Positions 1 to 64,000 of a DNA stretch of 64,000 bases are shown piece by piece. Source of the DNA: Branchiostoma floridae (lineage: Eukaryota; Chordata; Leptocardii; Amphioxiformes; Branchiostomatidae). The DNA lies in NCBI RefSeq assembly GCF_000003815.2, contig NC_049995.1, forward strand, positions 11,287,248-11,351,247, written 5' to 3'. Below the pieces are notes generated by a model that saw nothing but the letters and a program-made list of their open reading frames with translations, was not told where the DNA came from and did no database searches. How positions within the stretch are numbered: position 1 is the first letter of the stretch; every line of letters begins with the position of its first letter. The position numbers and the translations under genes were made by a program.

Positions 1-305
1 CTTAAGGAGCCATTTTGAAGTGATTTATACTACATATTATACATGGATCCTTTGAATAAGTATCTAGGGCACCTCTGTGCCAAATTTCAGGTCATTTGGA
101 TGTAATACCATAGGTACAGGGGGCCAAAATATACAGTCTTGGTCCAAAAGTTGCAATAAAACCTCAATAAAATCATTTAAGGAGCAGATATGAAAAAAAT
201 AAAAAAAACACATTTGGGTATTGGCCCACTCTACCCTTGTGCCAAATTTCAAGTCATTTGGTCCAGAAACGGCGGAGATGAATCGCTTTGAAAATTTGAC
301 AGGAG

Positions 306-441
306 AAAGAAAGAAAGAAAGAAACATTACGAATACAATATATTTCACCATACCTATGGTATGGCTGAAATATAAAGAAAGAAAGAAAGAAACATTACGA
401 ATACAATATATTTCACCATACCTATGGTATGGCTGAAATAT
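306..441. repeat. Tandem duplication, 68-bp unit
   Basis: Two adjacent copies of a 68-bp unit that starts with GAAA repeats and contains an ATTACGAATACAATATATTT stretch and the palindrome CCATACCTATGGTATGG. It lies beyond the 3' end of the RIM gene. Short open frames across it come from the repeat and are not credible genes. Confidence 0.85.
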
Positions 442-1087
442 AAAAATTGGGAAGAAACACACTAAATTTGAAAAATAGTATAGTGGAGCTGGCTGAGAGT
501 ATAGTGGAGGGCCTCCCTTATTCCACTCTCTGGGGAGAACCCTGAGTGCTGAAGATTTCTTAGCACTGGTGTTTTATCAATTCTTAGTACTGGTGTTGTT
601 GGAGTCATGTGTTTGACTAGTGTAGAAGCATCATTGCTGGATTTATTGTTTTGTTACATAATGGTAAATGTAGTCTGTTTGAGTCATTGTTCTTGGATGT
701 ACAGTTGTTATACACACGTTGCGAGGAAGAAAGCCACGAAATTGAAAACGTGGACATTCATCCCTCATCACATCCCTTTAAGAGCACCTGTTTTGAAAAT
801 TAAAGGCCCTAACTCACTCATAAAGCGCCTCATTCTATTCCGAAAAGGCCCTGGCTATTAATATATAAACTCACCTATGAAGCGTTTCATTCTAAGTCAA
901 AGTCATTCTATTTGCCATTTCGTGACTTCAGATGGGAAATGAGAAGTATTCTCCAATCAGAGTTTGGCTTGCAGGGATAGTAGTAGCCAGAATTTTTACG
1001 CCTGAAGAGAGCAAGCTAGTAAAAATCCTGGTCTCTACTATCCCAGCGACCCAACCTCTGCTTGGAGAATAAAGCGATGGGCTCCTT

Positions 1088-1094
1088 TGTGTGT

Positions 1095-1125
<31 letters not shown>

Positions 1126-1127
1126 GT
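1088..1127. repeat. (GT)n(G)n microsatellite
   Basis: A GT run passes directly into a run of G. It is a simple repeat with no coding content. Positions 442-1087 around it show no gene or repeat that I recognise. Confidence 0.9.
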
Positions 1128-1342
1128 GGTATTGAGGCTATTTCTGACTATAAAATACTGGGAATTAATCATGTACATTATATCATACATAAGTAGACCG
1201 ATTCATTGATAGAAGTCTTAATTCTAAGACGTTCTTTACTAATTGGTTCGTGGCTTGTCAAAGCTTTTTTTGTCATTAAAATATCATCTACATATAATAT
1301 AGGATTAAAAACGCATCACAAGGCATTGTAGACTTAGAATTT

Positions 1343-4300
1343 TTTATTAATTCAGGTACAAGGTACAACACACTTGTCTCATGCAGTACTGGTGCAGAAT
1401 TTTCAGGGGGTGTATACATTTGTGGGAAGGGCATACTCCTTGTAACACATAGCGCTGCTCTTACATTACCTGCTGACACCCCCACTTGGCAAGTGTATAC
1501 ATCTATCAACTATAATATGAAACTTTATTCCACAAACACTATCATATATTGCACTCAAGAGAGAAGCAAGAAAAGCACAACGGGGGTGTTAACAGTAAAC
1601 GTAAGAGCGCCAAGGAAATGCTTAAATGTTTCTAGCAGTGTCACTATTGACACATAAATCTTAAAGGAAACGTACACAATCCTTATTTCTCAAGATGCTG
1701 TCTAACCGAGACGTTCAAATTGTAGTGTTGCTTCAGAAGCTGTTAACAGAACATTGAAGACGTTACCCTATAAGAACAGTGGAGGATAAGCAGTGCATAT
1801 TGCATGGACAAGTCGCTCTTACAAGATTCTTCAGCACCCCACTGTACAGGGCAGCAGGAACAGATTATAGCAGTGATAAAGGAAGGTTTAAACATTACAT
1901 TGTCATGAGTTCATATATAACACAAGTCTCGGTATAAGGGTCATCCTTACATAAACTAGAGGGGTATATCTGTAAGTATAGCACTGGCGGGTCTGTCTCG
2001 TTACGCTGCATAGAATTTTCCCTAACTCCTTCCGCAGTACATCTGAGAAACTTTGCTTCTCAAGAAGTGAAAACCTATTATCATCATTTACACACGTGTA
2101 TATATTTATAGATATATTACTGTCATATGTATGTTGCGGCAAAATCTTCGTCCCCCACAATTTTTAACCCTACCCCGGCTATTGACTGGTCATTGAAATC
2201 TTTCGAAAACATTGTCTGACTACAGTTGCTTAGCTTAGAACTCAAGACTTATACGCTATATAGAAATCAGTTCTCATAGTATCGGGTTTACCCTTGTGAT
2301 GGTCACATGATGTTCATGTGATTGGTCACATGATCATTTCCATTGGCAAGGTTAACAGTAAACCTTGCATGTCCGTCTTCTATATACAGAGAAAATGAGT
2401 TTAAAAACCTTCATTGAATCCACAGAAGAACGAACCAAAATGTTGACTTATTGCTAGGGTATACAATACAGAGCAGGAGAAAAACACCCCCTTCTTGTGG
2501 AGTAGGATGATCTCAAACACACTATCCAGATGAGGAGGAATCTACCATAAGCATATACAGAGAGGGGTGGAGATGCTACCATGAGGTCTATAATGTCTAC
2601 GCTCACACCCCTCTGCTTCAGAATGGACTTGACCCTCGCTGTCTCCCCACGATTTGAATTTATACATTACAAATGTATATTGGAAGATTACACTGCATGC
2701 AACGGGGAGGTCAGCTTTTTTTATAAGGAAGGATAACATACAATCAAAGTCTTACTGCTTTTCAACGAAACAGATTTTTGCATCATCTTTACACACTTCC
2801 CTATATCCACCCTGCGTATACAAATTAGCCTGTTTGTAGCTCAATGAATACACATATATTTGATATATGAGTTGGGCCCGTGGGCATATTGGTCAATCAA
2901 TAAAAAGTACTTATCATATAGTCCTTACCTATCATTGCACTGCTGGATATACTGTTTAATACTACTACATTGGTGGGACAACCTTACGGCCCCTCCCATG
3001 TAAAAATTTCAAAGTTATGTACATCATATTTAGAACGACAGGCATTGCCTTTGCACTAGGTCCCTTCTGATAAATAAATAAGGGTTATATATTACGTTCC
3101 ATGGTACATATATGCACTCTTGGTGTTTCAAATTAACACTGAAAACGGAGAAAACATCATCATCATTTCATACTGCACTGGATGATCCTAACTTTTCTGA
3201 TTCCAACTGCAACTGTGTTCTATAACACTGCCATCAACAATGTTAACAACAAAGGCAACAAAAAAACTTACCAAAAATATGTTCAAATCTATTATCATGT
3301 CAAAGTATAAAATAGCTAAGATATTTGAAACATTAAAGTAAAAGAAAGTAGGATATAAATGTATATATAAGTAAAATATTTTCTGTTAAAAGTTCTGTCT
3401 GAAGGAAAATACATAACAAAATGTCAGTCTTGTCAAAGGCAATAATGCCTCTGCAAAGAGGCTAAAATGCCCCCTATCAGCTCAACATATTATTGCAATT
3501 ACTTTCAAAATAAAGGGTCTCAAACTATATTAGAATACATAAAGGTATGTGACTCAACATGAGACATACATTGCTCAATGATGAAATACACAACACCAAG
3601 ATAGCTCAAAAGTATTGAAAATGTAAGATTTTGTTTCAACTTTAATTTGATTCTCCAATCACAAGTTTTTCTTTCACTTCAGTTATGTGTTTGATATGAT
3701 TTTGTATAAATGTTGAGGCTTAACTCAAATAAACTAATAGTAGCAGTGCAGAAAACTTACAACTAAAAAATGAATTGGAAGATATCAAATCCAGAAAACC
3801 TGTAGATTGTGTGATTCTGACTGTAAAAAGAGCAAAGTTGGCAATTTTATATTGTCACCTTTTATAGAGAGAAACTTGGCATCTTCGCTTGCCTCAAAAC
3901 TGGAATGATATACTACAAGGCTTTCTCCTGAAGCCAAAAAAAGCCTCAGTGAGGAAGTTGTGCATCTCACATGTCTCATGTTAGGCCACACACACACACA
4001 GTTTTGCAACAAAGTACTGCTTTCCTAAATGTCACAGACAAATTAGATTAAATATTTAGTACATCATTTAGGGCCTAGGAAAGAAAATGTTATGTTTCCT
4101 GTTAACCGATTGACCCTGGCAAAAGCCTGTAGCCATTTTTGGCAGGGGATATCAAAATGGATTTCTCGTCTTTCACACTGTGTTAACAGACTTGCATTTT
4201 GAACATAAGATGTAAAAATGTGTGGTAAACTTTGTACTTTTTTGTTTGAGATAAAACAAAATATTGAAAATTATTTTTACAATGCTATGACTACATTTGT

Positions 4301-5076
4301 TGAATCAGTTTAAAAAAAAAAAAAAACCTACTAAGTTTAATTTTTGTCAGGACCGTGTGATCGGAAACATAACATTAATTTTCTTAGGCCTAACATGATA
4401 GGCAGCTGGCAGCATTGGTGTTCCTCTCCCTATATCATAATGTAGTCAAACATGGTCAGCATGTTCCTAAGATTGTCAGCTCAATTTTTTTCTGAATTTT
4501 TTTACTATATAGTTTCCACTGATCACATCATTTTCTGAAGTTTCGTCCTCAAACTTAAGTTCAATGTCTCAAGAAATATGAAAGCAGGATATAAATAAAT
4601 AAACTTGCGATCTCATTGCTTCCATTAAATCTCTCTTAAAAGTAAATAAATATTCAGTTTACTTAAAACTATTCATGGTGCTAATTGTTATGGGCTTTCT
4701 TGTCTTCCTACATTCTATCATATCTAATTTTCTTTAGCTTTTCTACAGAGAAAGAATATGAACAAGAAAATCAGACCTGTTGTTAATAGTTTGACAGGTA
4801 TTACTGCGTTTTTTTCAATGTCTGACCATGTTCTAGTTCTTCTTTCTTCATCAACTTCTATATTCAAACAAATTGAGTACCATTTAGAAAATGACAGTGG
4901 AAGTCGACTATTTTACATGCATCTCTTTCATAAGACGATTGTAAAAATGCTTCTTTTTGTTCCGTTCTTCTACCCATATGTATCTATACTATCGTCCTGT
5001 CCGCTAACACTGTGCTATGTTGAACCACTCTAGGTAAGGATGCTACCACTACGGGGAAGGGGAGGGCAGGGTGCCC
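1343..5076 (-). other. Probable RIM 3' UTR and polyadenylation region
   Basis: This AT-rich stretch directly follows the RIM stop codon on the minus strand and holds no plausible coding exon. Minus-strand AATAAA hexamers lie at 1343-1348 and 1524-1529. Either could end a 3' UTR of roughly 3.5-3.7 kb, a length not unusual for neuronal transcripts. The end point is a guess: other AT-rich hexamer variants occur closer to the stop, and no transcript evidence is available. Open frames of 60-90 codons here have no domain character. Confidence 0.4.
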
Positions 5077-5280
5077 TCAGTACGCTGTATCTAGTGATGT
5101 CATTGATGCACGTCGTAGTGGTGGTCCGAATGTCGCTGGCTGGACCAATGAGGATGTAGGAAAAAGTTTGTACCAGCCAATCACCATGGTGGAGAGGTCG
5201 AGGTCGTCCAATACGATCTGAGCGACACCCATGAAGACTTTGCGCTCGTGCATACGGTTGTAGTCCCCCCACACTGTGAT
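5077..5280 (-). CDS. RIM last exon: C-terminal half of C2B and stop
   Basis: This exon encodes 67 residues then TGA. It starts after a CAG acceptor at 5281 with ITVWGDYNRM and continues through VFMGVAQIVLDDLDL and MVIGWYKLFPTSSL, the hallmark end of the RIM C2B domain. It ends with a short Ser/Arg tail, RRASMTSLDTAY. In known RIMs this C2B is a calcium-independent C2 that binds PIP2, liprin-alpha and synaptotagmin. The phase-0 join to the upstream exon (ending KILQ) reproduces the expected ILQ-[IV]-x-VWGDY sequence. The C-terminus differs from the vertebrate tail after RRAS, so a further alternative end cannot be excluded. Confidence 0.95.
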   Translation of the reverse strand: MTVWGDYNRMHERKVFMGVAQIVLDDLDLSTMVIGWYKLFPTSSLVQPATFGPPLRRASMTSLDTAY

Positions 5281-5570
5281 CTGTCACATGGACACAAATC
5301 AGGTAAGATTCTTCATGCGTGAGGCTGTGTTAGTTTGATTATATGTAAGACATAAATCTTTGTCTGTTTCAAGTCTGAAAGTCTTTCCTTCCCAAATAAA
5401 TGTTTTCTACAATACTGCATGCACATAGCCATCACATAAACCACACAATGCAACTGCAAAACGAGCAAATATATGTCCCAAATATTGAAGAAAAAAATCT
5501 GAAAAAGAATAGCATTACTTATGTTGCAGAATGCCAAAAGAAAAATGAACAAGTAAAAGACCAAAATTGA

Positions 5571-5592
5571 AGAATCTATTGTTTGGTATACC
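5571..5592 (+). repeat. Short dispersed repeat, copy 1 of 3
   Basis: A 22-bp string beginning AGAATCTATTGTTTGG and ending TATACC. It recurs at 23632-23653 and, with a changed last base, at 59711-59732. It probably marks one edge of an old mobile-element family. Confidence 0.6.
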
Positions 5593-5880
5593 ATTCTCAA
5601 CCCTCCGGACTACTTTGATTTTACGATGAGGGTAACGGTTTTTCCAAACTTTTTTTTGCACACTCGCACTGATCTTGGGCTACCCAGAGGATAGCATAAC
5701 AGATACAACAACAGAAAAACTTACATATAAAGAAGTATGCATGTTTAGATATGGTAACAGAAATACATGGACAATGCAAATTAGCAATTGCTCAATTTAC
5801 AAAACCATATCCAGTTGCTATTGCTATCTGGCATATCTTATTACATGTACATGGATGTCTGCCCTTCATGGACTTAGTGG

Positions 5881-6139
5881 CAATAGTGTGGCGTAACTGG
5901 TAGAGCATTCCGCTTGGAATTGAAAGGTTCCGAGTTCGATACCCACCATGCCCCGACGTTGTGCCCTTGTGAAAGACACTTTACACGAGCTACCCTGACG
6001 ATGGAGTGATCCCCACCGAGCCTCTTTGTCTAATATGTTTAACTGTGTGCCAAAATGCACACTACGGATTTGGTGCGCCAATGTGCCAACATTTGCACAT
6101 TGGTCTCCCACCAATGACTAATAATTAAAAAAAAAAAAT
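5881..6139 (+). mobile_element. tRNA-derived SINE with poly(A) tail
   Basis: A tRNA-like head holds box A-like TGGCGTAACTGGTAGAGC and box B-like GGTTCCGAGTTCGATACCC. A body follows with TGTGCCCTTGTGAAAGACAC, a segment also found in the SINE at 11615, and the element ends in a run of A at 6127-6139. It sits 12 bp from a RIM exon, inside the intron. The missing acceptor-stem pairing and the tail argue against a functional tRNA. Confidence 0.75.
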
Positions 6140-6151
6140 ACATGGACTGAC

Positions 6152-6291
6152 CTGTAGAATTTTGCCCCTAAAAGGCTCTTGGAAGACCAGCTGTTCCTGG
6201 TATAGTGGGTCGAGCGTGCGGCGGGCTGTCTTGGTCTTTAGTTTGGCCATGCACCGCTTCCCTTCCATCAGGTACACTTTCACATATGGAG
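6152..6291 (-). CDS. RIM exon: central C2B domain
   Basis: A 140-nt exon (phase 1 in, phase 0 out) encoding APYVKVYLMEGKRCMAKLK, then TKTARRTLDPLYQEQLVF and ending KILQ. This is the central part of a RIM C2B domain. The APYVKVYL and LDPLYQ motifs are strongly conserved in the family. As in other RIM C2B domains, the acidic calcium-ligand pattern typical of synaptotagmin C2 is not evident here. Splice signals are clear: acceptor TTACAG at the 6292 side and donor GTCAGT below 6152. Confidence 0.96.
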
Positions 6292-6424
6292 CTGTAAGGG
6301 ATAAAATCACCTCATCAGTGTCCTAGCCAGCACAATATGAGCATTGAGACCCCCTAAGCCATAATTTGGACCCCTATGCAAGTACCTATACTGCGCCTCA
6401 GCCCCCTAAGTTGTCTTTCAACCT

Positions 6425-6590
6425 GTAATACTGTAGATGCGTTTAAGTTCGCGGGGATTTACTTTCGGGGTAGTGGGAAAATGGAGTGTTCGCGGTGGTT
6501 TTAAGTTCTTGGAAGCGCCATAGACTGTAGTTACATAAAACCACCACAAACATTTCTGCACTTACAGTGTTTCTTCTGATCAACATAAGC
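6425..6590. repeat. Partial copy of a dispersed short inverted-repeat element
   Basis: Contains ACTGTAGATGCGTTTAAG, GCGGTGGTTTTAAGTT and ACCACCACAAACATTT, all shared with copies near 37533, 45660, 53458 and 54674. It is degenerate and lies inside the intron between the two C2B exons at 6152 and 8265. Confidence 0.55.
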
Positions 6591-8264
6591 TGTCATTTGT
6601 TTGCTTGTCTTCCTATTTTGCTGGTATTTGGGTCTGACTGTACACTCCTGTGGAAGCTGAGAGCCTGAGTTCACTCCAGAGAACTGACTCCAACAAATAT
6701 TTTATCTAAAGATACAGTATGATCTGGATAGGGCAATAAATATGTTATAAAGTCTGTAACACTCCAATCCTGACTCAGAAAAGTTGATAGCAATTGTTGT
6801 ATTGATGTAATTCTCAAACTCATATATATGACATGCTACTATCATATATACTTTTAGAGTTTTCCTGTTCAGTTCAGGCAAACTTTACCGACTGGGTCCT
6901 GACACAGATAACTTTGCTATGTTGCTGACTTGACTTTGATTTCTTCTGCTGCTGTTTGAGTCATGTGGCATCTGGCTCTCTCTCTCCTGATGGACTATTC
7001 CCTCTATTTTGTCAGGCAAAAAGCATCACTCTTCTGCTACTGTCTCAAAGTCTATCTTACACCCCCCTCCCCACTATTTTGATTCCTTATACACATGTAG
7101 TAATAATAGCAACCTTAACAATGGCAATGATTTCAATTCTTGTGTAGAAAAGTAATATCATCTTAGTTTTGGTGACATTCTTTTAACTTTTCCTTTGTAT
7201 GTGGACTAATGAGCAATCAAGGAGACTTTTAATTAACCACAGAGAGTGCAGAGGTTAATTATAATACAGAAGTTTTCAGGGGGTTATGAAGTTTTCTGAA
7301 GTTTAGTTGAAACTATTTCATCATGTATTAGTTCATGCTTTACTGGTTTCATCCTTGCTGCTTATTAAAGACAAGTTTGGTTATAGAATGTAGAAATATA
7401 GGAAAATGTGGAGGTTATCACATTGAGTGCGACCAAAAGGGAGTCTAGATTTCACGTGAAAAAAGATTGGTTCAAAAGTATTAGTAGTTGATTGATTGGC
7501 AGGCATTCAAGGTCGTCATGCAGGGTGCATTCTATACCCAGGATGCACTTCACCCACCTGGAACTTCAGCGGCCGCTGAGTTGCGTTGTGATAGAAGGAC
7601 GGAAGAGTCCATTATGTTTAAATTTGGGAGGACTAGGGAGGAAATGGAGCCTGTGGGCACTAATATGGCCTGGGTTATATTAATGAAGAAATTTGTGTTA
7701 ATGACGCTAAATTCTGTTTATTAATTGTACTGATTCAAGCTTATAGCTGTGTTTCTATCATCAATAACCTGCTGTAACAATTAGTAACATCAATGAGATA
7801 CTGTCATTATGTGTACTCAACGGAAAGCATACTACCAGCATTCAATCCATGCAACTGTAGTTTTTCACTATTGCAGCCGGAAAATATATAACTTAGAACC
7901 TACTACAAAATGGCTAAACACAAGTAGCTAATAAAACAAATGGAGCAACATAAGGAAAATGGCATGTCATGCTTTTGTATTCTAGCATTTCTAGTTTGTA
8001 TGCTGAACAAAAGTTAAATAAAACTACATGCAACTTGATAATTCATTGAAATTTCTATTTATGAATGACTAACAACTTTGCAAAGCGATTCACTAAACAA
8101 TTACATAATTGCAGCTGAAAAATATACAACAAAAAACCTACATGTATACATGTATAGCTACTACAAAATCAGTAAACACAAGTAGCAAAAAAGACCCTAC
8201 TACTCTACTGACAATGATATAGATATGTACACTGTTAAATGAAGTAAGAACACATGGTTCGTAC
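6591..8264. other. RIM intron with no recognised feature
   Basis: AT-rich intron sequence between two C2B exons. A GC-richer patch with a NotI-type GCGGCCGC lies near 7570. It has open frames on the plus strand but no splice-flanked coding pattern that I recognise. Confidence 0.6.
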
Positions 8265-8476
8265 CAGGCAGTACGTTGGCCTCAGGTTTGGGAATCAAAC
8301 CCCGCGCCCGGATGATCTCCACCTCCAGCTGTCCGCGCCGGTCCATCAGCCCCACCTGGATGTCCCCCAGACAGGGGGCGCCCAGCACCTGTCTCCCCAC
8401 CAGCTGGGCCGGCCCCAGCCCGTCCAGAAAGTCGTTGATGGGCCCGTCCAGCCTCAAGCTAGATGGGAACCACACG
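8265..8476 (-). CDS. RIM exon: linker and start of C2B
   Basis: A 212-nt exon (phase 2 in, phase 1 out). It encodes VWFPSSLRLDGPINDFLDGL, then GPAQLVGRQVLGAPCLGDIQ, then GQLEVEIIRARGLIPKPEA. The FLDGLGPAQLVGRQ segment and the GQLEVE-IIRARGL strand that opens C2B are highly diagnostic of RIM proteins. The exon is GC-rich compared with its introns. Its splice sites are CTTACAG at the 5' end and GTACGA at the 3' end. Joined to the next exon it gives a VLP-A-APYVKVYL transition, as expected. Confidence 0.96.
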
Positions 8477-8539
8477 CTGTAAGTTTGCGGAGAGAGGAGA
8501 GACGAGGACAGGGTGGTTAGAGCAGGGTGGGAGTCAGAC

Positions 8540-9330
8540 GGTGTTAAACACACGCACGGAAAACAAGACAGTTAGTTAGGCAGGGTTTGTGGTTTGCTTC
8601 ACAGATCATCACTCTTTTTTGTTTTGTTTTTAGGTTTATCAGAACACACACACGGAAAACAAGACAGTTAGTTAGGTAGGGTTCCTGCTTTGCTTTGCAG
8701 ATCATCACTCTTTTTCGTTTTGTTTTTAGGTTTGTCAGAACACACAGTCACACAGGAAACAAGACAGTTAGTTAGGCAGGGTTCCTGCTTTGCTTCACAG
8801 ATCATCACTCTTTTTCGTTTTGTTTTTAGGCTTGTCAGAACACACAGTCACACAGGAAACAAGACAGTTAGTTAGGCAGGGTTCCTGCTTTGCTTCGCAG
8901 ATCATCACTCTTTTTCGTCTTGTTTTTAGGTTTGTCAGAATACACACACGGAAAACAAGACAGTTAGTTAGGCAGGGTTCGTCATGGTAGACAAGATTTC
9001 CAAACTGGTTTTCAGTACAAAATGAGCAGGTTTGAGTCTACATTTGAGTCTAAACACACACAGGAAACAAGACAGTTAGGCAGGGTTTGTGGGTTGCTTA
9101 GCAGATCGATTTTAGTCTTGTTAAAAAATGGTAGTGAAAAGTTAATCTAAAATCCAAGAGGAATGTGTTTTGAGCCTTTCCAAAAGATAAAACGTTGCTG
9201 AAGAATTATTCGCTATGGGATGGATGTGGCCTCTGAACAGTTAGTCAGAATTAACTAAACACACAAGAAAAACAAGACAGTTAGGCAGGGTTCCTGGTTT
9301 GCTTGGCAGATTGATTTTAGTCATTTTAGG
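8540..9330. repeat. Minisatellite, about 100-bp unit
   Basis: Four good units and two decayed ones, with AGATCATCACTC recurring at 8603, 8699, 8799 and 8899. Each unit contains AACAAGACAGTTAGTTAGGC. It is intronic, beginning about 60 bp from a RIM exon. It creates repetitive open frames that should not be read as a gene. Confidence 0.9.
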
Positions 9331-9989
9331 AAATGAGAGAGAAAAGTTGAACTAAAGTCCAAGACAGAGGCATCTTGATCGATGAGCCTTTTTTAAAAGT
9401 CTTTAATTCTTTTTGAAAATTTCTACAAATTGTGTGTGAGTTCTGACTACTGCTTTAAAAATATTATTCATTGTTCATTTCTTGATAATTGAAAGTGTTT
9501 GGCAATAGGAGCCTCTCAAGAAGCCTGTTTTCAGGACTGAAATTTAAGTACCAAATTAGTAAATATCTTTTAATTTGTGCTTTATTTATTCAGAATTAAA
9601 AAAATAATTTCAACACCCACAATGTCTTAACATGATATGTCTTGAGGAAACTATTAAAGGGAAACAATGGTGTGGTGAAATTAATAATGGATGGAGGAAC
9701 ATGAAACAATGGAGCATGAGCTACAAAGGACAATGGATCACAAAGGGGACAAATCTATTGGATGTGAACACATGACATTGTGACAATGTACATGTACAAG
9801 TACATCATGAACAACTTAAAACCATATCAACATGTGTGATACTAGTTACAACACCACCTAAGACAATCAGATGACATAGTGTTCAACTTAAGATGCAGAA
9901 AGAGCAAAAGAAGTATTGAAGATGATACTACACAATGATTATATTACAATTATCATATGATTTGGTGCCCAACAAATAGCTACCCAATG

Positions 9990-10410
9990 AACCAAGGACA
10001 CCACTACCAAGGAGAAATTTTGCCATAAGCACGAAGAAGAGGGCTATCCAATGGTAATTTGACATTTAGTACTAAGAATAAGGCCACCTGGTAGAAATAA
10101 GTCATTCAGTATCATGGACATACACATCTAATGAATTTTAACATTTAGCACAAATGACAGAGACATCCTAATAAAATTTGGTATTCAGCACCAAGGACAG
10201 CAAAATCCAATGAAAATTTGGTATCAAGCACTAAGGACAGGGAAACCCAATGGAAGTTTTGCATTGAGCACCAAGGACAGGGAAATTCAATAGAAGTTTG
10301 TTATTCAGCACCAAGGGCAGGGAAACCCAAAGAAGAATTGACATTCAGCACTAAAGGCAGAGAAACGCAATGGAAATTTTGCATTCAGCCCCAAGGACAG
10401 GAAAAAAATG
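9990..10410. repeat. Minisatellite, 40-bp unit
   Basis: About ten degenerate 40-bp units built around CAGCACCAAGGACAGGGAAA. The GGACAG core is spaced exactly 40 bp at 10235, 10275, 10315, 10355 and 10395. It is intronic and shows no coding pattern. A single isolated unit-like string appears near 14310. Confidence 0.85.
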
Positions 10411-10904
10411 ATGACAATATTGTTTTGGATTGTGCAAAAGTAAACAGCAGACAACTATAAAGTGAAAAAAACAATCATCATTGTCAAACTCTGACATTGT
10501 TTTGTGTCAAAGTGGGAAAAGACAAATTACATCTATCTAGACATGTATAATATATTATATATGGACAGTTTTTACAATCTACTACCATTGCATTGCACAA
10601 AAAACTGATGAAAGATTTACCATTGACAAGGAACATGATAGCACAACCCTACATACCATGCAAAATGTCGATTTGACTAAGAAGCTGATTTGACACACCC
10701 AAAAGTGACATAGTTTTTTATTATGTGTACTATGTATCCCCTATGTAAAGATAGTAGATGAGTACCAAACATTCGAGTAGCCTTGCACAGTAACACCAAT
10801 TTCTGGGTCATCTGTGTGCTATTTTTTCATTGCTGTCACTACATGATTCATTATTTTATGTGCACAATAACAACAAAATGAAAAGCTACTTCATTGACTA
10901 TTAG

Positions 10905-11050
10905 AAAGTTTAAGAAAAGATTTCAAGATGACTTGGGAAGATCTGGAGATGATATGAAAAGATCTCAAAATGCTTTGAAAAGATCTCAGGGCACTTTCAA
11001 AAGATCTCAGGATGCTTTCAGAAGTTCTCAAGATGCTTTGCAAAGATGTT
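10905..11050. repeat. Minisatellite, 21-bp unit
   Basis: Units of 21 bp around AAAAGATCTCA-GATGCTTTC, with AGATCT or its variants at 10939, 10960, 10981, 11002 and 11023. It ends about 16 bp from the donor side of the RIM exon at 11067. Confidence 0.85.
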
Positions 11051-11066
11051 TCATAGTAAAACTTAC

Positions 11067-11184
11067 GCTGTCATGCTGGAGGAGTCAGAGCTGAGGCTGC
11101 CGGTAGACTCAGTGCTCGCCTGGCGTCCGATGTTCTGCATGGACGCTGGACTAAACAAGCCGCTGCGAGGAGACTTCCCAGCAT
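11067..11184 (-). CDS. RIM linker exon, Ser-rich
   Basis: A 118-nt exon (phase 1 in, phase 2 out). It encodes DAGKSPRSGLFSPASMQNIG, then RQASTESTGSLSSDSSSMTA. It is the low-complexity Ser/Thr linker just before C2B and contains several SP and RxxS phosphorylation-type motifs. The acceptor is CTCAG at 11185 and the donor GTAAGT below 11067. The frame carries through both neighbours without a stop. Confidence 0.9.
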
Positions 11185-11614
11185 CTGAGAAAAACACAAC
11201 AAAATAATTGATAAAGGATGACAATATTGCATGTTGGCCCTGCTCCACATACAATATGTACTCTGATAAATGTAATTTTGTATTGATACCAATAAAGCTG
11301 TTATTTTAATGAAATTACACGCAGAAGATTTCTAAATTCAAACAACTCAATGCCATTATGAGCTGAAAATCTGCCTGTTATCAATATAAATCTGCCTGTA
11401 ATGAATCTCTCTATATATATGGTGACCAGCCCCTTCAGGTCTGTCCTGTCACTTGCTACAGGATGTAATCAAACGCCACAGGTTTTTGCTACTTTTCAAG
11501 AAACCATGGTAACAGCTGTCTGTTCTAGGTCATTGACCTAATTTGTTTGGAGAAGAAGAAGGAGAAAAAAGGAAGCAAAAACAATATGTTTCTCTGCCAT
11601 GGAGGTAAATATGA

Positions 11615-12050
11615 GATTGCGTGTGAGATTGCGTGGCCCAGTGGCAGCGTGTTTGCCTCGGGACCAAGAGGTCTCAGGTTCGAATTCGGCTGTGTGTCAC
11701 CGATCTTGTGCCCTTGGCAAAGGCACTTTACATGGCTTTCCTCACTCACTAATGAGTACTTAGCTTTGGCTAGGGCCATCCCTCGGATAGGACGTAAAAT
11801 TGTGGTCCCTTGTCTGGGGAAAGCCATACCCCAGGCATGTTAAAGAACCCACCACACGTGCGATGGTGCAGTGTGAGTAGTTCAAAACAAACAGTCCCTT
11901 GGCCACACCTGGGGCAATTACTGTCGTATTGAGGTCACCTGAGTGGCGCCAAATGGCAGCTCGCTCCAGACACTTGCAATTCAGTCCTGCTGGGTGATAA
12001 TCGGTCCCTAACGCCCCCTCAGTGCTGTACGACAGCATCCTGGCAGATGA
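11615..12050 (+). mobile_element. tRNA-derived SINE, full-length-like
   Basis: The head has box A-like GTGGCCCAGTGGCAGCG and box B-like GGTCTCAGGTTCGAATTCGG. The body runs through TCTTGTGCCCTTGGCAAAGG, GGATAGGACGT and CCCCAGGCATGTTAAAGAAC and ends near GCATCCTGGCAG. Related copies on the opposite strand lie at 46281-49235 (split) and 50990-51235. It is in the RIM intron between exons 11067 and 12128. Confidence 0.8.
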
Positions 12051-12127
12051 AAATTTGTCAGCCCGGCTGCTAAGCTGAGGTCAGGGTAAACATAGAAAAA
12101 CATATATAAAAAGCTTATTTTCTTTAC

Positions 12128-12369
12128 CCGTAGCAGACAGCTGGGAGGTGCTGGAGCTCTTCTTTCTCGACAGTCCCATGAAGGCCATCATCTTGCTGCT
12201 GGTCGATGTCTTCCGCATCCGCCGCCGGTTGTCCATGGAAGAGACGGCCGTGTCGGACACGCTGCCGTCGTTGCGGTCGTACATGTACATCTCCGCACTG
12301 CTGGTAGAGCGGGTCGGGAACCGTGAGCCGCCCGGGGGTGGGGGGTGCCGCATGCCTGGGGCCAGGTTA
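12128..12369 (-). CDS. RIM linker exon following the micro-exon region
   Basis: A 242-nt exon (phase 2 in, phase 1 out). Its first base T completes an AG|T serine codon, then it encodes NLAPGMRHPPPPGGSRFPTR, later MYMYDRNDGSVSDTAVSSMD, MRKTSTSSKMMAFMGLSRK and SSSTSQLSATG. It is a basic, Ser-rich linker. Because it enters in phase 2, it accepts any upstream exon ending in AG in phase 2. That matches the 35737 exon and nearly every micro-exon. The acceptor is CCCGTAG and the donor GTAAAG. Confidence 0.92.
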
Positions 12370-12790
12370 CTACGGGAACCAAGCAACAACTTCTAAACAA
12401 ATTGTACTCTCACAAATCATGTGTAACTCATCTGTGTTTGTTGTAGAAACTACATGGTTGATTCTTTTGGTACCTGTCAAAGATGTTAGAATCTTTACAC
12501 AAGTACAAGTATATAATAAATGGCATTTTGACCCATTTGTTATTTACCTGGAGCCAGGTTAATGGAAGCCTCGTAACAACTTAACTAAACAAATTCCACA
12601 CTTATAAATCATGTGTAACTCCTCTGTATTGTAGAAAATAAATAGTCGATTCCTTTGGTACCTGTGAAAGTCCAGTCAATTCCAATGGTGTTAGAATGTT
12701 TACACAAGTCAAGTACTTCAGAAGTATCATTTTGACCCATGTTCTTTGCTTCTTATTTTCCTGGAGCCAGGTTACTATGGAAGCCAAGTG
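12345..12790. repeat. Tandem duplication including the edge of a RIM exon
   Basis: A unit of about 210 bp that begins with the exon edge (CCAGGTTACTACGGGAACC at 12362) recurs at about 12552 and 12772. Shared intron strings include AATCATGTGTAACTC and TTTGGTACCTGT. The downstream copies carry the first bases of the exon (TAACCTGGCTCCAG on the minus strand) in the intron. One has lost the acceptor AG and the other lacks a GT donor. Confidence 0.8.
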
Positions 12791-12799
12791 GCAAACTTC

Positions 12800-15700
12800 T
12801 ATACACCTTTGAAGGTAGTTATAAGATTTGCAAAGTTAAAATGTATAATAGTTTTGATCTCCTCTGTACTATCTTTCTGGTGGATTCCATGGGCAACCAT
12901 CAAGTAAAAAATTGTTCTACCTAAGCACAAGTCCACATATGACACATCTTTATCCCTGCTTTTTACACTACTTGGACCCTTTTGGTTTTACACGAAGTCT
13001 TGTACATTAAAGCATCATTAGTAAAAGACATGTTGAAGCCCATGACTGACCCAGGATGTAGGAATGTCAATTAGTTGAATGTGGACTGGCTAGGGTAAAC
13101 AGGTTACTTTATTTGCTTTATCATTAGGCCAAACAATTTTCATCTTAAAAGCCAGCTTTTCTAAAAATTCCATAATTGGAAGAAGTTAAAAAAATCATCT
13201 AGTGTGGACTTCTTTTTTATTACACATGCTCATTCAAGTCAACATTCATGTCAACACCTTCAAGTCAATGGAAACATAAATTTGAATATTGCAGTATCTT
13301 GTGAAAAAGTGAAGGATTTACATGTTTTATCATCGTGAAAAGCAATCATTGGCAACTTTCCCTCACCATCTATCAGTTACCAAACAAGATTACTCTTTGA
13401 AGGGAGACTGGACAAAATTAATGTACGTGCTCACACAGTTGATATCCATAAAGTCAGGTTTTTGTGACCTGAACTGATTACTTCCACGAACAAGACATTT
13501 AGTTCGACAGACTTGAGTGAACATGGTATTGGTCTGCCACATTAACAGGGGATTGGACCAAGTAGATACGGAGAACGTCACAGATTTTCATACTCAAGTT
13601 TTTAGAATGTTGTCAAATTCGTTCTTGGTCATCATTCCTTCAATACTTATCTGGGCCAGGTGTTTTTTCTTCAAGATTTTGTGTTCTTGATGGTAGCTTA
13701 CAAAAGGAATAGTGTTTTTGACTGCAATGTTTCTGGTACATTTTAAGTGTATATTGTGTGAGAAAAATTGGTGACAATACAGGATATCTTGTTTTTTTTT
13801 CCACTCAATTTAGTCCTATACTTACATAGCTTCAATTATGAATCATTTGTTGTCATCTATTACATTGTAGTTACTATTGGAAATGTAAGGGCAAAATTCA
13901 CTCATAACAAAATCCCCACCAAAAAGCATGAGAAATTAGTAGTTATAGGTTAAACTTTACATTTACTGAAAAGGCTCAGCATTCAATATTATATAACATC
14001 TCTTGTTTAATTTTTATTACTTAACAGTTGTTTATAATTGCTATTAAGACTTGAAATTGGATATCAAAGGGAACATCCCTAATGCCGACATATACCTAAT
14101 CCTAAACTACTTTGGAATGTAAGATATGCATGAGTGTCCATATACAATAAGGTCCAATAACAATGGACTACTATTAATAAAAAACATCAAGGTCACAACA
14201 TATGCCTAAATTTGCAGTCTGCAACAGCTGAACACTGTAAAATCTGTTTTAATTCACACTTTCTGGGAGGTTGATGAGCAAATTGCCTTAGAACAGCCAC
14301 ATTCACTTGTTCAGCACCAAGGACAGGCACTAAGCACAAAAGAATGGCGATTCCTCTCTCTCATTATAGCTGCCTCCAGCTTATTCTTTTTTCATTTCTA
14401 TTTGTCAATTGGTACCCCAGTTGATAATTTTTGCTTTTTAGCAGTCATTTCAAGCTTAGCATGCATTTTTATCAATTTCTTGTTATGAAGTTCAGATTTT
14501 TTTTAGGGATGGGTGAAAGTTTTCTCCGTCCAAACAAGAAAATCTGCCTCCCAGGATGGTAGGATGGGTCCTGGAGACAGCCCTGCTGATGTCTTCAGTT
14601 TATCAATGCACTTAGCTCTGTGCTGAGACTTTAAGAGGGCAAAATTTAAAGATGAAAAGTACAATTGCACACCAAGACATGAACATTTCATTTTTCAGTT
14701 GTTGGAGATGTGTGAGCTACCTAAACCTCAACCCAGGCTCTGTAAAGCACAATTATCCAATGGTCTGCAATAACTTGATTTTACACATTACTGGAGCTAC
14801 ATTGATGCCATGAATCAATGCCTGATGCATTAGTTATTTTACCAGTCGTGAGTAATGTCATGTAAAAATTGATCCTACAGGTTTACAGGAGATGACTGAT
14901 TTGATGCATCGTTTTCCGGAAGAGGCTGTCAAAATGTATGAAGAGTGAAATAAAATTTCTAATGAAGATTGCTAGTTGTGACACTAATGGTAAACTATCC
15001 CATAATCAAAATTGATGAGTGCAAGGGTCCCACCTATTTTTACCTAAACTTGACAGAGTGCCGTTCACCTATGCATACAGGTATCATCACCATTTATTAC
15101 TAATTGTAAAGATAGTTCTACAAATGTCTGATAATGATAAAAAGTTGGAATAACTTTTTGCCTTTATGTCACCAGATTCACATTAATACTGGACTATTAC
15201 AATAAAAACATTTGCATAAGTTTTGCAGATACTGTAACAGTAGCATTTGTCTCAAGAGACCATAAAATATCTAAAACATATCATCAAATTGTAAGACGGT
15301 TACAATAACTTTTTCAAAGTATCAAAATGATAAGGATGATTGAGAATAAATTTCATGTGTGATTTTACATTATTATATAAGAGTAAACAGAAAGACAGCA
15401 ACAAAAAATCACAAAGGAAACAAAGAGACATGCTGATACTTTATTTTTTGTTAAAACACAAAAAATAACATTTTCACCGTGCAAGACATAATCATACACA
15501 AGACACAACACAAAAAATGCATGCAAATATATTAATGTAATATTTCTCTGTTTTCATATACATGTTTAAGGTTTAATATTTACATAACAAATTGTCCTAT
15601 CTACCAACCTAATTGATATATAAAGACCATGCTTGTGCTTTATATCTTTCATGTTTGTCTATTAGCTTTGAAATATTTTATTATATAGTATTCTAGATGG

Positions 15701-17245
15701 TTCTGACATAATTTTCAATGACACTGATTTTGATTGATCTTTTCTATGGCACACTATCATTGAGGAAAGTATTAAAACCAATAACTGTAATGTAGTTTTC
15801 ATGCTTCTGCTATATACTAGACATGATCAGTGGAATCTTAGCCTGCATTAATTGAAACCTTAAATGACTCTGACAGAGGCTTGTACATTAAGATGTAGGA
15901 GATTTTGTCAGGAACTTTCTTGAGCCAAAAGCAAGAGGTAACTATATTTTCATACTTTTGGTGGTAAAATTTCCACAGTCAAGGTCATTTAAGAATAAAT
16001 ATTTTAGCATTTGAATGTCTAAGTTTGATCAGAAATGCTTATAAAGCCACTTGTCATGTATTGAGCCAATTGTAAAAGTAAAATGATAGTGTGGTTTCCT
16101 TTATTTTCATATTAGAAAATTTAAGATATACTTTGATTGCACATATGTGCCTGCTTTATATGCAAAACATTTAGAAGTATTATTTTAAAACAACATACTC
16201 CTTTTTAGATTGCATAATTTTCCCTTTTTATGTACGAATGTCATGATCATAACCTGAAACATATTCAGAGCTGCATTATTCTAAATTGTAAATGTAAAAT
16301 TGCACAATCAGAAATAAACAAACCAAAATACAACACAAAGTTATCTAATTAAAGACCTTATCAAAAATGATCACCAAATTAGACATAGTGACCAAAAACT
16401 GGCAAGAAGATATTTACATGAATATTAAATTGTACTTATACTGACCATATCTCATCTTGATAAATCATAACATTTACTCTAATTGTGGCTTTAATATGAT
16501 ATGTATTCGATGTTAAGATAAAAACGAAAAAAGCAGAGTAGACTTTGTACATGTGTTGTGATATGTAGAACAAGTTTGTAACACTAACTCTGCAACAAAA
16601 TCAAACTTCTGAAGAGAAGAGCAAATTTCAAAAGCTAGCTAAAATAGAAATAAATGCCAAATCTATAATTTTATGTACAGCAAAGAAAAGTTTGAAACTA
16701 AATACACATCACTCATCAACAACCGTCAACCCAAAATATTTATCACCAGCTGCCTATAAAGTAATAACTTTGTACATATTTACGCTGTAATTCATAATCC
16801 TAACAGTTATATGAGCATCTTCCAAGTGTTAGGAAATCTGTGCACATTTGCTTTCATTTAAGCTGTAAATTTGCAATTATTTGGGACAGCTCCTTCTGAT
16901 TTAAGGATTTTTTGTGCTAGTATTCTGTACACGTACATGTATCTTGCCGGCTGCGTCATCTTTTTCTTCAAGGATATGTTCTTTTGGCTCAATGTAAGAG
17001 ACTGGGAAAACAAGGCTCCCAGCAAACAAATTATTTTATAAAGGGTTGCTTTTTGTCGACAGAACAAAGACGTTAAAAATTGTGTGGCAATGGACCAATA
17101 TTTTCTGAAAGTCCACAACACATTAATCAACTTCTCAACATTACATACTACTAAACTGCATAGACGATCATCACCAAGTTCTCTCATTATCATGAATACA
17201 GCTAGTTTTCCAATTTTTAGTTTCCAGCTTTTCTAACTCTTGTCA
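12800..17245. other. RIM intron with no recognised feature
   Basis: AT-rich intron sequence. The part next to 17245 would be 3' UTR if the exon at 17246 is a true last exon. Minus-strand AATAAA-type hexamers exist here, for example near 15440. One degenerate dispersed repeat with GTCCTGGAGACAGCCC lies near 14570. No exon, RNA gene or intact element is recognised. Confidence 0.6.
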
Positions 17246-17498
17246 TTAATCATCTTCATTGGGTTTAAAGCAAGCATAGAGCCCGGATCTCTTCCGACTT
17301 TTCTTTTCTTTGGAAGATGGGATCAATTCGGTTTCCTCTGCCTCAAACTCCTCAAGAATCGCATCGGCTCTCCTCCCCTTTTTGTCTGGGTTTGCGACCG
17401 AGTTCTGAGGCGTGAGGCCTCTGAGTTTGTGCTTTATCTCATGGTCAGTGGGGGTATGAGTCAGGGCATCTTTTCTACGGGCACTACTACCAGCGGTA
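17246..17498 (-). CDS. Candidate alternative last exon of RIM, truncating before C2B
   Basis: Minus-strand exon candidate. After a TTGTTGCAG acceptor at 17499 it opens in phase 2, so AG|T again gives serine. It then encodes about 83 residues: TAGSSARRKDALTHTPTDHE, IKHKLRGLTPQNS, EEFEAEETELIPSSKEKKS, RSGLYACFKPNEDD and a stop codon. Composition and phase fit RIM linker exons, but the in-frame stop means it cannot be internal. It would give a RIM isoform with C2A and linker but no C2B. I do not recognise the peptide. It could also belong to a separate small gene, but the phase-2 acceptor matching the RIM splice register favours a RIM alternative end. Confidence 0.6.
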
Positions 17499-20400
17499 CT
17501 GCAACAAAACATAAAGACAACACAAAATTAAGGGTGCGTCGGGCCTTGCTGTAGCCTAGTATCCATTCTATTTTTGCCCAGTCCCTTCCTCCTGTACCTA
17601 ATATTCTGGCACCCTTTAATACAGAAACAATTAGCATTTGAATAAAATATAGGAGACCTGATTGGCTCAAAGTTGCACACTTTTCCTTAGCTAGCTCTAG
17701 GGTTTGACTATGCATTTAGGAGTGTGATTTCCATACATTCCTAAATGAGATGTTTGATACCCTAAAATAAGGGCTACAACATAGGAATGGGTGCCAGATT
17801 ATTCTGTGTATAAGCGATCGGAAGAGTGAATTGGAGCTAAAATAAAATGGATACCAGGCTATCTTAGATGACCCTTTGCCATCTACTTCCATTTTACTAC
17901 CTTATCGTGCAGTGAGCCGTTAACGGCATAAAAGGTGCAGTGCAGTAAAATCTGATCCGTGCAACATTTTTACAAGCTGACCACTCTCAAGTTCAAAGAC
18001 AACGAGTTTATGGCTTTCTTTAGAGCTTTTTTTTTATAACAAATGGGACAGGATTTGAAAAAAATTATCCATGAAAGGTTCAGAATTGAAAGTTATCCAA
18101 AGCAGGGTGTCTCCAGGACCTGTCCCTTTGTCCTCAAAACCAAAACATTCTGAGTGGGACGAACAAAAATTTACCTTGCTGGCCCCCAAAAATTGGAACC
18201 TTCTGACTTGAAATTGAGAAAAAAATACTTTCAAAAACTTAAAATGATAAGTCTAACAGCATGGACTCCCCCAAAATGAGTGGAATGCAAAAAAATAAAA
18301 GCCTGAATAAAAGTGATTGGAAGATTGAAGCAAGTAATTACAAATATTATCATAGCAAATGTTTTTGGACAGTTTCTGAAAAACTGAATTTCATTGGAGC
18401 CAAGTATTTAACATGAAAATTTAAGACTATTGTCCTCTGTATTATAACGTTGAGATGGTCAGGTTGCAAAAATAAGTGGGGAAATAACAAAAATAAAATA
18501 TTACTCATTATAGCAGAATCAACACAACAAGTCAAAAGATACCGAATTCTGTTCAGAAAAAAAGTACAATCTAAAGTCTTACTTGCAACACATAAAATTT
18601 CTTTTTAGTAAGAAATGAATTTTCAAAACATATTAAGCAAAAGTAGGATGGTGTAAAAGTGATTCAAATTGCTTGGCAAACATAAGCTACAACATGTTAA
18701 CATGCAGCATTATGATAATTATGTGAAGGTGGAAGAATAATAAAAAAAATCTAGGCCATTCAAGATTATCTACTACAAGTCAATCTTTAACATTTCTTTT
18801 TAAACATAACAAGCCTTTTGGAAGAATGTTTGCTTAAAAACCTCATTGATCAAACTTTATGAAAGAGCATTGAAACTTCAGATTAATTTAGAGTGTACTC
18901 TGTGGGATTCGTTGAGGTGGCTTTTATCCCAAATTTGCTTAAAGTAAAAAAAGAAAACCTATTTGATGAAGCATCAATTTCAGATGAAACTTACTCTGCA
19001 GAATTGTTTGGGTTTTACCCCAAATATGGTCAAAAAGAAGGATTAATGCTTTCTATAAGTCAATGAAAACAACATTCATGTCTTGGCCAAAAATGGGTAA
19101 GACTCATGCACCAAAGGGTTGTATCAAACTAAAGCTGTCTCCAGTTTTAAATTTGTTTCCATCAGACTCATTGTTATGGAACCTATGTTGTTAATTTCCG
19201 TCACTTAATTTGTCATCATAAGTTTACAAAAACCATCATCAATTTTCTGTAGTGAAGTTCTCATATTTGAGGTAAAAAATTTTACCATTCCTAAAAATCC
19301 CAAGTATTACAGGTACTGGAAACAGCCCTGGCCTAATAGAATCAGATTTCTCTCTCAACATTGAAGTCATTCGGAAGTAATGAAATTGAGAGGCGCTCGG
19401 GCATGTATTACTTCCTGAAAGTTCAAACGAGAGAGAACCTTTTCATGGCAAGATAAATGGCCCAGAAATGATTGCAGTAACGTAGGTAGCTGTGCAGATT
19501 GTGTTAACATGCAGTGAGCAATAGTTTCCACTCGCAAAAGCATGGAGGTGAAATAGATTGTTCTTGTCCTTGACTTCAAGGTCAGGTGAGGTTACTAGAG
19601 GTTGAAATAGCCACCCTAAAAATGAGACATCAAACCTGCACATAATCCAGAAAACGAATGCTGAAATTTCAAAAACATAAAACATTCTATAATAACATAT
19701 TTTAATGACTGTAAAAAGCCTAAGGCATAAGTTTCTGACTAATAGATTGAACATATGAATTCAAACATAATATTTGATCTATTAATGAAAACACAAGAAA
19801 GAAGTCTGTCAAACAAAGAGCAAACCGTAAGTAATAAGCCACAGTATGGAGAGACTGAAATATTTTTTATGGATAGGAATGATGCATTTTGAAGGTCTTA
19901 CAAGATTTACAGATTTGGATATGACAAGAAAATGTGGTATGACTATCAGAGTCAAATTTCTAATGAAGTTAAAATATGTCATTGAAGGAAGGTAGTAAGA
20001 AACTGGATAGATTTGTAAATGGTCTGATGTTTCACTATCTTAATTAAATATGCCATTTTTTTATAACTCGAATGACCCCCCCCCCCCCCCCCCATATGCA
20101 GTTCTTCCAAAATGCCCCCTAATCTAATCCATCCACTTCAGGAAGAAAGGTTGCATAACTTGTAAACGATCTTACTAGATGAATGTAAAACACACTACTG
20201 AAAAATCTTACTTATCACATGACGATGTTAAACATAGAACTCTACTAGCTTGGCCGTGACCATCCCCTAAAGATGGCTACAGGCATTACCCATGCATCTT
20301 TTGCAGGAACCATCAATCTGTGCCATATTCAGCCCTTTAATGTACCCTAGATGGGGAATCCTGCTGGCTCTTTGTGCTTAAATAGAGTCCCCTGGGGTTT

Positions 20401-23400
20401 GGTGTTCCTCCGGTTTTACCTGTCGTTACGCACGTAATGTACGCGTCAGCCTCGACAACGACATTCCTACATGAAATTTTAGGGTGGTCTCAACATAACA
20501 CAACTCGTCTAATGATACATTAACAAGTCATAAGGAAGATATTCCCTAGAACAATAAACAAGATGTCATCCTATCTCTACCTTTACGAGTCAGAAAGGCT
20601 AGTCTCAGCGTAAGACAAGAAAGCCATCTGCTGAAGCAATAAAAAAGATTATCATCTCGGAGATTCAAATAAAGACAACATGGTAATCCATCACAGTACA
20701 CCTCTGGATTCAGGTGTTAAGACATCTAGACATTTCAACCCCAATATACCTGTTGTTTTTTCTTCCTTTCTGAGCGCACATTTTGATATATTTCAGAACC
20801 TTTTCTATGCTGCCTAACCTAAACCTTATAAGTTAAAATCAGCATAAATTAGAAAGCGGAAGAGAGTAAACCAGTTTAATTTTCACAATAGCTTATTAAA
20901 TATGTATAAAATATGAACGATTATCAATATTAAGGCCTGCCATAAAAGTTGTCAGCTTAGAATTTATCTGAATATCACGCAGTAGATGAAATTGAGTTTT
21001 AACTGCTGACAGTAGCAAGATGCTAAGATGAACTTGAACATGAATATTCCATGGATACTAATAGATCTATGACCCTAAGCTTGCACCCTCAATAAAAAAA
21101 TCTGTATGTTCGCTGCAAAGATGACAGCTTTGCAGATATAATTTCCTTGAAAAAATCTTGTACATGTGCCTGTATCTTCCAGACAGCAAAATAGGTGCAA
21201 ATATCCCTAAATGTGCAAATATCCGATATCAATAAATGGCAATGACGAATGTTGTCCTATATCTCATCAAAACGGTGAATACGTTGGGCAAAGATAACAT
21301 GCTAGTTTTAGAACAGCAAGAATCGTTATTCTTACCGTCCCCGCTGTCAAATATCACCCTGTTGCATGCACAGATTGAGCAAGCAAAGAAATTGCAAATT
21401 CGCCAAAAAACAACCCAAAACCAGGGATTACAGTAATCACTCTACCTGTCTTTCCTCCTTAAGAACCTTAAGGACAGGCTGCGAGAAACCCGTAACCGGG
21501 CGTGGAGGTTGGTTACCGTGTCTTCCTCCTCATCCTTGTCTTCTGTATTTACCTCTGCCTCCATCTTGGATTCCTTCTGACTCATGAAATATGCAATTTT
21601 TACCCTGAAATACTATTATCTCCCCAGAATCCCCAAATTTACTCCTCCTATCCTCAAACCTGTCCTCCTTGTCATAATTTTCCTAAAATTGTCAGATCTT
21701 TCATCTACATGACTTGATTTCTGGAAACGACAGTTTTGGAAAGCTACTTAATATTAATTTCATTCGGAAATGCTAAATAAGAAGAGGTTACATTCTGGGC
21801 ATATGGATGCGTTTTCAAATCCAGTCTGACACTGTCTTATATTTCTGCCACACCGGAAAATCCTATTTTGTGTACTTAGCGTAGCGGTCATTCATCATAA
21901 GATTATAGAAGATTCATACCATGAACTCATAACATCTCCCTCGACAACTAAAAAAATTCCACAAACAAATTTGTTATATTAATTAGACATGAATCTCAAC
22001 TAAAATTACTAATTTCACACCCTTTTCTCCCTTGCTTTGAATCTGCATTTATGCTAATTCATGTGTGGGAAATGCTAATCCTTCTCCCATTGCTGTCATA
22101 ATGTGAACCAAGGGATGTACCTTACATAGCAAATAATCCACAACAGTTTTAATTGGTCTGTATGGACTCATATCTTAATTCATCTTCATCTAGAACAGGG
22201 TTGTTGCAGCTTTAATCTTTTCTGTTCCACACATTGTTGATTTTCATTAATAAATCTGTCATTCTAAGTTAAGAAAAATACATTCTGCTCAATTTTATGT
22301 TATGAAGTTCAGATTTTTTGCACATAGAATGTAAATTTTTGTCCATCCTAACAAGCAATTTCCGTCCAGGGAAGGAGGGAAACAACCCTGATGTACAAGC
22401 ACTGTTCATTTAATTCACTCCCATCTTGTTTCCATATGGGGAAGATTTTGCAAGGTGGACACATTGCAGTGACCCAGGGGCCTTGACTTGTTTGAATTTA
22501 CCTGAATAATGCATGATCTAAGCACATTGTGAGGAAGGCACATGTCAGCATTAACCTGGTAATGTTATGGCTAGAGCTGCAATGGCATGGGGCAATTAGT
22601 ACAAGATGCTGGAGGTTATAAGGAAATTCTTAAGGCTAGGAAAGAAATCGTGGTATAAAAAGAGTATAGAATACCCTTGTGAATACAGTCTGTAATCTGA
22701 CAAGTGTTTTGCTGAATTTTGCCTGTTTTATGCAAATTTGCCCCTCTACAAGTGTGCCAAAAAACATGGTACCATGAAAAGGATGTTTTTATTAATCTTT
22801 CCACGCTTATATTCCATGTTTCCTTGAATTTTACCAGATTAATTTTTTCAATTCAATTCCTTGAGTTTAATTTTTACTCACTGGAGCTATTTTTTTCATT
22901 TTAGTTGGCACATACATGTACAAATGTATAATTATGTGGTTATAGGATTGAATGTATAGAATGGTCATTTTATTCTTTGTTTCAACACATACACATGTTT
23001 TTTTTGCCTTGTTGGCTTTATTGATTTAATCCAAAAGCCTCAACATTCAAGGTTTATTTTCTACATTCAACTACATTTATGTGTACATGTCATGCATTGA
23101 CATAGCCACATTTTACCTACATGTACACAGTGTAACTTACTACATGTTAGCGAAAACCGTAAATTGGCCAAAACAACCTGCAATTGTGTGCTGAAAATTC
23201 AACAGCACATCACACAACAGTTGCATGTTAATTCCTTCCCTCCCAGCACAATCTAGAATCCAAGATGTCCCAAGGTATGCTTTCAACAGTTTTTATGACG
23301 AGCAGTCGGCCGTCACATCAGATTACCACACACTGCCTCGGGCTGAAGTAGCTCATTGCATTGTTTATCTTGTTGTAACGTTTCACTTCTGGCTCTTTGA

Positions 23401-26400
23401 GTCTCATGTCTAATACTTTGAAGATTAGATATTCAAGCTTCCTTTGTATCTTAAGCCATGTTGATGCGATTATATGGATGGCATCAATTTTGGCCATTTT
23501 TCCAAAGAAAGTTTTTAACCATACTGTAAATTGTACAAAGCAGCTGCTGTAGACTGAAAAAAAACATATAACGGAAAAGTGATGTCATAGAATGCCTAAG
23601 ACAAAGAAGAAGATGGGAGAGAACAAAATAAAGAATCTATTGTTTGGTATACCATACTTTGTGTGTTTAGTCATTTATCTAACTTTTCTAACCCCTCAGA
23701 TTTCATATTGAAGATGTGCTAAACTTTTTCTTAATTTTCATGTACACTCACATCACATAGATAAAGGTTCAAACAAACCAAAAAGGTTCCATCCTTGAAC
23801 AAACAAATCAAACAAACTTTCAGGGTTACCAGATGAAGGCAGTATTTTTAATCAAATCAACATGGCCTTACCAGATGATACAACGACTCCCTGAAGCAAT
23901 GAGCATATCAAATGTATAGTAATATTAGATTTCTATCAAATCCCGTACAGAATAATCATTAAAGAATGAATTTTGACATCAGTTTCAGATTAGAAAAAGA
24001 CAAATGTCTACCTCACAGCCCCTGCTTTTATCCTTACTGTTACAGTACCTATTGCTAAATTTTTCATCTAAAATATCTCAAATTGAAAATCAAGTGAAAC
24101 TATGCGACAAGAATATAACACGTCTTGTCAAAGCTGGTCTATTGAAGGTATCTCAGGATGAATATTTATTTTTCTTCATTTACATGTCTATATTGCTGAT
24201 TAATTTCCTGCAAAAATTTGAGAACAAAGAAAATAAAACCAGCCTAGCCAAATTATCAATTGTTGAAGCTGGTGCATAATTGTTATTCACAAGAACCCCC
24301 CCCCCCCTCAGTATGGCATAGCGGCAGTCAGATGCAAGGTTTCCACCAAGCCCTCTGTTTCAGTCATTTTTCAGTCTACCTAGCCTAAAATTTTACTTTA
24401 AAAGTCTCAGAACCAGGAAAAAATAAACTTAATGTTTTCAAAATTTCACTTCAACTTGTCATTGGCACTCCGGGAATTTTTCTATCTGTTGGTACATTGT
24501 ACAGCAAAGCCCTCTGTTTTCATCTATTTATATTCAACCTGTTGCTGAATTTTAACACTAAGAAATCTGCAAACCACGAAAATAAACTAGTTTAGCCAGA
24601 ATTTCCCTGTGCAGCTGCATCATTGGTATTCCTGCAGAATTTCCCGTCCATTAACGCAGCGTAGCCGCTGGGCAAAGCAGCTCTGAGCGTCCCCGGCTAA
24701 TGCAGATAAAGGCAGACTGCATCATGTTGCAATCACTAGCGGCAGGAAGGACCCATAGCGCACAAGACAGATGGGAACATTATGCAGTACCGTAAGCCTA
24801 CTAATACTAGCTACTGGTGTAACGAGGGAAATATTCACAAGTATGTGACTCATTACTGGATTATGTCAATCAATTGCAAGGTTGCATGCAGACATCCAAG
24901 TAATATGCAACACAATACACAAGAAAACTGTCAGTAATACTCAAGCACACAACAAAAATTAAATCATTAATATCAAGCTTGTCTTGATTTTTACATACTT
25001 TTCCTATTTCACATCCTCCTCTCATATTGTCAATAATAATTATGTTCTCTATCAATTGTTGCCTGTCGTTCTGAACTTAGGGTACTATATTATATAATCA
25101 TATTCAAGTACATAAAAAATCTATTTTATGTTAATTCAAAATTTAGGCACACTGCAATTTAGGTACAAGTTATTATTCCAAAGGCTTCCACTAAAAGTGT
25201 GATACTAATTTCTGAAACTATTGGTAAAGACTTAAGTTCCATTGTCATCTATCTTTGTTAAGAATTGTTGCTTGTTTGTCATTGTTATGCTTTATCAATA
25301 TACAAATTGTTTCCAGTGCATCTGAATTACCTTCAATCTCCTACATAGACGAGGGCCTAATTATACTTCATATTTATAACCGACAGTTAGGTACTGCACT
25401 TTGCCTGGCCATTTATCGTTTAAAAGACTTCCGCACCAAAGTGTGATGCATGCCCCTGCCCATACTAATTTCTAAACCATGCTAAAGAGTTATGCACCGT
25501 GACCTGTTGCAACAAAGAATACAAATCCCTTCCCAAAAGCAACAGGACTTATCTTCTTTGCACATCTTCCCCATCCATTACTATGCCATCCACACATTAT
25601 CCTTTGGCCTAGGAAAAAAATGTTGTGTTTCCACTATGATACACTACTAAAAAAATGGTTGGTGGCAGGGCTGTCTCCAGGACCCGTCCCTCCGTCCTGA
25701 GATAGAAATTTGCTTGTTGGGTCACACACAAAAATTTCACCCCATCCATCTCCAAAATCTGAACTTTATTGGTGCATAAAATTGACGAAAATGTGTTCTT
25801 GTAAGCTTAAGATGACAGATTTTACAAGGAAAATCAACAAAATTGGCTCCCAACCAAAGAGTGGGACAGAAAAAAAAATTTTTAAAAAATTAAAGCTGGA
25901 GGTTGGTAGGCAGGTATTCCCTTCTTTTCCCCCCAGATTTCAGTCATATAAAGTAATGAATTCAGTTTACACAACATTGTAAAGACACTGGTATTTTCAA
26001 CATTACTATACAGATATACCAATGTGCAGGATATCAACACATCAAGGGAACCTATCTAGTTTTGGAGAGTTGCTCATATTATTTTGTTTAACCCTTGCAA
26101 CAGAAATGCTGAAAACATATTCAACAATATTTTCATTACTCCAATTTCAAAACAAAAAATATATGCTGTAGCATTTGACTCTAAAAAAGGCTTGGTTTGG
26201 TCTGCAGATTTTTGCTATGGTTTGTTGGGTTACTAAAAACACAACATATTTTTCTCAAGCCTAACACCTCTGCACGTAGACACCAGGCTTAAGGTAGTAT
26301 CATCCAGCTGAAAGGCATGTTATGGCTCATGATCCATCTTGATGTACTTAAGGTGAAAAGTAGCTACAGGGATTAGTCAAACCTTTGGCCTGAGACCAGG

Positions 26401-27155
26401 GACTTGCCCTTCATTTGTATGAGAAAACTTGGTGACTTTGTGGAAAGAATTCCATCAAAGCTTAGTATTGTTTAGCATGCATGACTTAGGTGTAGACTGA
26501 TTTGTGAAATAGATAATTTCCTTTCTTTAATGTGTTTTAGCAGTGACCGTAATTTCTCACCAATTTTTGACCTAAATTATAGTAAAACGTCTCATTTTCT
26601 ACTTAATTTCTTGAATTGACACTTCCTTCTGAATTACACACGTTCTAAACAAAATATTGATAATAGATGACCTGAGCATATTTTGTCATCTGTATTAAGA
26701 AAGGGAATGTTCCTATGTATTGAATCAAATCTACCTTAAACCATTGAAATCTTACCTGCAAATTCAGTAGTAAAATGGTAGAGGAATGAGCATGCACTTT
26801 TAGAGGAAACTGACAGGGGGCAGCAAATGCATGCATAATGTGGTAAGTACCACTGTGACATTTTTACCACAAAAAAATCACCAATTCTGCTAACATGCAA
26901 TAAAATAGTAGACACAGGCCTAGAGCTATGTCTGATTAGCACTCAAAACTGTATCATTTTTAAGTTTTAAGAAATTCTGTCAACTGAAGATGGATGGGCT
27001 AAAATACTGTATTACATCTAAGTACTACTAGGCAAGTTTGTCATTTTGTTGCTAACATCTAAAACTCAAAAAGTGAATGCAACTCATATGTACATGTCTA
27101 TGTAAACAGCACTAAGCTAGAACACTCTACTGAGTAACTAACTACAGAGGTATAC
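17499..27155. other. Long RIM intron, mostly featureless
   Basis: AT-rich sequence with scattered decayed repeats, a poly(C) run at about 20078-20092 and a copy of the 22-bp dispersed string at 23632-23653. Decayed repeats with TGTCTCCAGGACC-type ends lie near 18110, 19140 and 25672. Two isolated splice-flanked open stretches (26757-26810 and 26851-26886) and a CpG-rich one (20420-20466) were examined and not accepted as exons. Confidence 0.6.
23632..23653 (+). repeat. Short dispersed repeat, copy 2 of 3
   Basis: Same 22-bp string as at 5571-5592. Sequence about 40 bp further on (TTAGTCATTT, then a CAGATT motif) also resembles the third copy near 59895, which suggests a longer shared element. 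Confidence 0.6.
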
Positions 27156-27179
27156 CTGACTGTGTCGGAGAAATCCACA
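27156..27179 (-). CDS. RIM micro-exon m24 (24 nt), last of the array
   Basis: Acceptor CCACCAACAG and donor GTATAC flank 24 nt in phase 2/2. It encodes V-D-F-S-D-T-V plus a split AG codon. Its TGTGGA start and 24-nt length link it to the V-E-x-T-P class at 32092, 32515 and 33361, though it has diverged. Confidence 0.75.
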
Positions 27180-27561
27180 CTGTTGGTGGGGAGGGGTGGA
27201 TGGAGATGTGGGCAGGATGATAAAGAGAGAGAGAGGGAAAGAGAGAGAGAGAGAGAAGAGAGGAATAAGATGCAGCAAGAGTTGTAGACGAAGAGAACAA
27301 TGTGAGGAAAGCCCTGAGCAGTTTTCTCACATGGCAGATTGATATGCATGTTGCTGAGTCCAAAAATGGTAATATTCTGATTTTTTTTAAAGGCAAAAAA
27401 TGCCAGTAACTTCAATGAATGTGGAATGGGCATGAAAATCTACTTCATGTGAGAAAGCCCAGAGCAGAAATGACACAAAGAGAAATGTGAGAGAAAGAGG
27501 GATAATCGGTGAGCTCTTTATTAGTAAGAAATTTGAAAGTAAAAATAAGTCCAGTAAGCAC

Positions 27562-27588
27562 CTGTGTTGCCCTTCAATGTCTTTCAAC
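27562..27588 (-). CDS. RIM micro-exon m23 (27 nt)
   Basis: Acceptor ACCTTGCAG and donor GTGCTT. Phase 2/2, encoding L-K-D-I-E-G-Q-H plus a split AG codon. It does not belong clearly to any of the repeated classes. Confidence 0.7.
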
Positions 27589-27727
27589 CTGCAAGGTCAC
27601 AAAGAGTAGGAAATATTTGTGGAAACTTTCAATAGGAATAATGCATAGAAAAGCTTGAAAATGATGTACAGAGAAACAGTAGATTATTCAGAATGAAAGA
27701 GTACGATGTGAAATTGTGAGTGTGTAC

Positions 27728-27757
27728 CTAGGAGGATGCAATCTTTCCCTTTCCGAC
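27728..27757 (-). CDS. RIM micro-exon m22 (30 nt)
   Basis: Acceptor TTGTCTACAG and donor GTACAC. Phase 2/2, encoding S-E-R-E-R-L-H-P-P plus a split AG codon. It is a singleton with good splice sites. Confidence 0.7.
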   Translation of the reverse strand, partial: VGKGKIASS

Positions 27758-28040
27758 CTGTAGACAAGATATATGAGAGAACAGAATGCATTTACGATGC
27801 TAGGTATCATTTTGGATATAAGCTGAAAGAAGATATACAATTATCTGATATATGTGAACTTGATTTCTCCTACAGAGAAAGAAAAGACTCCTAAGATGAA
27901 GAAAAGAAGGAACTGCATTAACATGAGAGCTGGCATCCAGCATTGTTTGAGAGTGACCTTTGTACTGGCATCTAACTAGATCAGCAGAATTCAGTCACTT
28001 TGTACACACAATGCCTCTATGGGACACATTAACCAGAAAA

Positions 28041-28496
28041 GTTTAAAGGTCTGCTACGCAGTTTTTTGCGCTCAAATTTGAAATATTCTAGAACTAAGAA
28101 ATCTCAGATTTACTACTACTTTTTGACACATTTTGACACTTTTGTGTCATTATTTCACATTTGCAACGTAGAGAATTAGCCTACAAACATTTCGTCCTAC
28201 GCGCGCTGTAACTTTCTGACCTCCCTAGTTAGGCACCGGTGAGAATTCAAACAAGAATCAATCATCAACGTTTCGTTCGGAAGAAACAAAATGGCTGAAA
28301 CCCAGCGCGGGTGTGCAGATTCACAGGTTTTGAAACGCGCTCGCACAGCGAAAATATCGACTCCCGACATACCTTGAATAGTGTTCCGTAACGTGGTAGG
28401 CTTGATTCAACTAACTACATATTAAAGAAATGGCCGGAAAATGGATTTTTTGTTTTCAGTTTGAAGCGCAAAAAACTGCGTAGCAGACCTTTAAAC
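28041..28496. mobile_element. Inverted-repeat element (MITE-like), 456 bp
   Basis: The ends are inverted copies of each other: GTTTAAAGGTCTGCTACGCA at the left and its complement at the right, continuing through AGTTTTTTGCGC. The interior is GC-richer. There is no transposase. It lies in the intron between micro-exons at 27728 and 28735. The exact target duplication is unclear because the ends themselves are TTTAAA-rich. Confidence 0.8.
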
Positions 28497-28734
28497 CATT
28501 CCTTAATACCTTTTGTTGAATTAAAAGGTTTACAGTCATTACTGATTGGTAACCCATGTCTGTTAGGCTTTAAAATTTGTATCTTGGATTCTTTTAGAGG
28601 AGTTTGGACATCTAACATTCTTGGCACTATGAACCGATATACAGGATTTAAGCATACTGAACCTCAAATATAAATGATGGGATAAATGATGGGGAAGATA
28701 AAGGGAAGAGATAAGAACAATGAAAACATTGTAC

Positions 28735-28758
28735 CTTGAAGAATCTGTCTCCTCTAGA
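28735..28758 (-). CDS. RIM micro-exon m21 (24 nt)
   Basis: Acceptor CATTCTGTAG and donor GTACAA. Phase 2/2, encoding L-E-E-T-D-S-S plus a split AG codon. It is a singleton with an acidic and Ser-rich product. Confidence 0.75.
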
Positions 28759-29085
28759 CTACAGAATGGAATGACAAACACAAAGTAGAGTACAGAATGA
28801 ATGTGTGGATTAATTAGAATGAATTTGCATGAAGGGTGTATAAAGATGGGGGCCTGATGCAACATTAGGACCAACTGGACAATTTCATGCTTTCTTTCAT
28901 TATTACATTAGAATATAAACTTCTCAACATTCTGTTATAATAAATATTTATCATATAACTCTGTGTATTGTTTTTCTTTGGTAGGGGGCTTTGGAACTGT
29001 AAAAGGTAGCAAAAAGTGTATTAGATACATTTAGACGTCATATACTTGAAACTAGATGGAAGGTTTGTGGAAAAAAATCTGACAC

Positions 29086-29121
29086 CTTTGTGGTTTTTGC
29101 TCCCTATCTGGTTCCTGTCTT
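29086..29121 (-). CDS. RIM micro-exon m20 (36 nt), R-Q-E-P class
   Basis: Acceptor TTTTTGCAG and donor GTGTCA. Phase 2/2, encoding RQEPDREQKPQ plus a split AG codon. It is one of a run of five closely similar exons from 29086 to 29807. Confidence 0.85.
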
Positions 29122-29250
29122 CTGCAAAAATCATGAATGGACAAATTATTCATGATATGAAATTCTAAAAATAAGAAGCAAAATGAAAGGAATGAAGATG
29201 GTAAAAACTATTCTGAATCAGAGGAATTCAGAGATGATGTATCTTAGCAC

Positions 29251-29292
29251 CTTGAAGTTCGTGAATTTTGTTCTCTATCTGGCTCTTGTCTT
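29251..29292 (-). CDS. RIM micro-exon m19 (42 nt), R-Q-E-P class
   Basis: Acceptor TTTTTGCAG and donor GTGCTA. Phase 2/2, encoding RQEPDREQNSRTS plus a split AG codon. It is two codons longer than its 36-nt sisters at the 3' end. Confidence 0.85.
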
Positions 29293-29438
29293 CTGCAAAA
29301 ATAATGGATGAAAAAATTGTTCCTTATTGAAAATAACGTATGTGAAATTCTGACAAACAAAAAGCCTACGTAGAGGAAGAAACATGAAAAGGAAATTGTA
29401 AAAATTGTTGCGGGATTCAGCAAAAATGCTTCTGACAC

Positions 29439-29480
29439 CTTAAAGTTTGTGAAGTTTGCTCCCTATTTGGGTCCTGTCTT
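29439..29480 (-). CDS. RIM micro-exon m18 (42 nt), R-Q-E-P class
   Basis: Acceptor TTTTTGCAG and donor GTGTCA. Phase 2/2, encoding RQDPNREQTSQTL plus a split AG codon. It is separated from m19 by only 146 nt. Confidence 0.85.
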
Positions 29481-29607
29481 CTGCAAAAATAGCAAATACA
29501 AAATTGTTGATTTCTAAAAGTATGGAGTTACAATGACAAAGAAGCCCAGAAATATGCATAAAAAACATTGTGAAAATTGATGTGAAATTCGTCAGATAAA
29601 TTTACAC

Positions 29608-29643
29608 CTTTGTGAATTTTGTTCCCTATTCGGCTCCTGTCTT
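29608..29643 (-). CDS. RIM micro-exon m17 (36 nt), R-Q-E-P class
   Basis: Acceptor TTTTTGCAG and donor GTGTAA. Phase 2/2, encoding RQEPNREQNSQ plus a split AG codon. It has the same peptide as m16; the exons differ only at a silent position. Confidence 0.85.
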
Positions 29644-29771
29644 CTGCAAAAACAATGAATGGAAAATTGTTGATAACTAAAAGTATGGAATTCTAATTTT
29701 AAAAAAGCCCAGAAATATTTAAAGAAAACATTGCAAAAAATGATGTGTAATTCATCTGAAGAAAGTTACAC

Positions 29772-29807
29772 CTTTGTGAATTTTGTTCCCTATTTGGCTC
29801 CTGTCTT
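29772..29807 (-). CDS. RIM micro-exon m16 (36 nt), R-Q-E-P class
   Basis: Acceptor TTTTTGCAG and donor GTGTAA. Phase 2/2, encoding RQEPNREQNSQ plus a split AG codon. It is identical at the protein level to m17, which indicates a recent duplication. Confidence 0.85.
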
Positions 29808-29936
29808 CTGCAAAAATATTAGACAGAAAATTGTTGATTACAAGTAAGCAGTAATATTGATGACATGTTATGTTATGTACTATATGCAGAGAGTCAACTG
29901 TTACGATTGTTGTGAAATTCAGAAAACATTTGACGC

Positions 29937-29961
29937 CTTCATTGAGAATTCTGCTCTCTGA
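29937..29961 (-). pseudogene. Decayed micro-exon copy, R-Q-E-P class
   Basis: The stretch resembles the second half of the R-Q-E-P exons (GAGAGCAGAATTCTCAATGAAG against AGGGAACAAAATTCACAAAG), followed by GCGTCA where the others have GTGTCA. The unit from the TTACAG acceptor is 25 nt, so inclusion would shift the frame. Using the next AG gives an in-frame TGA. It is probably a dead exon. Confidence 0.65.
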
Positions 29962-30177
29962 CTGTAAGAATGGGAAAATTATTTTCCACATGCAAACTAG
30001 CTGCATGCCTGATTGACTGAATATTCAAAATTTCATTTCCTTGACCTATTAGTTAGAAAACTGACTGATAGATTAGTCAATTGATTGGCCGGTTGATTGG
30101 TTGGTTAGTTCATGAAAGGTGAACAGATGTTTGAAAAACATGAGAGTAAGAGCGTAAAAAGAGACTAGTATCAACAC

Positions 30178-30213
30178 CTGATTGATGTTGGTTCTCTAGT
30201 AGAATCTTCCCTT
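30178..30213 (-). CDS. RIM micro-exon m15 (36 nt), R-x-E/D class
   Basis: Acceptor TGTCTGCAG and donor GTGTTG. Phase 2/2, encoding REDSTREPTSI plus a split AG codon. It is a diverged relative of the R-Q-E-P group. The upstream intron side carries CATC/CATT repeats on the minus strand. Confidence 0.85.
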
Positions 30214-30396
30214 CTGCAGACATGTATAAAAAGATACACGAAGAGATGAATAGATGGATGGATGGATGGGGGATTTGAATGAATGAATGGAAGAATGGAT
30301 GAATTGATGAATGACTGGATGAAAGTCAAGTATACAAAGAATCCATAAAAATTACAATCTAGCAAGCATCAGCTAGGGGAGTCTGAATTTCAGAAC

Positions 30397-30432
30397 CTTG
30401 TTGAAGCAGATTCCCTGGCATATTCTTGTCTT
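30397..30432 (-). CDS. RIM micro-exon m14 (36 nt), R-Q-E class
   Basis: Acceptor TTTTAGTAG and donor GTTCTG. Phase 2/2, encoding RQEYARESAST plus a split AG codon. It keeps the R-Q-E-x-x-R-E spacing of its class. Confidence 0.8.
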
Positions 30433-30566
30433 CTACTAAAATGATAATAATTTTATGAGTTAATGAATGATTGGCTTGATCAAGTGGAAAGCTGACAAGA
30501 ATTTCAGTGGAAAACAGCGCAAGAATCAATGATTGCTAGAAACTTTGAGTGAAATGACTTTGACAC

Positions 30567-30602
30567 CTTGTTGATATTTGTTCCCTTACAGGCTCCCCCT
30601 GT
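30567..30602 (-). CDS. RIM micro-exon m13 (36 nt), G-E-P-V-R-E-Q class
   Basis: Acceptor TCTAAGCAG and donor GTGTCA. Phase 2/2, encoding QGEPVREQIST plus a split AG codon. It pairs with m10 at 31348, which encodes RGEPVREQIST. Confidence 0.85.
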
Positions 30603-30794
30603 CTGCTTAGAAGTGGAAATGCAAGAGCAAAAATTACAGATGAATGCACAGAAAAGTTTGGATTAAAAGTGGTAAGAACTTTGGATTTATGAAATTTTCA
30701 ACTTGAAATAATTATAACTTAAGAACAATAATGAACTGTTCTTAAAAAAGCTCTTTGCCAAAAGGTGATTTTTTTTTACAAGGAGTCCTGTCAC

Positions 30795-30824
30795 CTTGTC
30801 GGTTCTACATATGGGTCCTCTCTT
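30795..30824 (-). CDS. RIM micro-exon m12 (30 nt), R-E-x-x-Y class
   Basis: Acceptor ATCTACAG and donor GTGACA. Phase 2/2, encoding REDPYVEPT plus a split AG codon. It pairs with m9 at 31549. Immediately upstream in transcript sense (30839-30935) lies a (CATT)n tract. Confidence 0.85.
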
Positions 30825-30838
30825 CTGTAGATATGGAA

Positions 30839-30935
30839 ATGAATGAATGGATTAATGGATTATAAATGAATGAATGAATGAATGAATGAATGAATGGATG
30901 AATAAATGAATGAGAGAATGAATGAGAGAATGAAG
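30839..30935. repeat. (GAAT)n tract; (CATT)n in the RIM transcript
   Basis: Tetranucleotide repeat at the acceptor side of micro-exon m12. In transcript sense it is a dense series of UCAU motifs. Similar but shorter tracts stand upstream of m9 (about 31590-31640) and m15 (about 30245-30310). Confidence 0.85.
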
Positions 30936-31035
30936 TCTGATGGAGGTAAGAGCTCCATAGACAGAAATATTGCTTGACAGATTTCATGTAGTTGCTTGAC
31001 GGATTTCATGTAGTTTGTCAGTTAGGAGAGAGTAC

Positions 31036-31065
31036 CTGACAGTGCTAGTGTTGTTCCACATGGAC
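31036..31065 (-). CDS. RIM micro-exon m11 (30 nt), M-W class
   Basis: Acceptor CACATTGTAG and donor GTACTC. Phase 2/2, encoding SMWNNTSTV plus a split AG codon. It is nearly identical to m8 at 31733, including adjoining intron bases (ATTGTTCCACATGGACCT-type plus-strand flanks). Confidence 0.85.
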
Positions 31066-31112
31066 CTACAATGTGGGGAAGTACCATTGAAGACTAAATT
31101 GTTGCTAATATA

Positions 31113-31114
<2 letters not shown>

Positions 31115-31208
<94 letters not shown>
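31115..31208. repeat. (TA)n microsatellite
   Basis: About 47 TA units, with a small ATGCATA start. It sits roughly 50 bp upstream, in transcript sense, of micro-exon m11. The run in the assembly may not be the true length. Confidence 0.95.
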
Positions 31209-31211
<3 letters not shown>

Positions 31212-31347
31212 CAGATAACTTATTCAAACTTTAGTATTTGAAAAAGTGGAAATTCATTGAAGTGAGCAAAAAGCAGAAGGTTCACAGCCCCCCCTCCCCC
31301 CATGTTAGGAGAAATTCATGATCACTAAAATGACTTTTATTTGACAC

Positions 31348-31383
31348 CTTGTTGATATTTGTTCTCGAACTGGCTCCCCTCGT
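31348..31383 (-). CDS. RIM micro-exon m10 (36 nt), G-E-P-V-R-E-Q class
   Basis: Acceptor CATAATCAG and donor GTGTCA. Phase 2/2, encoding RGEPVREQIST plus a split AG codon. It is sister to m13. Confidence 0.85.
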
Positions 31384-31548
31384 CTGATTATGCAGAAATG
31401 CGGGAGGAAAATGGATCCATAAATGGACAGAAAAATGAGGATGAAAGTGGAAATGATTCAGGAGAAGAATATTACTTCAATTATCAAAACATGTATTTCA
31501 CAAAAAAATCCATTGAAAGGTGTTATTCATTTTGACTAATTTTATCAC

Positions 31549-31578
31549 CTTGTGGGATCCATATATGACTCCTCTCTT
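31549..31578 (-). CDS. RIM micro-exon m9 (30 nt), R-E-x-x-Y class
   Basis: Acceptor TATATGCAG and donor GTGATA. Phase 2/2, encoding REESYMDPT plus a split AG codon. It is sister to m12 and is also preceded by a CATT-rich tract in transcript sense. Confidence 0.85.
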
Positions 31579-31732
31579 CTGCATATATGGACATGAGTGA
31601 ATGACAGAATGAATGGATAAATGAATGATAGTATGAAAAATACATGTATTAATGGATGGTATAAAAAGATGGAGAAAGTGATAAAAAACCCTACATTAAC
31701 CGATTTACATGACTTTGGGGGAAGTATTGTAC

Positions 31733-31762
31733 CTGACAGTGCCAGTATTGTTCCACATGGAC
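31733..31762 (-). CDS. RIM micro-exon m8 (30 nt), M-W class
   Basis: Acceptor CACATTGCAG and donor GTACAA. Phase 2/2, encoding SMWNNTGTV plus a split AG codon. It is sister to m11. Confidence 0.85.
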
Positions 31763-32091
31763 CTGCAATGTGGGTAGATAACAACTAAAATTGTGGCAGT
31801 ACTGTATTGTTACTGACTCAAAGACTAAGTTTTAATATTAAACATCATTTTCTGACTAGTTATTTTCATTACAGAGTTGTAACAACGCTAGTCTCGGACC
31901 TAGTCTTGTGATCTCGTGAGACTAGGCCATTCCGCAATCAAGATGTAATGAGCAGACATCAGAAATTTTGACGTACGTGTTTTATCTGTTTTCAAGAGTC
32001 ACTGTTCAAAGATTAAACTAGAGTTGAAAGCAATTTTGAAGGCAAATATGTGCTAGGAAGTGATAGAGGATTATGACAGAAGTGAAACTAC

Positions 32092-32115
32092 CTGTGAGTA
32101 GGTGTGCTTTCAACA
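32092..32115 (-). CDS. RIM micro-exon m7 (24 nt), V-E-x-T-P class
   Basis: Acceptor GTTTTCCAG and donor GTAGTT. Phase 2/2, encoding VESTPTH plus a split AG codon. Confidence 0.85.
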
Positions 32116-32243
32116 CTGGAAAACAAACACATCATGGGCCATCACAACATGATGATGGAAGAAATGGAAAATTTGGAGTAAAGGAACAAAAAGTCAGACT
32201 CAAAACTTCTTTGTATAAAATTACTGGGCAAAAAAATGAGTAC

Positions 32244-32279
32244 CTGGTAGGATATGAACTGGTATTATCCCACATGGGC
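32244..32279 (-). CDS. RIM micro-exon m6 (36 nt), M-W class
   Basis: Acceptor CACCTGTTAG and donor GTACTC. Phase 2/2, encoding PMWDNTSSYPT plus a split AG codon. It is a longer member of the M-W class. Confidence 0.85.
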
Positions 32280-32514
32280 CTAACAGGTGGTTGTGGAAGG
32301 AAGGAAAGTGACCAAAGCTCCATTTTAGTTAGCTTAATTTGATTAAATTTTGAGACAAACAGTAAAAGTGAAAAATGGATGATCATGAATGATTGGAATT
32401 AACTAGAAAATATGCTGAATATCTTAGAGAAGGTAGGTAAATGTAATGAAGAAACTGGAGAAAAATACATGTAGAAAGTGAAAGTAAATAAGTGAAAGTA
32501 TGTGATTTGTATAC

Positions 32515-32538
32515 CTGTGAGTGGGTGTACCCTCCACA
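32515..32538 (-). CDS. RIM micro-exon m5 (24 nt), V-E-x-T-P class
   Basis: Acceptor CTTCACCTAG and donor GTATAC. Phase 2/2, encoding VEGTPTH plus a split AG codon. Confidence 0.85.
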
Positions 32539-32759
32539 CTAGGTGAAGCATAGTGAGAAAGACATGACATGACAATGAAAAAAAATGACATGAATGATGG
32601 AAGGAATGAAGTGATGGCTGAATGACAGCAAAATGAGGTTCAGAATATGTTAAGTAATAAATTCACTTTTTTCCAATTTTAAAGTATCACAAATCTGCAG
32701 TTTATAAACTTTTAAGGTAGTTGAAGTATTTAAAAGGATGATTGTAAAAGAGAGTGTAC

Positions 32760-32792
32760 CTTGCAGAGTATGAGTTATTTTCCCACATGGGC
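32760..32792 (-). CDS. RIM micro-exon m4 (33 nt), M-W class
   Basis: Acceptor CATGTTTCAG and donor GTACAC. Phase 2/2, encoding PMWENNSYSA plus a split AG codon. Confidence 0.85.
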
Positions 32793-33360
32793 CTGAAACA
32801 TGGGTGGATAGTAGGAGAGAGGAAATAGCTTATTGTCTTTATAACAATTTTATTTGTTGGGAAATTTTGATGCATTTGTAGGCATAAACAGCAAGAGGTG
32901 GTCAAGGCTTAGTGGCCATTTATTCCACTTTATGACACAAGGAGTCCTTATCTAAGCCTATTGTTTGAAGTTCTCATGACATGCATTCTGCTGGTAGGGC
33001 CTACATGTACACTGGATTGCTGTGTACCTTTTTGAAAGGGTAGTGATGTACCCTATTTTGTGGTTGCCAAATGTTATGTGAGATCTTATCATTAATAAAA
33101 ACACTCCATATTTGGCAACTTAAATAAGGTGTTAGACCTGAGATCACAGTGTACTATAAAAGTCCGGTATTATGCAATACAACTTACACATACTGAAACT
33201 ACAAGGCGCATTTAAACAAAAAAAAAAGGAGCAATGTACAGAAAATGAATAAGAATTGATGGAATATGATGGATGAATGAAGAAGATTGTATACATGTAC
33301 TGTGTCATGTATATGCAGTGTATGAGATAAGAATAAAGAGTGAAGTGAAAGTACATGTAC

Positions 33361-33384
33361 CTGTGCATGGGTGTGTTTTCCACA
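33361..33384 (-). CDS. RIM micro-exon m3 (24 nt), V-E-x-T-P class
   Basis: Acceptor TTCTTGCAG and donor GTACAT. Phase 2/2, encoding VENTPMH plus a split AG codon. Confidence 0.85.
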
Positions 33385-33869
33385 CTGCAAGAAGGGAAAG
33401 TGAGGGAGAAAGTTCAGCATAGAGAGAGACAATGAAAGAGTGATGAAGGAGATGAATATATAATGCAGATAGAGCAGTACTTAAGCAAAACGTTTGAGAA
33501 GTTCTGTCCCCAGAGAAATTCTTTACACATGGTGGAGTTTGGAAATGGTCACATGATAACTCTACTGTGTAACAATACTGTAAGGCTGGATTGCACAGTA
33601 GACTGTACTACACTATAGCCTATCATACCTAACAGTAGTCAACATACTTGTAGTCTACAGACACATCCAGTACATGTAACACTAGTCTACTGTTCAGCAG
33701 TAATAGATATGACCTACTCCTGGCATCATTAGGTCAAGAATACTTAAATGTATGTTTTGAATGCAGCAAAGTAGACAAACAATGCCTAAAATGGTAGCTA
33801 AGTACATTGAGAACACTCTACATACAATGTACTTAGCAGGGTCATAGTGGGATTCAGCATGTATTATAC

Positions 33870-33923
33870 CTGGTTTGATGGGTAGGTACATTTCCCAATT
33901 GAATTACACATATCAAGAGACAG
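33870..33923 (-). CDS. Doubtful RIM micro-exon m2 (54 nt)
   Basis: The 3' half (GGAAATGTACCTACCCATCA then AACCAG, donor GTATAA) resembles the V-E-x-T-P exons and reads G-N-V-P-T-H-Q-T. No AG lies at the expected place. The nearest usable acceptor (AAAATCAG) gives a 54-nt, in-frame phase 2/2 exon with a hydrophobic start, CLLICVIQ. It may be an exon with a shifted acceptor or a decayed copy. Confidence 0.4.
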
Positions 33924-34182
33924 CTGATTTTGAGGGCCTTGATGAACACGTGTAAAAACAGCCAGAAGGGACCTAAAGCTGTCCCATGGCACATCAATAT
34001 GCAACTGTAAAAAGGTGTGATCAGATGCAAGTATGGGTTTTTCATGCAACTTTGCATCATTGTAGACTGGACATTCAGGATTTACGATTCTCACCATGAT
34101 AAACTACATGTCACTGATTGTACATTCACAGTTTCACACACTACAACTGTACAAGACTGAGACCTTTTGACGTATTAAATAC

Positions 34183-34206
34183 CTTTGACTTCTGTAGTCA
34201 TGCCTT
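34183..34206 (-). CDS. RIM micro-exon m1 (24 nt), first of the array
   Basis: Acceptor CATCTGCAG and donor GTATTT. Phase 2/2, encoding RHDYRSQ plus a split AG codon. It is a singleton lying 1.5 kb after the large exon at 35737. Confidence 0.7.
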
Positions 34207-35736
34207 CTGCAGATGCACCATGGGAGGGAAGCAGGGGGAGGAGGCAGAAATGACAACATTGAAGCAACAGACAGTGAAGCAACACCAGAATGGCAAAACC
34301 CTGGGGGCCAGACGTGATTTTTCTTTCCAGGCCATGCTAATTTATTTTCCTTGAATGAGGGTGCCCCAATGCATAGTCCTGGGTCTCAGGCTTTTTTCCA
34401 TAATTGCATTTTTCCAGGTAAGGAAAAAAATGAGAGCCAACAAATTAGACTAATGTGGCCTTATTACCCCCAACATTCGTCCAAGACTTTCAGGACCTGA
34501 AAAATATCAGTGGGGGAGGCCTACATTTGTAATTGTACAGAATATGCTGGATGTTGTTGACTGGACGACATTAGTTGGGAGGGAGCTGGCCTGTGGAGTC
34601 TGGCCCCCAGGGTAGAATAGCAACAGTGAAAGAGCAACGGAAACACTCAAAAACTACATGTAGCTTATATTGTGTCATTACAGATGTATAAGAAAATACT
34701 AAATCTCAAAGTAATACTAACACTGTGTGGTGCATTTTGTATCAAGCATACATTACTCAAGCACAATTAACAATGGTAATGACGTGTAGGCAGCGGACAT
34801 TTTGTATAAATTGTTGATGCAAAATCAGGTTGGTTGGCACCATACAAGCCAGTTGAAATAAAGTTGCAATCACAGTTAATTTGTGTGTCATTTGATGGAT
34901 GTCTAAGGTGCTATATTTCTTCTATTTTGATTTTCATCACAAGCAGTTTGATTAGTTCTCTCATGCACAGAATGATTTCAAATCAACTGACAAAAAACAT
35001 GCATACAATTATGTTCATGGATGGGGATGGTGGGAGGGGGGCGACACTGCTGTACCACATGCTATGCTACAAACAATGATATGATTAAAACTGTATAATC
35101 CTGATGTGTAGGCATGCAAAAATAATGCAAACCACAACGATCAGGAACTCTACATTTTCAATTTGTAAAAACCACTGGGCACTGAGTTAGTTAGGAAACT
35201 AAGAAAAGCAAAATCTCTGTTCCAAGAACAATCCTCCATCAACATTCCAGACTTACTACATATAGAGATCCAAAGGTGAAAAGGGAGATGCAGTTTGAAT
35301 GCGCGAGGGTTAGTGTTATGTAGAAGTTTGTTAATGAATGAGCAGGGTTAGTAAGAGCACTACAAGATTCCTGTTGGCTTGCTTTGTTTCTAAAGATAAC
35401 TTATCAATCAACATGTAGAAATGTGTATGCTTAGTCTAATATCATAATAACCAAACAATGTTAACTTTTGTTTCTCAAACACCTAAGATTTTAGATCCCA
35501 ATAAGTGGTACAGGTTTAGATTTTGAGGGAAAGCAATGGTTTGCTTTGATAAAGGAAACTTCCTTCAATGCCAAAAGCAACACTTTTTCTGTCTGACACT
35601 GAGTTCATTTATTGCATGTTCAGCTAGTGCTTTATCAATACCAAATTTTGAAAATGAGAATGTTTATGTGAATGAGAAACAAGTGTTTCCATTGATTTGG
35701 TCTGCAGCTTCTTGAAGAAAACACCGAGAAAGGTAC
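34207..35736. other. RIM intron with no recognised feature
   Basis: AT-rich intron between the 35737 exon and the first micro-exon. No repeat class or exon is recognised. A G-rich string near 35024-35042 is the only compositional feature. Confidence 0.6.
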
Positions 35737-35903
35737 CTGTGTCTTCCGTGTCTCTCGTTACGAGGCAAGTATTGCTCAGACTGTACCGACGGGGCGCTGG
35801 TGGTGCTGATTCTGGAGACGGTGCTGGCGCGTGACATCTCCGACACGTCGCTTATGTCACTGTCCACTGAAGCAGCATCAGGGCTCTGCCGACGTACTCG
35901 TGT
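35737..35903 (-). CDS. RIM linker exon preceding the micro-exon array
   Basis: A 167-nt exon (phase 0 in, phase 2 out) encoding TRVRRQSPDAASVDSDISDV, SEMSRASTVSRISTTSAPSV and QSEQYLPRNERHGRHR. It is Ser/Thr/Arg-rich and holds several RxxS sites. It ends in a bare AG before GTACCT, so the following codon is Arg or Ser depending on which exon is joined next. This is the phase that every micro-exon accepts. The acceptor is TTGTTTCAG at 35904. Confidence 0.92.
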
Positions 35904-36049
35904 CTGAAACAAGACAAAGTTTCTTCAGCAAGAGGCTTTGTATATTATGTATTGATGTACAACATTATGAGAGAGATCGCCTTTTAGGAAGAGTCAAACT
36001 ACAACTATATCATTTTAAGATATAGAAGAAATTGATATCACCACACTTT

Positions 36050-36340
36050 TTTGTTACTGGGTAGCAAATATCTAACTATGTAAGTGTACGGTATGCCCTA
36101 AGTGCTGAAAACATGGCTGTAGGGTTTCTTATATCTGTCCCAACTACTCTGTAAAAAATCCTGAAATCATCTAAATCATAATACATATGTAGTTTTACGT
36201 CAAAGATTTTAAGGTATGCCCTTGGTGCTGAAAACATGACTGCGTGTTTTTCTTACGTCTGTACCAACTATACACTGTAAATATCCTGAAACAATCTAAA
36301 TTACAATTCTAGGTTAGAAAGAATTTCAGATTCAATAGAG
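36050..36340. repeat. Degenerate repeats with GGTATGCCCTTGGTGCTGAA core
   Basis: Two copies (near 36090 and 36213) of a roughly 125-bp unit around GGTATGCCC..GTGCTGAAAACATG and ATATCTGT..CCAACTA. More copies lie at 39115-39760. Confidence 0.65.
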
Positions 36341-36727
36341 ACAAATACATCCTGTTTAATACAGACTCCCAGGTATCTTTGACCCACTCTTTATATCCCA
36401 TTTTCAGAAAATAAAACTTTTTAATATGCTTTTCCGTAGTAGTAGTAGTAGTAGTTTTGGAGGTGCAATGCCAACAAGTGGCTAACCCTTATTAACTGTT
36501 TATTGATGCACATAACCAGAACACATAATCAGTAACAAAATGGAGCTTGTTCCCGTCGTCAATTAGCATTTTTCCCAAACATGATATACAGTGAATTCCC
36601 TGAGATACTTAAGTACATGTTGGGGCTTTAAAATCAAAATTATAATATTATGTTGTTTGAACATTAATGAAAGAAATAATGCAAAAAATAAGAGTCTCAG
36701 AGAAAATCTTCAACTGTAGCGACTAAC

Positions 36728-36825
36728 CACGGCAGGACTTTCCATGCCGGCATTAGTGGTGCGTTTGTACTCGTCCATCCTCAGTTTCACCTGTCGAGTC
36801 CGCTCGTCCATGGGTCCTGGAGGAC
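36728..36825 (-). CDS. RIM linker exon
   Basis: A 98-nt exon (phase 1 in, phase 0 out). With the carried G it reads GPPGPMDERTRQVKLRMDEY, then KRTTNAGMESPAVV. It is a charged, probably helical short linker. The acceptor is TTCCTACAG and the donor GTTAGT. The downstream phase-0 join gives V-TRVRRQSP. Confidence 0.88.
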
Positions 36826-37120
36826 CTGTAGGAAAAGCATCAAGGCATAGAGTTACAAATTGGCTATTTTGGGGTAAACTAAAGAATAGAACTTGGTAGA
36901 ATATTGTTTTTTTAAAAGAGTGGGGCTCATTGTCATCAACTATACAAAGGGCATTCTCAAAGATAGCTTTGAACAATGCTTGTAGTTAAACTTTAAGGTT
37001 AGTTGTCAAAGACAATTCAGTGTAATATCTATGTGTGCTTGCAAAGAAAGTGTGTTATGCAAAAGGGTTGTTATAATCAGATCACAAAATGCAGTAGATA
37101 GTAACTTCTATCAGACAGAC

Positions 37121-37250
37121 CTCTCGACTGCATGGGGATCTGCGGGAGCTGACGCTTGCGAGGCGTGTTGGGTGTTGACCCTGGTGAGAGATCCCGCATC
37201 CCATGGGTCGGGGAGGTGGGCTGGGACATGGACTTTGACCCACGTCGAGG
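37121..37250 (-). CDS. RIM linker exon, Pro/Ser-rich
   Basis: A 130-nt exon (phase 0 in, phase 1 out) encoding PRRGSKSMSQPTSPTHGMRD, LSPGSTPNTPRKRQLPQIP and MQSR. It has SP/TP motifs and a PRKRQLPQIP stretch with SH3-ligand character. Known RIMs bind RIM-BP SH3 domains through a proline-rich motif between the C2 domains, and RQLPQIP is a good candidate for that site. The acceptor is GGTTACAG and the donor GTCTGT. Confidence 0.9.
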
Positions 37251-37532
37251 CTGTAACCATAGAAACAGACAAAACTTGATATTATTTGTCACATCTGGCT
37301 CAACATATTTCAGTTTCTGTTGTTTGCACCACAGTATATGTAATCTTAACACATCACATGACTTAACAATAGTGGAGATATGCTGTAACTGATTTTTGTG
37401 AAGAAAAATAGTTCCCAAATTTACCTAGTAGACATTTTCTTCTATATTCTGCATTACAACATGGGTACAGTACTTTGACAGTGCGCCTCACAATTGTAAC
37501 ACTTTACTATCATCTACTGAAAATGCAGAAAT

Positions 37533-37645
37533 GTTTGCAAGAGTGCATGTTGCTACGCAAACTTAAAACCATCGCAAAATTCCTTTTTCCTTCTACGGCA
37601 AATTCAAATCACTGCGAACTTAAATGCATTTATAGTATCTTGTAT
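37533..37645. repeat. Partial copy of a dispersed inverted-repeat family
   Basis: Contains CTACGCAAACTTAAAACCATCGC and GCGAACTTAAATGCATTTATAG, as in the fuller copy at 45656. It ends 30 bp before a RIM exon. Confidence 0.6.
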
Positions 37646-37674
37646 GTGGCGATGATGATGATGATAAAACTGAC

Positions 37675-37874
37675 CCCAGTGGCGTAGGGCGACTGTCGCC
37701 CAGGTGATCGTGACCTCCTGGGGTGGTCCATCGTCCCGCCCATCATCCGATCCGGTGACATCCCACGACCGTCGCTCCTCCAGTCTTGCGCCGGAGAGCG
37801 TGATCGTGCCGAGCCACGGGATGGCGAACGCTGGCGAGCCATGTCTGCTTGGCGCTCTTGTTGATACAAGTAAT
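37675..37874 (-). CDS. RIM linker exon, Arg/Ser-rich
   Basis: A 200-nt exon (phase 1 in, phase 0 out) encoding DYLYQQERQADMARQRSPSR, GSARSRSPAQDWRSDGRGMS, PDRMMGGTMDHPRRSRSPG and RQSPYATG. Repeated RSP/RSRSP motifs resemble the basic linker of known RIMs between C2A and C2B and would be phosphorylation targets. It is markedly GC-rich against the flanking introns. The acceptor is TTTCTTAG and the donor GTCAGT. Confidence 0.92.
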
Positions 37875-38323
37875 CTAAGAAATTTGAAAAAAATGTAAGC
37901 TACATGTATTTCTTGAACACTGGATACTATTAATCATTTACTTTGATATGTACACTGGCTACGTGAGATATTAGTAATCTATGACCAGCAGAATACATAG
38001 CATCTTCCAATAACATATACAATAACCACTGTTTTCCATAAGTGAATCTACACATTGTGTAACTGTATTCTCTTCATTGCCCATGTTGAATTCACAACAA
38101 TTAAAATATTGCAAGAAAGACAATGGAGAAAGAAGACAAAGAAAAAGAATTGCACTCAATAGGGCGTATACTGCATAAGTTATTACAAGTCAACACGACA
38201 GGGAACAACAGACGCTAAACTGGATGGTAAGTAAATGAGTGAGTTAGTAAATATAGAAATGGCCTATGAATTCTGTCTGTCTCAGAATTTCTACTAACAG
38301 AAGGTGTATGTAACCATGGTTAC

Positions 38324-38446
38324 CTGTGTGACTGACAGGAGAGGCTGAGCGGGATCTGCGAGGCATCTGGTCCGGCACGGGCAGGTTATCGTCCAGCTGC
38401 TTGCTGCCGCGGTGGGGGCGGGGATACTCGTCTGGTAAATTACTCA
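38324..38446 (-). CDS. RIM linker exon
   Basis: A 123-nt symmetric exon (phase 1/1), so it could be skipped without a frame change. It reads VSNLPDEYPRPHRGSKQLDD, then NLPVPDQMPRRSRSASPVSH and T. The ending RRSRSASPVSH matches the Ser/Arg style of RIM linkers. The acceptor is GTTCTGCAG and the donor GTAACC. Confidence 0.9.
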
Positions 38447-39099
38447 CTGCAGAACCCAAGACATCAACAACAGTCAGATATACATGTCGATAACATAACA
38501 CTAGTGAAGCACTCCGAATTCCGTCATTATCCTGTAGGAATATCTTCACCAGAAAGCTATAAAGAATGCTTACAGGTATGGAAAGGTAGGGTGTGACCGA
38601 TTGTTCGATGAAATAAAACTAGCTGGCTCCACGTACCTGAAAAGCTGGTGTGTTACACCAAAGGGTGACTTTACCAGCTAAACAGTACAGATATACAATG
38701 TCATGTAGATACATATTCCAAAATTCCTGATACTTTCCAATGTACATCTTGTCCACATAAAAACAAAGACTATAAGCAACAGAATGGTTAGCTTGCGCGG
38801 TACTGCAATGCACTCAAACTGCAGCATTTCTAACTGAAAATCGGTCAAACTACTGCAATGGATAGATGTAAATAACATTAGTATAGAGCTCTGAGTTCCT
38901 TGATCATCTTTAGTCTCCCCAGATGTTCCTTATACAGACAATCAAACTTTCTTGGCATCTCTTTCATTTTCTTAATGAGTACTGTGGTACTTTTTAGGTT
39001 CCTATGATGATGGCAATGATGTGCTAAATTCTCTTCGTATGAATGTTTTGTTTGATTTTGAGTACAGAAATATTGAGTTTGTGACTTGGTAGCAAATAT

Positions 39100-39770
39100 T
39101 ACCTAGAAAAAAAAAAAAGGTACGTCCTTGGTGCTAAAACATGACTGTAGGGTTTTTATATCATTCTGTACTTAATACTCCTGAAATCATCTAAAAAATG
39201 AATAGTTTTAGGTTGAAGATTTTTAGGTTTGAGGTATGCCCTTGTTGCTGAAAATATGACTCCATGTTTTTCTTACATCTGTACCAAATACTCTCTGTAA
39301 ATATCCTTAAACAACCTGTAAATTATCCTATAAATATTCTCTGTAAATATTCTGAAATAATTTTAGGTTGAAGAATTTCAGGTTTGATGTAATTGGTGAT
39401 GACAACATGGCTTCATGATTTCCAAACATCAGTCCCAGATATACTTTCTAAAAAAATTCTGAAATCAACTAAATTACGATATTTTCATGTTGAAGCATTT
39501 ATGGGTATAAGGTATGGTACTGAAAACATGGCTGCAATGCTTTTATATCCAAAAAATCATGATATCATTTTGATTAGAATACTTTTAGGTTGAAGATGTA
39601 TAAGAGATAGGTATCTCCTTGGTGCTGAATACACCATTGCAGTGTTAGTTATATCTGTACCATTTATACTCTTTTGAATCCTTTCAACATCATCTGGTAT
39701 CATCTATATCACAACACTTTAAGTTGAAGAGCATTTATGTCTAGATTTCTAAGGATATAACATGTCCATA
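39100..39770. repeat. Degenerate repeats with GGTATGCCCTTGTTGCTGAA core
   Basis: Four or five decayed copies of the unit seen at 36050-36340, with TTTTAGGTTGAAGAT-type boundaries. They fill much of the intron between exons 38324 and 40657. Confidence 0.6.
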
Positions 39771-40656
39771 GTTCTGAAAACATGGATTTAAGGTTATGTA
39801 TACTGTACCAATAACTAATGGAAAACATGATTTTTCATGCACTTGGATAGCAGCAAATGCTTTGGACCAGAGAAGAATTTTTAAATAAAAATTGACAGGC
39901 TTCCTTGTGATAAATCTGGGTAAAATCAAGGTATGGGGTGAGCAAGAGTTTTTTTCTTGCATTCACCCTGCTTGGATCATACCAAAGCCTTGAAGTAGAA
40001 GTTGAACAGTCTCTAATCACTACTAAGTGGACCAGCCATCTACTGTAGTGGCCTATGTGGTCAAGCAGCTACAGACACGTTGAACAAGTCTTCTTTGTTA
40101 CACAACCTTCTTCAGTTAACACTTCGATGACCATCTGTCGCCTTCATTAATACAAAATGAAACAAATACTATCGGTGTGACATGAACTAGACAGAGTCAG
40201 TGCAATCTGAACTTAACCTATAGTATTGTGACGTAATTACTTCACATTGGAATGTTCTCAAACGTGATAAGTTAAGCATCCTTGCTGCTTTGTGACATAG
40301 CTGCAAGGATGTGGTCCCTTGTGGAAACATGTGTGAACATGATTGAGTCTATCTAGTCATCAAAAGAATTAAAGAAGGCTGTGTAAGGAAGGCTATGGAA
40401 CAACTGGACATCCCTTAGCCTACAGGAGAGGATAACCCTGGCTAGGGAGAGACGAACTTGGAGGCAACTCTCTATCATCATGGCTACCTTGTCCCTGCAA
40501 CAACCTGGAGGTCAAGGGACTAGGTAGGTAGGTAGGGTGTAGCGAAGAATTGATCAACTGATCTACCAACCTGATTTACGGAGCTACAGACACTAATAAA
40601 AGGGTACTGCCCCTCTACACTGAAAGATATAAGAGGCGTTTTAACTCCTGGCTTAC

Positions 40657-40839
40657 CACTATTTCTGTAGGAGCCAGATGGCCCTCTTCTGTTGTTTCCT
40701 GGAGGACCGTACATGTCCATGTCGTGAGACCGGCGCCGGGCGTGGTGGTGAGGGTTACGACCGTAGTCCATGATGGTGCCGTAGCCTGAATTGGTCATGC
40801 TGACGTCATCCCTCCGCATTCCGGCATTGGCCAGTTCAG
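40657..40839 (-). CDS. RIM linker exon
   Basis: A 183-nt symmetric exon (phase 1/1) encoding AELANAGMRRDDVSMTNSGY, GTIMDYGRNPHHHARRRSHD and MDMYGPPGNNRRGPSGSYRNS. It is rich in Arg, His, Asn and Gly with no folded domain. It could be skipped in frame. The acceptor is CCCCACAG and the donor GTAAGC. A fragment of its 3' end with the donor is duplicated at 41404-41437. Confidence 0.92.
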
Positions 40840-41154
40840 CTGTGGGGTCAGAGGGCAAAGGTTAGCAATGGTAAAGACTGAAATCCCCATCTTGCACTAG
40901 CATAAGACCTTTCATAATAAAAACAGTAAAAATTGACACCAGTCAACATCTAAAAATACTGACCCCAGTCAACATCTGAAATTATAACAGATCCTAGTGT
41001 ATGAGGTAACACATTATATAAATGATTTAGGCAAACAAGAAAACTAGTCTTATAAAAGGTTCCATATGAGATCCTTATAGAGTTAAGCACATGTACTTGT
41101 GCATAAAGTCCGTAACCTGGACAGCTTGGGCATCAAGACTCTCCTTTAAAAGCC

Positions 41155-41395
41155 TGTCATATGGGGCTGTCTCCTTGAATTTTTTTCTATCGAAGTCATT
41201 GTTTGAAAGCCTGTTATGATACTTTTCATTGTTGAGTAATTTGTCATTTTAAGCTTACGAAAATACATTTTTTGTAATTTCATGTAATGAAGTTCAGATA
41301 TTTTTTTACGAATGCAGGGGAGAACCATTTTCTGTCCCAACAAGTAAATTTCTGTCCTGACAAGAAGTGGTGGGTCTTCGAGACAGCCATGCTGT
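41155..41395. mobile_element. Short inverted-repeat element, decayed
   Basis: Starts with GGGGCTGTCTCC and ends with an inverted GGGTCTTCGAGACAGCC. Internal strings TTTCATGTAATGAAGTTCAG and CTGTCC..ACAAG recur at 14480-14580, 22290-22390 and 25668. It is a family of old non-coding elements. Confidence 0.55.
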
Positions 41396-41403
41396 TATTT
41401 CAT

Positions 41404-41437
41404 ACTTACCACTATTTCTGTAGGAGCCAGATGGCCC
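41404..41437 (-). pseudogene. Duplicated fragment of RIM exon 40657 with its donor
   Basis: 34 bp matching the donor end of the 40657 exon, including TATTTCTGTAGGAGCCAGAT on the plus strand and the GTAAG donor. It lies 0.75 kb upstream in transcript sense. No acceptor gives an open in-phase exon: the nearest (TTTTCTCAG) makes 46 nt with a stop in the required register. Confidence 0.7.
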
Positions 41438-41550
41438 ACAGAATATTCTTCACAACTGAGAAAAGACTCAAACGGACTTGAACAATATCACATTAAGTTA
41501 CATTAAGAGCCCTGCAACAGAGACACAAATACAATTCATCAGCAAAAACG

Positions 41551-41847
41551 ACAGGGCAGCTGTAACAACCACGGGGCGGCTGTAATAACCACAGGGCAAC
41601 TGTAACAACCACGGGGCAGCTATAACAACCACAGGGCAACTGTAACAACCACGGGGCAGCTGTAACAACCACAGGGCAGCTGTAACAACCACAGGGCAGC
41701 TGTAACAACCACGGGGCAGCTGTAACAACCACGGGGCAGCTGTAACAACCACGGGGCAGCTGTAACAACCACGGGGCAGCTGTAACAACCACGGGGCAGC
41801 TGTAACAACCACAGGGCAGCTGTAACAACCATGGGTCAGCTGTAACA
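41551..41847. repeat. Minisatellite, 20-bp unit
   Basis: About 15 units of CTGTAACAACCACGGGGCAG with A/G variation. All three minus frames are open over the run only because the unit lacks stops, so no gene is called. It is intronic, about 50 bp from the next RIM exon. Confidence 0.95.
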
Positions 41848-41894
41848 CACTAGACAGGACAGGACAAACTATAGGGGACAGAACCGAGGGTCAC

Positions 41895-41993
41895 CTGGTG
41901 GAAAGCACAGGACATCAAAGTCAAAGTCGGAAATATCACTGTCACTTGGTGTTTTGTTTGGAGGTGGGGGGTGGAGGTACTCTTGTCTGGCTT
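41895..41993 (-). CDS. RIM linker exon after C2A
   Basis: A 99-nt symmetric exon (phase 1/1) encoding EARQEYLHPPPPNKTPSDSD, then ISDFDFDVLCFPP. A proline run is followed by an acidic Asp/Phe stretch. It is skippable in frame. The acceptor is ATTTCCAG and the donor GTGACC. Confidence 0.85.
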
Positions 41994-42526
41994 CTGGAAA
42001 TGATGATGATGATGATGATGACTTAGTCACAAGACATGATGAGGTTGTACAAAGGGAAATGAGATGGCATGGAGGGGTACAATTGAGGCTAGATACATTT
42101 GGTTGAGATGGCTTTAAAACAACTGGCACAGTCACACAAATTTACTAATGGTTCATAGTAACTAAATAAACAATGCGGTGTATTCAGTATCACCAGAGGT
42201 ACCAGCCTGACCACGTATAAGATTGCCTGACGGCAGAATGTCGGAGGGTGATCAAACCCACAGGAAGGCTACAACCTAGCGTCGTGCAGAATACACCGTG
42301 TTGTATTTCATTTATGTTGTACTACCAGAGAAAACATGTTTCAATGCTAACTGCGCCAGCAACTTATCACTCAGTCCAGGACATTGTTTATATTAAAAAA
42401 ATTATCACCGCCCAGGCATGACACTGGTCACAATAGACATGTGGTGGCTACAGGCAGGATTCATACCGGTAACTCTAAGGTCAATGGCAAACTGATTTAA
42501 GGGATCACTAAACAGGGGTGGTCCTT

Positions 42527-42717
42527 ATACCCCCTTCACATTAGGCGCGATTCGATCGGACGACGAGTCTGCGAGCTCTAATTTACGAGGAGGCATGACC
42601 CTGATGCCGACGAAGAAATGGCTGAGTTCCCCCTTCCCGTCAGGGTCATGCCTCCTCGTAATTTAGACCTCGCAGACTCATCGTCCGATCGAATCGCGCC
42701 TAATGTGAAGGGGGTAT
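42527..42717. mobile_element. Near-perfect 191-bp palindrome (foldback MITE)
   Basis: Two arms of about 80 nt, starting ATACCCCCTTCACATTAGGC and ending in its complement, pair around a short loop near 42615. They differ by only a few bases (for example GAGCTCTAATTTACG against GTAATTTAGACCTCG). TA sits at both outer edges, consistent with a TA target. Confidence 0.85.
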
Positions 42718-42808
42718 TATGCAGAGGTGGCCCCCAGGACAGATCTGACTGTAGTATCAAGTACATTTTAACAGTTTAAGCCTCATTTCTAACATAAGAA
42801 AACTTCAC

Positions 42809-42962
42809 CTTCATCCAAGAAGTCGAGGACGCTTGCGTGGCGCCCGGGGGTGGTGTTCTTCCTCCGTGTGGGGCTGGGCGGGGGCAGGGCATTCTTACGC
42901 TGGTCAAGCACGTACCAGTGTTGTTCATCGTCCAATGGCGCTGTTTCCAGATCCAACAACAC
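42809..42962 (-). CDS. RIM exon: end of C2A and start of linker
   Basis: A 154-nt exon (phase 0 in, phase 1 out). It opens with VLLDLETAPLDDEQHWYVLD, the final C2A strand. The pattern L-[ED]-x-L-E-T-A-x-L-D-D-E-x-H-W-Y is characteristic of RIM C2A. It continues as QRKNALPPPSPTRRKNTTPG, then RHASVLDFLDE. The acceptor is TGTTTCTAG and the donor GTGAAG. The rest of C2A must be encoded upstream, beyond the exons visible here. Confidence 0.96.
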
Positions 42963-43081
42963 CTAGAAACAATTCACAGAAAGTTAGAATTTAGTTCACA
43001 AAATGTAAGGTGTGAAATAAGGAATAATAAGTATAATCAATCAAATAGGACCTTGAATCAAGTGATGATGCATGGCAGTTG

Positions 43082-43309
43082 CAACACTAGATCACCTTTA
43101 TCCGTAGACTAACCTATATCTGTTTTTTTTTTTCAAAAGAGGGTACTAATATTTAGGGGTATCAAACAGACGGACGGTGGTTTTAAACTGCAGTATCTTA
43201 AAAATACTGCAAATTGAAACCATGGTTGGTCGACTTGATATCCTGGAATACCATGTTTTGAAAAACAACGGATATAGGATACGCCGCGGATAAAGGTGAA
43301 CTAGCGTTA
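43082..43309. mobile_element. Short inverted-repeat element, copy 1
   Basis: Ends with CTAGATCACCTTTATCCG at the left and its inverted relative CGGATAAAGGTGAACTAG at the right, with inner ACCTATATC and GGATATAGG repeats. It is the same family as 50423-50634. Confidence 0.75.
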
Positions 43310-43763
43310 GATACCTCTTAATCGGATGTTCTATTTTCAAAACAGGTCCTTCAATTTTTTGGCTCTGGTAACCCCAAGACCTTTGACTGTGCTGAAAACT
43401 TGTATGAGCACATTAGTATCTTTTCCTCACATTACAAATATAATCCTTTTCTTATCAAAATGTCATTAATTGTGACACATAAAGTTCACCATGAATATAT
43501 TTATGAGCCTGCATAAGGCATTGAGGACTTTGAAAACATTTTATCCATTCACACTATATCATCTTGTTTCTCTATTCATTATGTTTAAAGAAGGTGAATG
43601 GAGTTAGAGAGACATACAAAATTGTTATGGAATTGTGCAGTGTCCATATGAATTGTCCTGATGACCTGTTCAAAACTCTATTTGAAATGCTACATACGGC
43701 ATAAAGATTTAACCAGCTTTGATAGTTAGAATCCTGCACATTTATATATATATACAACAACAG

Positions 43764-44275
43764 ACATGTCTATACAAGTCCCATGCCCCACTCCCCACCA
43801 ACTGGTTTTCTTATGATACAATCAAACAGTCACCTACTATAACCCCCCGTATCCCAACATACAGCTAGCCTTTCTAGAATTTCATGACTCAAGCAGCCTT
43901 AAATGACGGCCCATCTTTGTTCCCGACCCTCTCCTCTATACTTGCATACAATCCCTGTGCCCCCCTCCCCACCAACTGGTTTTCTTATTATACAATCACA
44001 TAGTCATAGACTCACACGTAGCCCAACACACAGCTAACCTTTCTAGAATTTCATGACTCAAGCAGCCTTAAATGACGGCCCATCTTTGTTCCCGACCCCC
44101 TCCTCTATGCTTGCATACAAGCCCCATGCCCCCCTCCCCACCAACTGGTTATACAATCACACAGTCACAGACTATAAGCCCCCGTAGCCCAACATACAGC
44201 TAACCTTTCTAGAATTTCATGACTCAAGCAGCCTTAAATGACGGCCCATCTTTGTTCCCAACCCCCTCCTCTATG
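43764..44275. repeat. Tandem repeat, three units of about 167 bp
   Basis: TTTCTAGAATTTCATGACTC recurs at 43871, 44040 and 44206. Each unit also holds GCCTTAAATGACGGCCCATC and CCCCCTCCCCACCAACTGG. It is non-coding. Confidence 0.9.
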
Positions 44276-45655
44276 CTTGCACATATGGGCCGTATACTAT
44301 CCATCTGCATTGCCATCCAATCAAGCAAAATCATTACCCTCGGTTTCCTGACCCTCCCCAATTCCATTAACCGTCCCAGACATCCAGCCAAGAGGTCACC
44401 AGCTGTTTCTACATCCTTCCTTTTCCTTCCATCCTCCTCTCATTCCTTCTTTCCTTCCCCCCATCTTCCACTAGCAGACTGTACTTAAACTACGCCCTAC
44501 CTGTCCGTACATTTGACTATTAAATAGTTGACTCGTAAACAGGTACGCCGCCAGACGCCATAACATTGGCGTGATGCCAGGGCCTCGTCACATGACCGTA
44601 TCCCATCTGCCCCTTCTACGGGGGTCAATCCAGGTGATCAACACATTTTTAAGACACCAATAATGAAGACGTCTTTCCGAATAACTGTTGTAGTTTTTAA
44701 ATACAGTAAAGACTTTTAAAAACTCAATGGTCTATAACATATGGACGTTATATCTATTGGCATTTTCAGCAATATAAACAGAACGCAGCTAATTCAACCA
44801 ACACTAAATGACTATCATTCCGAAGGCTTAATAGTCAATTCAATATTGCTGTGGCGGACTTTCTATTTGTAGCAAATCAATACAAACGTGGTCAGGACAA
44901 TACATCATATATTACTAAAGCGGTTATTGTTAAACATGTCAGAGGTTATTAGGGAATAGATCATTTAATACAGTCCCATATTGGATATCTATCAATAACG
45001 GTAATGCAAGGCCAATATATTTGGACCTTAACAACGGAGGTCAATTTGCATTAGATTTTATGAAGTATTATTGTATTGGATACAACGTTCAACATTGGTA
45101 AAAAGCACAGAGAAGCTTGTGTCAAAACTATTGAAGTAGAGAACAATATTATCCAACAGATAAATGCAAGAAAAATATACCTATTTGCCAGTTAGTTGAT
45201 CAAATGTAATCACTAAATGGTAAATTGGACATAGTAAAAGTAGAAGGAAACAAACCTACGATCCAACACCCCAACATAAGGTTTAGAATTAGGGCTTGTG
45301 CGAACATAGGTGTGTAACCAAAAAACAGTTGCGGTAGCATTTTTATAATCATAATTAGCCTGAAGTGTCCTATATTGTTGAAGTATCAGGTTACAAAATT
45401 GTTCAAGTTGCTGGACTGCGCAACATTTTTTTCCATTATTGTTTTTCATAATATTTGCATTAGCATTTAATTCATCAGAAAACACAGTGGCTGAACATAA
45501 TGTAGGTGTCATGTAAATGTTGTTGTCACACTGATGCCACCTACTGACTATCTGCAGTACTACAGTTGTTTGTAGCCTTGCAAAGATTGCTTGTACATTG
45601 ATACCAGCCAGAACTTCCTTGTAGAATGCTGACGATGTCTTTAACTTCTAAATTA

Positions 45656-45880
45656 TTTGAACTACTGTAATTGCAGAAACTTTCGCAGTGGTTTAATGTT
45701 CGGGGTTTTCACGGTGACCTCTCTACCGCGAATTCAAAACCACCACAAACATTTTTCCATGGCAGTAAGAGACTACAGTGCATGGTGCTACTGCGAACTT
45801 AAAACCACCACGAAAAGTCCTTTGTCACATTACCACAAGATTAAATCCCCACAAACTTAAATGCATTTACAGTAACTGAT
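45656..45880. mobile_element. Dispersed short inverted-repeat element, fullest copy
   Basis: Starts TGAACTACTGTAATTGCAG, ends CTTAAATGCATTTACAGTAA, and contains GGCAGTAAGAGACTACAGTG and GCGAACTTAAAACCACCACG. Shorter copies lie near 6425, 37533, 53458 and 54674. It has no coding capacity. Confidence 0.7.
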
Positions 45881-46280
45881 TTTCACCGACATCACCATGT
45901 CTGATCCAATAAGTGCAAATAACAGCCGCTACAGATGTAACAACTGCTAACGGGCAACATTGTCATTGATTCCGACTCTCATTTCTACTAATCTTAGCAA
46001 ACTTCAGTCACAGACCTACGCTAAGATTTCCAGGAAAAGAAAACTTCAAAAACAAGCCCTACGGATTTCAAAGCTGTCAAAGAGTCCACACAAATGCCAC
46101 ACAACAAAGCCCAGTCCACCTACACTGAGTATATCAGACTGCCCCAAGGGAATAGGGTATGTACATGTATATTATAAGATCGGCACATGACTTCAAATGT
46201 GTTTATCACATGGCCAGTACATGTGACTCCGGCACAAAACATCTAGTTTGTAGTGTAGCTTTTTGTGAAAAGGTCATTTT

Positions 46281-46616
46281 ATTTATTTATTTATTTATTG
46301 ATCTTTTAGGGTAGTCCCTTCAGTTAACGTAGTAACTGATTTCCAAGGGAGCCCTATATACATGTTCGCACATGTCCGCACAACGACGGGTTATACCGCC
46401 CCTTACGGGGTGACACACCCGTCCGGGTGAATGATGTAGATCACCATGTGGCTGATACGAGACAGAGGTCGCCAGGCCTCCATCCGGGTGATTTGAAGTG
46501 AATCACCAACTTCCGACAGAAGAATTTGCACCAACGCACACCGCACCATCGCACGTGTGGGGGTTCTTTAACGTGCATGGGGTATGGCTCTCCCCATACA
46601 CGGGACCTCCATTTAA
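46281..46616 (-). mobile_element. SINE, 3' part (separated by insertion)
   Basis: Minus-strand SINE body ending in an (AAAT)n tail at 46281-46300. It shares TTCTTTAACGTGCATGGGG and CCCCATACACGGGACC with the SINEs at 11615 and 51000. It breaks off at TTAA 46613-46616, and its tRNA-like 5' part resumes at 49075. Confidence 0.8.
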
Positions 46617-47281
46617 GGGGGCACACACCAGTTTATTTGGGGGTTCAAATGGAGGCGGCACACCCTCAAGTCTAGCGACCATCTCTTCCAGGGAATTATC
46701 CTGAAGGAAAATAACTGTATATGGGGTGAGAGGATATACCTTCAGCTACAAGAACAACTGAGTTTCGATCCTTCAACTTCTCTAATTTTGAAAAATTATA
46801 GGGAAAAAACATTATTTTCATGTCAAAAATGATGCACAAAATCGGGCATTTTCGCATTGGATAAAACAGATGAAGAAGATTTTTCCGGCAAGCACGACTG
46901 ATACTGCCAGAAAGAGGAAAATCTAAAGACTAATCCAGCCAATTATAAAGAAAATTCTAGTACTACAGTTTTTTTAATCATCCACGGCGCGCGGCATTGC
47001 AACTTTGCTTGACACAGCGCTACAGAGGTAAATCTAGGTCACCGGCCTCTTTACATTCAGGCGTAGGGATATCGCGGAAGCAACGCGCGGACCAAAACAC
47101 AATTTGCACCAAAAACACACCATTTCCTACGCTTTTCAGCAATGTAACCGTTTAATGTCATTTCGCAGGAAATAATGAGAAATGTCAACTCAAACATGGG
47201 CCCTCGGAAGCCTTTCGTCACTTTTTGGTCGCGGACTACCACGGACCCCGGTCGCGGAAGAACTGGGGTGTGCACCGTTAA
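46613..47281. repeat. 0.67-kb unit, copy 1 (TTAA-flanked)
   Basis: After TTAA it starts GGGGGCACACACCAGTT, and it ends GGGGTGTGCACCG before TTAA. The ends are imperfect inverted repeats of each other, piggyBac-style in target choice. I saw only two base differences from copy 2 (AGAACAAC against AGACCAAC, CCTCGG against CCTTGG). Confidence 0.9.
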
Positions 47282-48409
47282 TATATGCAAATTATGATTA
47301 ATATTGTCCATGACTTTAAAAAGTTATACTATATAATCATGCCAAGTTTGACTTGTCTGCGACTTTTCTTTCTCGAGTAACAGGTGGTTGAAAGTTGCGG
47401 TGTCGGAAGGCTGTTTTTGCGCCTCCAGGATGGTATACCATTCAATGCGCATAATAGCAATTACGTCACAATGAGCTTGTCCTATGGAAGAGGTTTTAGG
47501 CTATCAATACGTACTAAATAAAGAGTTATGGCCATGAAAAGGAATGACAGAGGGGTGCTCTTGTGATGGAGCACACTTTCCTCCTATTTCTGACTGGAAC
47601 AAACGGTGTAAACCTCTTAGAACATATTTGAGTTCGTGACGTCACAATACCTGCCGCTGGCCTATGTTCTGAAGTGACAACGATGCAGTTTTAAGTTCCG
47701 CGCTATAACGGAAAGCACTTGAAATGTTAATTTTTGGTCATATCGGGTAGAGAATAGACCTAGCTTTCCCGTCCAAGCGTTTCCGTTGGCAAGACTCCTT
47801 TTATTTCGTAGAAAAATGAAGTTAAATGTTGTACCTTTGGTAAAGATGGAGGTCTGTGCTGCACTTCTTGCGGCTATGAAGGTATAAACGGGCATCTGCT
47901 AAGATAAGGCTGTACAGTTTGGTGTCGGTCTCGGTGAGATAAAGAAGCCTTGGGATGTGTCTTCGGATAAGTGCAACTTATTTGTGTTAAGGCCGAGAAC
48001 TAGCGCCACACCGAACTTGACACTTGATTCGGAAGGAAAGTGCGAAAGTGACGTCATCGGGGCCTTTTTTCATTGGGAAATGCCTGCTTCTCAATGTAGG
48101 AGCAATTGTGAAACGTTCAAATGCGATTTCAAAGTGCCCAAGAGGTACTGTAGTTTAAACAACAATGTTTCGGTAGGTTTTATGCAATCTATGCTTAGCA
48201 CACACACTTCGAAGGCTACGCGACCTTGTTTGGGGGGGGGGGGCGTGGGAGGGGGGCAAATCCACCCATTATATGACAGTGTAGAATCATATCAAAACCT
48301 GCGAAATCCGGCTTTTTTTCAGTCAGATACGATCGGGGCTATACACTTTCATGGGAAAAATGCAATTTGTTGGCTATTATCACTAATACTTTTTTCAGGA
48401 TGGGTGCTT

Positions 48410-49078
48410 TTAAGGGGGCACACACCAGTTTATTTGGGGGTTCAAATGGAGGCGGCACACCCTCAAGTCTAGCGACCATCTCTTCCAGGGAATTATCCTG
48501 AAGGAAAATAACTGTATATGGGGTGAGAGGATATACCTTCAGCTACAAGACCAACTGAGTTTCGATCCTTCAACTTCTCTAATTTTGAAAAATTATAGGG
48601 AAAAAACATTATTTTCATGTCAAAAATGATGCACAAAATCGGGCATTTTCGCATTGGATAAAACAGATGAAGAAGATTTTTCCGGCAAGCACGACTGATA
48701 CTGCCAGAAAGAGGAAAATCTAAAGACTAATCCAGCCAATTATAAAGAAAATTCTAGTACTACAGTTTTTTTAATCATCCACGGCGCGCGGCATTGCAAC
48801 TTTGCTTGACACAGCGCTACAGAGGTAAATCTAGGTCACCGGCCTCTTTACATTCAGGCGTAGGGATATCGCGGAAGCAACGCGCGGACCAAAACACAAT
48901 TTGCACCAAAAACACACCATTTCCTACGCTTTTCAGCAATGTAACCGTTTAATGTCATTTCGCAGGAAATAATGAGAAATGTCAACTCAAACATGGGCCC
49001 TTGGAAGCCTTTCGTCACTTTTTGGTCGCGGACTACCACGGACCCCGGTCGCGGAAGAACTGGGGTGTGCACCGTTAA
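48410..49078. repeat. 0.67-kb unit, copy 2 (TTAA-flanked)
   Basis: Direct repeat of 46613-47281 at an offset of exactly 1797 bp, with the same TTAA boundaries on both sides. Confidence 0.9.
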
Positions 49079-49235
49079 CGTCCTATCCGAGGGACGACTC
49101 ATTTTTCACTTGAGTAAAGTGAGGAAAGTCGTGTAAAGTGCCTTTCCCAAGGGCACAAGACCGGCAACACGGCAGGCGGATTCGAACCGGCGACCTCTCG
49201 GTCACGGGCCGAATACACTACCACTGTGCTACGCG
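49075..49235 (-). mobile_element. SINE, 5' tRNA-like part (separated by insertion)
   Basis: Minus strand: the head has GTAGCACAGTGGTAGTG (box A-like) and GAGGTCGCCGGTTCGAATCC (box B-like). It then runs through TTGGGAAAGGCACTTTACAC to GGATAGGACG and stops at TTAA. It continues at 46616 downwards. Confidence 0.8.
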
Positions 49236-49318
49236 GCCCCACAATTAATCAACTAGTTCATCAGAGTATTTTATCATCAAAGGAAGGCACATGAAAAGGA
49301 CAATGTCCTTAGGCTATG

Positions 49319-49342
49319 TATATATATATATATATATATATA
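49319..49342. repeat. (TA)n microsatellite
   Basis: Short TA run with CATATA at its end. It lies just beyond the SINE head. Confidence 0.9.
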
Positions 49343-50422
49343 CATATAGCTAGATCTTCTGTTTGTTATTCATGAAAGATTCCTCTTCAAAGCAACCATT
49401 TCTTACGAATGACGCTGTTGTTTGATTTTTGCAAGGTGACCATCAAATATTGCTCAATTTGCTGCAGTTATTACTCTGTAATAATGGTACTGGAGGTCAT
49501 GTTTTCTGCATTTTTACCTGTATTTTTTTGCCTGAAAACAGGATACTAAATAAAGTGGCAAAATCAGCCTCTTATGATTTTCACAGGAAACCGAAAATTT
49601 CAGATGCCATTTCTATTCCTTTCGATATCGAAAAGTTATTAGGTCTAGTTTCATGCGGTAGGCATTGGTATAAAATACTTTGTCCACGGAAAAAGCACAG
49701 AGTGAGGCAAACTTCACAGAAACATTACTTATAGTTCACTTAGTGCCAAGTTAAAAAAAAAGTTACATTGATCACAGCATAATTCACACAGGATATGGGT
49801 AAATGCATAACTTGGGGTGTTGGATAGATGCAGATTCTTTAGTATTTATCTTAAGACCCTGGGAGGTGGCTTTCTGATTTCCTATTCCCTTCCTTCATCC
49901 CATTCATAGCACAGCTCTTCTATAAGCTTCTCTCCATCATCCACGCTGGCTTCACTCACACAACAAATGTGATTTTGTGACCTTTACAACATTAGTTCAC
50001 ATGGACTGCTCTTAACTATCTCTACTGCCTAACACCAGAACCAATACAAATCTCATGCCAAAGACTACTAGAGCATTCCCTGGATAAGGTTAAAATGCCA
50101 AAACAATGAGATTATGGAGTGCTATTAATATAGTTTCCGTCTTGCTCCTTGAATGCATCTTACACCCTCTTTTGTTTGAAAAAGGCCAGGCCCCCTCCCC
50201 AAGGGTTGGTTCCATTATCAAACATGGCCATTTGGCACGCATCATTTCACCCTGTGGATTTGCTCATCGTTGCGCATCACTCTTAAACTAACTATCAACT
50301 TGAAGTCATTATATTGTTTTATGGTGCATTTACACACTCCATATGAATATTTTCTTCAAAACAAAACAAAAAGGACTTAAAGTGATATCATGGTTATGAC
50401 AGAGACAACAGACACCATGTGG

Positions 50423-50634
50423 TGCTAGTTCACCTTTGTCCGCGGGGTGACCTTTATCCGTTGTCTTTAAGAACAGCACATTTTGGAGTATTAAGTCTGC
50501 GGACTGTGGTTTAAGATTTGCAATATTTTCAAAATGTTCCGATTTGAAACTACCGTCCAGACTTCATATCCCCAAATACACTTTTTCTAGAAACAACGGA
50601 TATAAGTCACCCTCGGATAAAGGTGAACCAGCGT
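50423..50634. mobile_element. Short inverted-repeat element, copy 2
   Basis: Ends with TGCTAGTTCACCTTTGTCCG at the left and CGGATAAAGGTGAACCAGC at the right, with inner GACCTTTATCCGTTG and CAACGGATATAAGTC. It is the same family as 43082-43309. There is no coding capacity. Confidence 0.8.
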
Positions 50635-50989
50635 TACAGTATTCACAGGTTTCCTGTACTGGGGAAACTGACCTACCTCTTTTCGACAAGCACAATGAAC
50701 AGTGGACTACGGCTTAACATTTTGTCCTTTAATACAACAACTATTTCTGGTAGCAATCCTAGCATGCATGTCCCGTAAGTAACAACAGCCAGGATTTGAA
50801 CTCCCGTCCAGAGGCCGTCACTAACCACACTTAGATGGTATTCTGTAGATAACGATTTCATCTATTTCATTCATTCAGTTTTACCACATTTGTGGAAGGC
50901 TTGACATAACAGGTGACTATCACCTTTTGCAAGATGTCAACCAAGAGACCACACTTCAGGTTTGATCCACCCACACAGGGAAGGACCCC

Positions 50990-51235
50990 TACTCTTTTTG
51001 ATAAGTGCTGGCTTCTTAAACATGCTCGAGGTGTGGCTCTCCCTGAACACGGACCTACATGTCCTATCCAAGGGATGGCCCTAGCCAAAGCTAGGTACTA
51101 ATTTTTCACCTGAGTGAAGTGAGGACAGTTGCGTAAAGTGCTTTTCCACACATGATTGGTGACATGGCAAGTTTCAAACTAGGGACCTCTTAGGCCTGAG
51201 CCCAAAGCACTGCCGATTACGCCACACAATCTGAC
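50990..51235 (-). mobile_element. SINE, partial and diverged
   Basis: Minus-strand copy sharing GCTAGGGCCATCCCTTGGATAG- and CACTTTACGCAACTG-type strings with 11615-12050. The tRNA-like head lies at about 51160-51235 and is degenerate. It appears truncated at its 3' side near 50990. Confidence 0.65.
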
Positions 51236-53157
51236 ACACTGAATGGAAATCCTTGAGTTTGTTCCTGAAGTTTGCAACTTTCAAGGTTTCCTGGTATCAA
51301 TAATCAATGTCCACTCCATACAGAGTTACATGGCAATAGAGGGATACTCATTAAAGTCTGTCAAGGGACATCTCTTTGAATTATTCAACAGTACTTTGTG
51401 AAAGTGACAAGAAATGTCTATTGACGTCTAAAGCAGTGGAAGACAAAACACATTTTATTCCCTATATTTTGTTCCATCACGATGAAAAACCAAATTAATC
51501 AAAGAAGCCATCACAACCTATCCCAATTTTCACAGCCACTTTTTTTTAAAAATCACTCAAACTGCAAATCGTAGAATCAAACAGTAGGGCTTTTTTCCAC
51601 GAAAGACAGATCATACTGGAAAAACTGTATAATGTATTGTACCTCACCGGTGTAAACCAGATGTACTATGTATGTATGTCTGTACTGTACTCCTCTGCTT
51701 CCAAAATAGAAGCCAAACCAAACCTGATACAGCCAACAATAGCACTTAATGAGTATAGTCTCTTTTTCCAATAATGTCAATCATTGTCTTTGTCACATGT
51801 ATGTCTCCTATGCCTCTACCTTGCAATCAGCCTTTAGGCAAGAACTTGCAAATTACATGTAACTATTATCATTGAATCAGAGGCATAGAAAGTTATCATC
51901 ACTATTGCAAAATGTGTTTTACCTAGTACTAAAAATAAGCCCACTACATGCTTATGTACATCTTTCTGATCAAAAGGTTGAACCTCAGACTAACAGGAAA
52001 GCATGACACTTTTTTGTTCCATGTAGTTGTACAATGCAGATATGCTACGGCTTGCATGTTTGGTCAAGCACACCAGAGGACACCAGAGTAGAGGAATATA
52101 CTCTACTCGATATATGTGTTGGCTTCTTTAACATAAACATGTGACGCCTTAAACTTGAAGATTCCTGAAGTGAGGGGTGGCCTTTACGTCACCATCTAAA
52201 ATGATGAATAAATATAATGCAATCCCATACAACAAGTCCAGGTTGGGGCTGACATTGCTACAATTGAACTTTACAGTGTTGCTAAATACAATGTATAAAG
52301 TTCCGGCCTCAACCATATTCCTATCTTCCTGCAATCAACTGCACACAAGGATAAAACATTCCTTCTTTGACAGCTCTATATAGTGAGTCACATGACTAAG
52401 CTATAAAACAGTGATAACATTTCCTAGTGTAGTTACAGCAAATCAAGGTTGCCCTTATACCTCTTCGCGGTAAACCTTTGCATAAAATTGATAGCATTTC
52501 AATTCGTGCTGCATAACTCAATAAAAAACATGCGGAAACCCATACGGCGTAGACATTTTGATTACCGTCGTAAAATGCCATCATCTAGTTTGTCACATAC
52601 GTTTCCAGATCGCATGTTGCAGTATTCCAGCCAGCCTGACAATTTTTTCTGTCCCCTGGATTTTGAATAAAAGTCCAAAAGGGTCCAGGAGCATGCTCCC
52701 CCAGGAAAATTTTTTAATCTGACCTTCTAAAATGCTATTTCCCTTATTTTGCAGACTCAGCTTGGTTCAATCAACATCTTTACATGCTGAATTTGTCTGT
52801 CACAGAGGATGGAATGGGCAAAATTTTTGTCCATACCAGGGTTGTAGCTAGCCTGAAATCATTTTCCGTCCCCTCAATTTTCAAAATTTTGAAATTTAGA
52901 TCCTCTTAAATACTATTTCCTTCATTTGAGATAAAAATTTTGCTGGTTGATTAAGCTGTTCAACAGCATCTGTTTTGCTTGAAAATTAAACAAGAGAGAC
53001 AGTTTCATTTTATCTTTACATTTTTGTTCGTCACAGAGGGCGAAATGGGTAATTTTTTTTCCCGTCACCAGCTGCAAAATTCTGTCAAAGGACGGAAGGA
53101 CAGATGCTGGCGTCTGTACCCAGCTCAAAATTCTGCCAAAGGACGGATGGTGGCTAG

Positions 53158-53285
53158 AACCCTGGTGCCATGTTGACAAGCCAAGCCATTCCTGTTTGCC
53201 ATGCGGACGATGTAGCCATTGACGCACTCGGGGTAGTGATTGTGACGACATTTGACACCAAACTTAATCACAGGCGATAGGACAC
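53158..53285 (-). CDS. Unassigned exon-like reading frame
   Basis: After an ATATTTCAG acceptor at 53286, one minus frame stays open with a protein-like composition: VLSPVIKFGVKCRHNHYPEC, then VNGYIVRMANRNGLACQHG. It has three cysteines, and the CG content is higher than in the flanks. No clear GT donor follows (the first is a weak GTTCTA). I do not recognise it and it is not RIM. It could be an exon of another transcript or a remnant of a transposon gene. Confidence 0.25.
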
Positions 53286-53457
53286 CTGAAATATGATACC
53301 AGTGTGATGACTTCTTGGCAACAGTATCATAACCTGGGCTACATTGTGCTATATCTTAAGCCTTATCGTGTCACATCTTTAACGACGTACAGACGAAGAT
53401 ACGACCCAGTTGCCCATTGAAACACTAATACATGCCAGAACATATCATAAATCATAT

Positions 53458-53660
53458 ACGGTAATTCTTGTAAATTCTGTAGTGGTTTTAGGTTGCCATT
53501 TTTGCAGTTATCCCTTCACTGCAAAATAAAAACCACCATTGCTGTACAGTAGGTGACTATCGCGGAATTACGAACTTTAAACCTATATACATACGTGAAC
53601 ACTCCATTTATTTCTTACCACAAAATTAAATCCCCCAAAACTTGAGGGCATTTTCAGCAC
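53458..53660. repeat. Diverged copy of the 45656 element family
   Basis: Contains GTGGTTTTAGGTTGCCATTT, AAAACCACCATTGC and ACTTGAGGGCATTTTCAG. It is more decayed than the copy at 54674. Confidence 0.5.
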
Positions 53661-54197
53661 TAAAGCATTGATGAAAGTTAGACATCCAGGTAATAATATT
53701 ACACACATACACAAGTTATTCAAAATGTCTGACATTGGAAAGAGTCATTTCTGATAACATGAAGTACTATCTTTTGTCAGCATCCATATTTCGTAAACGT
53801 GCCTCTGTGTATGAGGAAGATTTAGGCACATAAAAGAACCCAACACACTTATCAAGAAGAGTAGGGGTGACAGTGTGCTAGGGCCCATTACATTAGCAGT
53901 AGTAAAGCCACATTGCAATAACACTAGCTAGCCCCTTGCTTCATCTTCATTGAGAATGACTGGTATATATCCTTACAGCTAGCGACATATGAGTTGTATG
54001 GCCACAAGTCCCATCTGTATGCATGACTGATATGGATTGATGTAAGGACGATATTACATGTCTGAGAATGCCATTAAATAGAAAGAATGGGTATATAGGG
54101 AGGCAGCGTGGTACATGTAATATTGTCTGTCTTGGCTGTAAATAAATGTGAGGGGTGTGTGGGGAAATCAAGGAACAAGCCAAGGGCAAATAAAGAC

Positions 54198-54640
54198 AGC
54201 AGAAAAGGTCAACAGAAATAGAGGAGAAAGGCAGAGGATGGGGGTAAAAGGGAAATATGGAAAGATGGAAGAAGGGAAGTAGAGAAGTAGAAGGAGGAAA
54301 ATGCAAGGGCAAATACAAGATATGAAAGTTCAATAGAAATAGAGGAGAAAAACAGAGGATGGGGTAGAAGGAAAACATGAAAAGAAAGAAAGAAGGCAGG
54401 TAGTAGAGAAGGAAGAGAAAGCAAGGGCAAGTACAGGATGAAAGCTCAATAGAAATACAAGAGAAAACAAGAGGATGGGGGTAGAAGGAAAACATGAAAA
54501 GGTGGAAGAAGGGAAGTACCGGTAGAGAAGGAGAAGCAAGGGAGGAATCAAGATAAAAGATAGAATCAATGAGGATAGATTATTCAATAGAAATAGAGAA
54601 GAGTAGAGGATGAAGGTAGAAGAAAACATGAAGTAGAGAA
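54198..54640. repeat. Purine-rich tandem repeat, about 120-bp unit
   Basis: Four units built on CAATAGAAATAGAGGAGAAA, GAGGATGGGG and GGAAAACATGAAAAG. Strong purine asymmetry (GGA/GAA) gives long open frames on the minus strand rich in Ser, Phe and Leu, which are artefacts of composition. Confidence 0.8.
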
Positions 54641-54673
54641 GAAGGAAAAGTAAGTAAGGAATCAAGGGAATAC

Positions 54674-54838
54674 ACGGCGGCCACTTCACCATAAACTTAA
54701 AACCACCGCGAACATTCATCCATGGCAGTAAGACACTACAGTGCATGGTGTTACCGCAAACTTGAAACCACTGCTAACAGTCCTTTTTCCCGCTATCGCA
54801 AAATTAAATCCTCGCAAACTTAAATGAATTCACAGTAC
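54674..54838. repeat. Partial copy of the 45656 element family
   Basis: Shares AAACTTAAAACCACCGCGAAC, GGCAGTAAGACACTACAGTG and a GCAAACTTAAATG-AATTCACAG end with 45656-45880. Confidence 0.7.
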
Positions 54839-55258
54839 ATGATTGTGAAAAGAATACAAAATACATTTAGGTATCAGTCTGGCGATTCTGCAATTGGCTT
54901 AAAGGCAAAGGTCAATGCTAACATATCCTTAGGCACCACCTCAAAGTAGGCTTACAAAATGTCATTATTATATCGGTAAAGCCACAAAGGGAAAGGTGAA
55001 CAGCAACAGTAGATTTAATATAAGACAAAACTAAGTACAGGAAAAGGTTAGGTGCCCTGACTTGTGGCTGGGATTTAAGAATGTCACGCACGTTCTCTGT
55101 CAACAAATGCCAAATCCATTTCCCTAGCTTATATAATAAACCAACCACTGGTGATCCTGTTGTATTCTGGGTGCCTAAAATAGTATTCTAAAGGTTAAAA
55201 CATGCAAGCAACAATTCAAGAATAATAAAAGAAATGAATACCCAGACAACATGCATTA

Positions 55259-55626
55259 GGCCACACCAATTTAATTTCTTGGTTCACGGATTTTTTCATA
55301 AAAAATATGGAGCGAGAGGGCGAAATAAAAATGAAAATAAAAATTGTAAAATGGTTGGGGTAAAGGTAACGGCTAATCCAAAACATAAAGAAAAAAAGTT
55401 TTCAGCTTGAAAAAAGTACAAAAACACTATTATTGTACAGTAACAGCACTTGTACCCACACTTTAAATAGCTTATAATATAAAGGCCAATTTGCTACACC
55501 AGAAAGCTGGTGAATGGTTTCATTACTGGTGAAAATTTGCTGAGTGGTAATTTTTATTTTTATTTTTTTTTTCCAAAAAAAAGGAGCGAGCGAATCCGTG
55601 AACCAAGAAATTAAATTGGTGTGGCC
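55259..55626. mobile_element. 368-bp inverted-repeat element (MITE)
   Basis: The ends are near-perfect 36-bp inverted repeats starting GGCCACACCAATTTAATTTC and running into TTGGTTCACGGATT. TTA is present directly outside both ends (55256-55258 and 55627-55629). There is no coding capacity. It lies only 50 bp from the CACTA-like transposon. Confidence 0.88.
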
Positions 55627-56720
55627 TTATATATATGAAATTTCTAAGGTTTGATTTTAGGCCATGTTGATCTGATTATCACTGTGCGAAAGGGTGTGAT
55701 TTCCGGACAAAGTCGGAGTTGACATATTTTTGGACATGCTAAATATTCGGACTGTGTCCGGGCACGATGTTCAATATTTCCCATGTCTGGAAATATCATG
55801 AGTCAGGAATTGTCTTGTTATGTATCCGGACAAATAAGACTTTCCTGCTTTTCAAGATACGCGCCAATGACGTTTCTTGCCTCCGAATACGTGATATGTT
55901 CTACATTCTTTACATATCCAAGGTCCATATATTTCGATAAGGAATACCCGGACAAATTAGGAGTTTGCACGAAGCATGATGTGCATTATTTCTGGGCCAT
56001 TGTCAGATGACATTTTCAATTCATTATGTCTCAGAATATCATGAGTCATGAAATGTTTCAGCACAAGCCCGGACGGATAGAATTTCCCGTTCTTCCGAAT
56101 ACGTGTCAGGGACGTTTCATGTTTTCGAATTCATACTATTTTCTTTTCTTTCCATTTACGAGACATATCCGCGACAGATATTCCATGGATTAGTTTTAGG
56201 ACAGATTCGAAGTTAGCATATTCTGACCGTTACCGATAAAGGTATTCTATACGTGAATTGTGAATCGGTGATTGTTTTATTGCGCATCTGAACAAATAAG
56301 ACTGCATTATTTTGCCGAAATTTTCGCTCCTTCCGAATTCATATTCCGTTCCATTTACGACAGATGTCCAAAACAGAAACATTCCAGAGATCAGTTTTCG
56401 GAAAACTTAATGGTTAACAAATTACTTTTCTTGTCATACATGAATCTGAGATTGTTTTGTTGGGTATCCTTAAAAAGGTTTCCTATCTTGACAAATACAC
56501 GTCATTAACGTTTTTGCTTCTGTATATGTGTTTTTATTCTACAACGAGTATGCCCGATGTCAATGTATGTTTACTCTTTAATTTTCTGGTAATTGAAGCT
56601 TAAGCTTCCATATACATGTGCAAATATACTGACATCGACATTTACAATCAAATGACACAGAAAGCAATCTTTGCGATGGTAACAATTATGAGTCAAGTAT
56701 TATTGTTTCTTTGCATATCC

Positions 56721-57079
56721 GGACAATATCTTGAACAAAGTTCAGTCAAAACACTCCACCCCAGCGGTGCAGTTTGGGATAGGTCCATATCCGGACAATA
56801 TCATGAATAAAGTTCAGTCAAAACACTCCACCCCAGCGGTGCAGTTTGGGATAGGTCCATATCCGGACAATATCATGAATAAAGTTCAGTCAAAACACTC
56901 CACCCCAGCGGTGCAGTTTGGGATAGGTCCATATCCGGACAATATCTTGAACAAAGTTCAGTCAAAACACTCCACACCAGCGGTGCAGTTTGGGATAGGT
57001 CCATATCCGGACAATATCTTGAAAAAGTTCAGTCAAAACACTCCACACCAGCGGTGCAGTTTGGGATAGGTCCATATCC
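56721..57079. repeat. 72-bp tandem repeat inside the CACTA-like element
   Basis: Five units. GGACAATATC recurs at 56721, 56793, 56865, 56937, 57009 and 57080. Each unit holds GTTCAGTCAAAACACTCCAC and AGCGGTGCAGTTTGGGATAG. Because 72 is divisible by three, one plus frame stays open throughout (112 codons), but it is repeat-derived. Confidence 0.92.
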
Positions 57080-57189
57080 GGACAATATCATGACAAAAAG
57101 TCACTCATGATATTGAATACCAGCGTTGCTGTGTGGGAATGGCCCATATCCGGACAATATCACGAGGCAACTTTACTCGTAAAGCGGTT

Positions 57190-57320
57190 ATGCAAGCTGT
57201 GCAAAGTGCCGAGCAGACCAGTACGTTGGCATGTCAACGGTGCGCCTACTGGGGCAGTCGTTGCAGATAACAGCCTACACCGCGCCACAGCGTTTGCTGC
57301 TGTGTACAACTTTGAAAGTG
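57190..57320 (+). CDS. Candidate captured exon inside the CACTA-like element
   Basis: A CpG-rich, non-repetitive stretch ends at a strong donor (GAAAGTG|GTAAGTAC at 57320/57321). One plus frame reads PSRPVRWHVNGAPTGAVVAD, then NSLHRATAFAAVYNFES. A second frame is also open, so the true frame is uncertain. No start codon or promoter is identified, and the upstream boundary is approximate (AG at about 57206 or 57215 could be acceptors). I do not recognise the product. Confidence 0.35.
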
Positions 57321-58154
57321 GTAAGTACATGATGCATTTATTCACAAAAAAAATGCACAATGCCATGTGTTTTCGTGAAACAGGCATGATGGATGACACT
57401 AACTTGCTTGGAACCATCTGGAGGAGTCCTTAGGTAACAAGACTATATTAGGAAGTCACATGATTTGACTAGACCAATAGTAGACCAGCTGGTGACAGCA
57501 GTTAGGTTTGAAACTAGATTTGAATCTCAGTTGCCGCTGCCGCTAGCCGCTACCGGACCAAGAAGTGAGTAGTGTAGCTCTCTAGTACATAGATTGTATA
57601 TACATAGCAGTTACCGTTCTTAGTTCCGTATATGTCTGTCAGCAATGTCTGTTATCCCTTCCTAGTGTTTTGTGTATTTAATAATTAGTAGTGTGATCTC
57701 TTTGTAAAGATTATTGTATGATAGATCACTTCTCTTTCAGCTGGAACCCCCGCGTGACATCCCCGGCTTGTTTACAAATTGCCCGTTCCATAGTTAGTTA
57801 AATTCTCATATTATTTTGTGCTGTATGTGCCGTAAGTTAGGGCGTAACGGCTGCTTCTAAACTTTCCTGTCCTGTTGTTTTGGCTGGCTAAATCTTTAAT
57901 AGAACCAAGGAGAAACTGTAATCTCCTCACTAGGACCAATGTGATTGTGTGCATATAAAATTCCATTCGTTCTCTGGGGGTCCTTATCTGTGCCATCTGT
58001 GTGGCCCGCGCCCTGTGATGATAGCCGACTCCAGATTCCTGCCTTTGTCCCCGTCTTGTCCTGCTGTGATTTTTATGGCCGTGTTGTTTGAATAATTTTA
58101 CATGTACCGTTCATGGGTTCGGGGCTGTTACTAGCCGTTTTTTTCCCATTCCAG

Positions 58155-58482
58155 CCGCTGAGCCTCTGTTTGCCAATCGCCTGTCCTGCCATGCCGACGA
58201 CCGAGGCCTACCTCCTGGTAACACTTACGGCAGTCTGTGCCTGGTGCCGTTGTATCCTGCCAGAACTGTTTCTACTCTGAAGACGGACGGTGCCTGGACT
58301 ATGCAATGGAGCGGACTGTCCTCGAGACGTGCCGTCGATATTGCGGGGTCTTGCCAGAGCATCTTCCGTCGCCAATGATCGTCCACTACCACAAAGACGC
58401 AGAAGAGGGCGCCCCGGACGATGATTCCACAGTCAACACGATACGGACTTATAGAGGACTTGAAAATGGACTGTCGTACTGA
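58155..58482 (+). pseudogene. Cysteine-rich reading frame inside the CACTA-like element, frame-interrupted
   Basis: After a CCCATTCCAG acceptor, an ATG at 58191 opens a frame starting MPTTEAYLLVTLTAVCA, which looks like a signal peptide, but it ends soon after in a stop. A second frame, one base later, is open from about 58234 to a stop at 58482 and reads CQNCFYSEDGRCLDYAMERT, later CRRYCGVLPEHLP and an acidic tail. Cysteine spacing C-x2-C-x8-C-x14-C-x3-C looks protein-like. The two halves are offset by a single base. That could be decay of a captured gene, a base error in the assembly, or two unrelated frames. The family is unknown and I assign no function. Confidence 0.4.
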
Positions 58483-59039
58483 TTTCGTAATGACATTTTT
58501 ATACTACGAATATTGATTGTATGGTTTATAACGTTAGACTTGTGTCGGATACTGTACATTTGATATTGTACATTTAAACTGATCAGTTTTGTTATGATGT
58601 TATTGACTTGGGCTTGATATTATTGGATCTGACAGTGAACTGTTTAACTTTGGCTTCATTCGAGCTTCACTTTTTGTGAAGACCAATGAGGTTGTAGTAA
58701 GCTAAAACTTCCTTGGTAAGACTAAGAGACAAATGCATATTGATTTGCCCCTTGACGTTAACATGATCTGTTCCTCCACATAATGTATTTGTTGTGATAC
58801 TTGTGTCATCTGATTTATACAGGAAAGTCTTTGAAAAGCTTTCACAAAATGTAGCCTTACCGAGTTAGCATTTTCGGGGTTAAAACGGACAGGAAACGTT
58901 AAATATTAGGTATTTAGCATGATCGTAAAGTTACTGGATATTCTGAAATAATGTGTTGTATTGTTCCTATGATGTTTCAGTATATCTTAAGTTTATGCAA
59001 CCTTTCCGGGGCGTAATAGCCCCGAACGCGCTCAGAAAA

Positions 59040-59400
59040 TATGAAATATTCGGAACGTGTTTTGTCTCCAAAGAGTCCTAGAACGTTCCATTACTTGAAA
59101 TCCGGATATGCGACATGATTATATGGTCCCATTCTTGACTCCTGAAATTATCCGGATTAATACGAAATATTCGGAACGTGATTTGTATCCAAAGAGTCCG
59201 AACACGTTCCATTACTGGAAATCCGGATATGAGACGTAATTATTTGGTCCCGTTCCGGACTTCTGAAATTATCCGGATATATACGAAATATTCGGAACGT
59301 GGTTTGTCTCCAAAGAGTCCGAAAACGTTCCGTTACTGGAAATCCGGATATGAGGCAGGAATTAAATGGTCCCGTTCCGGACTCCTGAAATTTTCCAAAA
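59040..59400. repeat. Subterminal repeats, about 121-bp unit
   Basis: Three units with GAAATATTCGGAACGTG at 59043, 59165 and 59286, each followed by CCAAAGAGTCC and GGAAATCCGGATATGA. They form the right subterminal region of the CACTA-like element. The 107-codon plus frame at 59178-59501 lies wholly in this repeat and is rejected as a gene. Confidence 0.88.
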
Positions 59401-59710
59401 ACGCAGGGGAGTCATGTCAGATTTCGTCCGGATATTGTCCGGATATATCCAGAAACGGTCCCGATCCGGATGTATACAAACATAGAAACGTCCGGAAATG
59501 ACACCCTTTCGCACAGTGTATATGGATGACATCCATGTGCACATCAATTTTTTGTCTGTTAAAAAAAAGGTTATTCACCAAACTGAAATCATACATATGA
59601 TGCAAAATAAGCAAATCTATGCTGCAACTTGCAAAAAGATATTGGGAATGGATACTAATGCCAAAGTCAATTCCAAAGTTAAAGTAGAAGATGTGAAAGA
59701 ACGAAAATGA

Positions 59711-59732
59711 AGAATCTATTGTTTGGTATACA
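59711..59732 (+). repeat. Short dispersed repeat, copy 3 of 3
   Basis: AGAATCTATTGTTTGGTATA again, followed by CA instead of CC. It is located 193 bp outside the right end of the CACTA-like element. Confidence 0.55.
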
Positions 59733-62377
59733 ACATACTGTGATACGTCAATGAAGGAATAAGGCCCAGAGCAGTTACTCATCCAGGAATAAGCCAAAAA
59801 GCAGTTACTCAAACAACTGGATGTGATTTTGGAAACGGTCAGACATATCAGACATTCAGTGTTATACTGTGAGTTTACTGTGCATATACTGTGAGTTTAG
59901 TCATTTCTACATATGCTCAATCTTCCTGACCACGCAGATTGACGGCAAATTTTTGGCAAAACTTATTTTTATCGCATTCTTGCATCAGTTTTGAGATTAC
60001 CAGAGGATGTCATCCATATAATCAAATCAACATGGTTTTACTGAGTGACAATAACATTGGCCAACGAGAGACTAGGTATGATCTGGGCCAGTTATAAAGA
60101 AATGGTCAAGAGAAATCTGTAAAAAAATTGATTCCGGACCTCACATTGGTTCAATTATGATTCTAGTCATGTTTTTATGAACAAGCCAGACATTACAGAG
60201 TGTGGGTTAGGTGAAGTTTGGATCACGGTCAAATAACTGCAGCTGCAGCCATGGCAAGGAAAGATTGGCTATCACATGACAGGCTAACCTCTATCAGAAA
60301 TTCCATTATCAAATGATGGGGGCTGCATTTCAACTACGGCTACAACAATTTTTCTCTTTGCTTCTTGAACTTGAGTAAGACCTTAGCAAGACAACATCAT
60401 GAAAGTATAAGACTGCAAGGAAAACGAAAATCTGATTTTTTTCCAACTGCGAGTGCCAAGGTACATTTTTGTGCTTATGTCTGTATTAATGAATTCTTTC
60501 CATTTTGGTGTTATTACTTTTTTTCTAAATCTGAGATTTCACAGTTATTATTGCACAATGGGTAACAGAGAGTAACAAGCTCCAACCTAACTGTAAAACC
60601 CTGACTTTTGGCTAACACTCAATGCAATCTTCAGTTGTTATCACAAATAGTATGTACTAATTCTATTTCATTAAGAAATTTCCTATAGGGATATCATATA
60701 AATAGAATAAACCTGTATAGCCTTGCTGTATTTACAGGACAATTCCAAGAAAAAGATTTAGGCCAATGCTGTAGCCAGATCTAATTTTAGCAATGTGATG
60801 GCCATTAAATGAGTGCTACAAAAGTTTCAGCACCAGGGACAGAGTCAATTATACCATTTCAGCTTAGAAGTGATGGTTAGAGTGGCAACTTTGAGCACCA
60901 CTAAGGCTTAACCACCAGGAAATCAATAAGGAATCATAGTGCACTACTAAAGGGGCTGACAAACTGAGTTGGTGGCCTACAAACTTTGTATGTATCAGGC
61001 AGTGGCAAACTTAACCACACTTCACATCATGAAAAGGTTGCAATGACACTTTGAGCATTACTGTGCCAAATTCATTTCAATGGTTGGTGAAATTGTATCA
61101 ACATGGAACAGAGACCTGAAAGGAAAAATTCAATTAATTCACTTTCTCAAACTTTCTATATCATGGTTTAGACCTTCCCCTTATTCTATATAAATTTTAA
61201 GTATGTGTTTAAGAGTTCAGCACTATTTCTTTTAAATCATAGAACAGATAAAATGAATTGACGTGGCCCTACTCCTCAAATTTTAGTGCTATCACCTACT
61301 TTTTAACCATATTATGGCCATATTGGTAAGAAATTAAAACCCCACTCACATCTAAGTGACAGAGCATCCATTTTTCAAGGGGTTGCAGCTACGCTAAGAA
61401 CAATTACCTAGTAGACATACTATCCTTTCAAAAATTACCTAGAGCTTTTAAAAGCTAAAAGGTATCGTTTTAATTCCATTTCCATTACCACCCACTGAGC
61501 CATGCAAGTTCAGTCATTCTATGCTCATCCTTCTTTAAACCGGAAAATATACACGAATAACATGATTTTCATTTCTTATCTCCCGTGTGCCTGCCAAAGC
61601 CAGTGTTTTCAACACAGCAACTCCAAAAGGGCTCCTTTGGAAATTTGATAGGATGAGATCAAACTGAAAGCCCTATCCTTTTACCAGATGAATGAAGATA
61701 TGAGATTTGTAAGGCATGGTTTAGAATACACATCAATGGCAATCTAGTCATGATCATCAGCTCAAACACTGTACTCTCATAAGCGTTTGTCAATGAAAGC
61801 TAGACATCCAGGTAATAAGAAACACCAAAAAGCAGTTCCTCAAGCAACTGAACATGACTTTGAAAACAATCAGATGTTAAATCTGTCTTCTTCCCCTTTT
61901 TGCATATTGATTTATAGTTCTACAACTAGATCTCTTTTGCATGTCAATTCACAGCTAGGTTTACAAACTCTCTCCAACAAGATCTCTCCAGTGTCACTGA
62001 CGAAAGACACAGAATGGTTGTCTGAAATGTCTTCAACGTTTCCAAAATCATATCATTATCCAGTTGCTTGAGTAACTGCTTTTTTGGCATATATCGAAAG
62101 TGTTCACAGCCAGAACGTACATGTAATATAGACACGTTCCACCCAAGTGCTTTGAGACATAATATATGACCCAGTTGTAGCGTTCTCAATGTCACATCCT
62201 TGTCAGGTTAAGGACAAGTTGATGGAAGGATTCACTTTAAGCACACGCAGAGACCGACAATGATTTAAAAACAGTTTCGACCATGGTGCGTCAGCGAAGG
62301 CGATTAGACATCCGGGTCTTAAGAAGGGTACTTTGTACGCATATTTTTTTTTTTTTTGTCCGTTTAGGTAGCGTGCG

Positions 62378-62500
62378 TAGTCCAGTGGTTACCAGCCCTG
62401 CCTTTGGAACTACATTTTGTAGAAGCCGTGAGTTTGATTCTGGCTGTGTCACTCACCCGACATGCATGCTACCTTACGACAGGACATTAAGCCACGGTCC
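62378..62500 (+). mobile_element. tRNA-derived SINE fragment
   Basis: A box A-like TAGTCCAGTGGTTACCAGC and box B-like CCGTGAGTTTGATTCTGG are spaced as in tRNA-derived SINEs, followed by CTGTGTCACTCACC. It is preceded by a T run at 62346-62358. The tRNA fold is poor, so it is not called a tRNA gene. Confidence 0.55.
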
Positions 62501-64000
62501 ACTGTTGATTGTGAAGACTGTGACCACAAATGACCTAGTGGCATCCCTGGTCAAACAGAATTTCATGCCTGTCAGAGGATCTTCTCCCCAGTGTAAGGGT
62601 GTCTAGTGCATCCAATTTCTTGTTATTTTGAGAAAAGCGTGTCCAGATGACGCCATGACGCATGCCTGGCTAAAAGCCTGACTCATCATCATCATCCTAT
62701 TATCATAATGCCAACGTTAACATCTAGAGATCTTGTACATATTCTATACTTCAAGATAGCAACAAGACCTCGCTGCATATACAAATCTGAAAAAGGAGGG
62801 ACAAATACATGTAATATATGACAGTCTACAATTTTCCTTCAAAAATGCTTCCGTTAAAAATTCATAAATGAGTTCCCATAGGCAAATCTCTCGATATTTC
62901 TCTAAAAAATATTTTGTGACTAAGAGAATAAGATGCTAACACAACTCCTAGGACTGCTATCTTTTGAAAAAAGTTTTATCAACAAAGGCCTTCTTAGAAA
63001 TGCCTTGGACACCTGGAGGTATGGAGTGTGCGTGTCATACATCCTGGATGCAGCATTTAGTACATCACTGTAAATACTTTTTTATTACTGTCTACCTTAA
63101 GGAATTATGAGGGTGATCCTGAGTTGACATTACAACATAACTTGATTAAAATCCAGTAGGATTTAACGTCATATAATCATCCATGTTGTTAATATGTCAC
63201 AATAAATGTGATAGATTGCTGCACAATTGTTAACATGATGCAGTGAATATCAAGCATAAATTTTTCTGGTGATCTTACCCACTCATGTCATTACATATCA
63301 CAAAAGAGTTCATTTGCAAAAGAATTCATTACAAATGTCCTCAAACAGGATATTTTCCATTTCAAATTTTTGAAAAGCAACAGCTACCGGGCAAAATGTC
63401 AGGAAATTCGCAAATTCTAATGAGCTAGCTCACCCTCTTCCAACTAAATGCTGTGACTCCTGAGCAAAATTTGATGAGTCTTTCATCAAATTTCATAGAT
63501 TACGAATATCTTTCAAATTGAATTCCTGTCCTTTGAATCACACTTATATATATAACATTGCATATCGTATTCAAATCATAACATCAATGTCTAGACAAAT
63601 CTAAGTTTAGTCTTTTAACGGTCACGTAGCAATTCCCATTTTAGTGGGAAGGTTTGATTTTTTTCATCCAAATTCCAAGAAACTCAAAGCCATATATGTA
63701 TGAATATATATTTAGAAGATTTGATTATACCCATAGATGTGGCAACTCTCACCATGAATGCAAAAAAATGCAAATGCATAAAAGACTGCTATTTCAATAC
63801 AAAAGATACTCAAACCAATGGTTTTCCCTGATTATGAGTAGCATTTTGAGAATTATTCTATATATTTCTATTTTGTATGTTGACTGTAGGAAGGTCACTG
63901 TACTTTTTGTTACAGCTTCTTTTGCTGTGAATAATGGTTACGACATGATGTTGACTTTGAGGGTGACAAAAATATTTTCCCTAAGTAGAATTTTCCCTAA

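Follow-up and report, generated by a model that had tools for sequence, protein, structure and literature searches.

What could a run of very short exons in the middle of a synaptic scaffold gene be used for, and how would the splicing machinery handle it? The question is raised by a stretch of 64,000 nt of Branchiostoma floridae DNA (the window, to which all positions refer), in which 23 exons of 24-42 nt lie at 34206-27156 between two exons, 35903-35737 and 12369-12128, of a gene for RIM (regulating synaptic membrane exocytosis); array and RIM exons are all on the minus strand. Neural microexons and tandem exon arrays are each already known. The structure, divergence and splice sites of these exons suggest that the C2A-C2B linker of lancelet RIM probably carries a tandem series of cassette microexons that are translated and optionally included.

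The host gene is RIM, as a sequence-only reading of this DNA had proposed, and its order is PDZ, C2A, array-bearing linker, C2B. The top solved-structure matches of the C2B domain are RIM1 C2B (E 1e-63 and 2e-63), followed by synaptotagmin-1 at 4.6e-18, and its Pfam C2 match has a value of 1.3e-19. On the same strand 5' of the array, tblastn with mammalian PDZ and C2A queries places two PDZ exons (85-86% identity) and then two C2A exons (46-58%), the last C2A piece lying at 42962-42906. The proposed agreement in phase between the flanking exons was also found: the upstream exon exits in phase 2 and the downstream exon enters in phase 2 with each of its three plausible acceptors (Table 1).

All 23 array exons are preceded by AG and followed by GT, end in AG themselves, are open in phase 2-2 and have lengths divisible by three (24, 27, 30, 33, 36 or 42 nt), in line with the 23 clear in-frame exons of the earlier reading. 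Twelve of them measure 24-30 nt and eleven 33-42 nt; the size criterion for microexons in the accessible part of PMC7821500 is 30 nt or less. The decayed copy reported before was recovered as well. The additional doubtful exon of 54 nt could not be pinned down, the one candidate of that length (31762-31709) being a longer form of exon 31762 with a second donor, which was not counted. Outside the array a single open 21-nt candidate of suitable length, at 22576-22556, was likewise left out of the count. Introns inside the array are short (127-977 nt). Two of them contain interspersed repeats, and a 163-bp period repeat and microsatellites are also present. Two DNA queries that cover 18 of the 23 exons gave no further copy or allele of the array in the assembly; among the matches listed (40 of 230 and 40 of 89), they hit the array itself and simple and interspersed repeats.

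Table 1. Features of the RIM array and its flanking exons in the window.
Feature	Positions	Strand	Length (nt)	Group	Residues	Remarks
RIM exon before array	35737..35903	-	167			enters in phase 0, exits in phase 2; donor GTACCT
Microexon 1	34183..34206	-	24	single	RHDYRSQ	
Microexon 2	33361..33384	-	24	A	VENTPMH	
Microexon 3	32760..32792	-	33	B	PMWENNSYSA	
Microexon 4	32515..32538	-	24	A	VEGTPTH	
Microexon 5	32244..32279	-	36	B	PMWDNTSSYPT	
Microexon 6	32092..32115	-	24	A	VESTPTH	
Microexon 7	31733..31762	-	30	B	SMWNNTGTV	
Microexon 8	31549..31578	-	30	C	REESYMDPT	
Microexon 9	31348..31383	-	36	D	RGEPVREQIST	
Microexon 10	31036..31065	-	30	B	SMWNNTSTV	
Microexon 11	30795..30824	-	30	C	REDPYVEPT	
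Microexon 12	30567..30602	-	36	D	QGEPVREQIST	
Microexon 13	30397..30432	-	36	D-like	RQEYARESAST	
Microexon 14	30178..30213	-	36	D-like	REDSTREPTSI	
Decayed copy	29937..29961	-	25			not 3n; GC replaces GT; stretch still aligns to D repeats in self-alignment
Microexon 15	29772..29807	-	36	D	RQEPNREQNSQ	
Microexon 16	29608..29643	-	36	D	RQEPNREQNSQ	
Microexon 17	29439..29480	-	42	D	RQDPNREQTSQTL	
Microexon 18	29251..29292	-	42	D	RQEPDREQNSRTS	
Microexon 19	29086..29121	-	36	D	RQEPDREQKPQ	
Microexon 20	28735..28758	-	24	single	LEETDSS	resembles decayed copy over 21 positions
Microexon 21	27728..27757	-	30	single	SERERLHPP	
Microexon 22	27562..27588	-	27	single	LKDIEGQH	
Microexon 23	27156..27179	-	24	single	VDFSDTV	weakly like family A
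RIM exon after array	12128..12369	-			RNDGSVSDTAV...SQLSATG	phase 2 in; acceptor 12369, 12300 or 12297; 3' end 12128
C2B domain and RIM-type C terminus	5086..8448	-				three exons within this span; structure-match and Pfam searches

The exons share one frame and one type of junction codon, AG/N, which here encodes Arg or Ser, and subsets taken in genomic order therefore stay in frame. Among 20,000 random subsets joined between the flanking RIM exons, none contained a stop or a wrong frame with any of the three acceptors, since each junction codon reads AGA, AGG or AGT and none of these is a stop. Symmetric phase as such would mark any tandem duplication of exons that survives, also one whose copies are used constitutively.

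That the pattern goes beyond chance is indicated by a frame-blind scan that combines a hand-weighted acceptor score with [ACT]AG/GT within 18-60 nt; weights and rule were chosen after the exons were known, and exon length and frame do not enter into them. At the lowest threshold, 16 of the 17 candidates in the 7.2-kb array are open and of 3n length, compared to 3 of 26 in four control stretches pooled: none among no candidates in the 1.4-kb 5' flank, one of 13 in the 14.7-kb 3' flank, one of 10 in 28 kb upstream and one of three on the plus strand of the array. The three candidates left in the array at the strictest threshold are all open and 3n. Seven of the 23 exons are missed even at the lowest threshold because their acceptors are weaker, and the 16 candidates are not independent since several exons are recent tandem copies. 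With a mammalian-type donor model, which expects a strong donor, the true borders were recovered for just 6 of the 23 exons.

Comparison of the copies with each other points in the same direction. In seven older duplicate pairs the exons are 75-93% identical and the flanks 55-77%, with a value of about 64% for unrelated flanks in the same aligner. Five D copies differ by 0.20 in their exons with no gap positions, and by 0.43 in their introns with 216 gap positions. Third codon positions hold 24 of the 39 differences in eight pairs (P=0.0005) and 18 of 28 in six disjoint pairs (P=0.001), and pN/pS between duplicate exons is 0.25. Because duplicate exons stay alike while introns diverge, and in view of the third-position bias and the pN/pS value, the array exons can be said to have evolved as protein; the substitution pattern indicates purifying selection at that level.

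The exons are not all of one kind. Mean alignment z values of 5.3-8.2 within groups, 3.7 between C and D, 1.7 between A and B and -0.3 to 0.4 between A or B and C or D lead to three unlike groups (A, B and C/D) and five singles, one of them weakly A-like, and these groups, at least three in number, interleave along the array. Self-alignment reveals that a stretch with exons C and D plus their intron was duplicated. The array grew by tandem duplication of single exons in family D and also of multi-exon stretches, C with D and probably A-B and B-C-D.

The donor sites differ from those of other RIM exons. A G at intron position +5 occurs in none of the 23 array exons and in 7 of 10 other RIM exons (P=3e-5), the ends of the latter being predictions made in this analysis, and the array donors are weak also by U1 match (P=0.002). 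The available part of PMC8797185 describes weak 5' splice sites, unlike those of mammalian microexons, and UGC near the 3' splice site for the fly exons controlled by the eMIC domain. A long AG exclusion zone, UCUC and CUAAY also belong to the fly cis code. The eMIC signature of the array is incomplete. TGCAG precedes 11 of the 23 array exons, of which five are recent D copies, versus one of nine controls, and the AG exclusion zone of the array exons is marginally longer (P=0.051). TGC in the last 32 nt occurs at 14/23 array exons and 5/9 other exons, which is no difference; the CTAAY branch motif in the last 60 nt was found at 3/23 versus 2/9, and TCTC in the last 40 nt at 6/23 versus 1/9.

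Two further intronic signals were considered. The density of YCAY is 35 per kb in the array introns versus 15-20 in four other minus-strand stretches and 11 on the plus strand of the array. With dinucleotide shuffles, 223 motifs were observed versus 197 expected, a count reached in 0 of 200 shuffles, with positive values in 14 of the 22 introns. A similar excess, 63 versus 49, occurred in one of the four other stretches (45.0-41.9 kb). Nova was not retained as the main regulator, because the excess stems mostly from base composition and a similar one occurs elsewhere; it is left as a possibility. Docking sites were sought as exact 9-mers from three stretches that cover about half of the flanking introns. 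None was complementary to more than 4 of the 22 array introns, which does not exceed the null; such a search is blind to imperfect pairing.

In view of the above, several modes of use can be weighed. The sequence-only reading had allowed for exclusive choice as well as for free cassette use. Dscam-like choice classically acts on homologous exons in tandem that share a phase; competing RNA structures or another form of exclusion would admit one microexon, or one per family, to each transcript, giving about 23 forms, or more with one per family. Families A, B, C and D each hold homologous alternatives, with C and D related. Free inclusion is nevertheless likelier because at least three unlike groups are interleaved, unlike exons were duplicated jointly in multi-exon stretches, and the partial and simple docking search remained empty; moreover, since all exons are 3n, including several of them leaves the frame unharmed. 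Exclusive choice is therefore improbable, and of the two modes it is optional cassette use that we favour.

Inclusion of most or all microexons in every transcript, producing about 240 residues of repetitive linker, is unlikely too. The symmetry could then be a by-product of duplication, as in-frame exon duplication needs symmetric phase regardless of skipping, and the short array introns would fit, but the lack of a +5 G in all 23 exons with their weak donors, and the alternative splicing of the rat RIM1 linker, argue against it. The missing +5 G would also suit a relic, formerly used and selected, in which splicing of most exons has become weak and decay has set in, beginning with the 29961 copy; one visibly decayed copy and the interspersed repeats in two introns are consistent with this. 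Yet AG/GT, length and frame are kept in 23 of 24 recognised copies even though older pairs have flanks close to background (copies were recognised largely by their splice sites, so that lost ones without them could be missed), and pN/pS is well below 1 even among near copies, which makes such decay quite unlikely. That DNA-level tandem repeats merely happen to carry AG...GT, as the 163-bp period repeat and the microsatellites might suggest, is scarcely credible: the frame-blind scan, the exon-only conservation and the third-position bias counter an origin by chance or as a satellite.

If the microexons are optional cassettes, the splicing machinery in neurons would decide per exon or per block which of these weak-donor exons enter, with the microexon-enhancing (eMIC) domain of Srrm2/3/4, perhaps together with Nova, as a possible regulator. 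RIM forms would then differ by 0-242 extra linker residues and in content. The resulting spacer, which separates the half with PDZ and C2A from that with C2B, would be hydrophilic, rich in Arg, Glu, Ser, Thr, Gln and Pro, and probably disordered. The earlier claim that the array yields many linker variants has a good basis in the frame structure, with all tested subsets open; the use of the variants is a prediction. More tentatively, the array might form a combinatorial code in an intracellular presynaptic scaffold, with microexons included independently or in blocks per neuron and up to 2^23 (8.4 million) in-frame RIM forms; we regard this as possible but doubtful.

If used, the array could let lancelet neurons adjust the length and chemistry of the RIM linker by many small increments with a single gene, and experiments on how this linker determines the coupling of vesicles to channels would have a natural series at their disposal. 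The AG/N junction rule, which never gives a stop, illustrates how exons can be mixed freely without harm to the reading frame of a gene. Among the matches listed, the open-access literature searched gave no long tandem microexon array with a universal junction codon in a central active-zone scaffold, in agreement with the earlier statement that no description was known.

Partial likenesses to known systems exist. Vertebrate RIM1, as described in the source excerpt, belongs to the same gene family and has, ahead of C2B, in-frame sequence that splicing can omit. The second alternatively spliced block of rat RIM1 presumably ends some 70 residues before C2B, near the end of the lancelet post-array exon, in an approximate numbering. 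The rat blocks, H1084-R1169 and A1207-T1378, both upstream of C2B, are two in number and larger, and the accessible section of PMC10634917 leaves a tandem array of related microexons unmentioned. From the eMIC programme the RIM array differs by its 23 exons in series, derived from tandem duplication, and the remaining traits of fly eMIC exons cannot be clearly seen in it. To our knowledge, eMIC microexons occur as singles or pairs. Shared features are very short 3n exons, a neural gene, short introns and weak 5' splice sites as in fly (excerpt of PMC8797185).

Schistosome micro-exon genes, according to the part of PMC4350168 at hand, also have series of very small symmetrical exons that provide a pool of similar proteins via alternative splicing, but they are platyhelminth genes with secreted or gland-associated products, and microexons make up most of their coding region. 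In RIM the small symmetrical exons form one array inside a large multidomain scaffold gene. Chordate Agrin Z offers Nova-regulated neural microexons in a synaptic gene with intronic YCAY clusters, and a B. lanceolatum gene model is reported to include a Z-like microexon (both from the available text of PMC12445529). It differs in having, in Ciona and as far as that text goes, two microexons and no array, and the YCAY enrichment in RIM is weak after composition control.

Dscam clusters encode alternative versions of domain segments. Like the RIM array, those of arthropod Dscam1 consist of tandem homologous exons of the same phase in a neuronal gene with potentially many isoforms (PMC1397879, in part). 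Whereas these clusters are described there as mutually exclusive, the RIM exons have 8-14 codons, belong to unlike groups and lie in a linker; they are not all alternatives of one module, with three unlike groups and five singles. If the combinatorial code were true, the RIM repertoire would exceed the figure of 38,016 forms that the same excerpt (PMC1397879) gives for fly Dscam, by free inclusion, and would act on linker length and content rather than on surface recognition.

Judged by its sequence, the linker of this RIM gene holds a real, selected and translated array of 23 microexons. The host is identified by a C2 domain (Pfam C2, 1.3e-19) whose top solved-structure match is RIM1 C2B (E 1e-63), and by a pair of PDZ exons and a pair of C2A exons found upstream on the same strand, in the sequence labelled L030, by tblastn with mammalian domain sequences. 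Along the gene, PDZ is followed by C2A, linker exons, the array, one further linker exon and C2B. Two DNA queries covering 18 of the 23 exons revealed neither another array nor an allelic copy in the scored candidates from the assembly (513,431,437 bases, 431 contigs).

Positions in the window of the features discussed, and identities of duplicate exon pairs (exons named by start position)
Feature	Position	Strand	Detail
Outer RIM exon before array	35903-35737	minus	
Array, microexons 1-23	34206-27156	minus	24-42 nt each
Decayed copy	29961-29937	minus	25 nt, GC where GT expected
Longer form of exon 31762 (alternative)	31762-31709	minus	54 nt
Outer RIM exon after array	12369-12128	minus	
C2A end	42962-42906	minus	tblastn
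C2B exons	8.4-5.1 kb	minus	
Self-aligned C-D stretches	31676-31340, 30918-30559		
Self-aligned family B stretches	31783-31729, 31086-31032		
Self-aligned family B stretches	32854-32746, 32344-32230		
Exon pair	31762/31065		exon identity 93%; flanks 62 and 69%
Exon pair	31383/30602		exon identity 83%; flanks 71 and 66%
Exon pair	31578/30824		exon identity 80%; flanks 77 and 69%
Exon pair	32792/32279		exon identity 82%; flanks 63 and 71%
Exon pair	33384/32115		exon identity 79%; flanks 55 and 61%
Exon pair	32538/32115		exon identity 79%; flanks 70 and 67%
Exon pair	33384/32538		exon identity 75%; flanks 66 and 66%
Interspersed element	28042-28496		~450 bp
Second interspersed repeat	about 31883-32015		~130 bp
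Near-identical direct stretches	about 46600-47300, 48400-49100		~1.8 kb apart
Palindromic pair	42560-42700		~35-40 bases around short spacer
Minisatellite	41554-41847		20-base unit
Minisatellite	43772-44281		169-base unit
Minisatellite	56714-57162		72-base unit
Minisatellite	59037-59396		121-base unit

The direct stretches, with open frames identical or nearly so, form a pattern as from long terminal repeats or tandem duplication.

The sequence-only reading had proposed about 24 tandem microexons, and extraction of each bears this out. The lengths are 24 (six exons), 27 (one), 30 (five), 33 (one), 36 (eight) and 42 nt (two); all 23 are preceded by AG, end in AG, are followed by GT and open in phase 2, read behind the leading AG. 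Among 24 recognised copies, the decayed copy alone breaks the rule of three. For a doubtful 54-nt exon in the earlier list, the only candidate met was the longer form of exon 31762, which is not counted among the 23. Junction codons in the array are AGA, AGG or AGT and never a stop (an example of a predicted junction peptide is RRQEPNREQNSQR). When 20,000 random subsets were joined to both outer RIM exons, neither stops nor frame errors arose with any of three acceptors, and because the same junction rule applies throughout, every one of the 2^23 ordered subsets is open, by arithmetic rather than enumeration. For the exon that follows the array, three phase-2 acceptors within 12297-12369 are possible, two of them forming a CAGCAG pair, and the start of this exon may likewise vary through splicing.

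The array is not a product of chance. A scan for acceptors that scored above a threshold and had [ACT]AG|GT within the next 18-60 nt, which used neither length nor frame and had weights set by hand once the exons were already known, gave 17 candidates in the array at the lowest threshold; 16 were a multiple of three and open in phase 2, and all 16 belong to the 23. The four control stretches yielded 26 candidates in all, of which three were open multiples of three (5' flank, no candidates; 14.7-kb 3' flank, one of 13; 28 kb upstream, one of 10; other strand of the array, one of three). The 23 exons are not independent, since several are recent tandem copies.

The encoded peptides fall into families A (VExTPTH), B ([PS]MWxN), C (RE[ED]xYx[DE]PT) and D (R..P.REQ.S and looser relatives), with five singles. 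Shuffle-based alignment scores separate A, B and C/D, with mean z of 5.3-8.2 within families, 1.7 between A and B, and -0.3 to 0.4 for A or B against C or D; C and D are related (z 3.7), and single microexon 23 weakly resembles A (z 3.0). Self-alignment pairs family A exons with one another, family B exons in two places, and two stretches that each span a C exon, a D exon and the intron between. The order A B A B A B C D B C D suggests that A-B and B-C-D blocks were duplicated, followed by single D exons. The interspersed element has terminal inverted matches and is inserted in the intron of 977 nt that separates microexons 20 and 21; the scored candidates include 18 other near-full copies of it. 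The second repeat, with some forty genome matches elsewhere (72-89% identity), lies in the intron that separates microexons 6 and 7.

Exons of the older duplicate pairs remain similar while their flanks are near background (mean 64% in pairs with low-ranked exon identity). Across the five tandem D copies (microexons 15-19), 0.20 of exon positions differ, partly through misalignment near a 6-nt insertion, with no gap positions, against 0.43 and 216 gap positions in the introns. Third codon positions hold 24 of 39 differences in eight aligned pairs, some exons being used twice (pN/pS 0.25), and 18 of 28 in six disjoint pairs (P=0.001).

The array is probably best read as a combinatorial set of cassettes. 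Exclusive choice had been offered as another mode; taken as one microexon or one per family in each transcript, it finds no support in the tests made: the microexons are not all variants of one module, unlike exons were duplicated together, and for any 9-mer of three flanking stretches, complementary matches reached at most 4 of the 22 array introns, which does not exceed the null. This 9-mer search covered roughly half the flanking introns and is blind to imperfect pairing. We consider such choice unlikely. Constitutive inclusion of most or all microexons is improbable as well, but tandem duplication by itself yields symmetric phase, so the phases would permit constant use of the full set. 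Against it stands rat RIM1, described in PMC10634917 as alternatively spliced upstream of C2B (blocks H1084-R1169 and A1207-T1378), which leans towards optional use in the lancelet. Inclusion of all 23 microexons would lengthen the protein by 242 residues, of which 47 are Arg and 13% hydrophobic, with a net charge of +7; such a stretch looks like a disordered spacer. On approximate numbering, the second rat block presumably stops close to the place of the lancelet post-array exon.

No description of microexons arrayed in tandem, whether in RIM or in a lancelet synaptic gene, was found in titles and abstract starts among the open-access matches listed. RIM gene structure is the subject of Wang and Sudhof 2003 and of Johnson 2003, both cited in PMC10169678. 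Predicted transcripts of the public annotation may already contain some of these microexons.

The donors are weak. Intron +5 G is found in 0 of 23 microexons and in 7 of the 10 exons compared from elsewhere in the gene (P=3e-5), and the U1 match is lower (P=0.002), the ends of the comparison exons being predicted; this is consistent with exons whose inclusion needs help. TGCAG directly precedes 11 of 23 microexons and 1 of 9 other exons, with D copies accounting for five of the 11, and AG exclusion zones are only marginally longer (P=0.051). For TGC within 32 nt there is no difference (14/23 against 5/9); TCTC occurs in 6/23 against 1/9, and CTAAY in 3/23 against 2/9. Nova sites (YCAY) are about twice as dense in the array as elsewhere, for which base composition mostly accounts. 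These mixed results make eMIC-type regulation plausible and Nova regulation possible. According to PMC8797185, fly microexons that depend on eMIC combine short introns and weak splice sites on both sides (5' and 3') with UGC near the 3' splice site, UCUC motifs, strong branch sites of the CUAAY type and AG exclusion zones that are long; their weak 5' site differs from mammalian microexons. In their weak 5' splice sites, the array microexons resemble these fly eMIC exons.
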